A stretch of 64,000 bases of DNA from Streptomonospora litoralis (GTDB taxonomy: Bacteria > Actinomycetota > Actinomycetes > Streptosporangiales > Streptosporangiaceae), in NCBI RefSeq assembly GCF_004323735.1, contig NZ_CP036455.1, positions 4,893,101 to 4,957,100 on the forward strand, read 5' to 3'. The position numbers and the translations under genes are program-made. The notes under the pieces are model-generated. The model was not told the DNA's origin. It saw only the letters and a program-made list of their open reading frames with translations, and made no database searches. Positions 1 through 64,000 of the stretch are shown in pieces (positions within the stretch are counted from its first letter, which is position 1; the number at the start of each line of letters is the position of its first letter).

Positions 1-659
1 GCGCGGCCGAGCACGAGAGCGGCGTGGGGATCGGGATCATGGTCGCGGCCAACCGCACCAAGCACCCGCTGGACGCCAAGGCGCTGGCCCGGCTGGCCGC
101 CAAGTACGCCGACCGGGGCGTCGTCTCCTTCGGCCTGAACAACGACGAGCGGCGCGGCCGGGCGCTGGAGTTCGAGGGCGCCTTCCGCATCGCGCGGCGC
201 GCGGGCCTGCTCTCGGCGCCGCACGGCGGAGAGCTGCAGGGGCCGCGCAGCGTGCGGGAGTGCCTGGAGGAGCTCGCCGCCGACCGGGTGGGACACGGGG
301 TGCGGGCGACCGAGGACCCCTACCTGCTGGAGCACATCGCCACCCAGGGCGTCACCTTGGAGCTCTGCCCCAGCTCCAACGTCGCGCTCGGGGTGTTCGA
401 CGAGGTCGAAAGGGTCCCGCTGCGCAGACTCTTCGAAGCGGGCGTGCCGGTCGCGCTGGGCACCGACGACCCGCTGCTGTTCGGGCCGCGGCTGGTCGAG
501 CAGTACCGCATCGCCCGCGAGGTGTTCGGCTTCACCGACCCGGAGCTGGCCGAGCTGGCGCGGATGTCGATCCGCGGCTCCGGCGCCCCGGAGGCCCTGA
601 AGAAGGAGCTGCTGGCGGGCGTGGACGCCTGGCTGGCAGCGCCGCCCGACGCGGGGTGA
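1..659 (+). CDS. add: adenosine deaminase, C-terminal part (5' end outside window)
   Basis: The reading frame is open from the left edge and ends in TGA at 657-659, so only the C-terminal roughly 218 residues are here. Adenosine deaminase hydrolyses adenosine and deoxyadenosine to inosine forms in purine salvage. Family landmarks appear in order: SFGLNNDE, a metal-site HGGELQGP segment, RVGHGVR, LELCPSSN and the GTDDPLLF active-site aspartate pair. A GTG at 24 lies inside the conserved core, so it is not the real start. It converges with the transporter gene on the other strand, with only 23 bases between the stops. The family assignment is firm. Preference for adenosine over related 6-amino purines is inferred. 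Confidence 0.9.
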   Translation, partial: AAEHESGVGIGIMVAANRTKHPLDAKALARLAAKYADRGVVSFGLNNDERRGRALEFEGAFRIARRAGLLSAPHGGELQGPRSVRECLEELAADRVGHGVRATEDPYLLEHIATQGVTLELCPSSNVALGVFDEVERVPLRRLFEAGVPVALGTDDPLLFGPRLVEQYRIAREVFGFTDPELAELARMSIRGSGAPEALKKELLAGVDAWLAAPPDAG

Positions 660-682
660 GAGCGGTCGTCGGCGGCGGAGCA

Positions 683-1273
683 TCAGCCGGCGAGCGCGCG
701 CACACCCTGGAACACCATCGCCCCGCCGGCGAGGAAGAACAGCAGTGCCGCGCCGATCTGCACGGCACGCTCGGGCAGCCGCTTGCCCAGGACGGCGGCC
801 AGGCCGATCGCCAGCGCGTCGGCTACGACCATCCCGGCCGTGGAACCGATCCATACCGGCACCCAGTCGTACTGAGTGCCCACGGTGATGGTGGCGAGCA
901 TGGTCTTGTCGCCCAGTTCGGCGACGAAGAACACCGCGGCGACCGTGATGATCCCCGATCGGATCCGCCGCGAAGCCGCGCGCTCCTCGTCCTTGTCGGT
1001 GAGCTCGTCGCCGAGCAGCGTCCACACGCCGAAACCGACGAAGGCGAGCCCGGCGACCAGCGTGATCCAGTCGGTGGGCAGAGCGAACCCCAGCACCTCG
1101 GCGATCAGCACGCTGAGTCCGTGCACGGCCACCGTCGCGGCGGTGATGCCCAGCAGGACCGTCGCGGCCCGGTAACGCGTCGCCAGCGACATGGCGACCA
1201 GCTGCGTCTTATCCCCCATTTCGGCGACGAATATCGCCCCGGTACTCACCGCGACCGCGAACAGGAAATCCAT
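683..1273 (-). CDS. GDT1/TMEM165 (UPF0016) family Mn2+/Ca2+ transporter
   Basis: This 196-residue membrane protein has the two-fold repeat of the UPF0016/GDT1 family. The signature ExGDKT occurs as EMGDKTQ at 18-24 and ELGDKTM at 119-125, each at the start of a three-helix half. Family members move Mn2+ or Ca2+ out of the cytoplasm, probably by cation/H+ antiport. The ATG at 1273 was chosen because the hydrophobic protein begins there. The frame stays open about 40 codons upstream, but that stretch is Arg-rich and lies in the leader. A yybP-ykoY-type Mn riboswitch lies in the leader, which points to Mn2+ export under Mn excess. The exact ion is inferred from that switch. Confidence 0.9.
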   Translation of the reverse strand: MDFLFAVAVSTGAIFVAEMGDKTQLVAMSLATRYRAATVLLGITAATVAVHGLSVLIAEVLGFALPTDWITLVAGLAFVGFGVWTLLGDELTDKDEERAASRRIRSGIITVAAVFFVAELGDKTMLATITVGTQYDWVPVWIGSTAGMVVADALAIGLAAVLGKRLPERAVQIGAALLFFLAGGAMVFQGVRALAG

Positions 1274-1355
1274 AGATCTGCCGACCCTCCGTGCTCTGCG
1301 CAGACCCGGGCGGATGCGGAAACGAGGCTCCGACCCGGCGTCGCTCCTGCCGGCC

Positions 1356-1469
1356 CGAAGGTCTCGTCCGCCTGGCCACCGGCGATATAACCGCAGCACA
1401 GACCCGCACGGCCGGGCGGACGAGCCGCCAGCGTGTCGACCGTGCGATACCGAGGACTACTCCCCTTCG
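1356..1469 (-). promoter_or_regulatory. yybP-ykoY (Mn2+) riboswitch
   Basis: Read on the minus strand, the leader of the UPF0016 transporter starts CGAAGGGGAGTAG (1469-1457) and ends GAGACCTTCG (1365-1356). The outer CGAAGG and CCTTCG pair to form P1. GGGGAGTAG and the closing AGACCTT are the hallmark conserved loops of the yybP-ykoY class. Within it, CTCGTCCGCC can pair with GGCGGACGAG. The aptamer ends about 80 bases before the ATG at 1273, which suits control of this gene. Members of this class turn on Mn exporters when Mn2+ binds. Identification is by sequence and pairing read by eye. Confidence 0.85.
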
Positions 1470-1624
1470 ACGTTTTCCAGATTAACAGGGAAATAGGATC
1501 ATGCAATTCCTGGGCATTCCGATCGGTTGCCGCAAGAATGGCTAATAGGAAAGTTGGCCGCGCCGAAAACAAAAGGTGCCCGCGCCGTTTTCCAAGGGTG
1601 CTCGCGGGGGCGCGAATCCGGACA

Positions 1625-1641
1625 GGCGGCCCGAAGCCGCC
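1625..1641 (-). terminator. possible terminator hairpin after murB
   Basis: A GGCGGC/GCCGCC stem with a short UUCGG-like loop lies about 75 bases past the murB stop. There is no U-tract, so this is a weak call. Confidence 0.3.
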
Positions 1642-1716
1642 CGCCCGGCTCAGGTGATCCTCTCCTCTGGTCGCATTCGAGGTTCCACAGTGCCCGGCCG
1701 CATGGGAGCGACGAAC

Positions 1717-2838
1717 TCAGAGCTCCACGCCCACCAGGACGGGCTCGTTGACCAGGGTCACGCCGAAGGACTTGCCGACCCCGGCGCGGACCTCCCTGGC
1801 CAGGGCGAGGAGATCTGCGGTGGTGGCGTCGCCGGGGTTGGTGAGGGCCAGGGTGTGCTTGGTGGAGATCCGGGCCGGGGCGCCGTAGCCGCGGGGGAAG
1901 CCCGCGCGGTCGATGAGCCAGGCCGCCGACAGCTTCGCGCGGCCCGCGTCGTCGAGATGGGCGGGCGGGTGCACGTCGGGGCCGAGCAGGTCGGCGGCGC
2001 GGCGGGTGAACTCGGCGTAGTCCGGCGGGTCGAGGACCGGGTTGGTGAAGAACGAACCCGCGCTGCGGGTGTCGGGGTCGGCCGGATCCAGCACCATGCC
2101 CTTGCCGCGGCGCAGTCCGAGCACGGTCCGGCGGGCCCGCTCCAGCGGCACGCGGGCGCCGGCCTCGGTGTCCAGGGCGCGGGCGACCTCCGCGTAGCGG
2201 ATGGGGCGGCTCAGCGGCGAACGCGCCAGCTCGAAGACGACCTCGCAGACCACGAAGCGGTCGCTGCCCTTGAAGGCGCTGTCGCGGTAGCCGAAACCGC
2301 AGTCGGCGTTGCCCAGCGTGCGCCTTTCGCCTCTGCGCCGGTCGTAGACCACGACCTCGACGATGGTCTGGCTGACCTCCTGGCCGTAGGCGCCGACGTT
2401 CTGGATCGGGGTGGACCCCACCCGGCCGGGGATTCCGGAGAGGAACTCGACACCGCTCAGCCCTTCGGCCACCGCCTGCTCGACCAGCGGGTCCCACAGC
2501 ACCCCGGCGCCGGCCCGGACGCGAACGCGGTCGCCGCCGGCCTCGTGGAAGGACAGCGCGCGCGAGTCCGCGTGCACGACCGTGCCGGGAAAGCCCCGGT
2601 CGGAGACGACGAGGTTGCTGCCGCCGCCCAGCACCAGCAGCGCGTCACCCGACGCCTCGGTCTCGGCGACCGCCGCGATCAGCTCCTCGGTGTCGGCTGC
2701 GACGCGGAAGCGCGAGGCGGGCCCGCCGAGGCCAAGAGTGGTGTAGTCGGCCAGCCGCACGTCGGCGGCCGTACCGGGCGCGTGGGCCGCCGAGGCGCCG
2801 TCTGCGCCTGCGGCGGGTTCGGACTCGGGACGGGACAC
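1717..2838 (-). CDS. murB: UDP-N-acetylenolpyruvoylglucosamine reductase MurB
   Basis: MurB uses FAD and NADPH to reduce UDP-GlcNAc-enolpyruvate to UDP-MurNAc in cytoplasmic peptidoglycan precursor synthesis. The 373-residue product has the FAD-binding GGGSNL at 71-76, the type I MurB segment NVGAYGQE at 147-154, the YRDSAFK stretch near 184, and GSFFTNP at 261-267 with the proton-donor serine (Ser262). It ends NEPVLVGVEL, with the family's C-terminal glutamate. The GTG at 2838 starts a short Ala/Gly-rich lead before the FAD domain. The frame stays open further upstream, but that part lies over the next gene in another frame. It sits downstream of the MaoC pair. Confidence 0.96.
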   Translation of the reverse strand: MSRPESEPAAGADGASAAHAPGTAADVRLADYTTLGLGGPASRFRVAADTEELIAAVAETEASGDALLVLGGGSNLVVSDRGFPGTVVHADSRALSFHEAGGDRVRVRAGAGVLWDPLVEQAVAEGLSGVEFLSGIPGRVGSTPIQNVGAYGQEVSQTIVEVVVYDRRRGERRTLGNADCGFGYRDSAFKGSDRFVVCEVVFELARSPLSRPIRYAEVARALDTEAGARVPLERARRTVLGLRRGKGMVLDPADPDTRSAGSFFTNPVLDPPDYAEFTRRAADLLGPDVHPPAHLDDAGRAKLSAAWLIDRAGFPRGYGAPARISTKHTLALTNPGDATTADLLALAREVRAGVGKSFGVTLVNEPVLVGVEL

Positions 2839-2900
2839 GGGCAACCCCTGGCTGGTCGGGTGTGGCAGGCCCCCGGCCGCGCGAGCGGGGGCCGCTGGAC

Positions 2901-3329
2901 TCAGGCGAGGCGGACGAGGGCGGTCGAGCGCGCCAGCACCTTGGCGCCGCCGGAACGGGCGGTCAGCGCGATGCGCACCAGGTTGTCGTCGAGCTTCTCC
3001 TTGACGACGCCGCTGACACTGATCTCGGCGCCGTTGTCGTCGTCGGGCACCACGACCGGGGCGGAGAAGCGCACCTTGTACTCCACCAGCGCGCCGGGGT
3101 CGCCGGCCCAGTCGGTCACGAGGCGTCCCGCCTGGGCCATGGTGAACATGCCGTGCGCGATGACGTCGGGCAGGCCCACGGCCTTGGCGGTGCGCTCGTT
3201 CCAGTGGATGGGGTTGAAGTCGCCGGAGGCGCCGGCGTAGCGGATGAGGTCGATGCGGCGGACCGGGTAGACCTGCTCGGGGATCTCGGTGCCGGTTTCG
3301 ACGTCGGCGTAGCGGACGATGGCGGTCAT
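2901..3329 (-). CDS. MaoC-family (R)-specific dehydratase/hydratase, HadB-like
   Basis: This 142-residue single hot-dog-fold protein carries the hydratase-2 motif ASGDFNPIHWNE around residues 34-45, with the Asp/His catalytic pair, followed by HGMFTM. Such proteins dehydrate 3-hydroxyacyl thioesters. In mycobacteria the paired HadA/HadB form the FAS-II dehydratase, with HadB as the catalytic subunit. Its ATG overlaps the stop of the upstream HadA-like gene by 4 bases, so the two are translationally coupled and probably form a heterodimer. An organism without mycolates would use it in ordinary fatty-acyl metabolism. The exact substrate cannot be read from sequence. Confidence 0.88.
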   Translation of the reverse strand: MTAIVRYADVETGTEIPEQVYPVRRIDLIRYAGASGDFNPIHWNERTAKAVGLPDVIAHGMFTMAQAGRLVTDWAGDPGALVEYKVRFSAPVVVPDDDNGAEISVSGVVKEKLDDNLVRIALTARSGGAKVLARSTALVRLA

Positions 3330-3805
3330 TCGCTGCTCCCCTGCCCGTTTCCACCCGGCTCGGCGGCGCCGCGCACCACCAGCATGTTCACCGCGGTCAG
3401 CACGTGCTCGCCGGCGACGGTGCGCATCTCGCTTTCCAACGTCAGCCGCTCGTTGCCGCCGAGGGTGGCGATGTCGGCGATCCGGGTGACGGTCTCGACG
3501 ACGTCGCCCGCCCGCAGCGGGCGCCGGTAGGTGAAGCTCTGGTCGCCGTGGACCACCATGGAGAAGTCCAACCGCAACTCCGGGTCGACGACCGCCTGGG
3601 ACATCCCCTCCATGCCCATGATGACCGGGAAGGTCGGCGGGGCGATGACGTCGTCGTAGCCGGCGGCGCGCGCCGTGTCGGTGTCGACGTAGACGGGGTT
3701 GGGGTCACCGATCGCCTCGGCGAACTCGCGGATCTTGCCCCTGGTGACCTCGTAGGGCTGCGGGGAGCGGTACTCCCTGCCCAGGTATTCGCGGTTGATC
3801 CCCAT
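3326..3805 (-). CDS. FAS1-like/MaoC N-terminal dehydratase subunit, HadA-like
   Basis: This 159-residue hot-dog protein has the dehydratase half-domain seen in HadA/UPF0336 proteins. DPNPVYVDTDTARAAGY (34-50) takes the place of the catalytic motif, and VIAPPTFP (53-60) follows. Such subunits usually bind the acyl chain while a HadB partner supplies catalysis. ATG at 3805 was chosen over the open frame further upstream because the conserved N-terminus (MGINREYLGREY) begins there. It is the first gene after the rpmG terminator and is coupled by a 4-base overlap to the HadB-like gene. The order rpmG, hadA-like, hadB-like matches the mycobacterial locus, which supports the assignment. Confidence 0.86.
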   Translation of the reverse strand: MGINREYLGREYRSPQPYEVTRGKIREFAEAIGDPNPVYVDTDTARAAGYDDVIAPPTFPVIMGMEGMSQAVVDPELRLDFSMVVHGDQSFTYRRPLRAGDVVETVTRIADIATLGGNERLTLESEMRTVAGEHVLTAVNMLVVRGAAEPGGNGQGSSE

Positions 3806-3873
3806 CGGCTCCCTCTCACTGTGCTGTACCGCGGCCGAAGCCCCCGCCCGGCGGGACAGGTGGAACACTAATG

Positions 3874-3901
3874 GCCCAGCGAGCGGGAATGCTCGCTGGG
3901 C
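3874..3901 (-). terminator. rho-independent-type terminator after rpmG
   Basis: A perfect 11-bp stem, GCCCAGCGAGC with GCTCGCTGGGC, has a 6-base loop and lies about 75 bases past the rpmG stop. The minus strand continues CATTAGTG, with no long U-run. It probably separates tRNA/rpmG transcription from the MaoC pair. Confidence 0.65.
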
Positions 3902-3977
3902 TGGTGCTCGCGTGCCCGGTGACGCTGGCGCGGCACACCGGAGCCATCCGCCGGGGGCGCCCGGAAGGCGCGGCCGA

Positions 3978-4142
3978 CTAGCGGGTCTCGCGGTGCTCGC
4001 GGTGCTGCCGGCAGTTCGGGCAGAACTTCTTCAGCGAGAGACGGTCGGGGTTGTTCCGACGGTTCTTGCGCGTGATGTAGTTACGGTGCTTGCACTCCTG
4101 GCAGGCCAGGGTGATCTTCGGCCTGACGTCAGTGACAGCCAC
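3978..4142 (-). CDS. rpmG: 50S ribosomal protein L33
   Basis: This 54-residue basic protein begins (GTG at 4142) [18 protein letters not shown] and ends REHRETR. It contains the two zinc-ligand pairs CQEC and CPNC. It is therefore the zinc-binding (C+) form of L33, a small protein of the large ribosomal subunit. The Lys/Arg-rich middle ([15 protein letters not shown]) is typical. It follows tRNA-Met by 85 bases and is followed by a strong hairpin. Many actinobacteria also keep a zinc-free L33 paralogue elsewhere. This one would be the zinc-replete copy. Confidence 0.96.
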
Positions 4143-4227
4143 GTCGGAGTGCCTTTCTCGCTGGTAACAGTGGACACAACTTCAGAACCCGCGCAGCGCC
4201 CTGCGCTGGCAGGGGCGACGAGGGCAG

Positions 4228-4300
4228 TAGCGGAGGCCGGACTCGAACCGACGACACAACGATTATGAGCCGTTTGCTCTGCCAACTGAGCTACTCCGCC
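4228..4300 (-). tRNA. tRNA-Met (CAT)
   Basis: The minus strand reads GGCGGAGTAGCTCAGTTGGC and folds into a 73-base cloverleaf. The anticodon stem-loop is GGCTCATAATC with anticodon CAT, the T-arm is GTTCGAGTC, and the discriminator is A. Position 1 pairs G-U with position 72. It is taken as elongator tRNA-Met because position 1 is base-paired and the gene sits next to rpmG. The CCA end is not encoded. Confidence 0.95.
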
Positions 4301-4417
4301 GTGATCCCGGGCAGACCGGGTACCCAATCAGAATACCCGAACCCGGGACGGACCGGGGAACTCAGGTCCCTCCGGCCTGTCCCACCTGAGCGGTTCGCAA
4401 CCTCAATCAAGTGGTGG

Positions 4418-4490
4418 AGCCCCTTTACGGAATCGAACCGTAGACCTTCGCCTTACCATGGCGACGCTCTGCCGACTGAGCTAAAGGGGC
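4418..4490 (-). tRNA. tRNA-Thr (GGT)
   Basis: The minus strand GCCCCTTTAGCTCAGTCGGC starts a 73-base cloverleaf. The anticodon stem TCGCC/GGCGA encloses the loop ATGGTAA, giving anticodon GGT. The acceptor GCCCCTT pairs with AAGGGGC and the discriminator is T. No CCA is encoded. It marks the left edge of the accessory interval that runs to tRNA-Tyr. Confidence 0.95.
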
Positions 4491-4595
4491 GCGCCTGCGC
4501 GGGGCCCCCGGGGGTTCCCGCCGTTCGCGTTGGTGATGACTATACAGGGATCCGGGGGTGCTCTGCCAAATCGGATGCCGCGGCGGTGCGGCGGC

Positions 4596-6854
4596 TCACG
4601 CCGGCCCCGGAAACGGGCCCGGCTCGGAGCCGTAGCCGGCGCCCCGCCACGACCCCTGGTCCGCGGTCGGCGTCCAGGTGCCGCCGCCCGCCGCCGGGGA
4701 CGCCGGGGGCTGCGCGCCGGCCTGGGCAGGCTCCGCGCCCGCCTCGCCGGTGCGCCCCGACTCCGCGACCCAGACGTTGGACATGGCGTCGCGCTGGATG
4801 CGGCGGATGTCGGCGGGCAGTCCGAGCCGGTGCAGGGCGTCCGGCAGCCGGGTGTCGTGTGTGAAAACCACCAGCTGGCGGTGCCGCCCCACCTCGGCCA
4901 GGACCGCCGCCAGCCCTTCGACCGTCTCGGTGTCCATCGCCTGCACCGGGTCGTCCAGCAGCAGGAACCCGAACGGGTTGTCGGGCACCATGGTCCGCGG
5001 CAGGCAGATCGACAGCGCCAGCGCCTGGAACTCGCCCTGGCTGAGCAGGCCGGGCGCGTTGCCCTCGTTCTCCGTGCCGTCCACGGCCACGTCGACGGCG
5101 ACGCGCCTGCGCGCGCCCCGCCCCACCAGGCGCAGCGCCTCCAGGTCGATGCGGCGCTCCTGGCGCAGCCGGTGCCAGACCTGCTCGGCGTGGTAGGCCA
5201 GCGGCCGCAGCCGTTCGGCGCGGATCTCCCGGGCGATCGCGCTGAACCAATCCAGGGCCCGCTCGGCGGGGCCCAGTGTCTCGTCCGCGCTCACCGCCGC
5301 CCGTGCGTCGCGGACCCACGCGCCGAGCTGCTCGGCGAGGTCGGCCCAGCCGTCGTCGGGATCGTCGAGCTTCTCTCCCGCGGCCTTGCGCGCCGCGATC
5401 GCGGTGGACCGCAGCCGGCGCCCCACCGTCTCGATGTGCTCGGCGAGCCGGGTCAGGTCGCCGATCTCGGTGCCGGCCTCCCACTCGGCCCACACGCGGC
5501 CGAGCTCGCTGTCCGGCGGCAGCCACGACGGCATCGGCGCCATAAGAAAACGCGCCTGGTCACGGGCGTTCTCGGCGCGCTCGTAGGCGGCCGCCGCGTT
5601 CGCGGCGACCGGCTCCAGTTTGCGGATCTCCGCGCGGGCGCGCTGTTCCCAGTCGGAGCCGAGGGCGCCGCCCGAGCCGCAGGTGGGGCAGTCGGTGTCG
5701 GAGGGGTGGCGCTCGTGGTGCTCCAGGGCGCGGTTCAGCAGGTCCACCACGCCCCGGGCGCGGTCGCCTTTGGTGCCCGCCGCCATGGCCAACTCCATCG
5801 CCGCACCGCGCAACTCGTTGACGACATCGGTGAGCAGGCCGCGCTCGGGCACCGACAGGCGGCGCAGACGGCGCAGCACCACGTGCTGACCGGGGTCGGC
5901 GGGCCCGTCGTCGGCGGCGAGGGAGGCGAGCCTGTCGAGGTCCAGGGACTCCGCCCCGAGCAGGTCGGCGGCGGTCTGGGCGCGGCGGTCGCCGCTCGCC
6001 CGCAGCCGCTGCACGAGGTAGCCGTGCTCGTGGCCGGGACGGTCGCGCTGCTTGGTCAGCCGGTCGCAGGCTTTGGCCAGGCGCCGCTCGGCCTCGGTGA
6101 GGTCGGTCAGGCCCAGCAGCGCCGTGAGCGTGTCGTAGAGCTCGGCGGCGCGGCCGGTGACGGCGCGGCCGAGCTCGTCGTAGGAGAGGAACGGGCGGTA
6201 GCGGGCCAGCTCGGGGTCCCATCCCCAATTGCGCAGCCGCGACACGGTGCCGTCGGGCGAGATCACCTCGCCGCGCGCCGAGCGCACGCTCTCACCGGTC
6301 CACGTACGGGTCACGCGTGTCGGTCCGGGGTCGCCCGCCAGGTGGATGCCGACGGTGATCTCGGTGCGATCGTCGAAGTGCAGGTTGCGCCAACCGTCGC
6401 GCCACCCGGCCGGCATCGCGTCCCAGCGCAGGTTGCGCCCGGTCAGCGCGGCCTCGGCAGCCTCGGCGAAGCTGGACTTGCCCGATCCGTTGCGGCCCAC
6501 GATGACCGTCAGCCCGGGGCCCGGGTGGAACTCCAGCGCGCTGGACCGCCCGATGCCGCGGAAGCCCTGCACTTCGATCCGGCTCAGGAAGCTGCGGCGC
6601 GAGTGGGCCGCCGCGTCCGGGGCCGCAGCGTCGCCGGCGTCGGGAACCGCATCGGGGACCTCCTCGCCGCGGGCGCAGGCGGCCGTGGCGTCATCGCCAT
6701 GCAGCGCCGCCATCACCCACCGGCGGGCCGCCGGTTCCAGCCCGGAGTCGGCCAGGCGGTCCAGGAGCGAACGCGCGGCCACCGCACTGCTGTCGTACCG
6801 GCGCGGGGCAGCGCCGGTGGAGGTCGCAGGACCCGTCGTCACTGTCGTCACCAC
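4596..6854 (-). CDS. SMC/RecF-like AAA ATPase with CxxC centre, function unknown
   Basis: This 752-residue protein has an ABC/SMC-type ATPase split over its two ends. Walker A GRNGSGKSS is at about 120-128, an ABC signature-like LSQGEFQALALS near 600, and Walker B FLLLDDPVQAMD near 630. The middle is Arg/Ala/Glu-rich and probably coiled-coil. It contains DCPTCGSGG near 390, which resembles the CxxC zinc hook of Rad50 and related hinge proteins. The last 55 residues are Pro/Gly-rich and likely disordered. It stands alone: tRNA-Thr lies downstream and a non-coding repeat element upstream. DNA repair, phage defence or chromosome handling are all possible. No partner gene is visible, so I assign no function. 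Confidence 0.75.
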   Translation of the reverse strand: MVTTVTTGPATSTGAAPRRYDSSAVAARSLLDRLADSGLEPAARRWVMAALHGDDATAACARGEEVPDAVPDAGDAAAPDAAAHSRRSFLSRIEVQGFRGIGRSSALEFHPGPGLTVIVGRNGSGKSSFAEAAEAALTGRNLRWDAMPAGWRDGWRNLHFDDRTEITVGIHLAGDPGPTRVTRTWTGESVRSARGEVISPDGTVSRLRNWGWDPELARYRPFLSYDELGRAVTGRAAELYDTLTALLGLTDLTEAERRLAKACDRLTKQRDRPGHEHGYLVQRLRASGDRRAQTAADLLGAESLDLDRLASLAADDGPADPGQHVVLRRLRRLSVPERGLLTDVVNELRGAAMELAMAAGTKGDRARGVVDLLNRALEHHERHPSDTDCPTCGSGGALGSDWEQRARAEIRKLEPVAANAAAAYERAENARDQARFLMAPMPSWLPPDSELGRVWAEWEAGTEIGDLTRLAEHIETVGRRLRSTAIAARKAAGEKLDDPDDGWADLAEQLGAWVRDARAAVSADETLGPAERALDWFSAIAREIRAERLRPLAYHAEQVWHRLRQERRIDLEALRLVGRGARRRVAVDVAVDGTENEGNAPGLLSQGEFQALALSICLPRTMVPDNPFGFLLLDDPVQAMDTETVEGLAAVLAEVGRHRQLVVFTHDTRLPDALHRLGLPADIRRIQRDAMSNVWVAESGRTGEAGAEPAQAGAQPPASPAAGGGTWTPTADQGSWRGAGYGSEPGPFPGPA

Positions 6855-7160
6855 ACCCGCTCAATTGTTGGCCTCGCCCTGCAGAGTAGGACAGGACGGG
6901 TCAAAGCAGTAGCGCTAAGCCGTGTTTAAGGAGTCTGGATCGGTCCGGCTCCCATGGGCGGCCGGGCCGTGCGGCTCGGCTCCGCTACGCCGACTTGCCC
7001 TTGGCCTTGCCCCCGGCCGGGCGGCGGGCTGAAGGATGGGGAGCAGCGGGCACCGGGGACGATGACGGGCCGGGGCCCGCAGTCGAGGGAGCGGGCACCG
7101 CCGGTGGCGGTGCGTGGGGAGGGGCGGCGAGGGCGCCGCGGGGTGGCGCCCTCGCCCAAC

Positions 7161-7200
7161 GGGTCGGGTGCCCGCCGGTGGCGCGCCCGACGAGGCGGCG
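7161..7200 (+). repeat. dispersed GC-rich repeat, copy A
   Basis: The core GGGTCGGGTGCCCGCCGGTG continues GCGCGCCCGACGAGGCGGCG. Copies B, C and D share GGGTNNNCGCCGGTGGCG. Copies A and B face each other. Downstream at 7321-7340 lies GACGATCGTGGCCGTATGAC, which is matched with two changes after copy C. Confidence 0.55.
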
Positions 7201-8014
7201 ACGGCAGCAATGGGACCGGGGGCGCAGGTGTCGGTTTCGGTGGCCTGTGGTGGCCCGCCCGGCGAGGGGCGGTGCGGGGCCGGAAAGGGGACGTGTGTCC
7301 GTTATGTCGCAGAGCGGCGGGACGATCGTGGCCGTATGACGAATTCCAGTCGGCGTTTTTGGGATTTTCGCCACGATCCCCGCGGCCGCCCCCGGAACGT
7401 CGGTCATAGCGGGCGCGGGGGCGGGGAGGCGCCGCCGCCGTGTTCCGGCCGGGCCCGCGCGGGCAGGCAGCCGCGCGGCGGGGCGCGGTCGCGGGCGCCC
7501 GCACGGCCCGAAGGTGCGCCGGATCGGGGGGCGGGGGCGACGACACGTCGCTCGTGGCGCCCCGGCGTCGCCTCCGGTTGCCCCACCCCCCGATGAGGCC
7601 GACTTTTGGGGGCCTATGCCCGTTTTGCGCGCGGCCTCGGCGGGCGCGCTGGCCACGAGACGCACGAAAAGTTGACCCCCGGGGGCTGTTTTCGCGCCAT
7701 TCAGCGCACCTCGTGCGCCGTCGCCGCCGCGGCGCGGGCGCGGGCCCACTGGAGACTCGGGCATTGGTGGACAAAACACCCCATGTTGTTTCGTATCGCG
7801 GAATGATCGTGCGAGGACGATGCCTCGGGGTGGTACCGAGGCGGATGCCGCCGCACTTACGTGCATCTCGTGGCCCCGATCCGGCTGCATGACCGCCGCC
7901 GACCGCCCCGCGTCGGGCCCGCGCCGACAATCGAGCGGCGATCCCCGGGCTCGACCACCCACTGCCAGGGCCGGTGACCACCGCCCCGACCACCCCAGGC
8001 CCGGCCTTACCGGC

Positions 8015-8060
8015 GTCGCCGCCCCCGTCGGCCGCCGCCACCGGCGAGCACCCGACCCGA
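8015..8060 (-). repeat. dispersed GC-rich repeat, copy B
   Basis: The minus strand reads GTCGGGTCGGGTGCTCGCCG then GTGGCGGCGGCCGACGGGG. This is nearly the same as copies A and C, in the orientation opposite to A. Confidence 0.55.
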
Positions 8061-8409
8061 CGACCGCAGGCCCGGCCATCCGCCGCCGTCGCCGCCGCTT
8101 TTCAGTCAAGACCACCCGCCACCCGGCAGACCAACAAGGCCGCCCAGCAGACCGGCGTTCTTAAACACGGCTTACCCGTCGAATCGGGTGGGGGCGGTTC
8201 CGCGGCTCCAAGCGCCGCGGGGCGGGTGCCGCCGGCCGGCGGAGGCCCTTGCGGTGCCGGTGCGCAGAGCTGTGCATGCAAGCGGCGAGCGGGGCGGTTG
8301 GGAGCGGGATGCGGTGTTCCGCTCCGTTCGGCCCGGAAAGGACGGGTGACGCCTCGCGTCGGCGACTATGCGGGAGACGGAGACGCTGTCCGGCCTGCGC
8401 AGCGGAGTC

Positions 8410-9624
8410 TCACCGCGTGCGCAGCGCGTCCACCATCTTGATCCGGCCGCCGGTACGCAAGATGGCGTTGGAGTAGATCCGGCCGCCCAGTGCAACCAGC
8501 CCCGCCAGCAGCAGCAGCGCTAGAACGATGGAGAGCGCGGTCTGCCAGACCGGGACCTCGCCGAGCGCGGCGCGCAGCGGCATCATCACCGGGGAGAAGG
8601 GCGGGATCACCGAAAGCGCCTCTGCGGCTCCCAGTTCGAGCGGGTTCTTCGTGACGAGGTAGACACCGACGACGAACGGCACCCCCAGCAGCGCCAGCAC
8701 CGGCTGCACGGCGGGTTGGACGTCCTCCTGGCGGGAGACCAGCGCTCCGGAGGCTGCGAGCAGCGTCGCGTAGAGAAAGTAGCCGAGCACGAACCAGATC
8801 AGCGCGGACGCGGCGGCGCTCGTAGCGGTCGCAGGGACGGAGTCGAGCCGGCCCGTCGCCGCCAGTGCTCCCAGACTTGCCAGGACGATGACCGCGAACT
8901 GCAGCATGCCCACGGCCCCGATACCGATGATCTTGCCGAACATCAGGTGCCATGGGCGGATGGTCGACAGCAGCAGCTCGACGATGCGGCTCGCCTTCTC
9001 CTCGACGACCCCCTGGGCGACGTAAATGCCGAAGACGACGAGGAAGACGTACAGCAACCCCACGGCCACGAGGCTGAGGAAGAGGCGGTCGCCGACGCCG
9101 GACCCCCCCGGTTCCAGGTCGCGCACGTCCGCGGTGGCCGACATCGCGGCCCGCACGCCGCTCGTGTCGGCCTCGACCTCCGCCAGCGCGGCCTGCGTCC
9201 GCTCCGCTCGCACGACGCGGTCCAGGAGCGCCTTCAGGCCGGGGTCGATCCCTCCGGCCACAACGACTTCCAGTCCGTCCGGGGTCGTGGTCAGCAGGGC
9301 GTCGATGTCGCCGTCGCGTACCCGGTCCGCCGCGAGTGCGGGGTCGGGGCTCTCACGCAGATCGAAGTCGGCCTGTGCTGCGCCCGTTGCCGAGCGGACC
9401 GCGTCGAGGTAGCCGCGGGCTTCGGGAGCGGCGGCGACCACGTAGCGTTCCTGCTGGCCCTGGAGCTGGAAGAAGAACGCGCCACCGCCGATCAGCAGGA
9501 GCAGCACAAGGGTGCCGATCACGTAGGACTTCGTCTTCAGCCGGGTGGTGATCTCGCGCTCGGCGACCAGGAATACCGCGGCCCAGTTGCCCGGTCGGCC
9601 GCCGACCGGCGACGCGGCGCTCAT
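8410..9624 (-). CDS. ABC-2 type transporter permease, NatB-like
   Basis: This 404-residue membrane protein has one N-terminal helix (about residues 33-55), a roughly 130-residue extracytoplasmic domain, then five to six helices in the C-terminal half. This is the layout of NatB/YhaP-type ABC-2 permeases. Its ATG overlaps the stop of the ATPase gene by 4 bases, so the two form one exporter. NatAB in Bacillus extrudes Na+, but many relatives export lipids, peptides or toxic compounds, and the substrate here is unknown. The protein ends DALRTR just past a last amphipathic stretch. No truncation is apparent. Confidence 0.88.
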   Translation of the reverse strand: MSAASPVGGRPGNWAAVFLVAEREITTRLKTKSYVIGTLVLLLLIGGGAFFFQLQGQQERYVVAAAPEARGYLDAVRSATGAAQADFDLRESPDPALAADRVRDGDIDALLTTTPDGLEVVVAGGIDPGLKALLDRVVRAERTQAALAEVEADTSGVRAAMSATADVRDLEPGGSGVGDRLFLSLVAVGLLYVFLVVFGIYVAQGVVEEKASRIVELLLSTIRPWHLMFGKIIGIGAVGMLQFAVIVLASLGALAATGRLDSVPATATSAAASALIWFVLGYFLYATLLAASGALVSRQEDVQPAVQPVLALLGVPFVVGVYLVTKNPLELGAAEALSVIPPFSPVMMPLRAALGEVPVWQTALSIVLALLLLAGLVALGGRIYSNAILRTGGRIKMVDALRTR

Positions 9625-10532
9625 TCGCTCTCCTCCCCGTTCACGGCGGTGCGGAACAACTCGGCAAGGGTCGGACGCAGCGGGACGAACTCACCGACCG
9701 GCCCACTGCGCATCGCCGCCGCGAGGACCGCCTGCTCATCGGCGCCAGGTGCGAGCTCGACACGGACACGGTCACCGGAGGCGCCCAGAACGGACACTCC
9801 GTCCAGCTCGTCGGCCCATCCGGTGGGGCCGCCGGCGATCTCGATCTCGAAGCGCCGACGAGAACCGTCGCGCAGTTCGCCGACCGGCCCGCAAGCCACC
9901 ATGCTTCCGGCACGAACGATCCCGACCCGGTCGCACAACCGCTCGACCAGGTCGAGCTGGTGGCTGGAGAAGATGACGGGTACGCCGGCGGCGGCCTTCT
10001 TCCGCAGCACCTCGCTCATGACGTCCACGGCCATGGGGTCGAGTCCGGAGAACGGCTCGTCCAGGACGAGGACCTCCGGGTCGTGGATGAGGGCGGCGGC
10101 GAGCTGAACCTTCTGCTGGTTGCCCAGGCTGAGGTCGTCGAGCTCGTCGCGGCGGCGCTCGGTGAGCCCGAACCGCTCCAGCCACTCGTCGGCCGCGGCG
10201 CCCGCGGCCCGTTTGCGAATGCCGTGCAGCCGCGCCAGGTACATCAGCTGGTCGCGCACGCCCATCTTGGGGTACAGCCCCCGCTCCTCCGGCATGTAGC
10301 CGATGTCGCGGCGGGTTTCGAGACCGATGGGCTCACCGCGCCAACGGACCTCGCCGGAGTCCGCGGCGAGCACACCGAGGATGATCCGCATCGTGGTCGT
10401 CTTGCCCGCGCCGTTGCCGCCGACGAAGCCGAAGATGCCGCCCTCGCCGACGTCGAAGGTCATCTCGCGCAGGGCGTGCACGTCGCCGTAGCGCTTGCTG
10501 ACCCGGTCGATCTGGAGGTCCTTCCCACCCAC
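9621..10532 (-). CDS. ABC transporter ATP-binding protein, NatA-like
   Basis: This product of about 303 residues has Walker A GGNGAGKTT, a Q-loop region MPEERGLYPKM, signature LSLGNQQKVQLAAAL and Walker B LVLDEPFSGLDP, then a C-terminal domain of about 90 residues typical of NatA/DrrA exporters. LSLGNQQ departs from the usual LSGGQ, as often seen in this subfamily. GTG at 10532 is preferred over GTG at 10541 because AAAGG then sits about 9 bases upstream. It powers the permease encoded next. A palindrome upstream (10580-10600) could be an operator. Confidence 0.9.
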   Translation of the reverse strand: MGGKDLQIDRVSKRYGDVHALREMTFDVGEGGIFGFVGGNGAGKTTTMRIILGVLAADSGEVRWRGEPIGLETRRDIGYMPEERGLYPKMGVRDQLMYLARLHGIRKRAAGAAADEWLERFGLTERRRDELDDLSLGNQQKVQLAAALIHDPEVLVLDEPFSGLDPMAVDVMSEVLRKKAAAGVPVIFSSHQLDLVERLCDRVGIVRAGSMVACGPVGELRDGSRRRFEIEIAGGPTGWADELDGVSVLGASGDRVRVELAPGADEQAVLAAAMRSGPVGEFVPLRPTLAELFRTAVNGEESE

Positions 10533-10579
10533 AACCCTCACCCTTTGGATCTACGTGCCTTCGCGATGGACAGTACAGC

Positions 10580-10600
10580 GTTGTGTTGTGAAAACACAAC
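10580..10600. promoter_or_regulatory. palindrome upstream of the NatAB operon, possible operator
   Basis: GTTGTGTT and AACACAAC are perfect 8-bp arms with a 5-base spacer. A nested TTGTG-AAAA-CACAA palindrome overlaps it. It lies about 50 bases before the NatA start in an AT-rich patch of otherwise very GC-rich DNA, as expected for a repressor site over a promoter. No cognate regulator is identified. The Xre protein further upstream is one candidate. Confidence 0.5.
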
Positions 10601-11044
10601 ATTAAAGCAGGCAGACCATTCCATTCTTCAGTCGGATGCGCACGCGGACATGGCGACATGCCCGGGACGCGCCAGGCGGGCCCTACCGGATCGATGCGCT
10701 CAGCGCGCGGGCTCCTCCGCCGTCGACCAGCGGGCCCGGGGCGGCCGCGTAGTGCCCACGCCCCGTGCCGGTCGGCGCAGGTGGCGCTGCGCAGAGCCGA
10801 GCCGCACGGGAGTGCGGCGCGCGGCGGCTGTGCGCCGGGGGGACTCCCCGGCTCAACAGCGGAGGCTGCGCCGCCGAGGGCGCAGCGCGACCCGCGCCGT
10901 CCGGGCCGGGCGAGAGCGAACGACGGGGCCGCGCGCCATACGCGACGGAACGGGATCCTCCGATCGCGCGGGACACGCACCGCAGGACTCCGTGAAGTGG
11001 ACTCCGTCAATACCTGCGGGGCCCTGCGGCACTCCGCCGACGGC
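10601..11044. other. intergenic stretch without a recognised gene
   Basis: These 444 GC-rich bases lie between the NatAB promoter region and the end of the Xre-linked membrane gene. Open frames here are Arg/Pro-rich shadows without ribosome sites. A short GGGGGACTCCCC self-complementary patch occurs near 10840. I see nothing else. Confidence 0.4.
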
Positions 11045-11563
11045 TCATGCCGCGTCGAGGTCGTCCGGCTCCTCTTCGGGCGCCGTCCAGGCGAAGGCGA
11101 CCGTCGGCGCGGCGGCCGCCAGGCCGACGGCGACCAGCAGCAGCTGGGCCCCCCGCACGACGTCGCCGGGATCGACGTGCGAGACCACCACCAGGTAGAT
11201 CGCGACGACCGCGCCGCTGATCAGCGCGGTGTAGTAGCCCAGCGCGAGGTACCGGGCACGGAAACCGAGCTCCCGTTCGTCCAGGCGGTCGGCGGGGCCC
11301 TCCGCGATGCCCCGCGTCATCAGCCGCAACGCCACCGAGGGCACCAGCCAGACGGCGTACATGACCCACCAGGCGTCGCCGATACCGGCCTGCTCGGACA
11401 ACAGGGCACTCAGCACAAGCGCCGCGAACACCAGCGCCCAAAACACGGCGACCGCGCGCCGCGCGCTGCGCCCCCGCCATGCGGGTCGCTCCTGCTCCAT
11501 CCCCACTCCAGACGATCGGTCCCGCTCGGCACCCGCGTGCCCGCCCGGATGCCGCGACATCAC
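11045..11563 (-). CDS. membrane protein of an Xre-linked two-gene cassette
   Basis: The product of about 172 residues has a charged 35-residue start and then four hydrophobic segments (roughly 37-55, 66-82, 108-125 and 138-157). A DERELGFRARYLAL segment follows the second helix and resembles the DERE motif of small DUF2178-type membrane proteins. The start overlaps the stop of the upstream Xre-type regulator (GTGATG context), so the pair is translationally coupled. Such regulator/membrane pairs are common in bacteria, and in some cases the membrane protein holds the regulator. The function is unknown and the family assignment tentative. Confidence 0.7.
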   Translation of the reverse strand: MMSRHPGGHAGAERDRSSGVGMEQERPAWRGRSARRAVAVFWALVFAALVLSALLSEQAGIGDAWWVMYAVWLVPSVALRLMTRGIAEGPADRLDERELGFRARYLALGYYTALISGAVVAIYLVVVSHVDPGDVVRGAQLLLVAVGLAAAAPTVAFAWTAPEEEPDDLDAA

Positions 11564-11835
11564 CGCCTGTCCTCCCGGTCCCCGTACACCGATGTGGACA
11601 GCGGCGCGAACGGCTTCCTGCTGAAGACGGCTTCGACGGGGAGCCCGAACACGTCGCAGATGCGAAAGGCCAGGTCGAGACTCGGGTAATGGTCGCCGCG
11701 CTCCAGCGCCCCGATGGTTTGCGGATTGACGTCGACCATCGTCGCGAGCTCCGCCCGGCTGATACCGCGCTCGGCACGCAGTACACGCAACCGGTTGTAG
11801 ATAGGCAGCTTCTCGCCGTTACGCACCGGGCTCAT
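11560..11835 (-). CDS. Xre-family HTH transcriptional regulator (YozG-like)
   Basis: This 91-residue protein is almost only a helix-turn-helix domain. LRVLRAERGISRAELA (residues 17-32) and VNPQTIGALERGDHYPSL (36-53) form the Xre/Cro fold, and CDVFGLPVEAVFS follows. This is the compact YozG type usually found beside a small membrane protein, as here. ATG at 11835 is taken as the start because the conserved domain begins right after it. The 77-base AT-rich spacer upstream holds TGAAC-AA-GTTCA, a possible autoregulatory site at about 11865-11877. The target genes are unknown. Confidence 0.88.
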   Translation of the reverse strand: MSPVRNGEKLPIYNRLRVLRAERGISRAELATMVDVNPQTIGALERGDHYPSLDLAFRICDVFGLPVEAVFSRKPFAPLSTSVYGDREDRR

Positions 11836-11912
11836 ACAGTCGATTATTGCATAAACCCAACACTTGAACAAGTTCACCCAAGCCCATCGAAGGCCGTGGA
11901 CAGTTCCGGGGC

Positions 11913-14900
11913 TCACACCCCCACGAGCCTGCGCCTGCTGCCGTCCCAGGTGAAGTGCAGGGTCGCGATGCCGGGCACGGCGGGATCGCGCAGGCACTCG
12001 TAGATGTGCAGACTCGGCACACTGGCGAAGCAGCCCCACACGCGCTCCGAAGTGAGCACGAAGTCCAGGTCGAGCTCGACAAGCAGCCCCAGCAGGCGGC
12101 CGTGGGTCGGCTCGTCGACCTTGGCGAACGCGTCGTCGAGCAGGATCAGGCGCGGCGCGGCCGGCGCCTGGGCGGCCAGAGAGCCGAACTGGGCAGCCGC
12201 GGCGGCGAACAGCACCAGGTAGGCGACCACGCGCTGCTCGCCCTGGCTGAGCGCGGTGCGGTGGCTGAGTCGGCGCTCGCGGTCGGGGTGTGCCGCGTCG
12301 GTCACATAGACGGTGAAGGCGAACCAGGAGCGGTAGTCCAGCGCGGCCCGCAGCTGTGCTCCGCCGGTGGCGGTCGGGTCCAGACGGCGGATGGCTTCGA
12401 TGCACCGGCGCAGCGCGTCGCGCAACCGGGTGCTCTCGACGCGGGTGCGCTGCTCCGGGGGCCGGGCGAGCAGCGGCACGACCGCCTGGATGTCCTCATC
12501 GGCGTCGGGGGCCAGCTGCCAGTCCAGACGCACGCCAAGGCCCTGGGAGGTGGTGATGTCGCCGAGCACGTCGTTCATCGTGGAGATGAGCGCGCGGGCC
12601 TCCTCGATCTGCTGCCGCAGGTGGCCGGCCAGCTCGCCGAGCAGGTGGCGCTCGAACGCCTCCTCCTCGCGCAGCAGAGCCGCCTCCTCGGCGGCGGCCA
12701 CGGCCTCGTCCAGGTGGCCGGCGTAGGCGGTGATGTCGTGGCTGCCGTCGTCGCCGTGCACGGTGAGCCGCTTGACGCCGGCGGGTTCGGTCAGCTCCGT
12801 CCAGGCACCGATGGCGTCGCCGGCGGAGAGCAGGCTGTGCAGCTCCTCGCGGCGGCGCAGGATGCCGCTGTCGTCCAGCTCGCTCTCGGCGGGCGCGTCG
12901 AGGCCGCTTTCCAGCGCCGACAGCAATGCGTCCAGCGCGGCGACGCGCTCGGCGAGGAGGTCGTGGTCGGCCTCCTGCGGATCGGCGGAATCGGCCGCGT
13001 CGGTGCCCTCTTCGGGACTCGTGTCTTCACCGGTTGCCCGGGTTCCGGCGGGAGCGGCGGACGGGGCGAGGTGGGCGGCGAGCCGCTCCAGTCCGGCGGC
13101 GGCCAGCAGCGCCGCGTCGGCGCCGCCGCCGTCGTCGTCACGGGTGAGCATGGCGCGCAGCACGTCGCCGGCGCCCAGGGCGCGGCGGGCCTGCTCGGCG
13201 CGTTCGAGTACGGCGGTGTCCAGGCGGGTCTCCGCGGCGACACGATCGTCGCGGGCGCGCTGGGCCTCGCGCTCGACTTCGGGCAGCCGCGCGGCGGCCT
13301 CGTCCATCCGCTCGCGCACCTGGTCGACGGCCGTGGAGATCTGCTCGGGCGCCGCGGTGCGGGCCCGGTCGGTCAGCTCGATCTCGCGCCGCACCGTGAT
13401 CATGTCGCTGATGGCGGCGGTGCGGGAGTCCTCGGCGAGGATGCGCCCGGAGCGGGCGTCCTCCCAGGCCGCGGTGTGTCCGCGGTAGTCCTCCAGCAGG
13501 ACGGCGAGGCTCTCCAGGTCGCGGTGGCCGGCGGCCAGCTCGGCGCGCAGCCGCTGCAGGGCGGTCCGGGTGGCGGCGAGGTCGTCGGCACCGGTGGGCA
13601 GGCCGTGCCGCTCGGCCGGCTCGGACAGCGCGGAGCGGCGGTCGAGCGTGGTCTCGCGGGCCCGGGCCAGCTCGTCGCGGGCCGCGTTGTGCGCCCGCTG
13701 AGTCTGGGCCAGCCAGGCGCGCGCGTTGTCCAAAGCGGACCAGGCGGCCAGGACGCCGGACGGGTCGGGCAGGGCCCGGTCGGTCTCGACGAGCGAGGCG
13801 TGCTGGCGTTCGATGTCGCCGCGGCGCTCCCCGGCCTCGGCGAGCAGCGCCTCGGCGATCGCTATGCGCCGGTCGATGTTGGCCAGGTGGCGGTCGCTGG
13901 TCTCCGCGCGGGCCTCCTTGCCGATGTACTCGGCTCCGGACTTGCTGTGCGCGCCCGAGGCGGCGCCCAGCCGCCAGCGGCCGTCCAGCGAGACCGCGCT
14001 GGCCACGGGTGGAGGGCTGTCGCGGCGGTGGCGGGGCTCGGGCTCCTCTTCTCCGGGGGGCGGAAGCAGCCCGATGGAGTCCAGCAGGGCCGACACCGCG
14101 CCGGCGGTGATGCCTCCGGGCAGGTCGTCGGCCGGTGCGAGGACTTCGCGCAGGCTGCGTCCCTTGACCGGGCGGCCGGGCGCGAGCAGCAGGTCGCGGG
14201 TCATGCCGTCGGTGAGCGAGCCGTCGGCGGCGATCCAGCCGGACAGGACGCCGCAGGCCTCAAGGGCGGCCTCCAGCCCGGCTTCTTCGTCGGACGACAG
14301 GCCGGAGGCGAAGTCCACGGCGAGGTAGAAGGGTGCGCCGGCGGCCTCGTCGCGCCCGGCCGTGGCCCACACCGGGCGCTCGGGCGCGATGTGGCCGGAG
14401 GCGGCGCCGCGGCGCTCGGAGAGCTCGTCCAATTCGGTGGACAGCTCCCGCTCCTCGCCCACGGCGGTGTCGCGGCGGGTGCGCAGCTCCCGCAGCAGCG
14501 GGTCGACGACGCCGTGCGCGTGGCGGGCGACCCGTTCGGGCACGTCGGCGTCGAGGACGCGCAGGCGGTCCTCCAGCGGCAGCTCGACCAGGGACTCCAG
14601 TTCGGCCAGCTGCGCGCCGAGATCGGCGTCCGGGGCGTTCTCGCGCAATCGGGCGCACCACCCGCGCACGCGCTCGGTGTAGTCGGCGCTGGCCGAGCGG
14701 ACGGCGTCGATGGCGGTCTGCTCCCGCTCGCGGGCGCGCTCTAGTGCGGCGTCGGCGGCCTCGGCCTCGCCGGTCAGGGCCGCCTGGCGCTGTTCGGCGT
14801 CCTGCCGCTCGCCGGCGCGGTCGAGGAGGTCGGCGACGGCTTCCTCGCGTTCGGCGGCGGCCGCGTCGGCGGAGGTGAACAGGTCGTGCAGCTCCGCGAG

Positions 14901-16757
14901 GCGGTTGCGCAGGTCGGCGACGTCGACGCCGGATACGGGATCGCGCTCCACGGCCTGCTCCAGGCCCTCCAGGTTCACCCGTGTGACGCTCTCCCGCGGG
15001 GCGAGGGTGGTCGGGACGGGGTGGGGCACCTGGCCCAGGCCCGCGGGATCGGCTCCGGCGGCGCGGGCGGTGGCGCACAGCTGCTCGTGCAGGCCGCCCA
15101 GGCTGTCGAGGGAGCGTTCGATCGCGGCGATGTCGGCGCCGATGCGGTGTTTGGCCTGCTCCTCGTTGCTGATCGCGTAGCCCGCGGCCCCCGAGGCGGC
15201 TTCGGCGGCGCGGATGTAGGCGGAGACGGCGGCGTCGCGCGCCTGCTGCTCGAAGTCGGAAGCCGCGTCGGGGGCGTCGCCGCTCTTGGAGAGGGTCGCG
15301 GTGTCGGAGGCCGCGGTGTCGCGGGTGCGGCGCAACCGGTCGCGCTCCTCCTGGACGGCGCTCTCGGCGGTAACCAGTTCCTCCAGCTCGCCGGTGAGCC
15401 GGTCGACCTCGGCGTCGCGGCGGCGGTGGGCGTCCACCTGCTCGCGGACCTGCCCGGCCTGGATGCGCAGGGTCCGGTGCAGGTACCCGCGGTAGTCGGC
15501 GAGGAAGTCGCCGACCTGTTCGCGCGCGGCTCGCAGGGCCTCCAGCCGGGCGCGGGCCTGCTCCAGGTCGGTGATGTTGCGCGCCATCTCGTCCAGGACC
15601 GTCTCGTCCATGGGCGGCAGCGCCTCGGCGAGCACGGAGACGAGTTCGCCGGCCTCCAGGCGCTCGCCGATGGTGGGGCGGCGCAATCGGTACAGCAGGT
15701 GGATGAGGTTGCGGTAGCGCACCGGATCGTCGATGCCGAACAGTTCGCGCATGACCCGCGCCCGGTAGTTGACCGGCGTGTCATAGCAGTTCTGCGGGCC
15801 GACCTCGGTGCGCAGGCGGTCGACGGGCATGGGGCGGCCGTCGGAGACCAGGCGCAGGTCGGTGCCCAACTCGCGTTCGGTGATGAAGAACACGCTGCGG
15901 GCGTCGGATCCGGGTGAGGCGGTGACGGCGGCGCCCAGGGTGATGCGTCGGGGGCCGGGCGTCTCGGCCTCCGCGGTGCCCTGCGCTGTGGCGGCGGCGG
16001 TTTCCGCGCGGGTGAACTCCACCCACAGGTAGCCGAGTGTGGCGGTGGGGCCGTCGTCCTCGGCGGCGCCGTCCGGAGCGGACGCGGTCTCGGCGGCCGG
16101 GTCGGCAAGGGGGTCGTCGAGGGCCGCGGCGCCGTCACCGCCGGGGCCCTCGTGCTCCTGCGCACCGGCGCCCGCGGAAGGCGTCCGCCCCCCGGTGGAA
16201 CCGCCGCCGCGGCCCTCCAGCAACAGCCACCGCAGGCTGGTGCGGCTGCTGCCGGTCGTGTCGAGCCGACGGGCGTCGCCGTCCAGCAGAAACGGCAGCA
16301 GCATCTCCAGTGCCTTGGACTTGCCGGCGCCGTTGCGGCCGCGCAGCAGCAGGCGGCCGTCGGCGAAGTCGAACACGTGGTCGTCGTAGTGCCAGACGTT
16401 CTGGATGCCGGCCCGGTTGAGGCGGTAGCGGCCCGGCGACGCCGGTGCGCCGCCCTCGCGGGCATCGGCACCGGGGTCGTCGGCCTGGGAGTCGGCGGCC
16501 GCGCCGCCGGAGGAGGCGGCGGCCGACGTGTTCGCGGGCGGCTCGACGGGACCGGTGTCGCCGAGCAGGTCGCCGGCGGGCACGCCGCCCTCTCGGGAGG
16601 TGTGCCCCTGCTCACCGGCGTGGGTCGCGGCGCCCTCCTGGGACGCTGCTGCGCCGGCCGGTGGGGACTGCTGGGCGCCGATGGCGCCGCCCGGCTGCTC
16701 GGTGCCGTCGCCGGCCGGCGACGGCTCCGTCCGCCCGTGGGCGTTGGCGACGGTCAT
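11913..16757 (-). CDS. jetC: JetC-like SMC ATPase (TIGR02680 family) of a Wadjet-type locus
   Basis: This 1614-residue SMC-like ATPase has Walker A GRNGAGKSK at 140-148 after the N-terminal strand NRAGIQNVWHYDDHVFDF. Long Glu/Arg/Ala coiled-coil arms follow. The C-terminal head has LSQGEQRVVAYL near 1493 and Walker B LILLDDAFAKVD at about 1537-1548. This is the TIGR02680 type found with TIGR02677/02678/02679 proteins in Wadjet loci. ATG 16757 was chosen because GGAGG lies 7 bases upstream. The first 110 residues are a Pro/Gly/Ala-rich linker, unusual for the family. In Wadjet the SMC motor extrudes plasmid DNA for cleavage by JetD. No JetD is present here. Confidence 0.9.
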   Translation of the reverse strand: MTVANAHGRTEPSPAGDGTEQPGGAIGAQQSPPAGAAASQEGAATHAGEQGHTSREGGVPAGDLLGDTGPVEPPANTSAAASSGGAAADSQADDPGADAREGGAPASPGRYRLNRAGIQNVWHYDDHVFDFADGRLLLRGRNGAGKSKALEMLLPFLLDGDARRLDTTGSSRTSLRWLLLEGRGGGSTGGRTPSAGAGAQEHEGPGGDGAAALDDPLADPAAETASAPDGAAEDDGPTATLGYLWVEFTRAETAAATAQGTAEAETPGPRRITLGAAVTASPGSDARSVFFITERELGTDLRLVSDGRPMPVDRLRTEVGPQNCYDTPVNYRARVMRELFGIDDPVRYRNLIHLLYRLRRPTIGERLEAGELVSVLAEALPPMDETVLDEMARNITDLEQARARLEALRAAREQVGDFLADYRGYLHRTLRIQAGQVREQVDAHRRRDAEVDRLTGELEELVTAESAVQEERDRLRRTRDTAASDTATLSKSGDAPDAASDFEQQARDAAVSAYIRAAEAASGAAGYAISNEEQAKHRIGADIAAIERSLDSLGGLHEQLCATARAAGADPAGLGQVPHPVPTTLAPRESVTRVNLEGLEQAVERDPVSGVDVADLRNRLAELHDLFTSADAAAAEREEAVADLLDRAGERQDAEQRQAALTGEAEAADAALERAREREQTAIDAVRSASADYTERVRGWCARLRENAPDADLGAQLAELESLVELPLEDRLRVLDADVPERVARHAHGVVDPLLRELRTRRDTAVGEERELSTELDELSERRGAASGHIAPERPVWATAGRDEAAGAPFYLAVDFASGLSSDEEAGLEAALEACGVLSGWIAADGSLTDGMTRDLLLAPGRPVKGRSLREVLAPADDLPGGITAGAVSALLDSIGLLPPPGEEEPEPRHRRDSPPPVASAVSLDGRWRLGAASGAHSKSGAEYIGKEARAETSDRHLANIDRRIAIAEALLAEAGERRGDIERQHASLVETDRALPDPSGVLAAWSALDNARAWLAQTQRAHNAARDELARARETTLDRRSALSEPAERHGLPTGADDLAATRTALQRLRAELAAGHRDLESLAVLLEDYRGHTAAWEDARSGRILAEDSRTAAISDMITVRREIELTDRARTAAPEQISTAVDQVRERMDEAAARLPEVEREAQRARDDRVAAETRLDTAVLERAEQARRALGAGDVLRAMLTRDDDGGGADAALLAAAGLERLAAHLAPSAAPAGTRATGEDTSPEEGTDAADSADPQEADHDLLAERVAALDALLSALESGLDAPAESELDDSGILRRREELHSLLSAGDAIGAWTELTEPAGVKRLTVHGDDGSHDITAYAGHLDEAVAAAEEAALLREEEAFERHLLGELAGHLRQQIEEARALISTMNDVLGDITTSQGLGVRLDWQLAPDADEDIQAVVPLLARPPEQRTRVESTRLRDALRRCIEAIRRLDPTATGGAQLRAALDYRSWFAFTVYVTDAAHPDRERRLSHRTALSQGEQRVVAYLVLFAAAAAQFGSLAAQAPAAPRLILLDDAFAKVDEPTHGRLLGLLVELDLDFVLTSERVWGCFASVPSLHIYECLRDPAVPGIATLHFTWDGSRRRLVGV

Positions 16758-16890
16758 CGCCCGTCCTCCGCTCTGTACCGTCTCGCGCCGCGCCTCCGGA
16801 TTCTCCGGTGACGGGCGATCCTGCCATTCTTCCGGATGGTGCGAGTGCGCCGGGTGTGCTCCCGCCTCGGTCAAGTGGGGCACCCGGTCG

Positions 16891-18165
16891 TCACAGGGGA
16901 CTCGCCGGTTCTTCCTCCGCGCCCGGCGAGGGGCCGTGGCCGGTGGGCGCCGATCCGGCGGGCGGGGTCCCGCCGCCGGGGGCGTCGGCGGGACGGCCGC
17001 CGTAGCGGGCGGCCGCGGCCCGCAGCCGCCACCCTGCGCGGTCGCCGCTCGCCGGATCGGGGTGGTGCAGCATCCCGGTCTCGTGCAGCAGTCGCAGGGC
17101 CCGGGCCGTGAGCGTATCGGGGTCGGGCTCGTGGCGCAGCGCCGACCGGGCCCCGTGGCCGGGGCGGGCGTCGGCGGCGTGCACCCGGGCGAGCTCGGCG
17201 GTCAGCACATCCTCGGGCACCTCCACCCCGCTCTGCGGCACCGCGCCCGGACGCAGCCGGGCCACCAGGTTCTCCAGCAGCAGCAGGGCGGCCTGACCGA
17301 CGGGGTCGGCGCTGGGGAACGCGGTGACCCCCTCGGCGGCGGCGTCGCCGGGCATGATCAGCGCGATGCCCTCGGCGCGGATCTCGGCGTCGCAGCCGAG
17401 CAGCTCGCCGAGTTCGGCCACGGCCCGCCACTGGTGGGTGGCCAGCCGCCTGCGCTGGCGCTCGGAGAGATCGGCGCGGTAGAGCACCGCGGTCTCGGCC
17501 AGTGTGCGGCGCAGCGCGACCTCTCCGGTGTCCTCGCTCGCGGGGTCGGTGGTGTCGTGGCCGTCGACGAAGGCGCGGGCGTCGGCGGTCGCGTGCGGCG
17601 GGTGGGCCACCACGCGGCGGACCACGGCGTGGTGCACATTCAGCCGCACCTGCTGTGCGGGGTCGTCGGCGTAGTCGGTCAGGCCGCCTTCCCGCTCTTC
17701 GGCGACGGCTCCCCACGCGCAGAGCTTGCGCAGCGCGACGCTGAAGGCGCGGCGCTCCCCCGATCGCTCGCGGGGGTCGAGCGCGAGGCCCGCCTCGTCG
17801 GCGGCCGCTGCGACGTCGCCGGCCAGCCGGGACAGCGTGATGGGCGAGGGCGCCTCCACCAGCACCGCGAGGCACAGCGCGAGATAGGTATAGGCGCGGG
17901 GGGTGAAGTACGCGCCGCTGGGGCGGCTCAGGGGGCGGGCGGCGGCCCGCACCAGGCCGGTCTTGGCCAGCCGGGCGTGATCGGCGGCGACGGTGAGATC
18001 GTAGCCGAGAACACGGCGGAAGCGCTGGATGAGCCAGTCGGAGTGCGCGCGGATGAGCGCGAAATCCTCGGGATGGGTGCGCTCGGTGACGATCGGGTCG
18101 GCCAGCAGCCGCCGGGCGGCGGCCTGGCGCTCGCCCGTGAGGGCGATGTCCTCCGTGGACGTCAC
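16891..18165 (-). CDS. jetB: JetB-like protein (DUF2398/TIGR02678)
   Basis: This 424-residue protein matches the DUF2398 family. RRLLADPIVTERTHPEDF, then IRAHSDWLIQRFRRVLGY and a DHARLAKTG stretch make the conserved N-terminal winged-helix part. AYTYLALCLAVL and RKLCAWGAV follow. In Wadjet complexes JetB is a KITE-type subunit that binds the kleisin JetA beside the SMC. GTG 18165 is preferred because GGAGGAGG lies just upstream; the frame remains open to 18264 but without a ribosome site. It lies between the truncated jetA and jetC on the same strand, with gaps of about 125 and 133 bases. Canonical loci are tighter. Confidence 0.85.
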   Translation of the reverse strand: MTSTEDIALTGERQAAARRLLADPIVTERTHPEDFALIRAHSDWLIQRFRRVLGYDLTVAADHARLAKTGLVRAAARPLSRPSGAYFTPRAYTYLALCLAVLVEAPSPITLSRLAGDVAAAADEAGLALDPRERSGERRAFSVALRKLCAWGAVAEEREGGLTDYADDPAQQVRLNVHHAVVRRVVAHPPHATADARAFVDGHDTTDPASEDTGEVALRRTLAETAVLYRADLSERQRRRLATHQWRAVAELGELLGCDAEIRAEGIALIMPGDAAAEGVTAFPSADPVGQAALLLLENLVARLRPGAVPQSGVEVPEDVLTAELARVHAADARPGHGARSALRHEPDPDTLTARALRLLHETGMLHHPDPASGDRAGWRLRAAAARYGGRPADAPGGGTPPAGSAPTGHGPSPGAEEEPASPL

Positions 18166-18289
18166 GGTCGTCGCCACCTCCTCCGTCGCTGTGGGTCGGT
18201 CGGTCGGGGACGCCTCCCACCCTCGCGGTGCGGGGACGGGCGTGCGGTCGGGCGGCCCGCGCACCGTCGGTGCCGGGGCCGGGCCGGTG

Positions 18290-19054
18290 TCAGGCTTCGC
18301 GGGCCAACGGCAGGGCGATGCCGGACGGCGGTGTGGTGCGGTTGTCGGGATCGGCTTCGGAGGCGGTCTGCGGATCCCCGGCCACGGAGAAGGTGGTCAC
18401 CTGCAGCCGCAGGCCGTCGAGGCTCAGGTCGCCGCCGGAGCCGCGCAGCGTGATGGACGCCTCGGGGTCGTGGCGGACGTTCAGGCGGACGCCGAGTTCG
18501 AGGTCGCCGACCGAGACGGGGCGGCGGGTGGCGTCGCCGGAGCCCAGCGCGGCGGTGAGCAGTTCCATCAGGACCTCCAGGGCGGGATCGGAGAGCCGGA
18601 TGCGGGAGTCGCCGCCGGTCGCCTCGGCCAGGACGCGGCGCAACTCCTGAGCGGCTGTGCGGCGCCAATGAGCGGAGGACTCGGCGGCGTCGCGCAGCCG
18701 GGAGCGCTGCGCGGTGTGGTCGCGCACGGGGTCCGCGGGCAGCGCGCTCGACAACCGCGCGGCGGCGACGCTGGCCAGCGGCGCGTCCCACCAGCTGACC
18801 GTTGCGCCGGCGGGCTCGTCGCAGGGGCCGCCGAGGTGGGTGGCGGCTTGCGTCCCGAAGGCGGCGGTGCAGATCTCGTCGGCCGATCGGGCATCGGCGT
18901 TCTCGAACCAGGCGGCCAAGCGCAGCAGGGCGGCGCGGCCGTGCCGGGGTACCGGCCCGTCGCCGGAAGCGCGTCCGTCGGGCAGCCGTTCCCGAGGGCC
19001 GGCGGCACTCGCACTCGGGCCCACCGTCCGCACCTGTTCCGCTGAGACACCCAC
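18290..19054 (-). CDS. N-terminally truncated JetA-like kleisin (C-terminal half of DUF2397/TIGR02677)
   Basis: These 254 residues match the C-terminal half of DUF2397. Landmarks are LLRLAAWFENADARSADEI, AAFGTQAATHLGG, SWWDAPLASV, an Arg-rich RDHTAQRSRLRD stretch, a RIRLSDPALEVLMELLTAAL segment and a final beta-rich domain. Family proteins are usually near 500 residues. Here the roughly 240-residue N-terminal part, with the winged-helix domain that should grip the SMC neck, is absent. An in-frame TGA lies two codons before the GTG at 19054, and only 166 bases separate it from the next gene, so the missing half is not nearby. No ribosome site is seen. It is probably a decaying remnant, though a short functional form cannot be excluded. 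Confidence 0.72.
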   Translation of the reverse strand: MGVSAEQVRTVGPSASAAGPRERLPDGRASGDGPVPRHGRAALLRLAAWFENADARSADEICTAAFGTQAATHLGGPCDEPAGATVSWWDAPLASVAAARLSSALPADPVRDHTAQRSRLRDAAESSAHWRRTAAQELRRVLAEATGGDSRIRLSDPALEVLMELLTAALGSGDATRRPVSVGDLELGVRLNVRHDPEASITLRGSGGDLSLDGLRLQVTTFSVAGDPQTASEADPDNRTTPPSGIALPLAREA

Positions 19055-19220
19055 AACTCAGCAGACTAAAGACCCCTGGCCACCGTCGCGGCCGGAACGG
19101 GGGTGCGAAAGGCCGGAATCGGAGCCTGTCCAAGCTGATGACCTGCGATTATCGCGCATCGGTAATTCTTGGCGCGCAGTCGCCGCCGAGGCGGCCGCGC
19201 CGGGCCGCCCGAAGGCGCGA

Positions 19221-19757
19221 TCACCACGCCGAGGGCAGGGTGAGCCGGCCCGAGTCGACGTCGCGCAGCCTTCCCCGCATCTCCTCGGGGATGTCGCCCA
19301 TGCCCGCGAAGGAGTAGTCGGTGTAGAAGGCGGTGCCGTCGATCGTCTCGGTTCCGCTCAGCTCGACACTGACGGCGAAGGGCTCGTCCTGGCAGTCGGG
19401 CAGGCACCAGGTGCCCTGCACCTGGCCGGTACCCAGCGCCGGTCCGCCGCCCCAGCCGGCCCACTCCAGCCCGGTGAAGGTCGTACTGGGAGAGGCGACC
19501 AGGTTCTTCGGACGCTGGTCGGCCTCGCCCTGCTCGTTGCCGTGGGTGTTGAAGACGAAGATCGTCCCGGGTTCCACGGTCGGATCGGCGCTGCGGGGAT
19601 CCATGCCCGCGGTGGCCGATGGAGGGGGCTCCACCTCCGGAGCGCCGCCGCGGCCACCCGTGTCCTCCGGATTCTGCGCGCAGCCGCCGAGCAGCGCGAG
19701 GGCGCACAGCGCCGCCGACGCTCGAGCTGCGGCGGAGGGCGGGCAGGTCGCTGGCAT
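19221..19757 (-). CDS. secreted lipoprotein, function unknown
   Basis: This 178-residue protein has a signal peptide ending in the lipobox LLGGC, so the mature N-terminal Cys would be lipid-modified and held on the outer face of the membrane. The mature part begins with a Pro/Glu/Gly linker and then a roughly 120-residue domain with FVFNTHGNEQ and a WCLPDC cysteine pair. I do not recognise a family. ATG 19757 has AGGAG 7 bases upstream. It is on the same strand as the Jet genes, 166 bases before the truncated jetA, with no clear functional link. Confidence 0.75.
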   Translation of the reverse strand: MPATCPPSAAARASAALCALALLGGCAQNPEDTGGRGGAPEVEPPPSATAGMDPRSADPTVEPGTIFVFNTHGNEQGEADQRPKNLVASPSTTFTGLEWAGWGGGPALGTGQVQGTWCLPDCQDEPFAVSVELSGTETIDGTAFYTDYSFAGMGDIPEEMRGRLRDVDSGRLTLPSAW

Positions 19758-19964
19758 GGCGCTCTCCTGGCTTCTCCCGGGCTGCGCGCGGGCGCGCGTG
19801 CAGAGATCTCCTACCCGCACCGGCGGCATTTGGGCACCGGCCCCCGATACGGGTGTCCCCCGGCACCCGCGAGGGGTCCGGGGGACACGTGCCGCGGAGG
19901 GCGCCGATCGCGGTGGCGGCGCCGCCGTGGGGCCTGCGGCCTCAGGCGGCGCCGCGCCGCGCGA

Positions 19965-20255
19965 TCAGTACCCTTGGCCGTTGCGGTCCGGGATCGCGTC
20001 GTAGGCGTCCTGGGAGTCCAGGTTCACCACCGACGGACCGTTGACGCAGTCGCCCGTCGTCTGGGGCGACAGCACCGGGACGGTCGCCCCGAGCACGGCC
20101 GCGTTGGCGTTGCAGACGGAGATCGGCACGACCTGCAGATTCTGGTTGAACTGCTGGTCACCGCCGTGGGTCTGCGCCTGCGCGGGACCGGCCAACAGCA
20201 GCGCCCCGAGGGCGGCGCCGGCAACCGTCCCGGCTGCGACGAACTTGCGCAGCAT
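19965..20255 (-). CDS. small secreted two-cysteine peptide 4 of tandem array, chaplin-like
   Basis: This 96-residue protein has a signal peptide ending AQAQ near residue 28. The mature part starts GGDQQFNQNLQVVPISVCNA and continues through LSPQTTGDCVNGP. The two cysteines (48 and 70) are 22 residues apart, as in the first array member. Unlike its neighbours it has a roughly 20-residue extra tail ending DRNGQGY. It is the last of four tandem genes on this strand. Size, export, Asn/Gln/Val-rich composition and two cysteines recall chaplins, the surface-active amyloid peptides of aerial hyphae, but the chaplin core sequence is not clearly present. Confidence 0.75.
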   Translation of the reverse strand: MLRKFVAAGTVAGAALGALLLAGPAQAQTHGGDQQFNQNLQVVPISVCNANAAVLGATVPVLSPQTTGDCVNGPSVVNLDSQDAYDAIPDRNGQGY

Positions 20256-20268
20256 GCCTGACCAGCCC

Positions 20269-20517
20269 CTAGTCCTGGACGTTGGCGCTGACCGGGCCGT
20301 TGGTGCAGTCGCCGGTGGTCTGCGGCGACAGGATCGGCGCCGTGACACCGATGACCGCGGCCGCGTTGGTGTTGCACAGCTGGGCCGCGACGCCCTGCAG
20401 GTTCTGGTTGTACTGCTGGTCGCCCCCGTAGGAGTCCGCGCTCGCGGGCGAGGCGGCGACGACGGCCCCGAGGGCCGCGCCGGCGATCAGACCGGTGATT
20501 CCGAGCTTGCGCAGCAT
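20269..20517 (-). CDS. small secreted two-cysteine peptide 3 of tandem array, chaplin-like
   Basis: This 82-residue precursor has a signal peptide ending at about ASPASA. The mature peptide has GGDQQYNQNLQGVAAQLCN and SPQTTGDCTNGP, with cysteines at 48 and 71. It is nearly identical to the next upstream copy, so the inner pair is a recent duplication. It lies 11 bases before the stop-side neighbour's start region and is probably co-transcribed. A structural surface or disulfide-linked role is inferred only from size, secretion and the cysteine pair. Confidence 0.78.
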   Translation of the reverse strand: MLRKLGITGLIAGAALGAVVAASPASADSYGGDQQYNQNLQGVAAQLCNTNAAAVIGVTAPILSPQTTGDCTNGPVSANVQD

Positions 20518-20529
20518 GTGTCTACTCTC

Positions 20530-20778
20530 CTAGTCCTGGACGTTCGCGCCGATGGGGCCGTTGGTGCAGTCGCCGGTGGTCTGCGGCGACAGAACCGGAA
20601 CGGTCACGCCGATCGCGGCGGCGACGTTGGCGTTGCAGGACTGTGCGGCGACACCCTGCAGGTTCTGGTTGTACTGCTGGTCGCCCCCGTAGGCGCCCGC
20701 GTTGGCGGGAGAGGCGGCGACAACGGCCCCGAGGGCCGCGCCGGCGATCACGCCGGCGATTCCCAGCTTGCGCAGCAT
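20530..20778 (-). CDS. small secreted two-cysteine peptide 2 of tandem array, chaplin-like
   Basis: This 82-residue precursor begins with MLRKLGIAGVIAGAAL, has a hydrophobic core and an ASPANA cleavage site. The mature peptide shares GGDQQYNQNLQGVAAQ, IGVT.P.LSPQTTGDCTNGP and the terminal ANVQD with copy 3. Cysteines at 48 and 71 are 23 apart, one more than in the outer copies. It is 58 bases from copy 1, with a small spacer, and 12 bases before copy 3. The family's function is unknown. Confidence 0.78.
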   Translation of the reverse strand: MLRKLGIAGVIAGAALGAVVAASPANAGAYGGDQQYNQNLQGVAAQSCNANVAAAIGVTVPVLSPQTTGDCTNGPIGANVQD

Positions 20779-20836
20779 GGGGATTTCCCTTCTGACTGTG
20801 AAACGTGTGGAAAGTGGATGAAGCTGATTGGCGCCG

Positions 20837-21082
20837 TCAGCCGTCGACGTTGGCGCCGCGAGGTCCGTTGGTGCAGTCGCCGGTGGTCTGCGGCGACAGG
20901 ATCGGCACGGTGGCGCCGAGCACCGAGGCGTTGGTGTTGCACAGCTGGATCGGCACGACCTGCAGGTTCTGGTTGAACTGCTGGTCGCCGCCGTAGGGAC
21001 CGGCGTGAGCGGGTCCAGCCATAAGCACAGCGCCCATCGCGGCGCCGGCGATCAGACCGGCAGCGGTCAACTTCTTCTTCAC
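20837..21082 (-). CDS. small secreted two-cysteine peptide 1 of tandem array, chaplin-like
   Basis: This 81-residue precursor starts at GTG 21082, with GGGGGAA just upstream. It has a Lys-rich n-region, a hydrophobic core and a GPAHA cleavage site. The mature peptide has GGDQQFNQNLQVVPIQLCN, VLGATVPILSPQTTGDC and TNGPRGANVDG, with cysteines at 48 and 70. It leads the four-gene array, and an AT-richer leader of over 100 bases precedes it, which suggests a strong promoter. A hyphal-surface or matrix role is possible. Confidence 0.78.
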   Translation of the reverse strand: MKKKLTAAGLIAGAAMGAVLMAGPAHAGPYGGDQQFNQNLQVVPIQLCNTNASVLGATVPILSPQTTGDCTNGPRGANVDG

Positions 21083-21725
21083 GATTCCCCCGGAATTTCA
21101 ATACGAGGCTGGAGAAAGACGCTTCGAGGCGCCCGTTGTCGCGGTGGACGGGAGTAATCATCGACGTAGCCGGCGGATTTTGTCAACGCCAAAAACGGCG
21201 GAATCAATATGTCCGATTCGTCCGTTGATTCAATTTTGGCAGCAAGCGGCAGCAAATCCACCGAGATAAATTTGCCGAGCCTTCCGAATGGTTTGGAGTG
21301 CCCGTTGCACGGCATTGCGCAATGGAAAGTCGCTTTTGCCCGCGGCATTCCGGACATATTTTCGGCAGCCATCTCGACACGCCGCTCACCGGTACACCGA
21401 TCCGCCACCCCACCCGCGGGCCCCCGACGCGCGGCCACCCACCCCTACACCCGCCCTGCGCCGGTTCCGGGCATGACTTAATACGCCCCGCCGCAGCACA
21501 ACCGGCAGGACGCGAACAAGAAAACGAACGAAGACGGCCCACCCACCCGCCACGCCCGAGGGGCCGCGGCCACCCCGACCCTAGCCCACAGGGGGCCGCC
21601 GACACGGCGGCACGACGCAACCCGGCCGTCCGCACCCGGCCCCAGCCGGCCACCCGGCGACCACAGACCCATCCCGGTGCGCCCACTTCGACCCGGGCTC
21701 GGCAGCGCAAACACGAAGACTCCGG
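21083..21725. other. AT-richer leader of the peptide array, no gene seen
   Basis: Around 21160-21370 the base composition drops well below the surroundings, with runs such as TTTTGTCAACGCC and CAATTTTGGCAGC. This probably holds the promoter region for the tandem peptide genes. From about 21400 to 21720 the sequence is C/A-rich (many CCACCC and CACCC runs) with no coding pattern. No ribosome-site-supported frame is visible. Confidence 0.4.
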
Positions 21726-22133
21726 CTACTTGGGTTGGGCGATGAAGAACATCAAGGCTGCGGAAACACCGGAGACCATCGTGGCGAACTGAGCCAATGC
21801 AGGCAGCGCGCTCTTCCAGCTGGCCCAGAGGCCGGCCCCCAGCTCGCGCCAGCGATGGTAGTTCACCAGCATCCGCATGTTCTGCCACTTGTGCTCTTGG
21901 AGGTGGCAGCCTCGTAGCAGGCCGTAGGCGTTGTTGCGACAGCGTCCTCGCTCACCACGGTTCCACGCCCCGCAGGGGCGGGGGACCTGGAAGAAGAAGT
22001 AGAACATGGAGAGAGCAGCCAGTGCCAGGATGACCCCCGTCCCGATCGCGGGATTGAGCCATCCCAGGAGCGCACCCGCGAACGGCAGGTATCCCCAGTA
22101 CTTCCATGCTGCGCTGCGCCTGTTTCGGGCCAT
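21726..22133 (-). CDS. small membrane protein with Cys/His cluster, unknown function
   Basis: This 135-residue protein has two hydrophobic segments near the N-terminus (about residues 11-28 and 31-50) and one near the C-terminus. A cytoplasmic-looking loop between them reads PCGAW, RGRCRNN, GLLRGCHLQEHKW. Its three cysteines and two histidines could bind a metal or form a recognition motif. ATG 22133 is preferred to TTG 22148 because GGAG then lies 10 bases upstream. Its base composition is clearly less GC-rich than the core genes, which suggests recent arrival. No family recognised. Confidence 0.65.
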   Translation of the reverse strand: MARNRRSAAWKYWGYLPFAGALLGWLNPAIGTGVILALAALSMFYFFFQVPRPCGAWNRGERGRCRNNAYGLLRGCHLQEHKWQNMRMLVNYHRWRELGAGLWASWKSALPALAQFATMVSGVSAALMFFIAQPK

Positions 22134-22554
22134 CGGCGTGATCTCCAACCAGTGATCATCGATTACGCACTGTGTTCGGTGCGCAGCCGATACTCATACG
22201 CCGCCTCGGCCGATCACAGAGGCGCTGAGGAGAGAAGCCGGTGCTCAACCGGAGACCGTAGTGTCACTCCGCGGGCACTATGCAGTCCGCACCTGCTACT
22301 TAGCGCCGACGACGCCGAACGAAGTCGGGGCCCGTCACCCGCTGGCACGACTTGCGATCCCGCCCCAGGCCACTTGTCACGCGCTCAGAAGCCACAGACA
22401 GCTTCGAGGAACTTCGGCGCGGTTTCACTGCGCTCTGCGCTCACAGTCCACCTGAAGGGGCTGGCAGCTGTTCGTTTGAATGCGTAGCAACGAGTAGCCC
22501 TGTGGAAAAGTGTCCCCTGTGACGTCGACGGAGCGGGCGTGCGCGGGGAGTTGT

Positions 22555-22588
22555 CGGGTCGGGTTCCCGCCGGTGGCGGCGGCCGGCG
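22555..22588 (+). repeat. dispersed GC-rich repeat, copy C
   Basis: CGGGTCGGGTTCCCGCCGGT followed by GGCGGCGGCCGGCG matches copies A and B at 7-8 kb. It is followed at 22630-22649 by GACGATCGTGCCCTTATGAC, the counterpart of 7321-7340. Confidence 0.55.
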
Positions 22589-22632
22589 AAGGAAGGTAAG
22601 GGTGCTGGTCGGGGCGGCGGCGGGCTCCCGAC

Positions 22633-22687
22633 GATCGTGCCCTTATGACCACGGAAAGCGCCTTCCCGTGGCCATAAGGGCACGATC
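22633..22687. repeat. large near-perfect hairpin
   Basis: GATCGTGCCCTTATG (22633-22647) pairs fully with CATAAGGGCACGATC (22673-22687). After one A/C mismatch, CCACGG pairs with CCGTGG, leaving an 11-base loop. The stem totals 21 pairs. It lies in a gene-free region (22134-22971) and does not follow a gene closely, so it is unlikely to be a simple terminator. Confidence 0.75.
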
Positions 22688-22763
22688 AACACCGGGTGAA
22701 CCGGCATACCGGGCGTACCGGCGCCGGTCGGCGCCGACGTGCCACCGCCCGCGAACAGGACCG

Positions 22764-22809
22764 GTGCCCGCCGCCCCGCCGGGCGCGCCACCGGCGCACA
22801 CCCGGTGCG
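22764..22809 (-). repeat. dispersed GC-rich repeat, copy D
   Basis: The minus strand reads CACCGGGTGTGCGCCGGTGG then CGCGCCCGGCGGGGCGGCGG, closest to copy A. It faces copy C, repeating the inverted arrangement of A and B. The rest of 22134-22971 contains no gene I can support. Confidence 0.45.
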
Positions 22810-22921
22810 ATGACCGCGGGGCCGACCCCACCGCCACCCTCGCCGCTGCTGGGCGTTCCACTGCTGTTCCACAGACAACCGGCAACAGCCGGTCGCATCC
22901 GGGAACAACCGGGAACACGAG

Positions 22922-22962
22922 AACGCCCCTATGACCGCGACATGCCCGGTCATAGGGGCGTT
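22922..22962 (-). terminator. terminator of tRNA-Tyr
   Basis: AACGCCCCTATGACCG and CGGTCATAGGGGCGTT form a perfect 16-bp stem with a 9-base loop. It begins about 10 bases past the tRNA 3' end on the minus strand. The U-tract is weak (GTTCTCG). Its CCCCTATGACC resembles the CCCTTATGACC of the hairpin at 22633. Confidence 0.75.
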
Positions 22963-22971
22963 TCCCATGGG

Positions 22972-23053
22972 TGGCAGGTCAAGGATTCGAACCTTGGAAG
23001 GCAATGCCGGCGGTTTTACAGACCGCTCCCTTTGGCCGCTCGGGCAACCTGCC
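22972..23053 (-). tRNA. tRNA-Tyr (GTA)
   Basis: The minus strand begins GGCAGGTTGCCCGAGCGGCC and folds into an 82-base class II tRNA. The anticodon region is GGTCTGTAAAACC (anticodon GTA), there is a long variable arm, the T-arm is GGTTCGAATCC, and ACCTGCC pairs with the acceptor start before discriminator A. No CCA is encoded. In S. coelicolor the element SLP1 integrates in tRNA-Tyr near a yajQ homologue and rpmG. Here too yajQ follows, with an accessory interval on the other side. Confidence 0.96.
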
Positions 23054-23306
23054 TGGGGCGGGCGACTCGGTGTCGCGACGCAGGGATGAGACTAGCGGAC
23101 ATGGGGCCCGGATACGAAATCGGTTCTGCGAGCGGGGCCAGTGGCGGGGTGGGCGACGCGCGGGAGCGGGGATGCGGGGCTAAGCTCGGGGGCTGTCGCA
23201 GTCCGGAGCCGTGCAGGGATGTGCGGCGGCGGAGGGCGGCGCCGAGGACATCGCGGGCCGCGGACCTCGCGGCCCCTGGAACCGCTTTTCGAAGGTGTGA
23301 GCGCAC

Positions 23307-23807
23307 GTGGCCGCTGAATCCAGTTTCGACGTCGTGTCCAAGCTCGACCGGCAGGAGGTCGACAACGCGCTGAACCAGGCCGCCAAGGAGCTCTCGCAGC
23401 GCTTCGACTTCAAGGGCACCGGCGCCACCGTCACCTGGTCGGGCGAGCAGGGGGTGGAGATCCGGGCGAACTCCGACGAGCGCGTGAAGGCCGCTCTGGA
23501 CGTCTTCCGGGAGAAGCTCATCAAACGCGGCGTCTCGCTGAAGGTGCTGGACATCGACGATCAGGAGCCCAAGGCCTCGGGCAAGGAGTACCGGATGCCG
23601 ATCCCTCTCAAGGAGGGGATCTCCACCGAGGACGGCAAGAAGATCTCCAAGATCATCCGCGACGAGGGCCCCAAGGGCGTGAAGGCGCAGATCCAGGGCG
23701 ACGAGCTGCGCGTCAGCGCCAAGAAGAAGGACGACCTGCAAGCGGTGCAGACCCTGCTCAAGGAGAAGGACCTGGACATCGCCCTGCAGTTCACGAACTA
23801 CCGGTAG
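23307..23807 (+). CDS. yajQ: YajQ family nucleotide-binding protein
   Basis: This 166-residue protein starts at GTG 23307, with GAAGGTG upstream. It shows the YajQ pattern: [20 protein letters not shown] at the start, QRFDFKGTG, and two similar ferredoxin-like halves ending LQFTNYR. YajQ proteins bind nucleotides, some members bind cyclic di-GMP, and they have been linked to RNA and to virulence regulation in Gram-negatives. The role in actinobacteria is not settled. It is next to tRNA-Tyr, as in other actinomycetes, and a hairpin follows the stop. Confidence 0.95.
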
Positions 23808-23820
23808 GGCGCGGACCGTC

Positions 23821-23866
23821 GGCACAGCGGCAGCGGCTCTTCGGACCCGCGGGCCGCCGCTGTGCC
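23821..23866. terminator. bidirectional terminator candidate between yajQ and htpX
   Basis: GGCACAGCGGC pairs perfectly with GCCGCTGTGCC across a 24-base loop, starting 14 bases after the yajQ stop. The two genes converge, so one structure could serve yajQ and, further on, htpX. No U-tract is present. Confidence 0.55.
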
Positions 23867-24043
23867 GGCTCGCGCGCTCGGCGCCCGCGGCCCGAGCGCA
23901 TCTCCCCGGCCGCGCAGTGGAATGCCCACGGCGCGGTGCCCGCGGTGCACCTACGGCGCAGTGCCCGCGTCGAGTCGGACCTCCACCACGGCCTCACCGG
24001 CGCCGCCGCTCCGCGGGCCCATCCGCGGGCCCGAGGATTGCGC

Positions 24044-24907
24044 TCAGTGTGTGCCCCAGCGTTCGGCGAGGCGGCGGAGGCGGCGGATGCGGTCCTGTAC
24101 CGGGGGGTGGACCGCGAAGAGCTTGTTGATGCCGCGCTGCGGGAACGGGTGGGCGATCATCAGGTGGCCGGTGGCCAGCAGCGGGCGTTCGGCGGGCAGC
24201 GGGTGGGTGCGGGTACCGACCTCGATCTTGCGCAAAGCGGCGGCCAACGCGAGCGGGTCGCCGGTCAGCTCGGCGGCGGCGTGGTCGGCGCGGTATTCGC
24301 GCGAGCGGCGCACCCCCACCCGGATGACGCCCGCCGCCAGCGGCCCCAGCACGAGGAACAGCAGTGCCCCGAGGACGCTGGGGACGTCCTCGTCCTCGGA
24401 GTCGCCCAGCGGCAGCAGCAGCGCCAGCGCCGTCAGCGAGGTGATGACGACGGCGACGGTGCCCGCGACCGAGCACAGCAGCGTGTCGCGGCTGCGCACG
24501 TGGGCGAGTTCGTGGGCGATGACCCCGCGCAGTTCGCGTTCGTCGAGCATGCGCAGCAGACCGGTGGTGCAGCACACGGTGGCGCGGCGCGGGCCGCGGC
24601 CGGTCGCGAAGGCGTTGGGCGCCGGCGTGGGCGAGAGGTAGAGCCGCGGCATCGGCTGGCGTGCCCGGGTGGCAAGCTCCCGAACGATGCGGTAGAGGTC
24701 GGGCTGCTCGATCTCGCCGACCGGGCGCGCCCGCATCGCCCGCAGCGCCATGGTGTCGCCGAAGAAGTAGACGACGGCGTTCAGCGCGACGACGGCGACG
24801 ATGCCCACCTGCAGCCCCTGAGCCCCCGCGACAGCCCAGCTCACCGCGACGACCAGGGCCGAAAGCCCGGCGAGCAGGGCCGCTGCTCGGATCGTGTTGA
24901 GCTGCAC
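24044..24907 (-). CDS. htpX: HtpX-like M48 zinc metalloprotease
   Basis: This 287-residue membrane protease has two N-terminal helices (about 7-25 and 32-48), then the zinc motif HELAH near 131-135. The third ligand lies in SREYRADHAAAEL, and two more hydrophobic segments sit between. HtpX degrades misfolded membrane proteins from the cytoplasmic side. YLSPTPAPNAFATGR upstream of the motif is typical. The gene is monocistronic, convergent with yajQ, and has a long intergenic region upstream. HtpX genes are often stress-sigma controlled, but I could not place a convincing promoter with correct spacing. Confidence 0.95.
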   Translation of the reverse strand: MQLNTIRAAALLAGLSALVVAVSWAVAGAQGLQVGIVAVVALNAVVYFFGDTMALRAMRARPVGEIEQPDLYRIVRELATRARQPMPRLYLSPTPAPNAFATGRGPRRATVCCTTGLLRMLDERELRGVIAHELAHVRSRDTLLCSVAGTVAVVITSLTALALLLPLGDSEDEDVPSVLGALLFLVLGPLAAGVIRVGVRRSREYRADHAAAELTGDPLALAAALRKIEVGTRTHPLPAERPLLATGHLMIAHPFPQRGINKLFAVHPPVQDRIRRLRRLAERWGTH

Positions 24908-25057
24908 GGCTCACGGCCTCCCTAGGTCTCGGGCCCCCTCCAGGCCACTTCTGGGTAGCAAACGTGCGAGTCGCGGCGAAGCGTTCCCGTTTCGGCAGGC
25001 AAACCCTTGATCGGGCCGCGGCCGCGGCCCGTTTCGGTCGGTACCCCGCCCCCACGC

Positions 25058-25097
25058 CGAACCGCCGCTACGCCGAGCGAACCGCCGCTACACCGAG
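25058..25097. repeat. 20-bp tandem repeat, two units, in the htpX-korA intergenic region
   Basis: CGAACCGCCGCTACGCCGAG is directly repeated with one change (G to A at position 15). The whole divergent gap 24908-25578 (671 bases) holds no gene I can support. It should contain the promoters of htpX and korA. A TTGACC at about 25302 is one candidate -35. Confidence 0.5.
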
Positions 25098-25578
25098 CAG
25101 GGGCGATTCCGTCCGGAACGGCCCTCGGTCCTGCGAAGGGTCCTGTGAAATGCCCCACTCGGTTCCGTGGCAGCGGATGCGACCGCCTATCATGCAAGGG
25201 TGGCCGCTTTTGCTTCGACGACCGCCGAGCCGGGAGCTCCGCTCACCGGTCGGCGGCACGTGGACCTCGTGCGCATAGCACGCGAGCCTTGTTGTCCTTG
25301 ACCGAAGTCACTTCGCACCGGCCATCGCCGAGCGAACGTTCCGTCGGCGCATCCGACGGGGCCGCTCGGATTTTCGCCCCACGGCCGGCAGGCGTGCCCC
25401 GCGTACGCCGGCCGGAGCCGCGGTACGGGCGCGAGCCGGTGCCCAGGCCAGGTCCCCGTTCGAATACCCATGTCCGGCCACCCTCCGGCCCCGCCGGTCC
25501 ACAACGTGGTGGTGAGGACTCTGCCAACCTGAGCCGCCGGCCCCATACGGCGGTTCGACGAGGAGGTCGGCGATCCCC

Positions 25579-27429
25579 GTGACCAAGCAGGTCCAGCAGA
25601 TCGATCGCGTCATCATCCGCTTCGCAGGCGACTCCGGCGACGGCATGCAGCTGACCGGAGACCGGTTCACCCAGGAGACAGCGTCCTTCGGCAACGACCT
25701 GTCGACCCTGCCGAACTTCCCCGCGGAGATCCGCGCCCCGGCCGGCACACTGCCGGGCGTCTCCAGCTTCCAGCTCCACTTCGCGGACCACGACATCATG
25801 ACGCCGGGCGACGCGCCCAACGTGCTGGTGGCCATGAACCCGGCCGCCCTCAAGGCCAACGTCGAGGACGTGCCGCGCGGCGCCACGGTGATCGTCAACA
25901 CCGACGAGTTCACCAAGCGCAGCCTGGCCAAGGTGGGCTACGAAAGCGATCCGCTCTCCGACGGCTCACTGTCGGAGTACAAGGTCAGCCAGGTGCCGCT
26001 GACCTCGATGACGGTCAAGGCCCTCGAAGAGTTCGACATCTCGAAGAAGGACGCCCAACGCGCGAAGAACATGTTCGCGTTGGGTCTGCTGTCGTGGATG
26101 TACAACCGGCCCACCGAGGGCACGCTCGGGTTCCTGAAGTCGAAGTTCGCCGGCAAGCCCGAGATCCTCGCGGCGAACGTGGCGGCGTTCCAGGCCGGAT
26201 GGAACTTCGGCGAGACCACCGAGGACTTCGCGGTCTCCTACGAGATCAAGCCCGCACAGCTGCCCGTCGGCACCTACCGCAACATCACCGGCAACCTCGC
26301 GATCTCCTACGGCCTGGTCGCCGGATCGCAGCTGTCGGGTCTGCCGCTGTTCCTGGGCTCCTACCCGATCACCCCGGCCTCCGACATCCTGCACGAGCTG
26401 TCCCGGCACAAGCACATGGGCGTGCGCACGTTCCAGGCGGAGGACGAGATCGCCGGCGTCGGCGCCGCGCTGGGCGCCGCGTTCGGCGGTTCGCTGGGGG
26501 TCACGACCACGTCGGGGCCGGGCATGGTCCTCAAGGCGGAATCGCTGGGCCTGGCGGTGATGACCGAGCTGCCGCTGCTGGTCATCGATGTGCAGCGGGC
26601 CGGCCCCAGCACCGGCATGCCCACCAAGACCGAGCAGGCCGACCTGCTCATGGCGATGTTCGGGCGCAACGGCGAGTCCCCGGCCCCGGTGCTGGCTCCG
26701 CGGTCGCCCTCGGACTGCTTCGACATCGCGATCGAGGCCACCCGCATCGCCACCAAGTACCGCACGCCGGTGATCGTGCTCTCCGACGGCTACCTGGCCA
26801 ACGGCTCCGAGCCCTGGCGCATCCCCGAGGTCGCCACCCTGCCCGACCTCTCGGTGGACTTCGCCGAGGAGGCCAACGGCGCCGACGGCTCGTTCCAGCC
26901 CTACCTGCGCGACTCCGAGACGCTCGCCCGCCCGTGGGCGGTCCCGGGCACGCCGGGGCTGGAGCACCGCATCGGCGGCATCGAGAAGAGCGACGGCACC
27001 GGCAACATCTCCTACAGCCCGTCCAACCACGATCTGATGGTGCGCTCGCGCCAGGCGAAGATCGACGGCATCGCCCGCGACATCCCGGAACTGGAGGTCG
27101 ACGACCCCACCGGCGACGCCGAGGTCCTCGTCCTCGGCTGGGGCGGAACCTACGGGTCGATCGGAGCGGGCGTGCGCCGGGTGCGGCGGGCCGGGGGCAA
27201 AGTGGCCCAGGCCCATCTGCGCCACCTCAACCCCTTCCCGGAGAACCTGGGCGCGGTGCTGCGGTCCTACGACCGCGTGCTCGTCCCCGAGATCAACCTC
27301 GGCCAGCTGGCGATGCTGCTGCGCAGCCGGTTCCTGGTCGACATCGTGAGTTACACCAAGGTCAGCGGCCTGCCGTTCAAGGCGGAAGAGCTGGCCGGCG
27401 TGGTGCAGGAGGTCATCGACCGTGTCTGA
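25579..27429 (+). CDS. korA: 2-oxoacid:ferredoxin oxidoreductase subunit alpha (KorA, gamma-alpha fusion)
   Basis: This 616-residue protein joins an N-terminal gamma domain (FAGDSGDGMQLTGDRF near residues 15-30) to the alpha/pyrimidine-binding domain (YPITPASDI and TTSGPGMVLKAESLG). KorAB oxidatively decarboxylates 2-oxoglutarate to succinyl-CoA and reduces ferredoxin, an oxygen-tolerant alternative to the dehydrogenase complex in actinobacteria. GTG 25579 follows ACGAGGAGG with suitable spacing. The last 8 bases overlap korB. The preference for 2-oxoglutarate over pyruvate or branched oxoacids is by family analogy. Confidence 0.95.
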   Translation: MTKQVQQIDRVIIRFAGDSGDGMQLTGDRFTQETASFGNDLSTLPNFPAEIRAPAGTLPGVSSFQLHFADHDIMTPGDAPNVLVAMNPAALKANVEDVPRGATVIVNTDEFTKRSLAKVGYESDPLSDGSLSEYKVSQVPLTSMTVKALEEFDISKKDAQRAKNMFALGLLSWMYNRPTEGTLGFLKSKFAGKPEILAANVAAFQAGWNFGETTEDFAVSYEIKPAQLPVGTYRNITGNLAISYGLVAGSQLSGLPLFLGSYPITPASDILHELSRHKHMGVRTFQAEDEIAGVGAALGAAFGGSLGVTTTSGPGMVLKAESLGLAVMTELPLLVIDVQRAGPSTGMPTKTEQADLLMAMFGRNGESPAPVLAPRSPSDCFDIAIEATRIATKYRTPVIVLSDGYLANGSEPWRIPEVATLPDLSVDFAEEANGADGSFQPYLRDSETLARPWAVPGTPGLEHRIGGIEKSDGTGNISYSPSNHDLMVRSRQAKIDGIARDIPELEVDDPTGDAEVLVLGWGGTYGSIGAGVRRVRRAGGKVAQAHLRHLNPFPENLGAVLRSYDRVLVPEINLGQLAMLLRSRFLVDIVSYTKVSGLPFKAEELAGVVQEVIDRV

Positions 27430-28498
27430 GAGCAACGGCAACGGCAACGGCGCGGGTGAGGGCTTCAACGGCCTTCGGCTGGTCCCGCGCACCGACACCG
27501 AGTACAAGATGAAGGACTTCAAGTCCGACCAGGACGTGCGCTGGTGCCCGGGCTGCGGCGACTACGCGATCCTGGCCGCCTTCCAGGGGTTCCTGCCCGA
27601 GCTGGGCGTGCCCCGGGAGAACATCGTGATCGTCTCGGGCATCGGGTGCTCCTCGCGGTTCCCCTACTACCTGAGCACCTACGGCATGCACTCGATCCAC
27701 GGGCGTGCTCCGGCCATCGCCACCGGACTGGCGGCCAGCCGGCCCGACCTGTCGGTGTGGGTGATCACCGGTGACGGCGACGGCCTGTCCATCGGCGGCA
27801 ACCACCTCATCCACGCGCTGCGGCGCAACGTCAACATCAACGTGCTGCTGTTCAACAACCGCATCTACGGGCTGACCAAGGGCCAGTACTCGCCGACCTC
27901 GGAGGCGGGCAAGGTCACCAAGTCCTCGCCGATGGGGTCGCTGGACAACCCGTTCAACCCGGTTTCGCTGGCGCTGGGCGCGGAGGCCGGCTTCGTCGCG
28001 CGCACCGTCGACTCCGACCGCAAGCATGTCACCAGCGTGCTGCGCGCGGCAGCCGACCACGAGGGCGCGTCGTTCGTGGAGATCTACCAGAACTGCCCGA
28101 TCTTCAACGACGACGCGTTCGAGCCGCTGAAGGACCCGGGCGAGCGCGACATGCGGCTGCTGCGCATGGAGCACGGCGAGCCGCTGCGCATCGGCTCCGA
28201 CCGCGGCGTCGTCATGGGCGACTACGGCGAGCTGTCCGTGGCCGACACCGCCGAGGTGGGCGAGGACGCGCTGGTCCGCCACGACGCCCACCGGGAGGAC
28301 CCCGGCTATGCGTTCGCGCTGTCCCGCATGGACTACCCGGCGTTCGAGCACGTGCCGATCGGTGTCTTCCGCGATGTCGACCACCCCACCTACGACGGGC
28401 GGATGACCGAGCAGCTCGCCGCGGCCGAGACCGCCCGCGGCGGCGAGGCCGAGCTGGCCGCGCTGCTCTCCAGCGGCGACACCTGGACGGTGGGCTGA
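27422..28498 (+). CDS. korB: 2-oxoacid:ferredoxin oxidoreductase subunit beta (KorB)
   Basis: This 358-residue thiamine-diphosphate-binding subunit has WCPGCGDYAIL, with iron-sulfur or TPP-site cysteines, near residue 40. ITGDGDGLSIGGNHLIHALRR and NNRIYGLTKGQYSPTS bind ThDP-Mg and shape the active site, and IYQNCPIFND follows. It overlaps korA by 8 bases, so the subunits are coupled. A very strong hairpin follows the stop. A nearby ferredoxin gene would be expected as electron acceptor, but none is in this window. Confidence 0.95.
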   Translation: MSESNGNGNGAGEGFNGLRLVPRTDTEYKMKDFKSDQDVRWCPGCGDYAILAAFQGFLPELGVPRENIVIVSGIGCSSRFPYYLSTYGMHSIHGRAPAIATGLAASRPDLSVWVITGDGDGLSIGGNHLIHALRRNVNINVLLFNNRIYGLTKGQYSPTSEAGKVTKSSPMGSLDNPFNPVSLALGAEAGFVARTVDSDRKHVTSVLRAAADHEGASFVEIYQNCPIFNDDAFEPLKDPGERDMRLLRMEHGEPLRIGSDRGVVMGDYGELSVADTAEVGEDALVRHDAHREDPGYAFALSRMDYPAFEHVPIGVFRDVDHPTYDGRMTEQLAAAETARGGEAELAALLSSGDTWTVG

Positions 28499-28517
28499 GT
28501 CGGCGCCGCGTCCTTCC

Positions 28518-28560
28518 GCGGCGGCGGGCGGCTGCGCAGAGCGCGGCCGCCCGCCGCCGC
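28518..28560 (+). terminator. strong terminator hairpin after korB
   Basis: GCGGCGGCGGGCGGC pairs perfectly (15 bp) with GCCGCCCGCCGCCGC around a 13-base loop, starting 20 bases past the korB stop and followed by TTCC. Confidence 0.75.
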
Positions 28561-28576
28561 TTCCGGGGGCTTCGCG

Positions 28577-28632
28577 CGCGGTTCGTACGCCGCGGTTCGG
28601 GCACCGCGGTTCGGGCACCGCGGTTCGGGCAC
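28577..28632. repeat. 14-bp tandem repeat, three exact units plus one degenerate
   Basis: CGCGGTTCGGGCAC is repeated at 28591, 28605 and 28619, after a degenerate unit at 28577. It lies in the gap 28499-28814 between korB and the acyl-CoA ligase. That gap otherwise shows only the terminator and a ribosome site. Confidence 0.8.
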
Positions 28633-28814
28633 CCGGCACCGGGGCGGCGGCCGCGCGGCGCGGTCGGAGGGGGTCCCCGGCGCCGACCGGGGCGGCGCTG
28701 TCCACAGGCCGGGCGCGCGTCTGGCCTAGCGGCACCCCGGCGCCCTACGTTGGTGAGTGCGCCACGCCACAGCAGCGGCGGCAGGCGTACCCCGATACGG
28801 CGGTGGGAGGCGGT

Positions 28815-30356
28815 ATGGGAGCCGACGAGTCGGCACTGGCCAGGGCGAGCACGGTCGACGGCGTGCTGCGGCGCACTGCCGCGCGGTCGCCGGACCGCGT
28901 AGCGCTGCGGTTCGGCGACCGGGAGTGGACGTTCGCCGAGCTGGACCGGGGCGCCACGCGGGTGGCGGCGTGGCTGCTGGGCCTCGGGCTCACCCGCATG
29001 GACCGCGTCGCCGCCTACGGGCACAACTCCGACGCCTACCTGCTGGCCTTTCTTGGCTGCGCCCGCGCCGGTCTGGTGCATGTTCCCGTGAACCAGAACC
29101 TGGGCGGCGCCGAACTCAGCTACCTGCTGGCCCAGTCGGGCAGCATCGTGGTACTCGCCGATCCCAAGCTGGCCGGGCGGATCGAGGAGGTCCGGGCGCA
29201 GATCCCCGCCCGCGACGTGCTGGCGCTGCGCGGCTCCGAGGAGTCGGCGCTGGAGGTCGCGCGCGATCCCGACTCGCCCGAGGACCTGTTCACCGACGTC
29301 GCCGACACCGATGTGGTGCAGCTCCTCTACACCTCGGGCACCACCTCGGCACCCAAGGGCGCGATGATGACCCACCGCGCGCTGGTGCACGAGTACGTGA
29401 GCTGCCTGCACGCCCTCGACGTCGGCGAGGGCGACCGCATGCTGCACGCGCTGCCGCTGTACCACTCCGCGCAGATGCACGTGTTCCTGATGCCCGCGCT
29501 GGCGGCAGGGGCCTATAGCGAGATCGTCGAGACCCCCGAGCCCGCCGACCTGCTGCGCCGTATCGAGGAGAACGGCATCACGTCGTTCTTCGCGGCGCCG
29601 ACGGTCTGGGCGGCGTTGTCGAACCACGCCGACTTCGCCGTACGCGACCTCTCGGGGTTGGCGAAGGCCTACTACGGCGCCGCGATCATGCCGGTGCCGG
29701 TGCTGGAGCGCATCCGCGCCCGGCATCCCGGAATCGGCTTCTACAACTGCTTCGGGCAGAGCGAGATCGGACCGCTCGCCACGGTGCTGCGCCCCGAGGA
29801 GCACGTCGCGGGCCGCATGGACTCCTGCGGGCGCCCGGTGCTCTTCGTGGAGGCGCGCCTGGTCGACGAGGAGGGCGCCGACGTCGCCCCGGGCGAGCGC
29901 GGCGAGGTCGTCTACCGTTCTCCGCAGCTGTGCGAGGGCTACTGGGACAAGCCCGAGGAGACCAAGGAGGCTTTCCGCGACGGCTGGTTCCGCTCGGGCG
30001 ACATCGCCCGGCGCGACTCCGAGGGCTATTTCACGATCGTGGACCGGGTGAAAGACGTCATCAACACCGGCGGTGTGCTGGTGGCCCCCCGCGAGGTCGA
30101 GGACGTGCTCTACCGGCACTCGTCGATCGCGGAGGTCGCGGTGATCTCGGTGCCCGATCCCGCCTGGGGCGAGGCCGTCACTGCGGTGGCGGTACTGAAG
30201 GGACCGGCGACCGAGGACGAGCTGATCGGGTTCGTCCGCGAGCGGCTGGCCGGCTTCAAGACGCCCAAACGGGTGCACATGGTGGAGGAGCTGCCGCGCA
30301 ACGCCAGCGGCAAGCTGCTCAAACGAGTGCTGCGAGAGCACTTCAGCAGAGGGTGA
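28815..30356 (+). CDS. acyl-CoA synthetase, AMP-forming (FadD-like)
   Basis: This 513-residue ANL-superfamily ligase activates a carboxylic acid to acyl-AMP and then acyl-CoA. Motifs in order are TSGTTSAPKGAMMTH near 172, NCFGQSEIGP near 315, GWFRSGDIA near 395, DRVKDVINTGG, and a C-terminal NASGKLLKRVLR with the catalytic lysine. ATG 28815 has GGGAGGCGGT directly upstream. Medium- or long-chain fatty acids are likely substrates, but acid-binding residues cannot be judged by eye. The gene appears monocistronic, between korB's terminator and an NAD(P)-binding gene 148 bases on. Confidence 0.93.
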   Translation: MGADESALARASTVDGVLRRTAARSPDRVALRFGDREWTFAELDRGATRVAAWLLGLGLTRMDRVAAYGHNSDAYLLAFLGCARAGLVHVPVNQNLGGAELSYLLAQSGSIVVLADPKLAGRIEEVRAQIPARDVLALRGSEESALEVARDPDSPEDLFTDVADTDVVQLLYTSGTTSAPKGAMMTHRALVHEYVSCLHALDVGEGDRMLHALPLYHSAQMHVFLMPALAAGAYSEIVETPEPADLLRRIEENGITSFFAAPTVWAALSNHADFAVRDLSGLAKAYYGAAIMPVPVLERIRARHPGIGFYNCFGQSEIGPLATVLRPEEHVAGRMDSCGRPVLFVEARLVDEEGADVAPGERGEVVYRSPQLCEGYWDKPEETKEAFRDGWFRSGDIARRDSEGYFTIVDRVKDVINTGGVLVAPREVEDVLYRHSSIAEVAVISVPDPAWGEAVTAVAVLKGPATEDELIGFVRERLAGFKTPKRVHMVEELPRNASGKLLKRVLREHFSRG

Positions 30357-30504
30357 GGGGCGCCTGCGCCCGGCTCGGAGCAAGCCGTGCGGCCTGTGCG
30401 CGGGGCACTCAGACGCCGCTTCCGCGCCGCGCGCTCCGCACGCGCGACACCGCGCGGGCCTCGTGCTGTGCGGCGCGATTCCCGCCAGGGCATAGCCTGC
30501 GGGT

Positions 30505-31167
30505 ATGCGAATTGTGATCGCCGGAGGACACGGCAAGATCGCGCTGCGGCTCGAACGGCTTCTGGCCGACCGCGGCGACACACCGGTGGGCCTCATCCGC
30601 AACCCCGACCATGCCGAGGACGTGCGCGCCGCGGGTGCCGAGCCGGTCGTCATCGACCTGGAGAACACCACGGCCACCCAGCTCACCGAGAAGGTCATGG
30701 GCGCCGATGCGGTGGTGTTCGCCGCGGGCGCCGGACCGGGCAGCGGCGCCGACCGCAAGTCCACAGTCGACCGCGGCGCGGCTCGGCTGCTGGCCGACGC
30801 CGCCTCGCTGGCGGGCGTCCGGCGCTACATCATGGTCTCGGCCATCGGGGTGGACGACGGCCCTGCGCCCGGCTCCGAACCGGTGTGGGCGGCTTACGTC
30901 GAGGCCAAGCGCGCCGCGGACGACGACCTGCGCCAGCGGAGCCTGGAGACCGACTGGACCATCCTGCGTCCGGGGCGCCTCACCGAGGATCCGGGAACCG
31001 GATCGGTCCGGCTCGCGCCGAAGGTGGAGCGGGCGGAGATCCCGCGGGAGGACGTCGCCGCGGTCGTCGTCGCGCTGCTCGACGAACCCGCCACCGTGGG
31101 CCATGTGCTTGAGGTGGTGGGCGGCACCACGCCGATCGCCGATGCGGTCCAAGCCGCCGGATCGTAG
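30505..31167 (+). CDS. NAD(P)-binding atypical SDR (YwnB/NmrA-like)
   Basis: This 220-residue Rossmann-fold protein starts MRIVIAGGHGKIALRLERLL, with the short-chain atypical nucleotide motif GGHGKI at 7-12. VVFAAGAGPGSGADRK follows, then YIMVSAIGVDD and a substrate-domain end. Members act as NAD(P)H-dependent reductases or redox-sensing proteins. The active-site Tyr-Lys pair of classical SDRs is not evident. The role is unknown. Confidence 0.85.
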   Translation: MRIVIAGGHGKIALRLERLLADRGDTPVGLIRNPDHAEDVRAAGAEPVVIDLENTTATQLTEKVMGADAVVFAAGAGPGSGADRKSTVDRGAARLLADAASLAGVRRYIMVSAIGVDDGPAPGSEPVWAAYVEAKRAADDDLRQRSLETDWTILRPGRLTEDPGTGSVRLAPKVERAEIPREDVAAVVVALLDEPATVGHVLEVVGGTTPIADAVQAAGS

Positions 31168-31320
31168 CCGTTCGCGGACTTCTGGCTAGAAGTCTCGCAA
31201 AGAAGGCATGATGGGTTGCGGACGGAGCCCGGCGGAGTGACTCCTCGGCTGATGCGGACGGTGAGCGCCGCTCGACGGGCAGGCGAGTGCCGCACAGAGC
31301 AGATAGGTACGGTTGGACTA

Positions 31321-31863
31321 ATGAGCGTCACGCAGGTCGTGAGGGACAGCACCGTCGTCGAGCACGCGAAGGTCGCCGCGCAGCAGAAGCGCCGGATGTT
31401 CATCGTGCAGCTGGACGTCGACAGTTACGACGAGGCGTCGAGCAAGGTCCGCCCCGGGCTGACCCGCATCCTGGAGGGGATCGAGGAGGCCGGGTGGCGG
31501 CTGGACCAGATGGCGCCCAGCTCGGGCGAAGAAGGTGCGTCGGCGCGGTTGTTCATCTTCCGCCCCGACTCCGCCGGCGGCAGGGGCCAGGAGGTCCCCG
31601 ACCACACCACCGGGCAGCAGCAGGCCTACCAGCAGCACCCCACCGGCGCCCAGCATCCGCAGCAGCCGGACCCCTACGCCGGCTACCAGTACCCGAGCGG
31701 GCAGCAGTACAGCCAGGGCTACCAGCAGCAGTATCAGCAGCAGTACCCGGGCTACGGACAGCAGCAGTACCCCGGTTACGGTCAGCAGCCGCATCCGGGT
31801 TACGGACACCAGCAGCCCGGCTACGGGCAGCAGTACCCGGGGTACGGGCAGCAAGGCTGGTGA
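31321..31863 (+). CDS. small protein with prion-like Gln/Gly/Tyr/Pro-rich tail
   Basis: The 180-residue product has two parts. Residues 1-82 form a compact domain: AKVAAQQKRRMFIVQLDVDSY, ILEGIEEAGWRLDQ and ARLFIFRP suggest a beta-alpha-beta fold. Residues 90-180 are a low-complexity tail of PGYGQQ-type repeats (QQYPGYGQQ, HPGYGHQQ, QYPGYGQQGW), almost only Q, Y, G and P. Such tails drive phase separation or multivalent binding in other proteins. ATG 31321 was chosen because the folded domain begins there. No function recognised. Confidence 0.75.
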   Translation: MSVTQVVRDSTVVEHAKVAAQQKRRMFIVQLDVDSYDEASSKVRPGLTRILEGIEEAGWRLDQMAPSSGEEGASARLFIFRPDSAGGRGQEVPDHTTGQQQAYQQHPTGAQHPQQPDPYAGYQYPSGQQYSQGYQQQYQQQYPGYGQQQYPGYGQQPHPGYGHQQPGYGQQYPGYGQQGW

Positions 31864-31929
31864 CCGCGCCTTCGGCTTGAGACGGCGGTTGCGGCCGCAA
31901 CCGGCCCGACCGACCGGCGGAGATTCCAC

Positions 31930-31960
31930 AACGGCCCGTGTGCGTGGCACCCGGGCCGTT
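31930..31960 (+). terminator. terminator hairpin after the Q/G/Y-rich protein gene
   Basis: AACGGCCCG pairs perfectly with CGGGCCGTT around a 13-base loop, 67 bases past the stop. The rest of the gap 31864-32231 shows an AT-richer promoter-like patch at 32110-32170 ahead of the next gene. Confidence 0.65.
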
Positions 31961-32231
31961 CGCATGTCCGAGGACGGCGGCGCGCGGACGGCCGACCGGA
32001 GCGCGCGTGCCCGTGCTGGACGCGAATCGCGGCCGCCGGCGGTGCGCCGACCGCCCAAGCGAAACGTCCGTTCTGCACCAAGGGCCGGATCTCCGCAGGT
32101 CAGAGGCAGAATAATCATCGCTCTTTTGCCCGTAATCACGTGACGCGCTGCGGCAACTACGTTAGGTTACTTGTCGCGGGCGGAGAGAGCCGCCGCCTGC
32201 AAGAGCTTCCCGTACTTCCGAGAGGATTCCC

Positions 32232-32441
32232 ATGAAGCGCATCGCCAAGGTTTCCGGCCTCGTCGCCGCGACGGCCCTCGCCCTGGGCGCCATGGCCGGC
32301 ACCGCCAGCGCCGACAACAACGCCGAGGTGCAGAACATCACCGTCCCGGTCTGCGTCGACCTGCTCCAGGCCTCGGGCTTCGCCCCCGACGGCTGCAGCG
32401 TCGTCGACGTGCACGACGAGAAGGGCATCGGCGTCAGCTGA
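32232..32441 (+). CDS. small secreted two-cysteine peptide
   Basis: This 69-residue precursor has GAGAGGATTCCC just before ATG 32232. The signal peptide MKRIAKVSGLVAATALALGA ends about GTASA, leaving a mature peptide of roughly 42 residues: VQNITVPVCVDLLQASGF, then PDGCSVVDVHD, with cysteines at 41 and 55. It recalls the four-gene array at 20-21 kb and chaplins in size and export, but the sequence is different and more acidic. A terminator follows. The upstream GTTAGGTTAC at about 32160 resembles half an iron box, which is weak. Confidence 0.72.
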   Translation: MKRIAKVSGLVAATALALGAMAGTASADNNAEVQNITVPVCVDLLQASGFAPDGCSVVDVHDEKGIGVS

Positions 32442-32463
32442 CTCGGGCGCGCCAGCGCACCAG

Positions 32464-32493
32464 AGGCCCGGGCGGGAGCGGCCGCCCGGGCCT
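32464..32493 (+). terminator. terminator after the small secreted peptide gene
   Basis: AGGCCCGGGCGG pairs perfectly (12 bp) with CCGCCCGGGCCT around a 6-base loop, 22 bases past the stop, followed by TCGCAGTCT. Confidence 0.8.
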
Positions 32494-32638
32494 TCGCAGT
32501 CTCGGGGGCGGGAGAAACGACGGCAGATACCGGGACACATACCGCCGGAATGGGCGCGCTTCCCGGGAAATCGCAGCGTACTCGCCCGTAACCGAACACG
32601 GGGCTGAATACTGGTCTCCATGCAGCAAAGGAGGCAGT

Positions 32639-33256
32639 ATGGCAGTCATGAGCATCGGGAAGACGGATCCTCCCGTCCAGCGCCTGACAGTGGACGACCT
32701 GGCACGCATGCCCGACGACGGCAGGCGCTACGAGCTGGTCGACGGGAGGCTTGACGTGTCTCCGGCACCGGTTTTCCTGCACACCCTCATCGAGTCCCGA
32801 CTGAACACCTACCTGGGGATGACCGCTCCGCAGGAATACCTCGTCCTGAACGGATTGGGTATCAACTTCAACGCCGACCGCACCCACCATCGCATCCCTG
32901 ATGTAGTGGTACTCCGCTCTCAGGACGCCGAGCACCCCTACATCACGCGTCCGCCCGTGCTCGCCGTCGAGGTCGTATCCCCGGAGAGTGTGCTGCGCGA
33001 CAACCACACCAAGCGCCGCGAATACGCCGACTTCGGCATCGAGTCCTACTGGATCATCAACCCGGCTCCGGACAAGACCGGCATCTCCGAACTCCGGCTG
33101 GAGAACGGCCAGTACGTCGAGGCCCGCCAGGTCCACGGCGAGGACCTCTTCGAGACGGAACTCCCCTTCCCCGTCCGGCTGGTACCGCACTGGCTCACGG
33201 CCGACGGCGACTGGCGCAGCCACATCGGCGGCGAACAGCCCACCCCCAACGCCTGA
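32639..33256 (+). CDS. Uma2-family (DUF820) PD-(D/E)xK nuclease-fold protein
   Basis: This 205-residue protein starts at ATG 32639 behind a near-ideal AAAGGAGG. It opens LTVDDLARMPDDGRRYELVDG, the Uma2 start. The nuclease-fold residues line up as IPDVVVL (Asp88), AVEVVSP (Glu111) and HTKRREYADFGIESYWIIN (Lys125). Uma2 proteins are abundant in cyanobacteria and actinobacteria. Nuclease activity is predicted, but biological roles are mostly unproven. No methyltransferase or other partner is adjacent. Confidence 0.9.
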   Translation: MAVMSIGKTDPPVQRLTVDDLARMPDDGRRYELVDGRLDVSPAPVFLHTLIESRLNTYLGMTAPQEYLVLNGLGINFNADRTHHRIPDVVVLRSQDAEHPYITRPPVLAVEVVSPESVLRDNHTKRREYADFGIESYWIINPAPDKTGISELRLENGQYVEARQVHGEDLFETELPFPVRLVPHWLTADGDWRSHIGGEQPTPNA

Positions 33257-33347
33257 CCCCGTTGCCGGCGCCGCAGTCGGCACCGGCAACGGGCTCGCCT
33301 TCTCCCCTGGTGATACGGAGCAGGGCCGACGTGCCCGCGGCCGGGAT

Positions 33348-33917
33348 TCAGCCGCCTCCGAGACTGCGACTGCGCGTGCGCGCGGTCGCGACGACGAGGC
33401 GCAGCACGGCGCCGATCATCACCAGGTTCAACACCATCTGCACCGTCACGGAGACGCGGGCCGCCTGGGTGAGCGGGACGACGTCGCCGAACCCGACGGT
33501 GGCGAAGACGGTGACGGCGAAGTACAGGGCGTCGAAGCGGCTCAGCGGCTCGGTGAACGCGTCAGGGGCGGCGGCGGAATGTGCGACGTAGGCGGCCGCC
33601 CAGCCCAGCAGGTACACAGCGCTGAGGAAACCGATCGCGGCGAACGCGCGCAGTTGCGGCCGGGGAGCCCGCGAGATCGCCCGGATCTGCCAGACCACGA
33701 GCACCGAGAGCAGCAGCAGCGCGCCCAGCGTCCGCAGCACAGGATGCCGGTCGGCGTCCAGGTCCAGCGGCGCGAGGGCGTAGAGCGCGATCAGGACGGC
33801 GTCGGCGAGGAAGGTCACCAGCACGGTTTCGGCAACCGGCCACGCGTCTCGACGGACACGGCCCTGGTCCGCGGGCAGACCGGAGGAATCGCCGGCGGAT
33901 CCCCCGAATGCGTTCAC
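33348..33917 (-). CDS. two-pore-helix potassium channel family protein
   Basis: This 189-residue membrane protein has four hydrophobic segments. The last pair flanks a pore loop TVFATVGFGDVVP (136-148) with the K+ filter TVGFGD at 140-145. No RCK/TrkA-N domain follows, so it would be a small KcsA-like channel with two extra N-terminal helices. TVGFGD rather than TVGYGD is a common variant that still conducts K+. It converges with the Uma2 gene and is not in an obvious operon. Confidence 0.88.
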   Translation of the reverse strand: MNAFGGSAGDSSGLPADQGRVRRDAWPVAETVLVTFLADAVLIALYALAPLDLDADRHPVLRTLGALLLLSVLVVWQIRAISRAPRPQLRAFAAIGFLSAVYLLGWAAAYVAHSAAAPDAFTEPLSRFDALYFAVTVFATVGFGDVVPLTQAARVSVTVQMVLNLVMIGAVLRLVVATARTRSRSLGGG

Positions 33918-34043
33918 CCCGCCAGTCCACCACCCTCGGCACCGACGGGGCGGGCCGCCACACCGGTGGCGCAGGAGCCGCGAGCACGGCTCACCGGCGG
34001 TGCCGGTGCCTCCGACCGCCTCTCCTGCCGCACCTGAGCGGCC

Positions 34044-34415
34044 TCATTCCGGCGTGTGGCAGACCGCCTCCACATTGTTGCCGTCGGGATCGCGGACGAA
34101 GGCCGCGTAGTAGTGCGGGTGGTACTCCGGCCACAGGCGGGGCGTATGCAGCACTTCCGCACCCGCTGCGGCCGCCGCGGCGTGGAAGGCGTCGACTGCC
34201 GCACGGTCGGAGGCGGCGAAGCCGACATGGACCTCGCGCGCCGGGCCTTCGGTGACGGCCGGGCCCACCCAGAAGGCCGGGTGGTCGCCGCCGTAGGCGA
34301 CCGCGTGGTCGCCGAAGTCCATAACGCGCCGCCACCCCAGAGGAGCGAGGACGGTGTCGTAGAAACCGGTGGCGGCCGCCATATCGGCGACCTGCAGGGA
34401 CATATGGTCGATCAT
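34044..34415 (-). CDS. VOC (glyoxalase/bleomycin-resistance fold) family protein
   Basis: This 123-residue protein starts MIDHMSLQVADMAAATGFYD and ends DPDGNNVEAVCHTPE, the typical first and last strands of the vicinal-oxygen-chelate fold. The His at 4 and Glu near 117 are candidate metal ligands. LRPPLW-type features of known resistance proteins are absent, so the substrate is unknown. ATG 34415 was chosen because the fold begins there. Confidence 0.88.
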   Translation of the reverse strand: MIDHMSLQVADMAAATGFYDTVLAPLGWRRVMDFGDHAVAYGGDHPAFWVGPAVTEGPAREVHVGFAASDRAAVDAFHAAAAAAGAEVLHTPRLWPEYHPHYYAAFVRDPDGNNVEAVCHTPE

Positions 34416-34527
34416 GTGTGAAGTGTCGCACCCGCCGCGGACATTCCCCGGGGGTCCGCCCGCGGCACCGCGGACTCGCCGCGCTTCCTGACACAGGATG
34501 GCAGGAAGGAGGCGCACAATCGTCGCC

Positions 34528-35070
34528 ATGTACGAGACCACGACCGAACTCGCCGAACTGCAGCACCTGCTCGACAGCTCCGTGGAACGCGCGAGCGCGC
34601 ACCTGCGGTCCATCTACCTGGGCGGCGAACGGCCGAGCACCCTCACGGCCGCACAGCTCACCGGGGCACTGACGGGGATGTGCACACTGTCGGTCTCCAC
34701 CGTGACGGCCCGCGGCGAGCCCCGCATCAGCGGCATCGACGGCCATTTCCTGCACGGCCGCTGGATCGTCGGCACCGACCGCTCCGCGGCCAAGGCGCGT
34801 CACCTGGCGGCCCGCCCGGGGATCAGCGCCGCTCACATGCGGGGCGAGGCCCTCGGTGTGTTCACCCACGGCACCGCCGTGCCGATCAGCCCGCCCGACG
34901 CCGCCGATCCAGAGGCACAGGGCTGGCCCGCCGTACTGGAGCACCTCACCGCGCACTACGGCGATTCACCGGTCAACTGGGACGGTGTCAATGTCGTCTA
35001 CTACCGCATCGAGCCGCAGTGGATGACCGCCTACTGCCCGGAACCGGAGAAGCTGCTCGCCGAGCGCTGA
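34528..35070 (+). CDS. pyridoxamine 5'-phosphate oxidase-like flavin-binding protein
   Basis: This 180-residue split-barrel protein includes LSVSTVTARGEPRISGIDGHFL and WIVGTDRSAAKARHLAARPG, the pattern of PPOx-like FMN- or F420-binding proteins, with WMTAYCPEPEKLLAER at the end. Such actinobacterial proteins often use F420 or FMN as redox cofactor. The substrate is unknown. ATG 34528 is the start of the conserved part. An in-frame ATG at 34498 is an alternative and lies nearer no better ribosome site. Confidence 0.8.
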   Translation: MYETTTELAELQHLLDSSVERASAHLRSIYLGGERPSTLTAAQLTGALTGMCTLSVSTVTARGEPRISGIDGHFLHGRWIVGTDRSAAKARHLAARPGISAAHMRGEALGVFTHGTAVPISPPDAADPEAQGWPAVLEHLTAHYGDSPVNWDGVNVVYYRIEPQWMTAYCPEPEKLLAER

Positions 35071-35442
35071 GCGCGGCGGGCGGCCGGGGGCGGCGAAGGC
35101 CGTGCGGCCTCCCGGCCGGCGATGCCAAGGACGGGAGACCGCGGCTACCGACCGGTAGCCGTAGCCGCCCAGGGCGGCCCCCGCCCATGGGCGACGACGA
35201 GGACTCCCGCGAGCGTCGACCGTTGAAGACCTCGCGCCCGCGCCCGACGGCGGCAGACGCCGTGCACCCGTCGACGGGCGGACCGTCGGACGTGCAGCCC
35301 GCTGTACATCCGCTGTCCCACCCTCTACCGCTGGGAAAGGGCGGCTCACACCGCTGAAGCGTCGCCGGTCGGCTGCGTAGTGTCTTCATTCTTGCCGGGA
35401 CCACTCGGGTTCCGGCGGAAGCGAAGACGAGGAGACGGCGCC
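35071..35442. other. intergenic region with a small hairpin
   Basis: No gene is seen. CGGCTACC-GACC-GGTAGCCG (35142-35161) is a perfect 8-bp hairpin that may terminate the upstream oxidase-like gene. The last 60 bases carry the ribosome site of the hydrolase (ACGAGGAGAC). Confidence 0.45.
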
Positions 35443-37392
35443 GTGTCGCCACGAATCCGATCCGTACTCTCCCTCTGCGCGGCGGCGCTGGCCGCCGCCA
35501 CGGCCGTGCTGCCCGGCACCGCTGCCGCCGCCGACAAGGCCGGTGCCGAGGACGCCGCGGTCGAACCGACACCCGCCGCTGTGCAGCGCCTGCTCGACGA
35601 GCGCGTGCCCGAACTGCTTGAGGAGCACAACGTCCCCGGCGCCGCGGTGTCCGTGGTCGCCGGCGGCGAACAGGTCTACGCCGGCGGCTACGGAGAAGCC
35701 GATGTCGACGAGGGGACACCGGTCGACGCCGACAGGACCTCGTTCCCGATGGCCTCGGTCAGCAAGTCCTTCACCGCGGCGGCTGTCCTGCAACTCGCCG
35801 ACCGGGGCGAGGTGGACCTGCACGCCGACGTCAACGCCTACCTGCCCGAGGAGGCGCGGATCCCCGAGACCTATCCCGGCAAGCCGGTGACCCTGCACCA
35901 CCTGCTGACCCATTCGGCCGGGTTCGAGAGCGCGGTCGCCGGAATGGCCGCCGACTCCGCCGAGGGCATGCTGGAGCTGGGCGAGTATGTGCGGGAGTAC
36001 CGGCCCGACCGCATCTATCCGCCCGGCAGGTTCATCGGGTACTCCAACTACGGCACCAGCCTCGCCGGGCTGGTCGTCCAGCGGGTGTCGGGTGTCCCGT
36101 TCGCGGAATACGTCGCCGAGAACGTGTTCGCTCCGCTGGGCATGCGGCGGAGCGCCTTCGCCACTCCCGACGAGGCCGCCGACCGGTTCGAGACGCCGAC
36201 CCTCTACTACGCGTCCCTCGAAGAGGCCGACGCGCTCTACGTCAACCAGGCCCCGGCAGGGGCCGGTTACGCCACCGCGTCCGACATGTCGGCGTTCCTG
36301 CTTGCTCTGCTGAACGGTGGCGAGTACCAGGGGGCGCGGATCCTCTCCCCCGAAGCCGCCGACACGATGCTGTCCGCGCAGCACTCGGTGCATCCGCGGT
36401 TGGCGGGGGCGGCATACGGAACCTGGGACAAGGCCGGTGCCTGGCCGCATGCCGTCGGCCACGGCGGCGACCTCGACGGCGCGCACACCGAATGGGCCGT
36501 CGTACCCGAAGCGGATCTGGGCGTCTACGTGGCGGTCAACGGCGACGGCACCGCGCAGAGCCCGCTGGAGGACGTGCGGGCACTCGTCGTCGAGGAGGTG
36601 CTGGAGGAGTTCACCGCCTCCGCGGACACCACCGCAGCGCCCACCGGGCAGACTGCGTCCGGCGTCGCGCCGGGACACTACGAAGGCTCCTACCGGACGA
36701 CGCGCATCGGCCGCAGCGACACCAGCGAGCTGATGTCGGCCATCGACCTGACGTCGGTCTCGGCCGCCGGCGACGGCCGACTGCGCACGGCCAACACGAT
36801 GCTGGGCGAACAGGTCTGGACTCCGGTCGGGGACAATCGGTTCCGCAGTGAGAAGGGCGGCGAACTGGCCTTCATCGAGGAGGACGGCGAGATCACCGGG
36901 TTGGCCTACGGCGCTGTCCCCACCCAGAACTACGAGCGGATCGCCTGGCACGAGCACGTCTACCTGCACCTTGCGGGAGCCGGCGCCGCGCTGCTGATCA
37001 TGGGCACCGTCCTGGTGTGGCCGTCGGCCGCGCTCGTCCGCAGGTTGCGCGGGCGCGGCCACGACCGCGCCCGCACCCGCGGGTCGCGTACTGCGCGCGC
37101 CCTGGCCGCGGCCGCGGTCGTCACCTGTGCGGGCTACACGGCCTTCGTGGTCTCGGCCCTGGGCGACGGCGCCGCCCTGACCGGCATGGTCTTCAACGGC
37201 TCGCCGCTGCTGACCGTCCCGCTCTCCGTGGCCGGAGCCGTCTCAGTCATAGTCCTGGCCGCCGCGGTCGGGGCATGGATCCTCCGCTGGTGGGGCGTCG
37301 CCGGCCGGATCCACTACTCGCTGGTCGCTGTGGCCGTCCTCGGCTTCGTCGCGTTCGGCGCCCACTACGGTCTGACCGCGCTGCCGGTGTAG
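35443..37392 (+). CDS. secreted serine hydrolase, beta-lactamase/PBP-like, with C-terminal membrane helices
   Basis: This 649-residue protein has a signal peptide ending TAAAA near residue 30. The class C-type serine-hydrolase domain has SVSK at 105-108 (nucleophile and lysine), YSNYG at 200-204 and an HGGD near 345 in place of KTG. A beta-rich linker follows, then four C-terminal transmembrane helices. The catalytic domain would lie outside the cell. D-amino peptidase, esterase or cell-wall roles are possible, and true beta-lactamase activity is not implied. GTG 35443 has GAGGAGAC upstream. The gene stands alone. Confidence 0.9.
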   Translation: MSPRIRSVLSLCAAALAAATAVLPGTAAAADKAGAEDAAVEPTPAAVQRLLDERVPELLEEHNVPGAAVSVVAGGEQVYAGGYGEADVDEGTPVDADRTSFPMASVSKSFTAAAVLQLADRGEVDLHADVNAYLPEEARIPETYPGKPVTLHHLLTHSAGFESAVAGMAADSAEGMLELGEYVREYRPDRIYPPGRFIGYSNYGTSLAGLVVQRVSGVPFAEYVAENVFAPLGMRRSAFATPDEAADRFETPTLYYASLEEADALYVNQAPAGAGYATASDMSAFLLALLNGGEYQGARILSPEAADTMLSAQHSVHPRLAGAAYGTWDKAGAWPHAVGHGGDLDGAHTEWAVVPEADLGVYVAVNGDGTAQSPLEDVRALVVEEVLEEFTASADTTAAPTGQTASGVAPGHYEGSYRTTRIGRSDTSELMSAIDLTSVSAAGDGRLRTANTMLGEQVWTPVGDNRFRSEKGGELAFIEEDGEITGLAYGAVPTQNYERIAWHEHVYLHLAGAGAALLIMGTVLVWPSAALVRRLRGRGHDRARTRGSRTARALAAAAVVTCAGYTAFVVSALGDGAALTGMVFNGSPLLTVPLSVAGAVSVIVLAAAVGAWILRWWGVAGRIHYSLVAVAVLGFVAFGAHYGLTALPV

Positions 37393-37505
37393 CGCCGCGG
37401 CACCGCACGGGCTTGAGCGGGCGCCCGGTACCGTCTCCGGGCCGCCCGCTCGTGCTTGCGCCCGGGGAACGGGATTCCCGCTGCCGCGTCCGGTCACCCC
37501 CCGCC

Positions 37506-37520
37506 GGTTGCCTAACCTTA
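37506..37520. promoter_or_regulatory. weak iron-box-like half site before the AraC gene
   Basis: GGTTGCCTAACCTTA resembles the right half of the IdeR/DmdR consensus (GGCTAACCTAA), and it lies just before the GTG at 37525. It is imperfect and may be chance. Confidence 0.3.
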
Positions 37521-37524
37521 TGAC

Positions 37525-38370
37525 GTGGCCATGCGAGACATCCGGACGGGTCCGGCCGCCCGAGCGCACGCCGCCGGGCGGCCGTCGCCGCAGCCCACCG
37601 ACGCCGACCGGCGGAGGCTTCCGCTCTACGCCGCCGGTGAGATCGATGTGCCGTTCGCCGTGGCGACCAGCGCCGAGATCATCCCGCGGGACACGTTCTG
37701 GGACGAGCACGCGCATCCGACGCACGAGCTGCTCTGGAACGAGAGCGGGGCCTCATCGGCGACGATCGGCAGGCGGATCTGGACGATCACCCCGGCGGCC
37801 GGGCTGTGGATCCCGGCGGGCACCCGCCATTCCGGCTGGACGCCCGCGGGTACGCGGCACCGCGCGGCCCAGTTCGGCGTCCGCGCTGCGCCGGCGATAT
37901 CCGAGGGGCCGGTCGCGGTCGAGGTCACACCGCTACTGCGGCTCCTGCTCGACCGCCTCGACGCTGCGGGCCTCGGCGCGGGTGAGCGGACGCGGACCGA
38001 GGCGATGGTGCTCGACCTGCTCGGTCCCGCCCAGCACGAACTGTCCCTGCGGATACCCGAGTCCGCGCTGCTGGCGCCCATCTTCGCCGCCGTGCGCGAC
38101 GATCCCGCCGACCCCACGACGCTGGCGGGCTGGGCGGCGCGGCTCGGTGTGAGCTCGCGCACCCTCACCCGGGCGTTCCGCGCCGAGACCGGTGCGGGAT
38201 TCAGCCGGTGGCTGGCCACGGCGCGCGTGCAGCACGCGGTCGCGCTACTCGCGCGAGGAGAGGGCATAGACGACGTCGCGGCGCGCGTGGGTTACCACTC
38301 GGCGAGCGCGTTCGGCGCGGCGTTCCGGCGGATCACGGGGATGAGTCCGGGGCGCTTCCGTTCGCAGTGA
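37525..38370 (+). CDS. AraC-family transcriptional regulator
   Basis: This 281-residue protein has a cupin-like N-terminal sensing half (HAHPTHELLW near residue 71 and LWIPAGTRHSGW) and a C-terminal double helix-turn-helix: LAGWAARLGVSSRTLTRAFR, then GIDDVAARVGYHSASAFGAAFR and a closing GMSPGRFR. It sits 347 bases upstream of the iron-siderophore uptake operon on the same strand, which makes it a candidate regulator of that operon. GTG 37525 and ATG 37531 are both possible starts. Confidence 0.9.
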   Translation: MAMRDIRTGPAARAHAAGRPSPQPTDADRRRLPLYAAGEIDVPFAVATSAEIIPRDTFWDEHAHPTHELLWNESGASSATIGRRIWTITPAAGLWIPAGTRHSGWTPAGTRHRAAQFGVRAAPAISEGPVAVEVTPLLRLLLDRLDAAGLGAGERTRTEAMVLDLLGPAQHELSLRIPESALLAPIFAAVRDDPADPTTLAGWAARLGVSSRTLTRAFRAETGAGFSRWLATARVQHAVALLARGEGIDDVAARVGYHSASAFGAAFRRITGMSPGRFRSQ

Positions 38371-38514
38371 CCTTCGCGGGGGACGCCCCGCAGCCGCCTC
38401 CACCGCCGGTCCCACGAGTTGCGCCCCCTCCCGCATCGTCACGCACGTTGTCCGTTTCGCGACAAACGAGTCTGATTTACGCGATTGCGTGCCTGGCCAG
38501 CCGACCCTAAATTC

Positions 38515-38532
38515 GGTTAGGCAAACCTAACC
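38515..38532. promoter_or_regulatory. iron box (IdeR/DmdR-type operator)
   Basis: GGTTAGGCAAACCTAACC is a perfect palindrome (7-bp arms, 4-base spacer) containing TTAGG-N4-CCTAA, the core of the actinobacterial IdeR/DtxR operator. It lies about 190 bases upstream of the siderophore receptor gene, in an AT-richer patch. With Fe2+ bound, the repressor would shut off the operon. The rest of the gap 38371-38717 shows no gene. Confidence 0.85.
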
Positions 38533-38717
38533 GTCAATCGATGTATCCGATGCGGCCTCGCGGTATGCCCGTCGTGGGCGGCAGCGCATCGGTGCGCCCC
38601 GGCCGACCGGCCCCGAGCAGGGGCAGGGCGCCGCTGCACTGCAGGCGATGCGGGGGCGACCGCGGCCTCGCTCCGCCGCGGCGGAGCCCGCACGGCCGGC
38701 ACAACCGGAAGGAAACC

Positions 38718-39755
38718 ATGGCCCGCGTTTCACGGCTGGTGGCGCTCGCCACCGCCGCACTGCTGACCGTCCCACTCGCCGCATGCTCGTCGTCCCCCTC
38801 CGCCCAGCAGACCGGGGGCTCCGGCTCAGGGGCGGACGGCTGGACGACCGTGACCGTCGAGCACGCCTTCGGCACCACGACCATCGACGCCGAGCCTGAG
38901 CGCGTCGCCACGGTGAACTGGGCCAACCACGAGGTCCCGCTGGCCCTCGGTGTGGTGCCGGTGGGCATGGCCGCGGCGAACTTCGGCGACGACGACGGCG
39001 ACGGCGTCCTCCCCTGGGTCGAGGAGAAGCTCACGGAGCTCGACGCCGAGACGCCGGTGCTGTTCGACGAGACCGACGGCATCGACTTCGAGGCCGTCGC
39101 GGACACCCGACCGGACGTGATCCTCGCCGCCTACTCCGGACTCACCCGGGAGGACTACGACACGCTGAGCGAGATCGCCCCCGTCGTCGCCTACCCGAAG
39201 ACCGCTTGGGGGACGCCGTGGCGCGAGATGATCGAGCTGAACAGCAAGGCCCTGGGCATGGCCGAGGAAGGCGACGACCTGATCGCCGACCTCGAACAGG
39301 ACATCGAGGAGGCGGCCGCCGAGCATCCGCGAATCGAGGGCCGGTCGGCGATGTTCCTGACGCACGTCGACACCACCGACCTGAGCGAGGTCAGCTTCTA
39401 CACCGCGCACGACACCCGCGCCATGTTCTTCGACGACCTCGGCATGCAGACTCCCGAGAGCGTCGCGAGCGCCTCTGCCGAGACCGACAAGTTCTCCCTC
39501 ACCCGCAGCGCCGAGCGGGCCGACACGTTCGACGATGTCGACATCATCGTCACCTACGGCGGCGACGAGCTGGTGCGGAGCCTCGAAGACGACCCGCTGC
39601 TGTCGCAGATGCCGGCGGTGGAGAACGGTTCCGTCGTCAACCTCCCCTCGGACGACCCCCTCGGCACGGCCGCGAACCCCACTCCCCTGTCGATCTCCTG
39701 GGTCCTCGACGACTACCTGGCCCTGCTGGACGAAGCCGCCGGCGCCGCACAGTGA
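38718..39755 (+). CDS. iron-siderophore ABC transporter substrate-binding lipoprotein
   Basis: This 345-residue periplasmic-type binding protein has a lipoprotein signal VPLAAC (Cys23). The FecB/FhuD two-lobe pattern follows: TTTIDAEPERVATVNWANHE, ALGVVPVGMAA, TRPDVILAAYSGLTREDY and LSEIAPVVAYP. It captures ferric siderophore outside the membrane for the permeases encoded next. ATG 38718 has GGAAGGAAACC upstream. The stop overlaps the first permease start by 4 bases (GTGA). The iron box lies upstream. Confidence 0.93.
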   Translation: MARVSRLVALATAALLTVPLAACSSSPSAQQTGGSGSGADGWTTVTVEHAFGTTTIDAEPERVATVNWANHEVPLALGVVPVGMAAANFGDDDGDGVLPWVEEKLTELDAETPVLFDETDGIDFEAVADTRPDVILAAYSGLTREDYDTLSEIAPVVAYPKTAWGTPWREMIELNSKALGMAEEGDDLIADLEQDIEEAAAEHPRIEGRSAMFLTHVDTTDLSEVSFYTAHDTRAMFFDDLGMQTPESVASASAETDKFSLTRSAERADTFDDVDIIVTYGGDELVRSLEDDPLLSQMPAVENGSVVNLPSDDPLGTAANPTPLSISWVLDDYLALLDEAAGAAQ

Positions 39756-40804
39756 CGGTGACGGCGCCCCGACCGCACTCCCCCGCGGGTACCGCCGCTG
39801 TGCGGTGGCGCCCGCGGCTGGGCAGACTCCTCTGGCTGCTGGCCGTGGTCGCCGCTCTGGTCGCCCTGGCGGGCACCTCCGTCGCGGTCGGTTCGCGCGA
39901 CGTGCCGTGGAGTGCCGTGGTCGCGGCCTTCGACGGTTCACCGGAAGGGTTCGACCAGGCGGCGGTCGCCAAGCGGATCCCCCGGACCGTGCTCGCGCTT
40001 CTCGCGGGCGCGGCGCTGGGCGTCTCGGGGGCGGTCATGCAGGGGGTGACGCGCAATCCGCTGGCCGATCCCGGGATTCTGGGGGTGAACATGGGCGCCT
40101 CGCTCGCCGTGGTCACCGGTCTCGCCTACTTCGGCCTGACCTCGGCGGCCGACTACGCCTGGACGGCCATCTTCGGGGCGGGCGTGACCGCCGTGTTCGT
40201 CTACGTGGTCGGTTCCCTGGGGAGGGGCGGCGCGACCCCGCTGAAACTCGCACTGGCCGGGGCGGCGACCTCCGCCGCTCTGGCGTCGCTGATCACCGCG
40301 GTGGTGCTACCGCGCGGCGACATCGCCGACGGGGCCCGCTCCTGGCAGATCGGCGGAGTGGGTGGCGGTTCGTTCGAGGCCATCGGGCACGTGGCGCCGT
40401 TCCTCGCCGTGGGCCTGGCCCTGTGCCTGCTGTCGGCCCGCGGGCTGGACCTGCTCGCGCTCGGCGACGAACTCGCCGCCGGGCTGGGTGCGCACGTGGC
40501 GGCCGCGCGGGCCGCGTCGTCCCTGGGCGCGGTCGTGCTGTGCGGCGCGACGACCGCCGCCACCGGGCCGATCGCCTTCGTCGGGCTCGTGGTGCCGCAC
40601 GTGTGCCGACTGCTCGGCGGTACCGGCCACCGGTGGCTGCTCCCGTTCTCGGCGCTGGGCGGGGCGGTGCTGCTGCTCGCGGCCGACGTGGTCGGCCGGA
40701 TCGCGGCGCGCCCCGCCGAGGTCGACGTGGGAATCGTGACCGCCCTGCTCGGTGCCCCGTTCTTCATCTACATCGTCCGCCGGCAGAAGGTGCGTGGCCT
40801 GTGA
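39752..40804 (+). CDS. FecCD-family iron-siderophore permease 1
   Basis: This 350-residue permease has about nine to ten helices with the family motifs [36 protein letters not shown] and GPIAFVGLVVPH, the last being the cytoplasmic loop that contacts the ATPase. GTG 39752 overlaps the receptor stop, and the end overlaps permease 2 in the same GTGA way. Together the two permeases form the BtuC/FecCD-like channel heterodimer. Confidence 0.94.
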   Translation: MTVTAPRPHSPAGTAAVRWRPRLGRLLWLLAVVAALVALAGTSVAVGSRDVPWSAVVAAFDGSPEGFDQAAVAKRIPRTVLALLAGAALGVSGAVMQGVTRNPLADPGILGVNMGASLAVVTGLAYFGLTSAADYAWTAIFGAGVTAVFVYVVGSLGRGGATPLKLALAGAATSAALASLITAVVLPRGDIADGARSWQIGGVGGGSFEAIGHVAPFLAVGLALCLLSARGLDLLALGDELAAGLGAHVAAARAASSLGAVVLCGATTAATGPIAFVGLVVPHVCRLLGGTGHRWLLPFSALGGAVLLLAADVVGRIAARPAEVDVGIVTALLGAPFFIYIVRRQKVRGL

Positions 40805-41850
40805 CCGTCACCGAGAGCCGCGTCTCCGCCCTTGAGGGCGCCGCCCGCGGTCGTCGGCAGCGCGCACGCCGGCGGCGCATCGTCATCGCCGTTCTCGCCG
40901 TCCTCATCGTGCTCGTGTTCGCGGCGAGCCTGATGTTCGGACGGACCTTCTACCCGATCGGCGATGTCGTGCGGGTCGCTCTCGGTGAGGATGTCCCGGG
41001 CGCGTCGTTCACCGTCGGGCGGTTGCGGCTGCCGCGGGCCGTACTGGCCGTCGCGGCGGGGCTGTGCTTCGGGCTCTCCGGGGTCACCTTCCAGACCATG
41101 CTGCGCAACCCCCTCGCCAGCCCGGACATCATCGGAATCAGCGCGGGAGCCGGCACGGCGGCGACCTTCGCGATCGTGGTGCTCTCCCTGACGGAGACCG
41201 CGGTCGCGGTCTTCGCGGTCGCGGCCGGGCTGGCGGTCGCATTGCTCGTCTACGCGCTGTCGTTCAAGAGCGGGGTCTCCGGTACCCGCCTCATCCTGAT
41301 CGGGATCGCCATAGCCGCGATGCTCGACAGCGTCACCACCTACATCCTCGACCAGGCCGCCCAGTGGGACCTGCAGGAGGCGATGAGGTGGCTGACGGGC
41401 AGTCTCAACGGCGCCACCTGGGCTGAGGCCGTGCCGGTCGTCGCCGCGCTGCTCGTGGCCGGGCCTCTGCTGCTGTACAAGTCGACCGACCTGTCCATTC
41501 TCCAGCTGGGTGACGAGACGGCGGCGGCGCTGGGCGTGCGCGTGGACCGCACGCGGCTGGTCGCGGTCGTCGGGGCGGTAGGGCTCATCGCGTTCGCGAC
41601 GGCGTCCGCCGGGCCGATCGCGTTCGTCGCGTTCCTATCCGGCCCGATCGCGGCGCGCATGGTCGGCCCGAACGGCTCCCTGCTGGTTCCGGCCGCCCTG
41701 GTCGGCGCACTCCTGGTGCTGGTAGCCGACTTCGTCGGCCAGTACGCCCTCGGCACCCGCTACCCCGTCGGAGTGGTCACCGGAGTCCTGGGCGCGCCCT
41801 ACCTCGTCTACCTGATCGTGCGCACCAACCGCGCGGGCGGCTCGTTGTGA
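40801..41850 (+). CDS. FecCD-family iron-siderophore permease 2
   Basis: This 349-residue permease has RLPRAVLAVAAGLCFGLSGV, FQTMLRNPLASPDIIGISAG and GPIAFVAFLSGPIA, matching permease 1. Helices fill the rest. It is the last gene of the operon: the expected FecE/FhuC ATPase does not follow, and a toxin-antitoxin pair on the other strand comes next. The transporter must therefore borrow an ATPase encoded elsewhere. Confidence 0.94.
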   Translation: MTVTESRVSALEGAARGRRQRARRRRIVIAVLAVLIVLVFAASLMFGRTFYPIGDVVRVALGEDVPGASFTVGRLRLPRAVLAVAAGLCFGLSGVTFQTMLRNPLASPDIIGISAGAGTAATFAIVVLSLTETAVAVFAVAAGLAVALLVYALSFKSGVSGTRLILIGIAIAAMLDSVTTYILDQAAQWDLQEAMRWLTGSLNGATWAEAVPVVAALLVAGPLLLYKSTDLSILQLGDETAAALGVRVDRTRLVAVVGAVGLIAFATASAGPIAFVAFLSGPIAARMVGPNGSLLVPAALVGALLVLVADFVGQYALGTRYPVGVVTGVLGAPYLVYLIVRTNRAGGSL

Positions 41851-41974
41851 GCCGCGAACGACATGCTGCAACTTGTGGGCGAACCGCGCAGCCGCGTAGG
41901 CATCCGAGGCCCCAGGCTCGGCCATGCGCTCGTCTCGCAGGTCACGCCAGTCAGAATGGGAGTACACAGCGTCC

Positions 41975-42235
41975 TCAGCGGCCGTAGATCTCGCGGCGGT
42001 GTCCGACCGCAACAACCTCGACTCTGATCCGCGAGTCGTTGATGTCGTAGAGCACACGGTAGTCCCCGACGCGGACGCGATATTCCGATCGGCCTTGAAG
42101 CTTCTTGCAACCATCCGGGCGGGGATTGTCGGCAAGATCCGCGATCGCCGCCACGACGCGCTTTCGCACCGGAACGTCGAGCTTACGCAGCATTTTCCGA
42201 GCCGACACGGAGATCTCGATCGTGTACCGGCTCAC
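41975..42235 (-). CDS. RelE/ParE-family toxin
   Basis: This 86-residue basic protein, YTIEISVSARKMLRKLDVPV, then GDYRVLYDINDSRIRVEVVAVGHRREIY, is a standard RelE fold: an mRNA interferase cutting mRNA in the ribosome, or a ParE-like gyrase poison. The GxYRVLY and VGHRxxIY segments favour RelE. It overlaps the upstream antitoxin gene by 4 bases. Confidence 0.9.
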   Translation of the reverse strand: MSRYTIEISVSARKMLRKLDVPVRKRVVAAIADLADNPRPDGCKKLQGRSEYRVRVGDYRVLYDINDSRIRVEVVAVGHRREIYGR

Positions 42236-42429
42236 CCGTAGTCCTCCACCCGGAACGGGACCATCTCATCGCGTCCCGCTCGGATGTCTTCCTTCACGCG
42301 ATCGATCTCGGCGCCGTCGACCAGGTCTTCGTAGTGCTCCACCCATGCGGCGGGGACCAGCACGTACCCGGCCAGGTCGCGCCCCACAACCGGATCCGGC
42401 TCACCGGAGTCCGCGGGCTCAGCAGTCAT
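42232..42429 (-). CDS. antitoxin of the RelE-type pair (Phd/RelB-like)
   Basis: This 65-residue acidic protein, GYVLVPAAWVEHYEDLVDGA then EIDRVKEDIRAGRDEMVPF, lies directly before the toxin and overlaps it by 4 bases, the usual antitoxin-first order. GAGGAGG precedes ATG 42429. The DNA-binding N-terminus is short, and the C-terminal helix with KEDIRAG would wrap the toxin. Confidence 0.82.
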   Translation of the reverse strand: MTAEPADSGEPDPVVGRDLAGYVLVPAAWVEHYEDLVDGAEIDRVKEDIRAGRDEMVPFRVEDYG

Positions 42430-42591
42430 CGTCCTCCTCACCCTCCGGCCTTGGCGGATACGCGGCACGCCCCCGGGAAATTCCGAGACTCCCCGCTCGG
42501 GGCTCGCCACGTACAGATTACGCGCCGAGGACGGCAAGGCGCAGCGACTCTCCACGAACGCCACCAGGGGCCGCCCGGATGTACTCCTGTG

Positions 42592-43257
42592 CTATCCGGC
42601 CGTACGGGCCACGCCCACCGGGCAGGTGGCGCCCGTTCCGCCGACGCCGCAGTAGCCGTTGGGGTTCTTGGCGTCGGATAGGTACTGCTGGTGGTAGTCC
42701 TCGGCGAAGTAGAACGGGCCCGCCGGGGCGATCTCGGTGGTGACGGCGCCGTGCCCGGCGGCGCTGAGCACCTGCTGGAAGGCGTCGCGGGAGGACTCGG
42801 CGGCCGCCTTCTGGGCCTCGTCGTGGTAGAAGATCGCCGACCGGTACTGGGTGCCGATGTCGTTGCCCTGGCGCATGCCCTGGGTGGGGTCGTGGCCCTC
42901 CCAGAAGACCTTGAGCAGGTCGGTGTAGGAGATGGTGCGGGGGTCGAAGACCACGCGCACGGCCTCGGTGTGGCCCGTGCGCCCGCTGCACACCTCCTCG
43001 TAGGCGGGGTTGGGCGTGTAGCCGCCGGCGTAGCCGACCGCGGTGGTGATGACGCCGTTGCCGGCGCCGATCTCCCAGAACCCGCGTTCGACGCCCCAGA
43101 AGCATCCCATGCCGAAATCGGCGATCTCGCTGCCTTCGGGGTAGGGCGGGGCCAGCGGTGTGCCGAGTACCTCGTGGCGCTCGGGCACCGGCATAGGTGT
43201 GTCGCGGCCCGGCAGGGCCTGCTCCGGAGTGACCATGCTCATCTGCTTGCCGAACAT
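42592..43257 (-). CDS. msrA: peptide methionine-S-sulfoxide reductase MsrA
   Basis: This 221-residue enzyme reduces methionine-S-sulfoxide in proteins and free methionine using thioredoxin. The catalytic GCFWG is at 51-55 (Cys52). [22 protein letters not shown] follows, as do [21 protein letters not shown] and a C-terminal resolving region [18 protein letters not shown] with two cysteines. It is transcribed away from rarD, with which it shares a 104-base divergent promoter region. Confidence 0.96.
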
Positions 43258-43361
43258 GCCTCCAGGCTACCCGCGGCGCCCCGGACGGCCAGGGCCCGAG
43301 CCCGCTGAACCGCCCGGAAATCCGGTACTCATAGGATGAATTCTGGCTTACCCTTGCGCCC

Positions 43362-44354
43362 GTGCCTGAATCCAACCGCGGCGTGCTCCTGGGAGCCGGC
43401 GCCTACCTGATGTGGGGCCTGTCCACCCTCTACTGGCCGCTCGTCTCGGCCGCCGGCGCGACCGAGGTGATCGCGCACCGCATGGTGTGGTCGCTGTTCA
43501 CCGTGCTCGCCCTGCTGGCGCTGCGCGCGCACTGGCGGTGGCTGCTGCCCGTGCTGCGCCGCCCCCGCCAGCTCGCGATGCTGGCCGGTGCCGCCGCGGT
43601 GATCTCGGTGAACTGGGGCCTGTTCGTCTACACCGTCAACAGCGGGCAGACCAGCCAGGCCGCGCTCGGGTACTTCATCAACCCGCTGGTGAGCGTGCTA
43701 GTGGGGGTGCTGCTGTTCGCCGAACGGCTGCGCCGCGCGCAGGTCGCCGCGGTGGCGCTGGGCGCGGTGGCCGTGGCGGTGCTCAGCGTGGCCTACGGCG
43801 GTGTGCCGTGGCTGTCGCTGGGCATGGCCTGCTCGTTCGCCACCTACGGCGCGCTGAAGAAGACCGCCGGGCTGGACGGTGTGGAGAGCCTGGCGGTGGA
43901 GACCCTGCTGCTGTTCGTGCCGGCCGCCGGCTACATCGCGTTCCTGCAGGTCGGCGGATCGGGCACGTTCACCGCGGAGTCGCCCTGGCACACCGCCGCG
44001 CTGGTGGGCTCGGGCGTGGTGACCGCGCTGCCGCTGCTGGCCTTCGGCGCCGCCGCCCGCCGCGTGCCCCTGAGCATGCTGGGCCTGCTGCAGTTCATCG
44101 TGCCGGTGATGCAGTTCCTGTTCGCCTGGCTGGTGTTCGAGGAGCCGATGCCGGCCAGCCGGTGGGTCGGCTTCGCGATCGTGTGGCTCGCCCTCGTGGT
44201 GTTCGTCACCGACATGCTCCGCACCGCCCGGCGCACACCCGGCGGCGAGGCTGCGCCCTCCGGTGCGGCCCGGTCCCCGCGAGGCGGACGTGCGGCTCCC
44301 CGATCCGCGCACAAGGCCGCCAAGTGGCCGGATCCGGACGAACCCGTCGCGTGA
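43362..44354 (+). CDS. rarD: RarD-like EamA-family transporter
   Basis: This 330-residue membrane protein has ten helices in two EamA halves. GAGAYLMWGLSTLYWPLV opens, EVIAHRMVWSLF follows, and ASRWVGFAIVWLALVVFVTD closes before a basic tail. It matches the RarD group, drug/metabolite-type permeases first linked to chloramphenicol resistance. The substrate is unknown. It is divergent from msrA. Confidence 0.93.
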   Translation: MPESNRGVLLGAGAYLMWGLSTLYWPLVSAAGATEVIAHRMVWSLFTVLALLALRAHWRWLLPVLRRPRQLAMLAGAAAVISVNWGLFVYTVNSGQTSQAALGYFINPLVSVLVGVLLFAERLRRAQVAAVALGAVAVAVLSVAYGGVPWLSLGMACSFATYGALKKTAGLDGVESLAVETLLLFVPAAGYIAFLQVGGSGTFTAESPWHTAALVGSGVVTALPLLAFGAAARRVPLSMLGLLQFIVPVMQFLFAWLVFEEPMPASRWVGFAIVWLALVVFVTDMLRTARRTPGGEAAPSGAARSPRGGRAAPRSAHKAAKWPDPDEPVA

Positions 44355-44459
44355 GGCGCGGTAGGGCGCCGCGCTGCGTGCCCCGGCGAACCGGCCGCGC
44401 CTCGGGAGTCCGCGGCCGATCCGCCCGGGCCGCGGGCCGCAGCCCGCCGCCGCAGCTCT

Positions 44460-44966
44460 TCAGATACCGCGCCCGCCGCCCTGCTGGGGCTGCGGGGAGC
44501 CGCCGCCCGGCTCCCAGATCTGTTGGCGCGGCGCCTCATCCCGCCGCGGATCGCCGCCCGGAGCGACGCGGTCCGCCTGCTCCTCGGGTTCGGGCCGGGC
44601 GTGGCGGCCGCGCGGCCGCGGAGACCGCTCCGGGACGCGCTGGCCCGGGATCTCCGGGTCGAGGCCGTAGTGCCGGTATACCCGGTCCTCCTGTTCCACG
44701 GAGATGTGCTGGTCGACGTCGAAGCTCGGTGCGCCCTTGATCTTGTTCCGGGACCAGGGCACCTGCAGCGCGTCGTAGACCATCTCGGCGCCCACCAGCG
44801 GCACCAGGTTCTCGCGTGAACCGAACAGGCCGATGCGCACGGTGATCCACTTCGCCGCGTCGGTCTGGTCGTCGTAGAAGACCTGGCCGATCTTGCCGAC
44901 GGACGCGCCGTCCCTGTCGACCAGTCGGTGGCCTATCAGTTGCTGGGTCCCCATCTGCGATGCCAC
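44460..44966 (-). CDS. PRC-barrel domain protein
   Basis: This 168-residue protein has an N-terminal PRC-barrel, GHRLVDRDGASVGKIGQVFY, then ENLVPLVGAEMVYDALQVPW. A low-complexity Arg/Pro/Gln/Gly tail covers the last 65 residues. PRC barrels occur in RimM and in photosynthetic reaction centre H subunits; stand-alone actinobacterial forms are of unknown use, sometimes stress-linked. GTG 44966 has AAGTGAG upstream. ATG 44954 is an alternative. Confidence 0.88.
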   Translation of the reverse strand: MASQMGTQQLIGHRLVDRDGASVGKIGQVFYDDQTDAAKWITVRIGLFGSRENLVPLVGAEMVYDALQVPWSRNKIKGAPSFDVDQHISVEQEDRVYRHYGLDPEIPGQRVPERSPRPRGRHARPEPEEQADRVAPGGDPRRDEAPRQQIWEPGGGSPQPQQGGGRGI

Positions 44967-45202
44967 GGCGACTCACTTCCCCCCGTATCGCCCAAGACGT
45001 GTCAGAGTGGCCCCGGTGCGCTCGGCAGCGGGGCCGCCAGTCGCCAGATTCCCGCAGGTGAATGGGGGCATGCGACCGCGAATGGGGACATTGCCCGGTG
45101 ATGACCGATTCGGTGTACGGCCTTTACCCGGGTCGCCGCGACAGCAAGCGGCGGCGCCGTGGGCACAGCGGGCGCCGCACGGGCCGCCCAGGGCGCTCCG
45201 TC

Positions 45203-46216
45203 TCAGCCGGTGCGCCGCACGACGTAGTCGCACAGCGCCTCGAACGCCTCGCGCGTGGGTCCGCCCGGCAGTGTCACCAGCTCGCTGCGCGCACGGTCGG
45301 CCCACTCGCGGGTGGTGGCCCGCGCCTCCTCCATCGCCGGGTGGGCGCGCAGCAGGCCCAGGGCCTCCTCGGTCCGCGCGTCGTCCAGCGGGCGGCCCAG
45401 CAGCTCGCGCAGCCGGGCGTCCGCCGCCGAGCGGGGCTGCGCGGGCCGCAGCGCATAGAGCATCGGCAGCGTCAGCACACCCTCGCGCAGGTCCGTGCCG
45501 GGCACCTTGCCCGACTCGCCGGGGTCGCCCGCGACGTCGAGGATGTCGTCGGCGAGCTGGAAGGCCGTGCCCAGAGCGTCGCAGGCGCGGGTGATGGCGC
45601 GGGTGGCCTCGTCCCCGGCCCGGCCGAACATCGCGCCGAACTCCGCCGAGGAGGCGATGAGCGAGGCGGTCTTGTCCGAGACCACCCGCAGGTAGTGCTC
45701 CAGCGGATCGGTGCCCTCCTGGGGCCCGGCGGTCTCCAGGATCTGGCCCTGCACGAGGCGGCCGAAGGTACGCGCCTGCATCCGCACCGCTTCGGTACCC
45801 AGGTCGGCCAGGATCTCCGAGGCGCGCGCGAAGACGTAGTCGCCGGTGAGGATGGCGACGCTGTTGCCCCACCGCTGGTTGGCGCTGGGCTCGCCGCGCC
45901 GCAGTTCGGCCTCGTCCATCACGTCGTCGTGGTAGAGCGTGGCGACGTGTGTGAGCTCCACCACGGCGGCCGCGCGCACCAGCTCGGGTGCCGTGGAGTC
46001 GCCGAAGTGGGAGGCGAGCAGCACCAGGGTCGCCCGGAACCGCTTGCCGCCCGCCGACAGCAGATGCGAGGCGGCCTCGGTGAGCAGGGGGTCGCTGGCC
46101 GAGACCGTCTCGCGCAGCAACTCCTCGACGTGGTCCAGAGCCTCCTGGACCTCCTTGGCGAGACCCGCGTCGATACTCGGCAGAGCGAGGAAATCGCTCG
46201 GTACAGCACCGCTCAC
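45203..46216 (-). CDS. long-chain polyprenyl diphosphate synthase (menaquinone side chain)
   Basis: This 337-residue trans-prenyltransferase extends isoprenyl diphosphates to a long chain. The aspartate-rich motifs are DDVMD at 97-101 and DDILD at 223-227, with GGKRFR at 57-62 binding the pyrophosphate. Small residues upstream of the first motif fit a long-chain enzyme such as hepta- to nonaprenyl synthase. GTG 46216 is preferred because GGAG sits 8 bases upstream; GTG 46231 is the alternative. It follows nuoN on the same strand, which suggests it makes the menaquinone tail that complex I reduces. Confidence 0.93.
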   Translation of the reverse strand: MSGAVPSDFLALPSIDAGLAKEVQEALDHVEELLRETVSASDPLLTEAASHLLSAGGKRFRATLVLLASHFGDSTAPELVRAAAVVELTHVATLYHDDVMDEAELRRGEPSANQRWGNSVAILTGDYVFARASEILADLGTEAVRMQARTFGRLVQGQILETAGPQEGTDPLEHYLRVVSDKTASLIASSAEFGAMFGRAGDEATRAITRACDALGTAFQLADDILDVAGDPGESGKVPGTDLREGVLTLPMLYALRPAQPRSAADARLRELLGRPLDDARTEEALGLLRAHPAMEEARATTREWADRARSELVTLPGGPTREAFEALCDYVVRRTG

Positions 46217-46354
46217 CTGGAAGCTCCACACGTCAGCAGGCGCGCGATACCTCCGGAATCGGACGTATCGCGCGCTCTCGGGATGAACAAAACCGACTAG
46301 CCAAGTTATCTGACCCGGATTCGGCGGCCAAAGGCACCCACCGGGTCCCCCCGG

Positions 46355-48004
46355 CTACTCTGCGGCCCCCTCCGCGGTCGCGAGCAGGGATTCGCTCTGC
46401 TCCTGCCCCGGCTGAGGAAGGAGGTTGTCCAGAACCGGCGAGGGGAAAACGCCGAGCAGGAACGTGGCCGCTACCCCGATCGCGATCGCCGAACCGGTGA
46501 ACGCACCGGCCCGCACCACGGTCGGTCCGCCGTCGGCGGGCTCGGCGAAGAACATCAGCACGATGATCCGCACGTAGAAGAACGCCGTCACCGCGCTGCT
46601 GAGCACACCGACCACCACCAGGGGGGTCGCCCCCGCCGCCATGGCGGCCTGGAACACCGCGAACTTGCCGATGAAACCGCTCGTCAGGGGGATGCCGGCG
46701 AACGCGAGCAGGAACAGCCCGAGCGCGCCGGCCAGCAGCGGCGAGGTGCGGCCCAGACCCGCCCACTGCGACAGCTCGTTGGCCTCGGGGCCGTTCTCGT
46801 GCGTGCGCACCAGGGTGACCACGGCGAATGCGCCGATGGTGGTGAAACCGTAGGCGGCCAGGTAGAACATGGCGCCCGCCAGACCCTCGGGGCTGGCGGC
46901 GACGACCGCCGTCAGCACGAATCCGGCGTGGACCACCGAGGAGTAGGCCAGCAGCCGCTTGACGTCCCGCTGGGTCACCGCGATCACCGCCGCGAGCACC
47001 ATGGTGAGGATGGAGACCACCCACAGCATCGGCGCCCAATCGGCGGCCGTCGGCCCGAAGGGCACGAAGAACACCCGCAGCAGTGCCCCGAAGGCGGCGA
47101 CCAGGGTGCATGAGGCCATCAGCGCCGTGATGGGAGTGGGCGCGCCCTGGTAGACGTCGGGCTTCCAGTTGTGGAAGGGGACCGCGCCGACCTTGAACAG
47201 CAGGCCGACGGCGACCAGCCCGACGCCGAGCAGCAGCAGCGGCCGTCCGCCGCCGTCGGCGAACAGCGGGCCGCCGCCCTGCTCGACGGCGCGCGCGACC
47301 TCGCCGAAGTTCACCGATCCGGCGTAGCCGTAGACCATGGCGATCCCGAACAGGAAGAACGCCGAGGAGAACGCCCCGAGCAGGAAGTACTTCACGGCCG
47401 CCTCCTGGGAGAACAGCCGGCGGCGCCGCGCGAGCCCGCAGAGCAGGTACAGCGGCAGGCTCATGACCTCCAGCGCGATGAACATCGTCAGGAAGTCCCC
47501 GGCCGCGGGGAACAGCTGCATGCCCAGCAGCGCGAACAGCACCAGCGGGTAGACCTCGGTGTGCTGGGAGCCGGCGAGCACGTGCTCGCGCTCCTCCTCG
47601 CTGCCGGGCACCGCCGCCGCCTGCGCGGCGAACGAGCTCTCACCGCGGCGGTTCTCCGCGATCAGCAGCAGGCTGACGAACCCGAGCACGAGCACCGTGC
47701 CCCACAGGAACACCGAGACCCGGTCGACGGCGACGCTGCCGAACGCGATCGGCACGCCCGCCGCATCGGAGGGCAGGGAGCCGGTGATCAAAATGGTGAG
47801 CACGAACGCCGCGGCCACCGCCGCGAGTGCCAGGCCGAGCTGAAGCGGGCGGCGGCGTGCCGTGGGCACGAACGCCTCGATCAGCACGCCGATGACCGCG
47901 GCGCCGAATACCACCAGCATCGGCGAAAGCAGCCAGTAGTCGATCTGCGGCGGATTCTCCGTGATGGTGGGAGCCGCCACCATCATCTGCGCAGAAGTCA
48001 GCAT
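46355..48004 (-). CDS. nuoN: NADH-quinone oxidoreductase subunit N
   Basis: This 549-residue antiporter-like proton-pumping subunit of the complex I membrane arm has about 14 helices, the Mrp-like core KVGAVPFHNWKPDVYQGAPTP and LLAYSSVVHAGF, and a helix-7 lysine region. It is the last nuo gene. AGGAGG precedes ATG 48004, after a roughly 100-base spacer from nuoM, the widest gap in the operon. Confidence 0.96.
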   Translation of the reverse strand: MLTSAQMMVAAPTITENPPQIDYWLLSPMLVVFGAAVIGVLIEAFVPTARRRPLQLGLALAAVAAAFVLTILITGSLPSDAAGVPIAFGSVAVDRVSVFLWGTVLVLGFVSLLLIAENRRGESSFAAQAAAVPGSEEEREHVLAGSQHTEVYPLVLFALLGMQLFPAAGDFLTMFIALEVMSLPLYLLCGLARRRRLFSQEAAVKYFLLGAFSSAFFLFGIAMVYGYAGSVNFGEVARAVEQGGGPLFADGGGRPLLLLGVGLVAVGLLFKVGAVPFHNWKPDVYQGAPTPITALMASCTLVAAFGALLRVFFVPFGPTAADWAPMLWVVSILTMVLAAVIAVTQRDVKRLLAYSSVVHAGFVLTAVVAASPEGLAGAMFYLAAYGFTTIGAFAVVTLVRTHENGPEANELSQWAGLGRTSPLLAGALGLFLLAFAGIPLTSGFIGKFAVFQAAMAAGATPLVVVGVLSSAVTAFFYVRIIVLMFFAEPADGGPTVVRAGAFTGSAIAIGVAATFLLGVFPSPVLDNLLPQPGQEQSESLLATAEGAAE

Positions 48005-48104
48005 CAGCGGTGCCTCCTAGACTCGTTCGCCGCTTCTCGCACGCTGCGCGGACGGTACACACGGGCTTCGCATCGGCACCGCCCACTCCGCTCGCTCGTC
48101 GGAC

Positions 48105-49682
48105 TCACTCGTGCTCTCCTTCATGTCCGCCCGACGTGCCTTCACCGTGCCCGCCCCCGGCCTCGGCGTGGCCGACCGCCGGTGCGGGGTCGGTGGCGCC
48201 GACGGACTCCATGGTCGCCTCGACCGCGGGGTTGATCACGTCCAGCAGCGGCTGGGGGTAGACGCCGAAGACGATCAGCAGCGCGACCAGCGGCGCGACC
48301 GCCAGGGTCTCCCTGCGCGACAGGTCGCGCAGCCGCGCCATGCTCTCGGGCAGGGGGCCGGTCATGGTGCGCTGGTACATCCACAGGATGTAGAGCGCGG
48401 CCAGCACCACTCCGATGGACGCGATGATCGCCGGAACCGGGTGGAAGGCGTAGGTCCCGATGAACACCAGGAACTCGCTGACGAACGGCGAGAGCCCCGG
48501 CAGCGCCAGCCCCGCCAGGCCGGAGACCAGGAACATCCCGGCCAGCACCGGAGCCTTGGTCTGCACGCCCCGGTAGTCGGCGATCGCCGTGGAACCCTGC
48601 CGGGCGACGAGGAAGCCGACCACCAGGAACAGCGCGCCGGTGGCGAAGCCGTGGTTGACCATGTACAGCGCCGCGCCGGACTGGCCCTGGGAGGTCATGA
48701 CGAACACGCCCAGGGTGATGAAGCCGAAGTGCGACACCGAGGTGTAGGCGATCAGCCGCATCATGTCGCTCTGCGCGATCGCCAGGATCGCGCCGTAGAC
48801 GATGCTGACCAGGCTGAGCACCACCACCGGCCAGATGAACCAGGTGGCCGCACCGGGGAACATCTCCAGGCAGTAGCGCAGCATGCCGTAGGTGCCGACC
48901 TTGTCCAGCACGCCCACCAGCAGCACCGCGGTGCCCGGCCGGGAGGAGCCGGCGGCCGTGGGCAGCCAGGTGTGCACCGGCCACATCGGCGCCTTGACGG
49001 CGAAGGCCACGAAGAACCCGAGGAACAGCCAGCGCGCCGCGGTCGGGTCGATCCCGGCCAGGGCGCCCGAGTCGCCCACGAGCTCGCTCCACAGGAACGT
49101 GTCGCCGTAGACGTAGACGCCGATGAGCGCCGCCAGCATCAGCAGCCCGCCCAGCAGGCTGTACAGCAGGAACTTGATCGCCGCGGCCCGGCGCTCGTCC
49201 CCGCGGCCGTAGCGCCCGATCATGAAGTAGACCGGGATCAGCATGGCCTCGAAGAAGACGTAGAACAGGAAGACGTCGGTGGCCGCGAACACGCCGATCA
49301 TCATCGCTTCGAGGGCGAGGATGAGCGCGAAGTAGCCCTTGCCGCCGTCGGGTGCGTCGTCGTTCTCCCGCCAGGCCGCCAGCACCACCAAAGGCACCAG
49401 CACCACCGACATCAGGATCAGTACCAGCGCGATGCCGTCGACGCCGACCGCGTAGTTGACGCCGAACCGCGGGATCCACGGGTAGACCTCGGTGAACTGC
49501 AGCCGTTCGCCGCCGGGGGCGAACTGCGCCGCCATCGCCGCAACCACCAGCAGGGTCGCGACGGTGACGCCCAGGGTCGCCCGCTTGGCCGTCTCGATCC
49601 GCTCACGCGGGAGCAGCGCCACCGCGAGCGCGCCCAGGGCGGGCAGCGCGATGGCGAGGGTGAGCCAGGGGAAGTCGGTCAT
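48105..49682 (-). CDS. nuoM: NADH-quinone oxidoreductase subunit M
   Basis: This 525-residue membrane-arm subunit is homologous to nuoN and nuoL. WPVHTWLPTAAGSSRPGTAVLL and RLIAYTSVSHFGFITLG carry the pump-channel residues. About 14 helices end in a His/Gly/Glu-rich tail. Its ATG abuts the nuoL stop with no gap. Confidence 0.96.
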   Translation of the reverse strand: MTDFPWLTLAIALPALGALAVALLPRERIETAKRATLGVTVATLLVVAAMAAQFAPGGERLQFTEVYPWIPRFGVNYAVGVDGIALVLILMSVVLVPLVVLAAWRENDDAPDGGKGYFALILALEAMMIGVFAATDVFLFYVFFEAMLIPVYFMIGRYGRGDERRAAAIKFLLYSLLGGLLMLAALIGVYVYGDTFLWSELVGDSGALAGIDPTAARWLFLGFFVAFAVKAPMWPVHTWLPTAAGSSRPGTAVLLVGVLDKVGTYGMLRYCLEMFPGAATWFIWPVVVLSLVSIVYGAILAIAQSDMMRLIAYTSVSHFGFITLGVFVMTSQGQSGAALYMVNHGFATGALFLVVGFLVARQGSTAIADYRGVQTKAPVLAGMFLVSGLAGLALPGLSPFVSEFLVFIGTYAFHPVPAIIASIGVVLAALYILWMYQRTMTGPLPESMARLRDLSRRETLAVAPLVALLIVFGVYPQPLLDVINPAVEATMESVGATDPAPAVGHAEAGGGHGEGTSGGHEGEHE

Positions 49683-51644
49683 CTAGATCCTCACAGCCAG
49701 CGTTGCGACGACGATGGCGGCGCCGAACAGCATCGTCAGCGCGTAGGTACGGGCGAATCCCGTCTGCGCGCCGCGCAGCCCCCGGGAGCTGTCGCGCACG
49801 CTCGCGGCGACCCCGTAGACCAGCCCGTCGACGACTGTGCGGTCGAAGGCCGACAGCGCCGCGGCGAGGGCCCGTCCGGGACGCATGAACAGCCCCTCGT
49901 TGAGGGCGTTGCCGTAGAGCTCGTTGCGGGCGAAGGCGGTGACCCAGCCCGGCCGCGGCGCGGTGGCGGGCACCTCGCGGCGGCCGTACATGAACCAGGC
50001 GACTGCGGCGCCGCCCGCCAGCATCCCCAGCGCCGCCAGGCTCGGCACGCTGGTGAGCATGTGCACGAGGCTGAACTCGTGCGCCTCCTCGGGCGCGCCG
50101 ACGGCGGGCTCCAGGAAGTGGGCGAAGCGGTAGCCGAACACCAGGACGGCGCCCAGGAACACCGATCCGGCGGCCAGCACGATCATCGGCGCGGTCATGG
50201 AGGCGGGCGACTCGTGCGGGTGCGCACCCTCGGCCCAGCGGCGCTCGCCGAAGAACGTCAGGATCATCACCCGCGTCATGTAGAACGCGGTCAGCCCGGC
50301 ACCCACCAGCGCGGCCACGCCCAGCGTCGTGCCGAAGGCGCCTCCGCTGGAGAACGCGGCCTCGATGATGCCCTCCTTGGTCCACCAGCCCGACAGCAGG
50401 GGGAACCCGATGATGGCCAGGTAGCCCAGCCCGAAGGTGGCGAAGGTGATCGGCATCGCCTTGCGCAGACCGCCGAAGCGGCGCATGTCCACCTCGTCGT
50501 TCATGCCGTGCATCACCGAGCCGGCGCCGAGGAACAGGCCGGCCTTGAAGAAGCCGTGCGTGATCAGGTGGGCGATGGCCGCGGCGTAGCCGACGGGTCC
50601 CAGGCCCGCGGCCAGCGTCATGTAGCCGATCTGGCTCATGGTGGAGCCGGCCAGGGCCTTCTTGATGTCGTCCTTGGCGCACCCGATGACCGCACCCGCC
50701 AGCAGGGTCGCGGCGCCGACGACGGCGACGGTCGCCTGCGCGGCGGGGGCGGCCTCGAAGACCGGGCCCGCGCGCACGATCAGGTAGACGCCCGCGGTGA
50801 CCATGGTCGCGGCGTGGATGAGCGCGGAGACCGGTGTGGGGCCCTCCATCGCGTCCAGCAGCCAGGACTGCAGCGGCAGCTGGGCGGACTTGCCGCAGGC
50901 GCCCAGGAGCAGCAGCAGGCCGATCGCGGTCACCACCCCCTGGCCGGCCTCGCCGACGGCGCCGAAGACGCCGCTGAAGGCGACCGTGCCGAAGGTCGTG
51001 AACATCAGCATGACGGCGATCAGCAGGCCCATGTCGCCGACGCGGTTGACCAGGAACGCCTTCTTGGCGGCGACCGCCGCCGAGTCCTTGTGCTGCCAGA
51101 ACCCGATCAGCAGGTAGGAGGCCAGACCGACGCCCTCCCAGCCCAGGAACAGCAGCACGAAGTTGTCGGCGAGCACGAGGACCAGCATCGCCGCGACGAA
51201 CAGGTTCAGGTAGCCGAAGAACCGGCGCCGCCGCTCGTCGTGAGCCATGTAGCCCACCGAGTAGATGTGGATGAGCGAGCCGACACCGGTGATCAGCAGC
51301 GCGAAGCTGATCGACAGGGGATCCAGCAGCAGCGAGACCTCGGCGTCGAAGCCGCCCACCGAGAACCAGGTGTAGACGGGCACCGAGAAGCTGCGCTCCG
51401 CGGCGGCGCGGCCCAGGATCTCGAACAGGGCCGCCATCGCCCAGCCGAAGCTCGCCAGCGGCAGGGCGGTACCCAACCAGTGGCCCCAGCCGTCGGTGCG
51501 CCGGCCGCCGATCAGCAGGATGGCGGCGCCGACCAGCGGAAACGCGATCAGCAACCAGGAGTTGGCCAGGATCGCCCCGCTGGCCTCGGAGGTGACAGCG
51601 GTCCCGTGCTGCTCGGCGGCGAGGGTTATCTCAGACACAGCCAC
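49683..51644 (-). CDS. nuoL: NADH-quinone oxidoreductase subunit L
   Basis: This 653-residue distal proton-pumping subunit has the conserved [35 protein letters not shown] and [19 protein letters not shown], plus the long lateral C-terminal helix region that clamps the membrane arm. GTG 51644 follows nuoK by 8 bases. Confidence 0.96.
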
Positions 51645-51652
51645 GTCGCCTT

Positions 51653-51952
51653 CTAGTGCTTGAGCAGATTGGCGTCATCGAGCGACGCCGACCTGCGGGT
51701 CCGGAAGATCTGCATGATGATCGCCAGGCCCACGACGACCTCGGCCGCGGCCACGATCATCACGAAGAACGCGATCACCTGGCCCTCGATGTCGCCGAGC
51801 ATGCGGGCGAAGGCGACGAACGCCAGGTTGCAGGCGTTGAGCATGAGCTCCACGCACATGAACACGATGATGGCGTTGCGCCGCACCAGCACGCCGATGG
51901 CTCCGATCGTGAACACGATCGCGGCCAGCACGATGTAGTTCATCGGGTCCAT
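51653..51952 (-). CDS. nuoK: NADH-quinone oxidoreductase subunit K
   Basis: This 99-residue, three-helix protein starts [17 protein letters not shown]. The buried glutamates of the proton channel lie in [15 protein letters not shown] (Glu35) and [11 protein letters not shown] (Glu71). It overlaps nuoJ by 13 bases. Confidence 0.96.
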
Positions 51953-52902
51953 GTGCGCTCGGCCTCCTGTCCGTTGGCGTCGCCGTTGCCGTCGCGGGCG
52001 GCCGCGGCGTCGTGCTCCGCGGGGCCTTCGCCGCCGGGCTCGTCTTCGCCCGGCCCAGCGCCCAGCGGGTCGGCCTCCTTGGAGCCCGCCGAGTCGGAGG
52101 CGGCGCCGAAAGCGGGGATGGAGCCCAACCGGAAGTCTTCGGGCACCCCCGACTGCAGGCTGGGGTCGCGTGCGGTCAGCACGGGGTTCAGCGACAGTTC
52201 CGAGACCGATCCGTCGGGCAGCAGCGCGGGCATGTCGATGGCGTTGTGCCGCGCGTAGGTCCCGGGCCCGGGCAGCGGCGTGGGGTGCTCGCTGCGGATG
52301 CGCTCGCGCGACTGCTCGCGCTGGGTGCGCTTCTTCTTCAGTCGGTTCACGTGGGCCAGCACGAGGGCGCCGAGCACCGCGGTGATCAGCAGCGCGCCGG
52401 TGGCCTCGAAGGCGATGATGTAGCGGTAGATCACCTCGGCGGCGATCCAGGGCACGCTGCCGCCCGCCGCCGCGATGCCGGCGCCCAGGCCGAGGGGCTC
52501 GACGGCGGTGATGCGGGTCAGGCCCAGAGTCAGCGCGCCGAGGAAGCACAACGCCACCACCGCGGTCAGCACCCGCTGCCCGCGCAGGGTCTCCACCAGC
52601 GAGTCCGCCGAGCTGACGCCGACCAGCATCAGCACGAACAGGAACAGCATCAGCACCGCGCCGGTGTAGACGACGATCTGCACGATCATCAGGAACGGCG
52701 CCTGGTTCATGCCGTAGAAGACGGCCAGGCCGAGCATGACCAGGGCCATCATGACGGCCGAGTGCACGGCCTTGCGGCTGAAGACCACGCCGATGGCGCC
52801 GAGGACGACCACGGTGCCCAGGATCCAGAAGACGGCGGCCTCACCGCCGCCGATGGAGCTGCCCGGCGCCGCGGAGGCGCCGGTGAGGATGTCGGCGTTC
52901 AC
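51940..52902 (-). CDS. nuoJ: NADH-quinone oxidoreductase subunit J
   Basis: This 320-residue product has five helices in the first 190 residues, including [16 protein letters not shown], the flexible third helix. A roughly 130-residue hydrophilic Asp/Glu/Gly-rich tail follows, longer than in many NuoJ proteins and probably disordered in the cytoplasm. It overlaps nuoI by 4 bases and nuoK by 13. Confidence 0.94.
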
Positions 52903-53453
52903 GCGCTCTCCTCACCCTCGGGCCGGAGCGGCACTGTGGCCTCGGCCGGAGTGGCGACGCCGCTCCGGTAGTACTCCTCCTGGGTGTCGCCCAGCCGCAT
53001 GGGGTGCGGCGGGGCCTCCATGTCCTCCAGCAGCGGCGCGAGCAGCTGCTCCTTTGTCCAGATGAGGCTCTCGCGCTCGTCGTCGGAGATCTCGTACTCG
53101 TTGGTCATGGTCAGCGCCCGGGTGGGGCACGCCTCGACGCAGAGTCCGCACAGGATGCACCGCAGGTAGTTGATCTGGTAGACGCGCCCGTAGCGCTCTC
53201 CCGGGGAGTAGCGCTCCTCCTCGGTGTTGTCGCCGCCCTCCACGTAGATGGCGTCGGCCGGGCAGGCCCAGGCGCACAGCTCGCACCCGATGCACTTCTC
53301 CAGACCGTCGGCCCAGCGGTTGAGCTGGTGCCGGCCGTGGAAGCGGGGCGCCGTCGCGCGCTTGACCTCGGGGTAGTTGGTGGTCGGCACCTTCTTGAAC
53401 ATGGTGTGGAAGGTGACGCCGAACCCTTTGACGGGGTTGAGCCAGTCAAGCAC
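52899..53453 (-). CDS. nuoI: NADH-quinone oxidoreductase subunit I
   Basis: This 184-residue ferredoxin-like subunit carries two [4Fe-4S] clusters, bound by [12 protein letters not shown] and [12 protein letters not shown], which pass electrons from NuoG to NuoB. GTG 53453 was chosen because GGAGG lies 7 bases upstream and it overlaps the nuoH end by 8 bases; the frame is open a little further but without a better site. Confidence 0.96.
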
Positions 53454-54810
53454 CGGTAACCTCCTCACGCTTGTCGTCGGGGGCACGGGGGGCGTAGCGG
53501 GGCCCCTCGGCCGGCACGCTGCTGCCGTAGTGGGGTGCGCTGGACGGTGGCACGGGGAATCCTCCGTAGGCGGGGTCGTCGCGCATGCGCCGCATCTCCT
53601 CCCGGCGCTCGGCGGACTCGGCGGCGCGCCTGCGCCGCGTCGAGCGCGCCCAGGCGGCCAGCACCGCCACGGTCAGCACCGTGAAGGCGGCCACCACCGC
53701 GGCGATCACCCAGGCGGGGGCACCCTCGTTGATGAGGATGCGCACCAGGGCCACGGCGGTGATCCACACCAGCTGCACGGGGATGAGGATCTTCCAGCCG
53801 AGCGCCATGAGCTGGTCGTAGCGGATCCGCGGCACCGAACCGCGCAGCCAGATGAACAGGAACATGACGAACATGAACTTGAGCAGCCACCACAGGACGG
53901 GCCAGTAGCCTTCGGCGGCGCCGGGCCAGAACGCGGTGAGCGGCGGCGGGGCGAGGTAGCCGCCGAGGAAGAACGTCACCGAGACGGCGGCGACGGTCAC
54001 CATGTTCACGTACTCGGCGAGGAAGAACATGGTGAACTTCATCGACCCGTACTCGGTCATGAACCCGCCGACCAGCTCGCCCTCGCCCTCGGCGAGGTCG
54101 AAGGGCAGTCGGTTGGTCTCGCCGACCATCGTCACCAGGTAGATCAGGAACGACGGCGCCAGGATCACCGCGAACCACAGCGGCTGCTGCGCCTCGACGA
54201 TGCCCGAGGTGGTCAGCGTGCCCGAGAGCATGAACACCGCGACCACGGACAGGCCCATCGCGATCTCGTAGCTGATGACCTGGGCCGAGGCCCGCAGACC
54301 GCCCAGCAGCGCGTACGGCGACTGGGAGGCCCAGCCGCCCAGCACGATCCCGTAGACGCCGATGGCCGCGGTGCCCAGCACCACAAGTGCGGCGATGGGC
54401 AGGTCGGTCAGCTGTAGCGGGGTCTGCACCCCGAACATGTTCACTTCGGGACCGATCGGGATGACCGAGAACGCCATGAACGCGGGCACCGCGGCGATCA
54501 TCGGGGCGGCGATGTAGATCGGCCGGTCCACGCCGCGCGGGATCACGTCCTCCTTCAGCGACAGCTTCACCCCGTCGGCCAGGGACTGCAGCAGTCCCAG
54601 CGGGCCGAAGCGGTTGGGGCCGTGGCGCTGCTGCATGCGGCCCATGACCTTGCGGTCGGCCATGATCATCATCAGCACGCAGACCATCAGGAAGACGAAG
54701 ATCACCAACGCCTTGATCAGCGTGATCCACCAGGGGTCGGTGCCGAAGGCGTCCAGGTCGGCCTCGGCTGCCACCGGCACCGCCGCGCCGGCCAGCGCGG
54801 TCGTAGTCAC
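53446..54810 (-). CDS. nuoH: NADH-quinone oxidoreductase subunit H
   Basis: This 454-residue membrane subunit forms part of the quinone site and joins the two arms. [40 protein letters not shown] and [13 protein letters not shown] are the invariant loops. About eight helices are followed by a roughly 70-residue Arg/Pro-rich tail typical of actinobacteria. GTG 54810 overlaps nuoG by 4 bases. Confidence 0.96.
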
Positions 54811-57341
54811 AGGTCGCTCCCCGCACTCGTCGCGGTCATCTTGGCTTCGACGTCGGTGTTGGTGTTGGTGTCGGCGGCCGCCGCGCTCGTCCCGCCGTCC
54901 GGGCTGAGCGAGACCACCGCGCCGACGGCGGCGCCCAGGTCGCGGTGGACGTCGCAGTCCTGGGCGTTCTCCGGCAGCCAGACGACCCTGTCCGGCATCG
55001 CGGTGACGACGGCGGGCACGCTCACCGCGCCGCCGGGGCCGGCTACGCGCAGCCGGGCGCCGTCGGACAGGCCGATCTCGGCGGCGGTGGCGGCCGAGAC
55101 GCGGGCCAGGGCCGGACGGGCGGTACCGGCCAGATAGGGCTCGCCGTCCTCCATGCGGCCGCGGCCCAGCAGCTGGCGCCAGGTCGACAGCACCGCCTCA
55201 CCCTTGCCGGGTTCGGGGCGCTGCGCCGGGCGGGTCAGCGGGTCGGGCACGCGCTCGCCCGCCCACGCGCCCAGCTCGTCGAGTTCGCGCACGGCGGCCG
55301 CGTCGTCGGGCAGGCCCAGGTGCACGTCCATCGCGTCGGCCACCGCGGAGAGCACCCGCAGGTCCGAGAGCATGCCGGGCTTCTTCAGCGCGGCGCCGAA
55401 GGGGCGGCGCCGGCCCTCCCAGTCGACGAAGGTGCCGCTCTTCTCGGCGACGGCGGCCACCGGCAGCACCACGTCGGCGCGGTCGGTGACGTCGCCCGCG
55501 CGCATCTCCACACTGAGGATGAAGGGCACGCGGGCCAGCGCGGAGCGAGCGGCGGCGGGGTCGGGCAGGTCGTCGAGTTCGACGCCGGCGATCACCAGCG
55601 CCTCCAGCTCTCCGGACGCGGCCGCCTCGACGATCTCGGCGGTGGAGCGGCCCTCGCGCTCGGGCAGCGAGCCCACTCCCCAGGTGCGGGCGACCTCGGC
55701 TCGGGCGGTGGCGTCGGCGACCGGGCGGCCGCCGGGCAGCAGGTTGGGCAGCGCGCCGGCGTCGGCCGCGCCGCGCTCGCCGGCCCGGCGCGGCACCCAT
55801 GCCAGGCGCGCGCCGGTGCGGTCGGCCAGCCGCGTGAGCGAGGACAGCGCACCGGGCACCGCGCCCAGCCGCTCACCGGCCAGGATGATCGCGCCCCGCT
55901 GCCGCAGCGCCTCCAGCGCGGCGGAGTCGAGGGTGCCCAGCTCGTCGAAGACATCGGGCTCGGCGCCGGGTGCGGCCGGGATCAGCCGCCCGCCGGCCTT
56001 GGTCAGGCCGCGGGCTTCGTGGGAGGCCACGGAGAACACCTGCGTGCCGTTCTTGCGGTGCGCCTTGCGCAGCCGCAGGAACACCACCGGCGACTCGTCC
56101 TCGGGGTCGAAACCGGCCAGCAGCACCGCCGGGGCGGTCTCCAGGTCGGAGTAGGTGACGCCGAGGCCGGTGCCGGCGACGCGGGCGGCGAGGAAGTCGG
56201 CCTCCTCCTCGGTGTTGGGCCGGGCCCGCATGTCGACGCTGTTGGTGTGCAGCGCCACGCGGGCGAACTTGGCGTAAGCGTAGGCGTCCTCCAGCGTCAG
56301 CCGCCCGCCGGTGAGGACGCCGACGCGACCGCCGCGGTCGCGGGCCTGCGCCAGACCGCGGGCGGCGAGGGTCACGGCCTCCGGCCAGGACGCGGTCTCC
56401 AGGGCGCGGCTGTCCTCGTCGCGCACCAGCGGCCGGCTCAGCCGGTCGGGCTGGGTGGCGTACTTGAAGGCCCACCGGCCCTTGTCGCAGTTCCACTCCT
56501 CGTTGACCTCGGGGTCGTCGCCGGCCAGGCGGCGGGTGACCTTGCCGCGCCGGTGGTCGGTGCGCTGGGCGCAGCCGGCGGAGCAGTGCTCGCAGATGCT
56601 GGGCGTGCTGACCAGGTCGAAGGGCCGGGAGCGGAACCGGTAGGCCGCGCCGGTGAGCGCGCCCACCGGGCAGATCTGCACCGTGTTGCCGGAGAAGTAG
56701 GACTGGAACGGCTCGCCCTCGGCGATGCCGACCTGCTCGTCGGCGCCGCGCTCCAGCAGCTCGATGAATGGGTCGCCGGCGATCTGCGCGGAGAAGCGGG
56801 TGCAGCGGGCGCACTGGATGCAGCGCTCGCGGTCCAGCAGCACCTGCGTGGACAGCGCGATCGGCTTGGGGAACGTGCGCTTGTGGTCGAGGAACCGGGT
56901 CTCGCCGCCCCCGTTGGACATGGCCTGGTTCTGCAGCGGGCACTCGCCGCCCTTGTCGCAGACGGGGCAGTCCAGCGGGTGGTTGATCAGCAGGAACTCC
57001 ATGATCCCGCGCTGGGCCTTGTCCGCCACCTCGGAGGTGAGCTGGGTCTTGACGACCATGCCCTCCATCACCGAGATGGTGCAGGAGGCCTGCGGCTTGG
57101 GCATGGCGCGGCCGTTGCCGGCGTCGGGGACCTCCACCAGGCACTGGCGGCAGGCACCCACCGGGTCCAGCAGCGGATGGTCGCAGAAGCGCGGGATCTG
57201 GATGCCCAGCAGTTCGGCGGCGCGGATGACCAGGGTGCCCTTGGGCACCTGGATCTGGAAACCGTCGATGGTGACGGTGACGAGGTCCTCCGGCGGCACG
57301 GCGGGCGTGCCGCCCGAGGCGCTGTTGGTCGTGACGGTCAC
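54807..57341 (-). CDS. nuoG: NADH-quinone oxidoreductase subunit G
   Basis: This 844-residue iron-sulfur subunit has an N-terminal ferredoxin domain with [13 protein letters not shown] and a [2Fe-2S] site. [21 protein letters not shown] and CEHCSAGC bind [4Fe-4S] clusters. A molybdopterin-oxidoreductase-like C-terminal domain without obvious cofactor residues and an Asn/Thr-rich end follow. GTG 57341 overlaps the nuoF stop in a GTGA. Confidence 0.95.
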
Positions 57342-58690
57342 TGCTCCTCCTCTCCTGCCGGCGCCGCCGGCGCCGCTGCCGCGCTGCCGTGGTTGCCGCT
57401 GTCCGCCCACAGCGTCGACTTGCGGTGGTCGAACGGGCAGCCGCCCTGGGTGACGTGGTCGATGTACTCCTGGCGGAAGTACTTGATGGAGGACATCACC
57501 GGGCTGGCGGCACCGTCGCCGAGCGCGCAGAAGGCGCGGCCCAGCAGGTTGTCGCAGATGTCCAGCAGCTTCTCCAGGTCGGCCTCGGTGCCTTCGCCGC
57601 GTTCGAGGCGGTCCAGCACCTGCACCATCCAGTAGTTGCCTTCGCGGCAGGGTGTGCACTTGCCGCAGGACTCGTGTGCGTAGAACTCGATCCAGCGGCC
57701 GACGGCGTGCACGACGCAGGTGGTCTCGTCGAAGATCTGCAGCGCGCGGGTGCCCAGCATCGACCCGGCGGCACCGACCGACTCGAAGTCCAGCGGGGTG
57801 TCGAGGTGCTCGTCGGTGAAGATGGGGGTGGAGGACCCGCCGGGCGTCCAGAACTTCAGCTCGTGGCCCTTGCGGACGCCGCCCGCCATGTCCAGCAGTT
57901 CGCGCAGCGTGATGCCCAGCGGCGCCTCGTACTGGCCGGGCCGTTCGACGTGGCCGGAGAGCGAGAAGAAGCCGAAGCCGGCGGACTTCTCGGTGCCCAT
58001 GGAGGTGAACCACTCGGCGCCGTTGCGGACGATGCCGGGGACGCTGGCGATGGACTCGACGTTGTTGACGACCGTCGGCGATGCGTAGAGCCCGGCCACA
58101 GCGGGGAAGGGCGGCTTGAGCCGCGGCTGGCCGCGGTAGCCCTCCAGCGAGTCCAGCAGCGCGGTCTCCTCGCCGCAGATGTAGGCCCCGGCGCCGGCGT
58201 GCACGACCACGTCCAGGTCGAACCCGGTGCCGAGCACGTCGGGGCCGATGAGGTTGGCCTCGCGGGCCTCCTCGACCGCCTGCTTGATGCGGCGGATGAC
58301 GTGCAGCACCTCGCCGCGGACGTAGATGAACGCCTGGGAGCTGCGGATGGCGTAGGCGGAGATCGCCACACCTTCGATGAGGACGTGCGGGTTGGCCAGC
58401 AGCAGCGGCACGTCCTTGCAGGTTCCCGGTTCGGACTCGTCGGCGTTGACGACGAGGTAGCGCGGGTTGGGGTTGTCCGCGGGCAGGAATCCCCACTTCA
58501 TTCCGGTGGGGAACCCGGCGCCGCCGCGGCCGCGCAGCCCGGAGGCTTTGACCAGGTCCACGAGCGTGTCGGGCTCCATGGTCAGCGCCCTGCGCAGCGC
58601 CTCGTAGCCGCCGTCGGCGCGGTAGCCCTCCAGGGTGAAGGAGTCGGGGCGGTCCCAGTTGGCGGAGAGGACCGGGGTCAGCGTGGTCAC
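57338..58690 (-). CDS. nuoF: NADH-quinone oxidoreductase subunit F
   Basis: This 450-residue NADH- and FMN-binding subunit has [10 protein letters not shown] at 54-63 in the nucleotide site, [14 protein letters not shown] and [13 protein letters not shown] for FMN, and [12 protein letters not shown] (around 350) holding the N3 [4Fe-4S] cluster. A Pro/Ala-rich tail is added. GTG 58690 overlaps the nuoE stop. Confidence 0.96.
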
Positions 58691-59397
58691 TTCGCGCTCC
58701 CTTCGTCGGCGGCGGCGTCGCCGCCGGCCGGGGTGCCGGGCTCGGGGGCGCTCCAGCCGCGCTCGCGCGCCAGGCGCAGACCTTCCAGCGAGGGCCCGCC
58801 GGCCTGGGTGCCCTCGCCGCCGTGTCCGTCGGAGAACCCGGCGAGCAGGCGGCTGGCCTCCTTGAAGGTGCACAGCCGCTCGGGGCCGCGGGTGGGCCGC
58901 ACGTCGTTGCCCAGCCGCAGGTCGTCGACGAGCCGCTTGGCCGACTCGGGGGTCTGGTTGTCGAAGAACTCCCAGTTGACCATCACCACCGGCGCGAAGT
59001 CGCAGGCGGCGTTGCACTCGACGTGCTCGACGGAGACGCGGCCGTCCTCGGTGGCCTCGTCGTTTCCGACGCCCAGGTGCTCCTTGACGGTCTTGAGGAT
59101 CTCGTCGCCGCCCATGACCGCGCACAGCGTGTTGGTGCACACCCCGACGTGGTACTCGCCGGTTGGGCGGCGCTTGTACATGGTGTAGAAGGTCGCCACG
59201 GCGGTTACCTCGGCCGTGGTCAGGCCCAGCTGGTCGGCGCAGAACCGGATGCCGGCCGTGGAGACGTAGCCCTCCTCGGCCTGCACCAGGTGCAGCAGCG
59301 GCAGCAGCGCCGAGCGCTCCCGCGGGTAGCGGGCGATGATCTCCTTGGCGTCGACCTCCAGCCGCGCGCGGACCTCGTCGGTAAAGGTGCTGCTCAC
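58687..59397 (-). CDS. nuoE: NADH-quinone oxidoreductase subunit E
   Basis: This 236-residue thioredoxin-like [2Fe-2S] protein has cluster ligands Cys87 and Cys92 (GVCTNTLC) and Cys128 and Cys132 (VECNAACD). The first 80 residues are helical, and a roughly 60-residue Gly/Ala-rich tail follows the core, as seen in other actinobacteria. GTG 59397 overlaps the nuoD stop by 4 bases. Confidence 0.95.
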
Positions 59398-60692
59398 CTG
59401 TCCACCCCTCCCATCACGGGGTCGATACTGGCGACGGCGGCGATCACGTCGGCGACGGTTCCGCCTTCGCACATGGCCGCGACCGCCTGCAGGTGGGTGA
59501 AGGAGGGGTCGCGGAAGTGCACGCGGTAGGGGCGGGTGCCGCCGTCGCTGACGACGTGGGCGCCCAGCTCGCCCTTGGCGCTCTCCACCGCGGTGTAGAC
59601 CTGGCCGGCCGGGACACGGAAGCCCTCGGTGACGATCTTGAAGTGGTGGATCAGCGCCTCCATGGAGCCGCCCATGATGTGGGCGATGTGCTCGGGCGAG
59701 TTGCCCAGGCCGTCGCCGCCCAGCTGCAGCCGGGCGGGCCAGCCGATCTTGGCGTCGTCGATCATGATCCGGCCGGGGCGCAGCCGGTCCAGGCACTGCT
59801 CGACGATGCGCAGGCTCTGCTCCAGCTCGGCCATGCGGACCCGGTAGCGGGCGTAGACGTCGCCGCCGTCGGAAACGGGGATGTCGAACTCGTAGTTCTC
59901 GTAGCCGCAGTAGGGCTTGGCCTTGCGCAGGTCCCAGGCCAGGCCCGAGGCGCGCAGCATCGGCCCGGTGACGCCCAGCGACATGCAGCCGGAGAGGTCC
60001 AGGTGCGCGACGTCGCGGGTGCGGGCGAGGTAGAGCGGGCTCGCGTCCAGCAGCTTGCGCATCTGGGAGATGCGCTTGGGCATCTCCTTGAGCAGCTCGC
60101 GGATCTTCGCCTCGGCGCCGTCGGGCAGGTCCTGGGCGACGCCGCCGGGGCGGATGTAGCCGTGGTTCATCCGCAGGCCGGTGATCAGCTCGAAGATGTC
60201 GAGGACCATCTCGCGCTCGCGGAACCCGTTGGTCATGATGGTGGTGGCGCCCAACTCCATGCCGAACGTCGCCATCGCCACGAAGTGCGAGGACATCCGG
60301 TTGAGCTCCATCATCATCACCCGGATGATGTCGGCGCGCTCGGGGATGCGGTCGGTGATGTCCAGCAGCCGCTCCACCGCGAGGCAGTAGGCCACCTCGT
60401 TGAACATCGGCGTGAGGTAGTCCATGCGGGTCACGAACGTGGTGCCCTGCGTCCACGTCCGGAACTCCATGTTCTTCTCGATGCCGGTGTGCAGGTAGCC
60501 GATGCCCACCCGCGCCTCGGTGCAGGTCTCGCCGTCGAGGGTGAGGATGAGCCGCAGCACGCCGTGGGTAGAGGGGTGCTGGGGGCCCATGTTGACCACG
60601 AGGCGCTCGGCTCCGCTGGCCTGCGCCCTGGCGATGACCTCCTCCCAGTCGCCGCCGGAGGCGTCGATGTAGTCCTCGGTGACGTTCGTCAT
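59394..60692 (-). CDS. nuoD: NADH-quinone oxidoreductase subunit D
   Basis: This 432-residue 49-kDa-type subunit lines the quinone pocket. [17 protein letters not shown] with its key His is at 34-50, followed by [16 protein letters not shown] and [20 protein letters not shown]. It ends [11 protein letters not shown], with the conserved MGxxDR end. ATG 60692 overlaps nuoC by 4 bases. Confidence 0.97.
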
Positions 60693-61458
60693 TGGTATGA
60701 CCTCCGCTCGTCCGGCGGCGGAACGGTTGCGCCGCGGTATTCGACGGGGATCCCGCCGAGCGGGTAGTCCTTGCGCTGCGGGTGGCCGTGCCAGTCGTCG
60801 GGCATCTCGATGCGGGTCAGCCCGGGATGCCCGTCGAACACGATCCCGAAGAAGTCCCAGGCTTCGCGCTCGTGCCAGTCGTTGGTGGGATAGACCGACA
60901 CGACGGAGGGAATGTGCGGGTCGGCGTCGGGGCAGGCCGTCTCGATGCGGATCTGGTTGTTGTGGGTGATCGACCGCAGGTGGTAGACGGCGTGCAGCTC
61001 GCGTCCGGAGTCGTCGGGGAAGTGCACGCCGCTCACGCCCGTGCACAGCTCGAAGCGCAGTTCGGGGTCGTCGCGCAGCAGCCGGGCGACCTCGCGCAGG
61101 TCCTCCCGGCGCACGTGGAAGGTGATCTCGCCGCGGTCGACCAGCACCCGTTCGACGGCGCCGGTTCCCGGCGCGCCGTCGGCGCCCAGGGCCCGCTCCA
61201 GCGCGTCGGCCACGGTGTCGAAGGAGGCGGTGCGCGGGTCGTCGGGATCGGTGAAGGGCCGCTGCGAGGCCGCGCGGGGCGTCTTGCGCAGCAGCAGCCG
61301 GCCGTAGCCGGAGGTGTCGCCGGTGGTTTTGGCGCCGAACATGCCGCTGCGGGCGATGGGGGCGCTCAGCCGCTCCTCGCCGGCGCGGGCGGGCAGGTCG
61401 GCGTCGTCCTCGCCGCCGCCTTCGTGGCGGTCGGGGCCGTTTCCGTTGCCGTTGAGAC

Positions 61459-61462
<4 letters not shown>
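60689..61462 (-). CDS. nuoC: NADH-quinone oxidoreductase subunit C
   Basis: This 257-residue 30-kDa-type subunit has a conserved C-terminal [19 protein letters not shown] and [11 protein letters not shown] roughly 80-residue Asp/Gly/Arg-rich N-terminal extension, common in actinobacteria, precedes the core. GTG 61462 overlaps the nuoB stop by 4 bases. Confidence 0.94.
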
Positions 61463-62019
<557 letters not shown>

Positions 62020-62094
62020 CCGGCGAACCCCCTTTCTGAGTGGTCGGTTTGCCCTTGCTCGGTGTCTCGGCGCCGTGCGGGCGCGCCGCGGCAC

Positions 62095-62454
62095 TCACTC
62101 CCACTCCAGGCCGCCGCGCCGCCACTCGTAGGCGTAGGCGATGGACACGTTCACCAGGAACAGCACCATTGCGATCAGCCCGAAGACGCCCAGCTCGTCG
62201 AAGTGGACCGCCCACGGGTAGAGGAAGATGATCTCGATGTCGAAGACGATGAACAGCATCGCCGTCAGGTAGTACTTGATCGTGAAGCGGCCGCCTCCGG
62301 CGGGCTGGGGCGTGGGCTCGATGCCGCACTCGTAGTGCTGCAGCTTGGCCCGGTTGTAGCGCTTGGGCCCGGCGATGGAGCCGACGACCATCGAGACGCC
62401 GACGAACGCGGCGCCGATGGCGGCGAGAACCAAGACGGGTGCGTACAGCTCCAT
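62095..62454 (-). CDS. nuoA: NADH-quinone oxidoreductase subunit A
   Basis: This 119-residue, three-helix subunit has KLQHYECGIEPTPQ with the conserved Cys loop and KYYLTAMLFIVFDIEIIFLYPWAV. It is the first gene of the nuo operon. The 150 bases upstream contain a Rex-type operator. Confidence 0.97.
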   Translation of the reverse strand: MELYAPVLVLAAIGAAFVGVSMVVGSIAGPKRYNRAKLQHYECGIEPTPQPAGGGRFTIKYYLTAMLFIVFDIEIIFLYPWAVHFDELGVFGLIAMVLFLVNVSIAYAYEWRRGGLEWE

Positions 62455-62533
62455 GGCTAGGCGTTCCCCTCAGTGCCGGTGCGGCGTGCGGGCGCCGCGG
62501 TCCCGGGATGCGGGCGGGCGGCTGCACGCACGC

Positions 62534-62551
62534 TTGTGAATACGTTCACGT
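62534..62551. promoter_or_regulatory. Rex operator upstream of nuoA
   Basis: TTGTGAA-TACG-TTCACGT matches the Rex consensus TTGTGAA-N4-TTCACAA in the first 16 of 18 positions and sits 80-97 bases before the nuoA start. Rex represses respiratory genes when NAD+ is plentiful relative to NADH and releases DNA when NADH rises. In Streptomyces the nuo operon is a known Rex target, so the placement fits. Confidence 0.8.
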
Positions 62552-62604
62552 AACGGTGCGAGCGGCGGTGCGGCTGTGCGGTGTGCATGGTGCGGTCCTT
62601 CGCC

Positions 62605-63906
62605 TCAGGCCGCGGGGGCCATCTTGGACAGGCCGTTGATCACGCGGTCCATGGCGTCCCCGCGGCTGGGCTCGGTCAGATTGGCGAGCATCTTCAGCGC
62701 GAACCGCATCAGGGTCCGCTGCGGCAGGCCGTACTTGGTCGCGTACTTCATCAGCTCCGGGTTGCCGATCATCTTCACGAAGTAGCGGCCGAGCGTGTAG
62801 TAACCGCCGTAGGTGTCGGCGAGGATGCGCGGATAGCTGAGCAGGGTGCGCTCTCGGGCCTGCTGGGTGGGGCGGGCCAGGGCCTGGGCGACGACGTCGG
62901 CGGCGATGACGCCCGCCTCCATCGCGTAGGCGATACCTTCGCCGTTGAACGGGTTGATCATGCCGCCCGCGTCGCCCACCAGCATCAGGCCGCGGCTGTA
63001 GTGGGGCACGCGGTTGAAGCCCATCGGCAGCGCGGCGCCGCGGATCTTGCCCTGCTGGTTGTCCTCGGTGAAACCCCACTCGGCGGGCATGCTGGAGGTC
63101 CAGCGGCGCAGCAGCGAGCGGTAGTCGACGTCCTGGAAGGAGGCCGTGGAGTTGAGGATGCCCAGCCCCACGTTGCTGGTGCCGTCGCCGACGCCGAACA
63201 CCCAGCCGTAGCCGGGCAGCAGCACGTCGCGGCCCTCGTTCTTGTCCCACAGCTCCAGCCAGGACTCCAGGTAGTCGTCGTCGTGGCGGGGGCTGGTGAA
63301 GTAGGTGCGCACGGCTACGCCCATGGGGCGGTCGTCGCGCTTGCGGATGCCCATGGCCACCGACAGGCGCGAGGAGTTGCCGTCGGCGGCGATCACCAGG
63401 GGCGCGCGGTAGGTGACGGGCTCGCGGTCGGCGTCCTTGGCGGTGACGCCGACGATGCGGTTGCTGCGCTCGTCGATCACGGGCCCGGTGACGCTGGTCC
63501 GCTGCAGCAGCCGGGCGCCGGCGGCGACGGCGCGCTCGGCGAGGATCTGGTCGAAGTCCTCGCGGGTGCGCACGAGGCCGAAACCGGGGTACTCGGCGAG
63601 CTCGGGCCAGGGCAGTTCGATGCGCACGCCGCCGCCGATGATCCGCAGTCCGTGGTTGCGGACCCAGCCCTTGTCCTCCAGCGAGACGCCCATCGCGGTC
63701 AACTGCTTGACCGCGCGCGGCGTCAGGCCGTCGCCGCACACCTTCTCGCGCGGGAAGGAGGTCTTCTCCAGCAGAAGGACGTCGACTCCGGCCTGCGCGA
63801 GGTGGTAGGCGGCCGTGGATCCGGACGGCCCGGCTCCGACGACGATGACGTCGGCGTCGTCGGTTCGGCCCCGGGCGGACGAGGGGGCGGGTGCTGTCTC
63901 GCTCAC
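62605..63906 (-). CDS. geranylgeranyl reductase-family flavoprotein, probably menaquinone reductase (MenJ-like)
   Basis: This 433-residue FAD-dependent oxidoreductase has VIVVGAGPSGSTAAYHLAQAG near residue 20 (dinucleotide fold), EKTSFPREKVCGDGLTPRA, and GLMLVGDAGGMINPFNGEGI with the C-terminal FAD motif. This family saturates isoprenoid double bonds. In mycobacteria MenJ reduces one unit of the menaquinone tail. Its position directly upstream of nuo, with a polyprenyl synthase at the other end, supports a menaquinone role over a chlorophyll or lipid role. Only 94 gene-free bases remain to the window edge upstream of GTG 63906. Confidence 0.85.
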   Translation of the reverse strand: MSETAPAPSSARGRTDDADVIVVGAGPSGSTAAYHLAQAGVDVLLLEKTSFPREKVCGDGLTPRAVKQLTAMGVSLEDKGWVRNHGLRIIGGGVRIELPWPELAEYPGFGLVRTREDFDQILAERAVAAGARLLQRTSVTGPVIDERSNRIVGVTAKDADREPVTYRAPLVIAADGNSSRLSVAMGIRKRDDRPMGVAVRTYFTSPRHDDDYLESWLELWDKNEGRDVLLPGYGWVFGVGDGTSNVGLGILNSTASFQDVDYRSLLRRWTSSMPAEWGFTEDNQQGKIRGAALPMGFNRVPHYSRGLMLVGDAGGMINPFNGEGIAYAMEAGVIAADVVAQALARPTQQARERTLLSYPRILADTYGGYYTLGRYFVKMIGNPELMKYATKYGLPQRTLMRFALKMLANLTEPSRGDAMDRVINGLSKMAPAA

Positions 63907-64000
63907 GAGTTGGTCCTTGGCTTGCCTGGCGCGGTTGCGCCTCGGGGGTGCGCCGCAGGCGCTTGTGCGGCTGTTCAGTGGCTGGTCAGGAGTGTTATGT

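Follow-up and report, generated by a model that had tools for sequence, protein, structure and literature searches.

A Wadjet type II-like SMC locus with a C-terminal kleisin end and no detected JetD at a constant chromosomal position in many Nocardiopsidaceae

RESULTS

The window, a 64,000-nucleotide stretch of the Streptomonospora litoralis genome, contains complete genes for JetB and JetC together with a jetA gene for the C-terminal end of the kleisin (sJetA), while no JetD was detected at the locus by tblastn (Table 1). Judging from sequence and distribution, we favor on balance the interpretation that this locus encodes an SMC complex resembling Wadjet type II that has been domesticated, lacks the nuclease, and occupies a constant place on the chromosome of many Nocardiopsidaceae. 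This complex would bind or bridge DNA in an ATP-dependent manner without cutting plasmids, and would help to maintain the chromosome or DNA ends, perhaps in partnership with a Rad50-like ATPase that we refer to as X. Because the same nuclease-free short form occupies the same site in many genera, we regard it as a retained variant, probably with a new job, and not as a wreck.

Table 1. Features of the sJetA locus and its flanks in the window
Feature	Position	Strand	Description
Short jetA (sJetA)	18290..19054	-	254 aa; C-terminal part of Wadjet-II kleisin; DUF2397 profile
Start element	19050..19072	-	TCTTTAGTCTGCTGAGTTGTGGG; 23 bp, promoter-like: -10-like TAGTCT, in-frame TGA, GTG start
jetB	16891..18264	-	KITE subunit (DUF2398), complete; Pfam and PADLOC profiles
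jetC	11913..16757	-	SMC ATPase, complete; TIGR02680 and JetC2; frame open to 16883
X	4596..6854	-	752-aa Rad50/RecF/SMC-like ATPase; 5 kb from jetC in the window
jetC-to-X stretch	6950..11800 (ends approximate)	-	ORFs for an Xre-type regulator, a small membrane protein and an ABC transporter ATPase and permease
hadA	3326-3868	-	Conserved flank
hadB	2901-3329	-	Conserved flank
murB (match)	1918-2772	-	Conserved flank
Small lipoprotein (predicted), upstream of jetA	19221..19829	-	Flank, often conserved

JetB and JetC are complete, and JetA is confined to its C-terminal part

The jetC frame matched TIGR02680 (783.5 bits) and, across amino acids 148 to 1654, PADLOC JetC2 (1083.6 bits), as well as JetC of the solved Wadjet structure 9qe0 (9e-55). 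It contains Walker A (RGRNGAGKS), signature (LSQGEQ) and Walker B (RLILLDDAFAKVD) motifs, and JetC is thus an SMC ATPase of the family found in Wadjet type II. Translation more likely begins with the ATG at 16757 than at the frame opening at 16883, because the sequence MTVANAHGRTE recurs in three relatives (L050, L051, and L053). All three motifs are complete in a single JetC frame in 38 of the 39 loci with short jetA that we read. A seemingly degenerate Walker A motif in L057, L058, L061, and L120 proved to be GRNGTGKS, an intact variant. The second motor subunit, JetB, covers the full DUF2398 profile (255 bits) and matched PADLOC JetB2 (294.4 bits), as expected for the KITE subunit of Wadjet type II; its TIGR02678 score (91.2 bits) is below the cutoff of that model (124.65).

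The 254 residues of sJetA align only with positions 300 to 481 of 483 in the DUF2397 profile and 315 to 505 of 512 in PADLOC JetA2. The closest solved structure is the C-terminal part (319 to 489 of 500) of JetA from the Neobacillus vireti Wadjet-II complex (9qe0), with an E value of 0.004 by sequence profile and 1.2e-4 by fold, the latter with a low TM-score (0.31). The predicted structure has a winged-helix-like unit with helices preceding it; the model is partly confident (mean pLDDT 67.4, with 102 of the 254 residues below 50). An sJetA alignment of 34 of the 39 short loci has 38 invariant columns. A model of the C-terminal part of JetA matched all 54 loci, while a model of the N-terminal half matched none of the 39 short loci in six frames and all 15 full-length loci, 8 of which were its training set. 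By the DUF2397 profile and the N-half model, the window locus therefore does not encode a complete kleisin with the neck-binding, dimerizing N-terminal half. A longer JetA translated from an upstream start was rejected, as the long upstream frames present in some relatives gave no match to this half.

Using the JetD of the same genome as a tblastn query, we found no match in an 18-kb slice around the locus, and tblastn likewise gave no hit to the TOPRIM nuclease (DUF2399) in any of the 39 short loci or of the 52 named loci; the same query detects JetD in other Wadjet loci at 32 to 35% identity. The preliminary description of this stretch had listed an intact jetC, a complete jetB, a jetA cut to its C-terminal half and no JetD. 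These assignments hold, with the correction that the retained 254 residues are nearer to the last 38% of the kleisin than to half.

The start of short jetA lies in a conserved element

An in-frame stop just upstream of jetA, seen previously, was confirmed as a TGA at 19060-19058 that is separated from the GTG start by one codon (GTT). Both the stop and the start lie inside TCTTTAGTCTGCTGAGTTGTGGG. Allowing ≤5 mismatches, we found this element in 37 of the 39 short loci and in 47 of the 52 named ones (84 of 91 rows together). Because the truncation and the stop recur in independent assemblies, we rejected the idea, raised in the preliminary description, that an assembly error hides a full-length JetA. 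We infer that the element has promoter function, and the short jetA transcript is probably leaderless. Within 3 mismatches, the element has a single match in the 5.8-Mb genome (control, 0) and was therefore rejected as a regulon motif.

The short form is syntenic across genera

Short JetA was present in 70 of the 297 genomes of the searched family, spread over 17 of its 68 genera, and in all six genomes of the window's genus, where the proteins of the five relatives are 70 to 76% identical to that of the window. Short-JetA genomes were defined by a match at E ≤ 1e-26, minus G026 and G060, in which JetA is full length; the remaining 20 of the 92 matching genomes scored less well, and almost always with a long frame. 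We read 39 short loci in detail (38 fetched plus that of the window) and assigned the other genomes by identity and co-occurrence of X. A set of 52 named loci, 50 of them carrying the name of the Nocardiopsidaceae or of one of its genera in the title, includes Thermobifida fusca; 26 share sJetA DNA with one of the 38 fetched loci and 26 differ, which gives at most 65 distinct loci. (Nocardiopsaceae is an older name of the family.) Alignments took 34 of the 39 short loci, 34 of the 52 named loci, and 24 of the 35 usable X rows.

Gene order is the same throughout: jetB and jetC follow short jetA in 39 of 39 short loci, and next come X, hadA, hadB, and murB, in all 38 relatives and, beyond the 5-kb gap, in the window. 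The stretch that fills this gap was not seen in the five genus relatives, and in L050 to L054 X begins shortly after jetC. The preliminary description had named an Xre regulator and a lipoprotein as neighbors; both are there, and tblastn picked up the lipoprotein, which has no Pfam match, in 46 of the 52 named loci. The Xre regulator is not typical of this position, however, and the usual neighbor of jetC in relatives is X.

X resembles Rad50 and is co-inherited with sJetA

In relatives, X is located ~50 to 1060 bases after jetC. By its motifs, X would qualify as a Rad50/SbcC-like ATPase: Walker A, signature, Walker B, and a CxxC pair (C389 and C392) at the place of the zinc hook are invariant in 24 aligned orthologs, and zinc binding is predicted. 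In a fold search, the Rad50 chain of Mre11-Rad50-Nbs1 ranked first, JetABC 20th, and Lamassu LmuACB 48th, all with low TM-scores; PADLOC mad3 and LmuB models matched weakly. Neither Pfam nor the fold search recognized a nuclease domain, and no Mre11/SbcD was recognized beside X in the gene calls inspected. Among 12 regions with distant X homologs, a gene of 114 to 142 aa adjoins X in 6, and HsdM-like genes, judged by eye from N-terminal sequence, are near X in at least 4; in our loci with gene calls, this small companion was not seen after X.

Each of the 70 short-JetA genomes has an ortholog of X (≥59% identity), and the only other genome with one is G060, where X has the opposite orientation; in G288, X is split into two pieces. 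The link between X and JetABC is drawn from their adjacency and joint inheritance within one clade, a pattern that shared descent alone could produce.

The locus is under purifying selection

The preliminary description had proposed comparing close relatives and computing dN/dS for jetB and jetC. Within the genus, dN/dS is ~0.15 to 0.52, and for the three jet genes of the closest pair it is 0.15 to 0.28. For sJetA of the window against the five genus relatives it is 0.39 to 0.52, compared with 0.26 to 0.31 for murB; these Nei-Gojobori values underestimate dS in a GC-biased genome and are to be compared with neighboring genes rather than with 1. Thus, the locus is under purifying selection, and sJetA evolves faster than its housekeeping neighbors.

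In a JetC tree from which nine locus-2 rows were excluded, as the search pattern did not pick up their JetC, the 14 sampled short-JetA rows form one clade (support 92/99). G060 has a full-length JetA at the same site, no JetD in the locus, and one DUF2399 match somewhere in the genome. Its placement relative to the JetD-bearing group is unsure (89/85, with a long outgroup branch), and because of this we take the order of losses from synteny, which suggests that JetD was lost before the N-terminal half of JetA.

Other Wadjet genes occur in some short-JetA genomes

The window's genome carries a complete jetABCD at C1:5.568-5.576 Mb, 0.66 Mb from the window locus, with the only DUF2399 match of the genome; it also carries a second full-length jetA-jetB and another Wadjet copy in which jetC is reduced to the first ~230 profile positions. 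DUF2399 was found in 36 of the 70 short-JetA genomes. Positions were available for 31 among the matches listed: in 24, a full-length jetA is found no more than 12 kb from DUF2399, which is therefore part of another operon, and in 7 no such pair was listed. In the other 34 genomes no DUF2399 was found, and 10 of these, including the single-contig G023, have no second DUF2397 kleisin. Since the best few candidates per genome were scored (five in one search) at E ≤ 0.001, these genome-wide absences hold at that sensitivity.

DISCUSSION

In the mechanism that we envisage, the short kleisin would still cap the JetC head and, by analogy, hold JetB. Without its N-terminal half, it would be unable to bind the JetC neck, the kleisin ring would stay open, and the two motors would not be paired into a dimer of dimers, which would leave a machine that binds or bridges DNA in an ATP-dependent way but does not cut plasmids. 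Such a complex would act in chromosome or DNA-end upkeep, with X as a possible partner.

Two of the four Wadjet parts are missing or shortened here, another copy in the same genome has a truncated jetC, and in one relative, L066 (the L136 locus; N. eucommiae HDS5, completeness 84), jetC and X are broken into several frames, all of which would fit the recent decay considered in the preliminary description. We nevertheless reject recent decay and hold plain decay to be the least probable explanation of all, because truncation, gene order, and start element are shared across genera, together with intact frames, ATPase motifs, and purifying selection. Help in trans from a complete Wadjet system, providing JetD or a full JetA, is very improbable too. 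The preliminary description had named an intact jetA or jetD elsewhere as evidence against its reading, and the jetABCD operon of the window's genome provides both; for the same reason, the loss of plasmid cleavage that had been supposed does not follow for this cell. As a general explanation, however, borrowing fails: of the 70 genomes, 34 gave no DUF2399 match, 10 of them without a further DUF2397 match either, and where DUF2399 was placed, it mostly sits beside a full-length jetA. It is also unlikely that a separate, diverged gene supplies the neck-binding half so that a full ring still forms. A lone N-terminal half might escape profile searches that score a few candidates per genome, but a six-frame scan of the 39 short loci with the N-half model was negative, and the Pfam profile, which covered the rest of the genomes, gave a single DUF2397 match in each of the 10 genomes for which DUF2399 was not found either.

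A role still in defense deserves more weight, although we consider it doubtful: sJetABC would detect foreign DNA, and X would stand in for JetD, as its partner or effector, by some mechanism different from the cleavage that JetD performs. The constant position of X after jetC, its near-exact co-occurrence with sJetA, the defense-like genes near its distant homologs, and its weak mad3 and LmuB matches all fit such a role. The syntenic, core-like inheritance of the locus differs from that of most defense genes, however, sJetA had zero matches among plasmid records, and neither a nuclease domain in X nor the small companion was recognized in the searches above.

It is commonly assumed that SMC complexes require a kleisin joining the neck of one motor to the head of the other. 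An SMC that is conserved with just the C-terminal kleisin end would offer a natural way to ask whether SMC activity depends on ring closure and motor pairing. We suggest tentatively that the locus could encode the first natural half-kleisin SMC complex, in which a JetB-JetC motor and a head-capping kleisin end, with no classic ring or motor pair, have become fixed under selection within one bacterial family and form a two-ATPase machine with a Rad50-like zinc-hook ATPase, for chromosome upkeep or foreign-DNA sensing. In the parts of the open-license PMC literature that were accessible, we recognized no half-kleisin or JetD-less Wadjet II in the searched family. The conversion of an immune complex into a permanent chromosomal one would bear on how defense and chromosome SMCs interconvert, and tools seeking complete systems could misread the locus as a broken Wadjet. 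Because the locus is present in Thermobifida fusca and Nocardiopsis species, these ideas can be tested in known organisms.

Among known systems, Rad50/SbcC and LmuB resemble X in that a coiled coil splits the head ATPase and a CxxC occupies the zinc-hook place, whereas X has only ~750 aa, has no recognized Mre11 or Lmu partner adjoining it, and is linked to JetABC. MksBEF, whose kleisin is complete, is likewise a kleisin-KITE-SMC operon without a TOPRIM nuclease, and the non-nuclease role of this kind raised in the preliminary description fits better than decay; in the window, however, the N-terminal half needed to bridge neck and head is also missing, and the gene set is that of Wadjet type II. 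According to PMC10586767, MksBEF of Pseudomonas is thought to derive from Wadjet by loss of JetD. MukBEF has the same subunit classes, but MukF is full length and dimerizes via the N-terminal domain that sJetA lacks. PMC5812716 describes stimulation of the MukB ATPase by the MukF C-terminal domain independently of the N-terminal domain. With Wadjet type II (N. vireti JetABC, 9qe0/9qe1), the window locus shares the JetC family, a DUF2398 JetB, the C-terminal part of JetA, and the order A-B-C; it differs in lacking JetD and the N-terminal half of JetA, in its fixed site, and in being followed by X.

Conservation and distribution of the short-kleisin locus

The preliminary description took the locus for a decayed or reduced Wadjet with jetB and jetC intact, jetA cut to its C-terminal part behind an in-frame stop, and jetD absent. 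For gene content, that account is accurate: JetB and JetC match Wadjet type II families over almost their whole length, the kleisin JetA (sJetA) matches only the C-terminal part of DUF2397, the order ahead of jetA is TGA, GTT, GTG start, and no gene for the nuclease JetD (DUF2399) lies nearby. Adjoining the locus is a row of small secreted proteins of 81 to 127 amino acids (window 19965-21082) that are chaplin-like by eye.

Features of the Wadjet II-like locus in the window
Feature	Position	Strand	Description
Start element	19072-19050		TCTTTAGTCTGCTGAGTTGTGGG; upstream of short jetA; -10-like TAGTCT, in-frame TGA, GTG start
Short jetA	18290-19054	-	DUF2397 match at positions 300-481 of 483 only
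jetB	16891-18264	-	Wadjet type II family match, nearly full length
jetC	11913-16883 (likelier start 16757)	-	Wadjet type II family match, nearly full length
jetC-X stretch	6950-11800		Xre regulator, small membrane protein, ABC transporter genes
X	4596-6854	-	Rad50-like ATPase

In the comparison with close relatives that had been proposed, the same short form was present in all six genomes of the genus, with open frames of 254 to 256 codons and the five relatives 70 to 76% identical. The family was searched with sJetA in 297 genomes from 68 genera. It matched 92 of them, and 70, spread over 17 genera, are of the short type, defined by a match at E ≤ 1e-26 and excluding G026 and G060, whose JetA is full length. 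Among 40 loci fetched from relatives, 38 have a short JetA and two (L086 and L087) a full-length JetA; with the window, this gives 39 short loci. All 39 matched jetB and jetC, and none matched JetD using a query that does detect JetD in loci L087, L096, L099, and L100. In the 38 short loci of relatives, jetC is followed by X, hadA, hadB, and murB, with 47 to 1,064 bases (median, 212) from the end of the jetC match to the start of X. The window has these four genes too, but a stretch of ~5 kb with the Xre regulator and ABC transporter genes separates jetC from X; these genes are not between jetC and X in the five genus relatives compared.

Scanning named genomes, we obtained 52 loci, and in 26 the sJetA DNA is identical to that of one of the 38 fetched. 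Fifty titles carry a Nocardiopsidaceae name (family membership checked), i.e., Nocardiopsis, Streptomonospora, Thermobifida, Murinocardiopsis, Marinitenerispora, Allosalinactinospora, Actinorugispora, Marinactinospora, and one further family member; of the remaining two loci, one comes from an Actinomycetes MAG and one from a record under the title Glycomyces fuscus. JetB, JetC, and X were matched in 51, 49, and 44 of these loci, respectively, and JetD in none; in the eight without X, the contig stops inside or shortly past the jet genes. In a class-wide search of 394 genomes, high-scoring short JetA (at least 278.9 bits) was confined to the same family; the best match outside it (130.9 bits) lies in a 586-codon frame and a weaker one (G575, 76 bits) in a 253-codon frame. 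sJetA had no match in a collection of 72,556 plasmid records.

The short kleisin and its start element

In the AlphaFold model of sJetA, residues ~110 to 221 are confidently predicted as a helix followed by a winged-helix-like alpha/beta unit, the helices at residues 39 to 68 are moderate, and the remainder is poor. The best match to a solved structure is the C-terminal part of the N. vireti Wadjet-II JetA (9qe0; sequence profile E 0.004; fold E 1.2e-4, TM-score 0.31). Searched in six frames, a model built for the absent half of JetA matched none of the 39 short loci and all 15 full-length loci; 8 of those 15 had been used to train it. In L062 to L066, L068, L082 to L084, L088, and L089, the short JetA frame extends 92 to 298 residues beyond the matched part; the one extension printed, that of L068, is proline-rich.

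With up to three mismatches and in frame, the start element occurs in 32 short loci (of 39) and 38 named loci (of 52); allowing up to five mismatches, it occurs in 37 and 47, respectively. The other seven rows have six to eight mismatches, a count that alone is not distinguishing since the best chance matches over whole control loci have 7 to 10; most of the seven rows nevertheless carry TCTCTAGTCTGCTGA where it would be expected. In 11 of 91 rows, the element and the JetA match are in different frames (ATG in six, a one-base-shifted GTG in five). It is absent from both full-length loci, L086 and L087, and the whole genome of the window has a single match within three mismatches. We infer that the element is a dedicated, probably leaderless promoter.

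Frame integrity and selection

Walker A (RGRNG[AT]GKS), LSQGEQ, and RLILLDDAFAKVD occur in one long JetC frame in 38 of the 39 short and 46 of the 52 named loci; the misses are Nocardiopsis eucommiae HDS5 (L066 and L136, one genome) and five early-ending contigs. In the HDS5 genome (completeness 84), jetC and X are split over several frames, by sequencing error or decay. The dN/dS values, in all of which dS is underestimated, were 0.21 (sJetA), 0.15 (JetB), 0.28 (JetC), and 0.18 (X) in the closest pair (G128/G080), next to 0.21 for murB and 0.18 for yajQ, and 0.39, 0.34, 0.23, 0.19, and 0.27 for sJetA, JetB, JetC, X, and murB, respectively, between the window and G107. The preliminary description had called for such values for jetB and jetC. 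In comparisons with the window, sJetA (up to 0.52, against G030) is the fastest of these genes except for the lipoprotein, and this speed counts against a retained variant. The conserved short form, the intact ATPase motifs, and purifying selection contradict decay; judged from sequence, the short locus is not a remnant.

Other Wadjet loci and possible supply of the nuclease in trans

The 5.81-Mb genome (two contigs) has two further jet loci. A complete jetABCD (C1:5,567,919-5,576,374) holds its sole DUF2399 match. Near 5.16 Mb (L007, C1:5.152-5.167 Mb), jetA and jetB are full-length and intact, whereas of jetC only about the first 230 positions of the profile remain, followed by other sequence; this locus is the decaying Wadjet of the genome. 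The cell therefore need not have lost plasmid cleavage, as the preliminary description proposed; it keeps a Wadjet nuclease, though as part of another operon.

Scoring the best candidates per genome (E ≤ 0.001), we found among the matches listed no DUF2399 in 34 of the 70 short-JetA genomes, and in 10 of these 34 the single DUF2397 match listed is the short one; these 10 include the single-contig assembly G023. DUF2399 positions were listed for 31 of the 36 DUF2399-bearing genomes: in 24, a full-length jetA is no more than 12 kb away, and for the other 7 there is no such pair among the matches listed.

A second Wadjet-II-like set with a full-length JetA was seen in L090 to L098; eight of the nine had no JetD match and the ninth (L096, genome G045) has JetD. 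The four with genes listed (L090, L092, L094, and L096) have a superoxide-dismutase-like gene downstream. Nuclease loss may have occurred more than once in the group.

Protein X and possible function

X has 752 amino acids, and its Walker A, LSQGE, Walker B aspartates, and C389/C392 are invariant in 24 orthologues. Its predicted fold is nearest to Rad50 and SMC heads, including JetABC entries, with low TM-scores. Orthologues (at least 59% identity) occur in 71 of the 297 genomes, i.e., the 70 short-JetA genomes and G060, which at the same site has a full-length JetA, no JetD, and X inverted. Distant homologues (31 to 40%) occur elsewhere: 12 of 14 fetched regions (L101, L103 to L106, and L108 to L114) had such a gene called, 6 of them with an adjoining gene for 114 to 142 amino acids. 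HsdM-like genes, recognized by eye, are close by in at least 4. These neighborhoods are possibly an undescribed defense module.

For the kleisin MukF, the N-terminal part is described as binding the neck and dimerizing (PMC5812716), and in type I JetABC, two motors are likewise joined via dimerization of the kleisin N-terminus (PMC10586767). sJetA, JetB, and JetC together (sJetABC) would retain ATP hydrolysis and DNA binding. Because they lack the half that binds the neck and dimerizes, they should form neither a closed kleisin ring nor a motor pair of the JetD-triggering kind; with JetD absent, there would be nothing to trigger. We lean towards this reading as a whole, in which a non-cleaving chromosomal or DNA-end role is the most likely one. 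The main rival, that sJetABC acts in defense together with X, appears rather unlikely to us. X and sJetABC are inherited together, but within a single clade this is no proof of a functional partnership.

In the open-licence PMC literature searched, no case was apparent in which both the nuclease and the kleisin N-terminal half had been lost and the locus had become fixed at a syntenic core site; for the loss of JetD as such, MksBEF provides a precedent.
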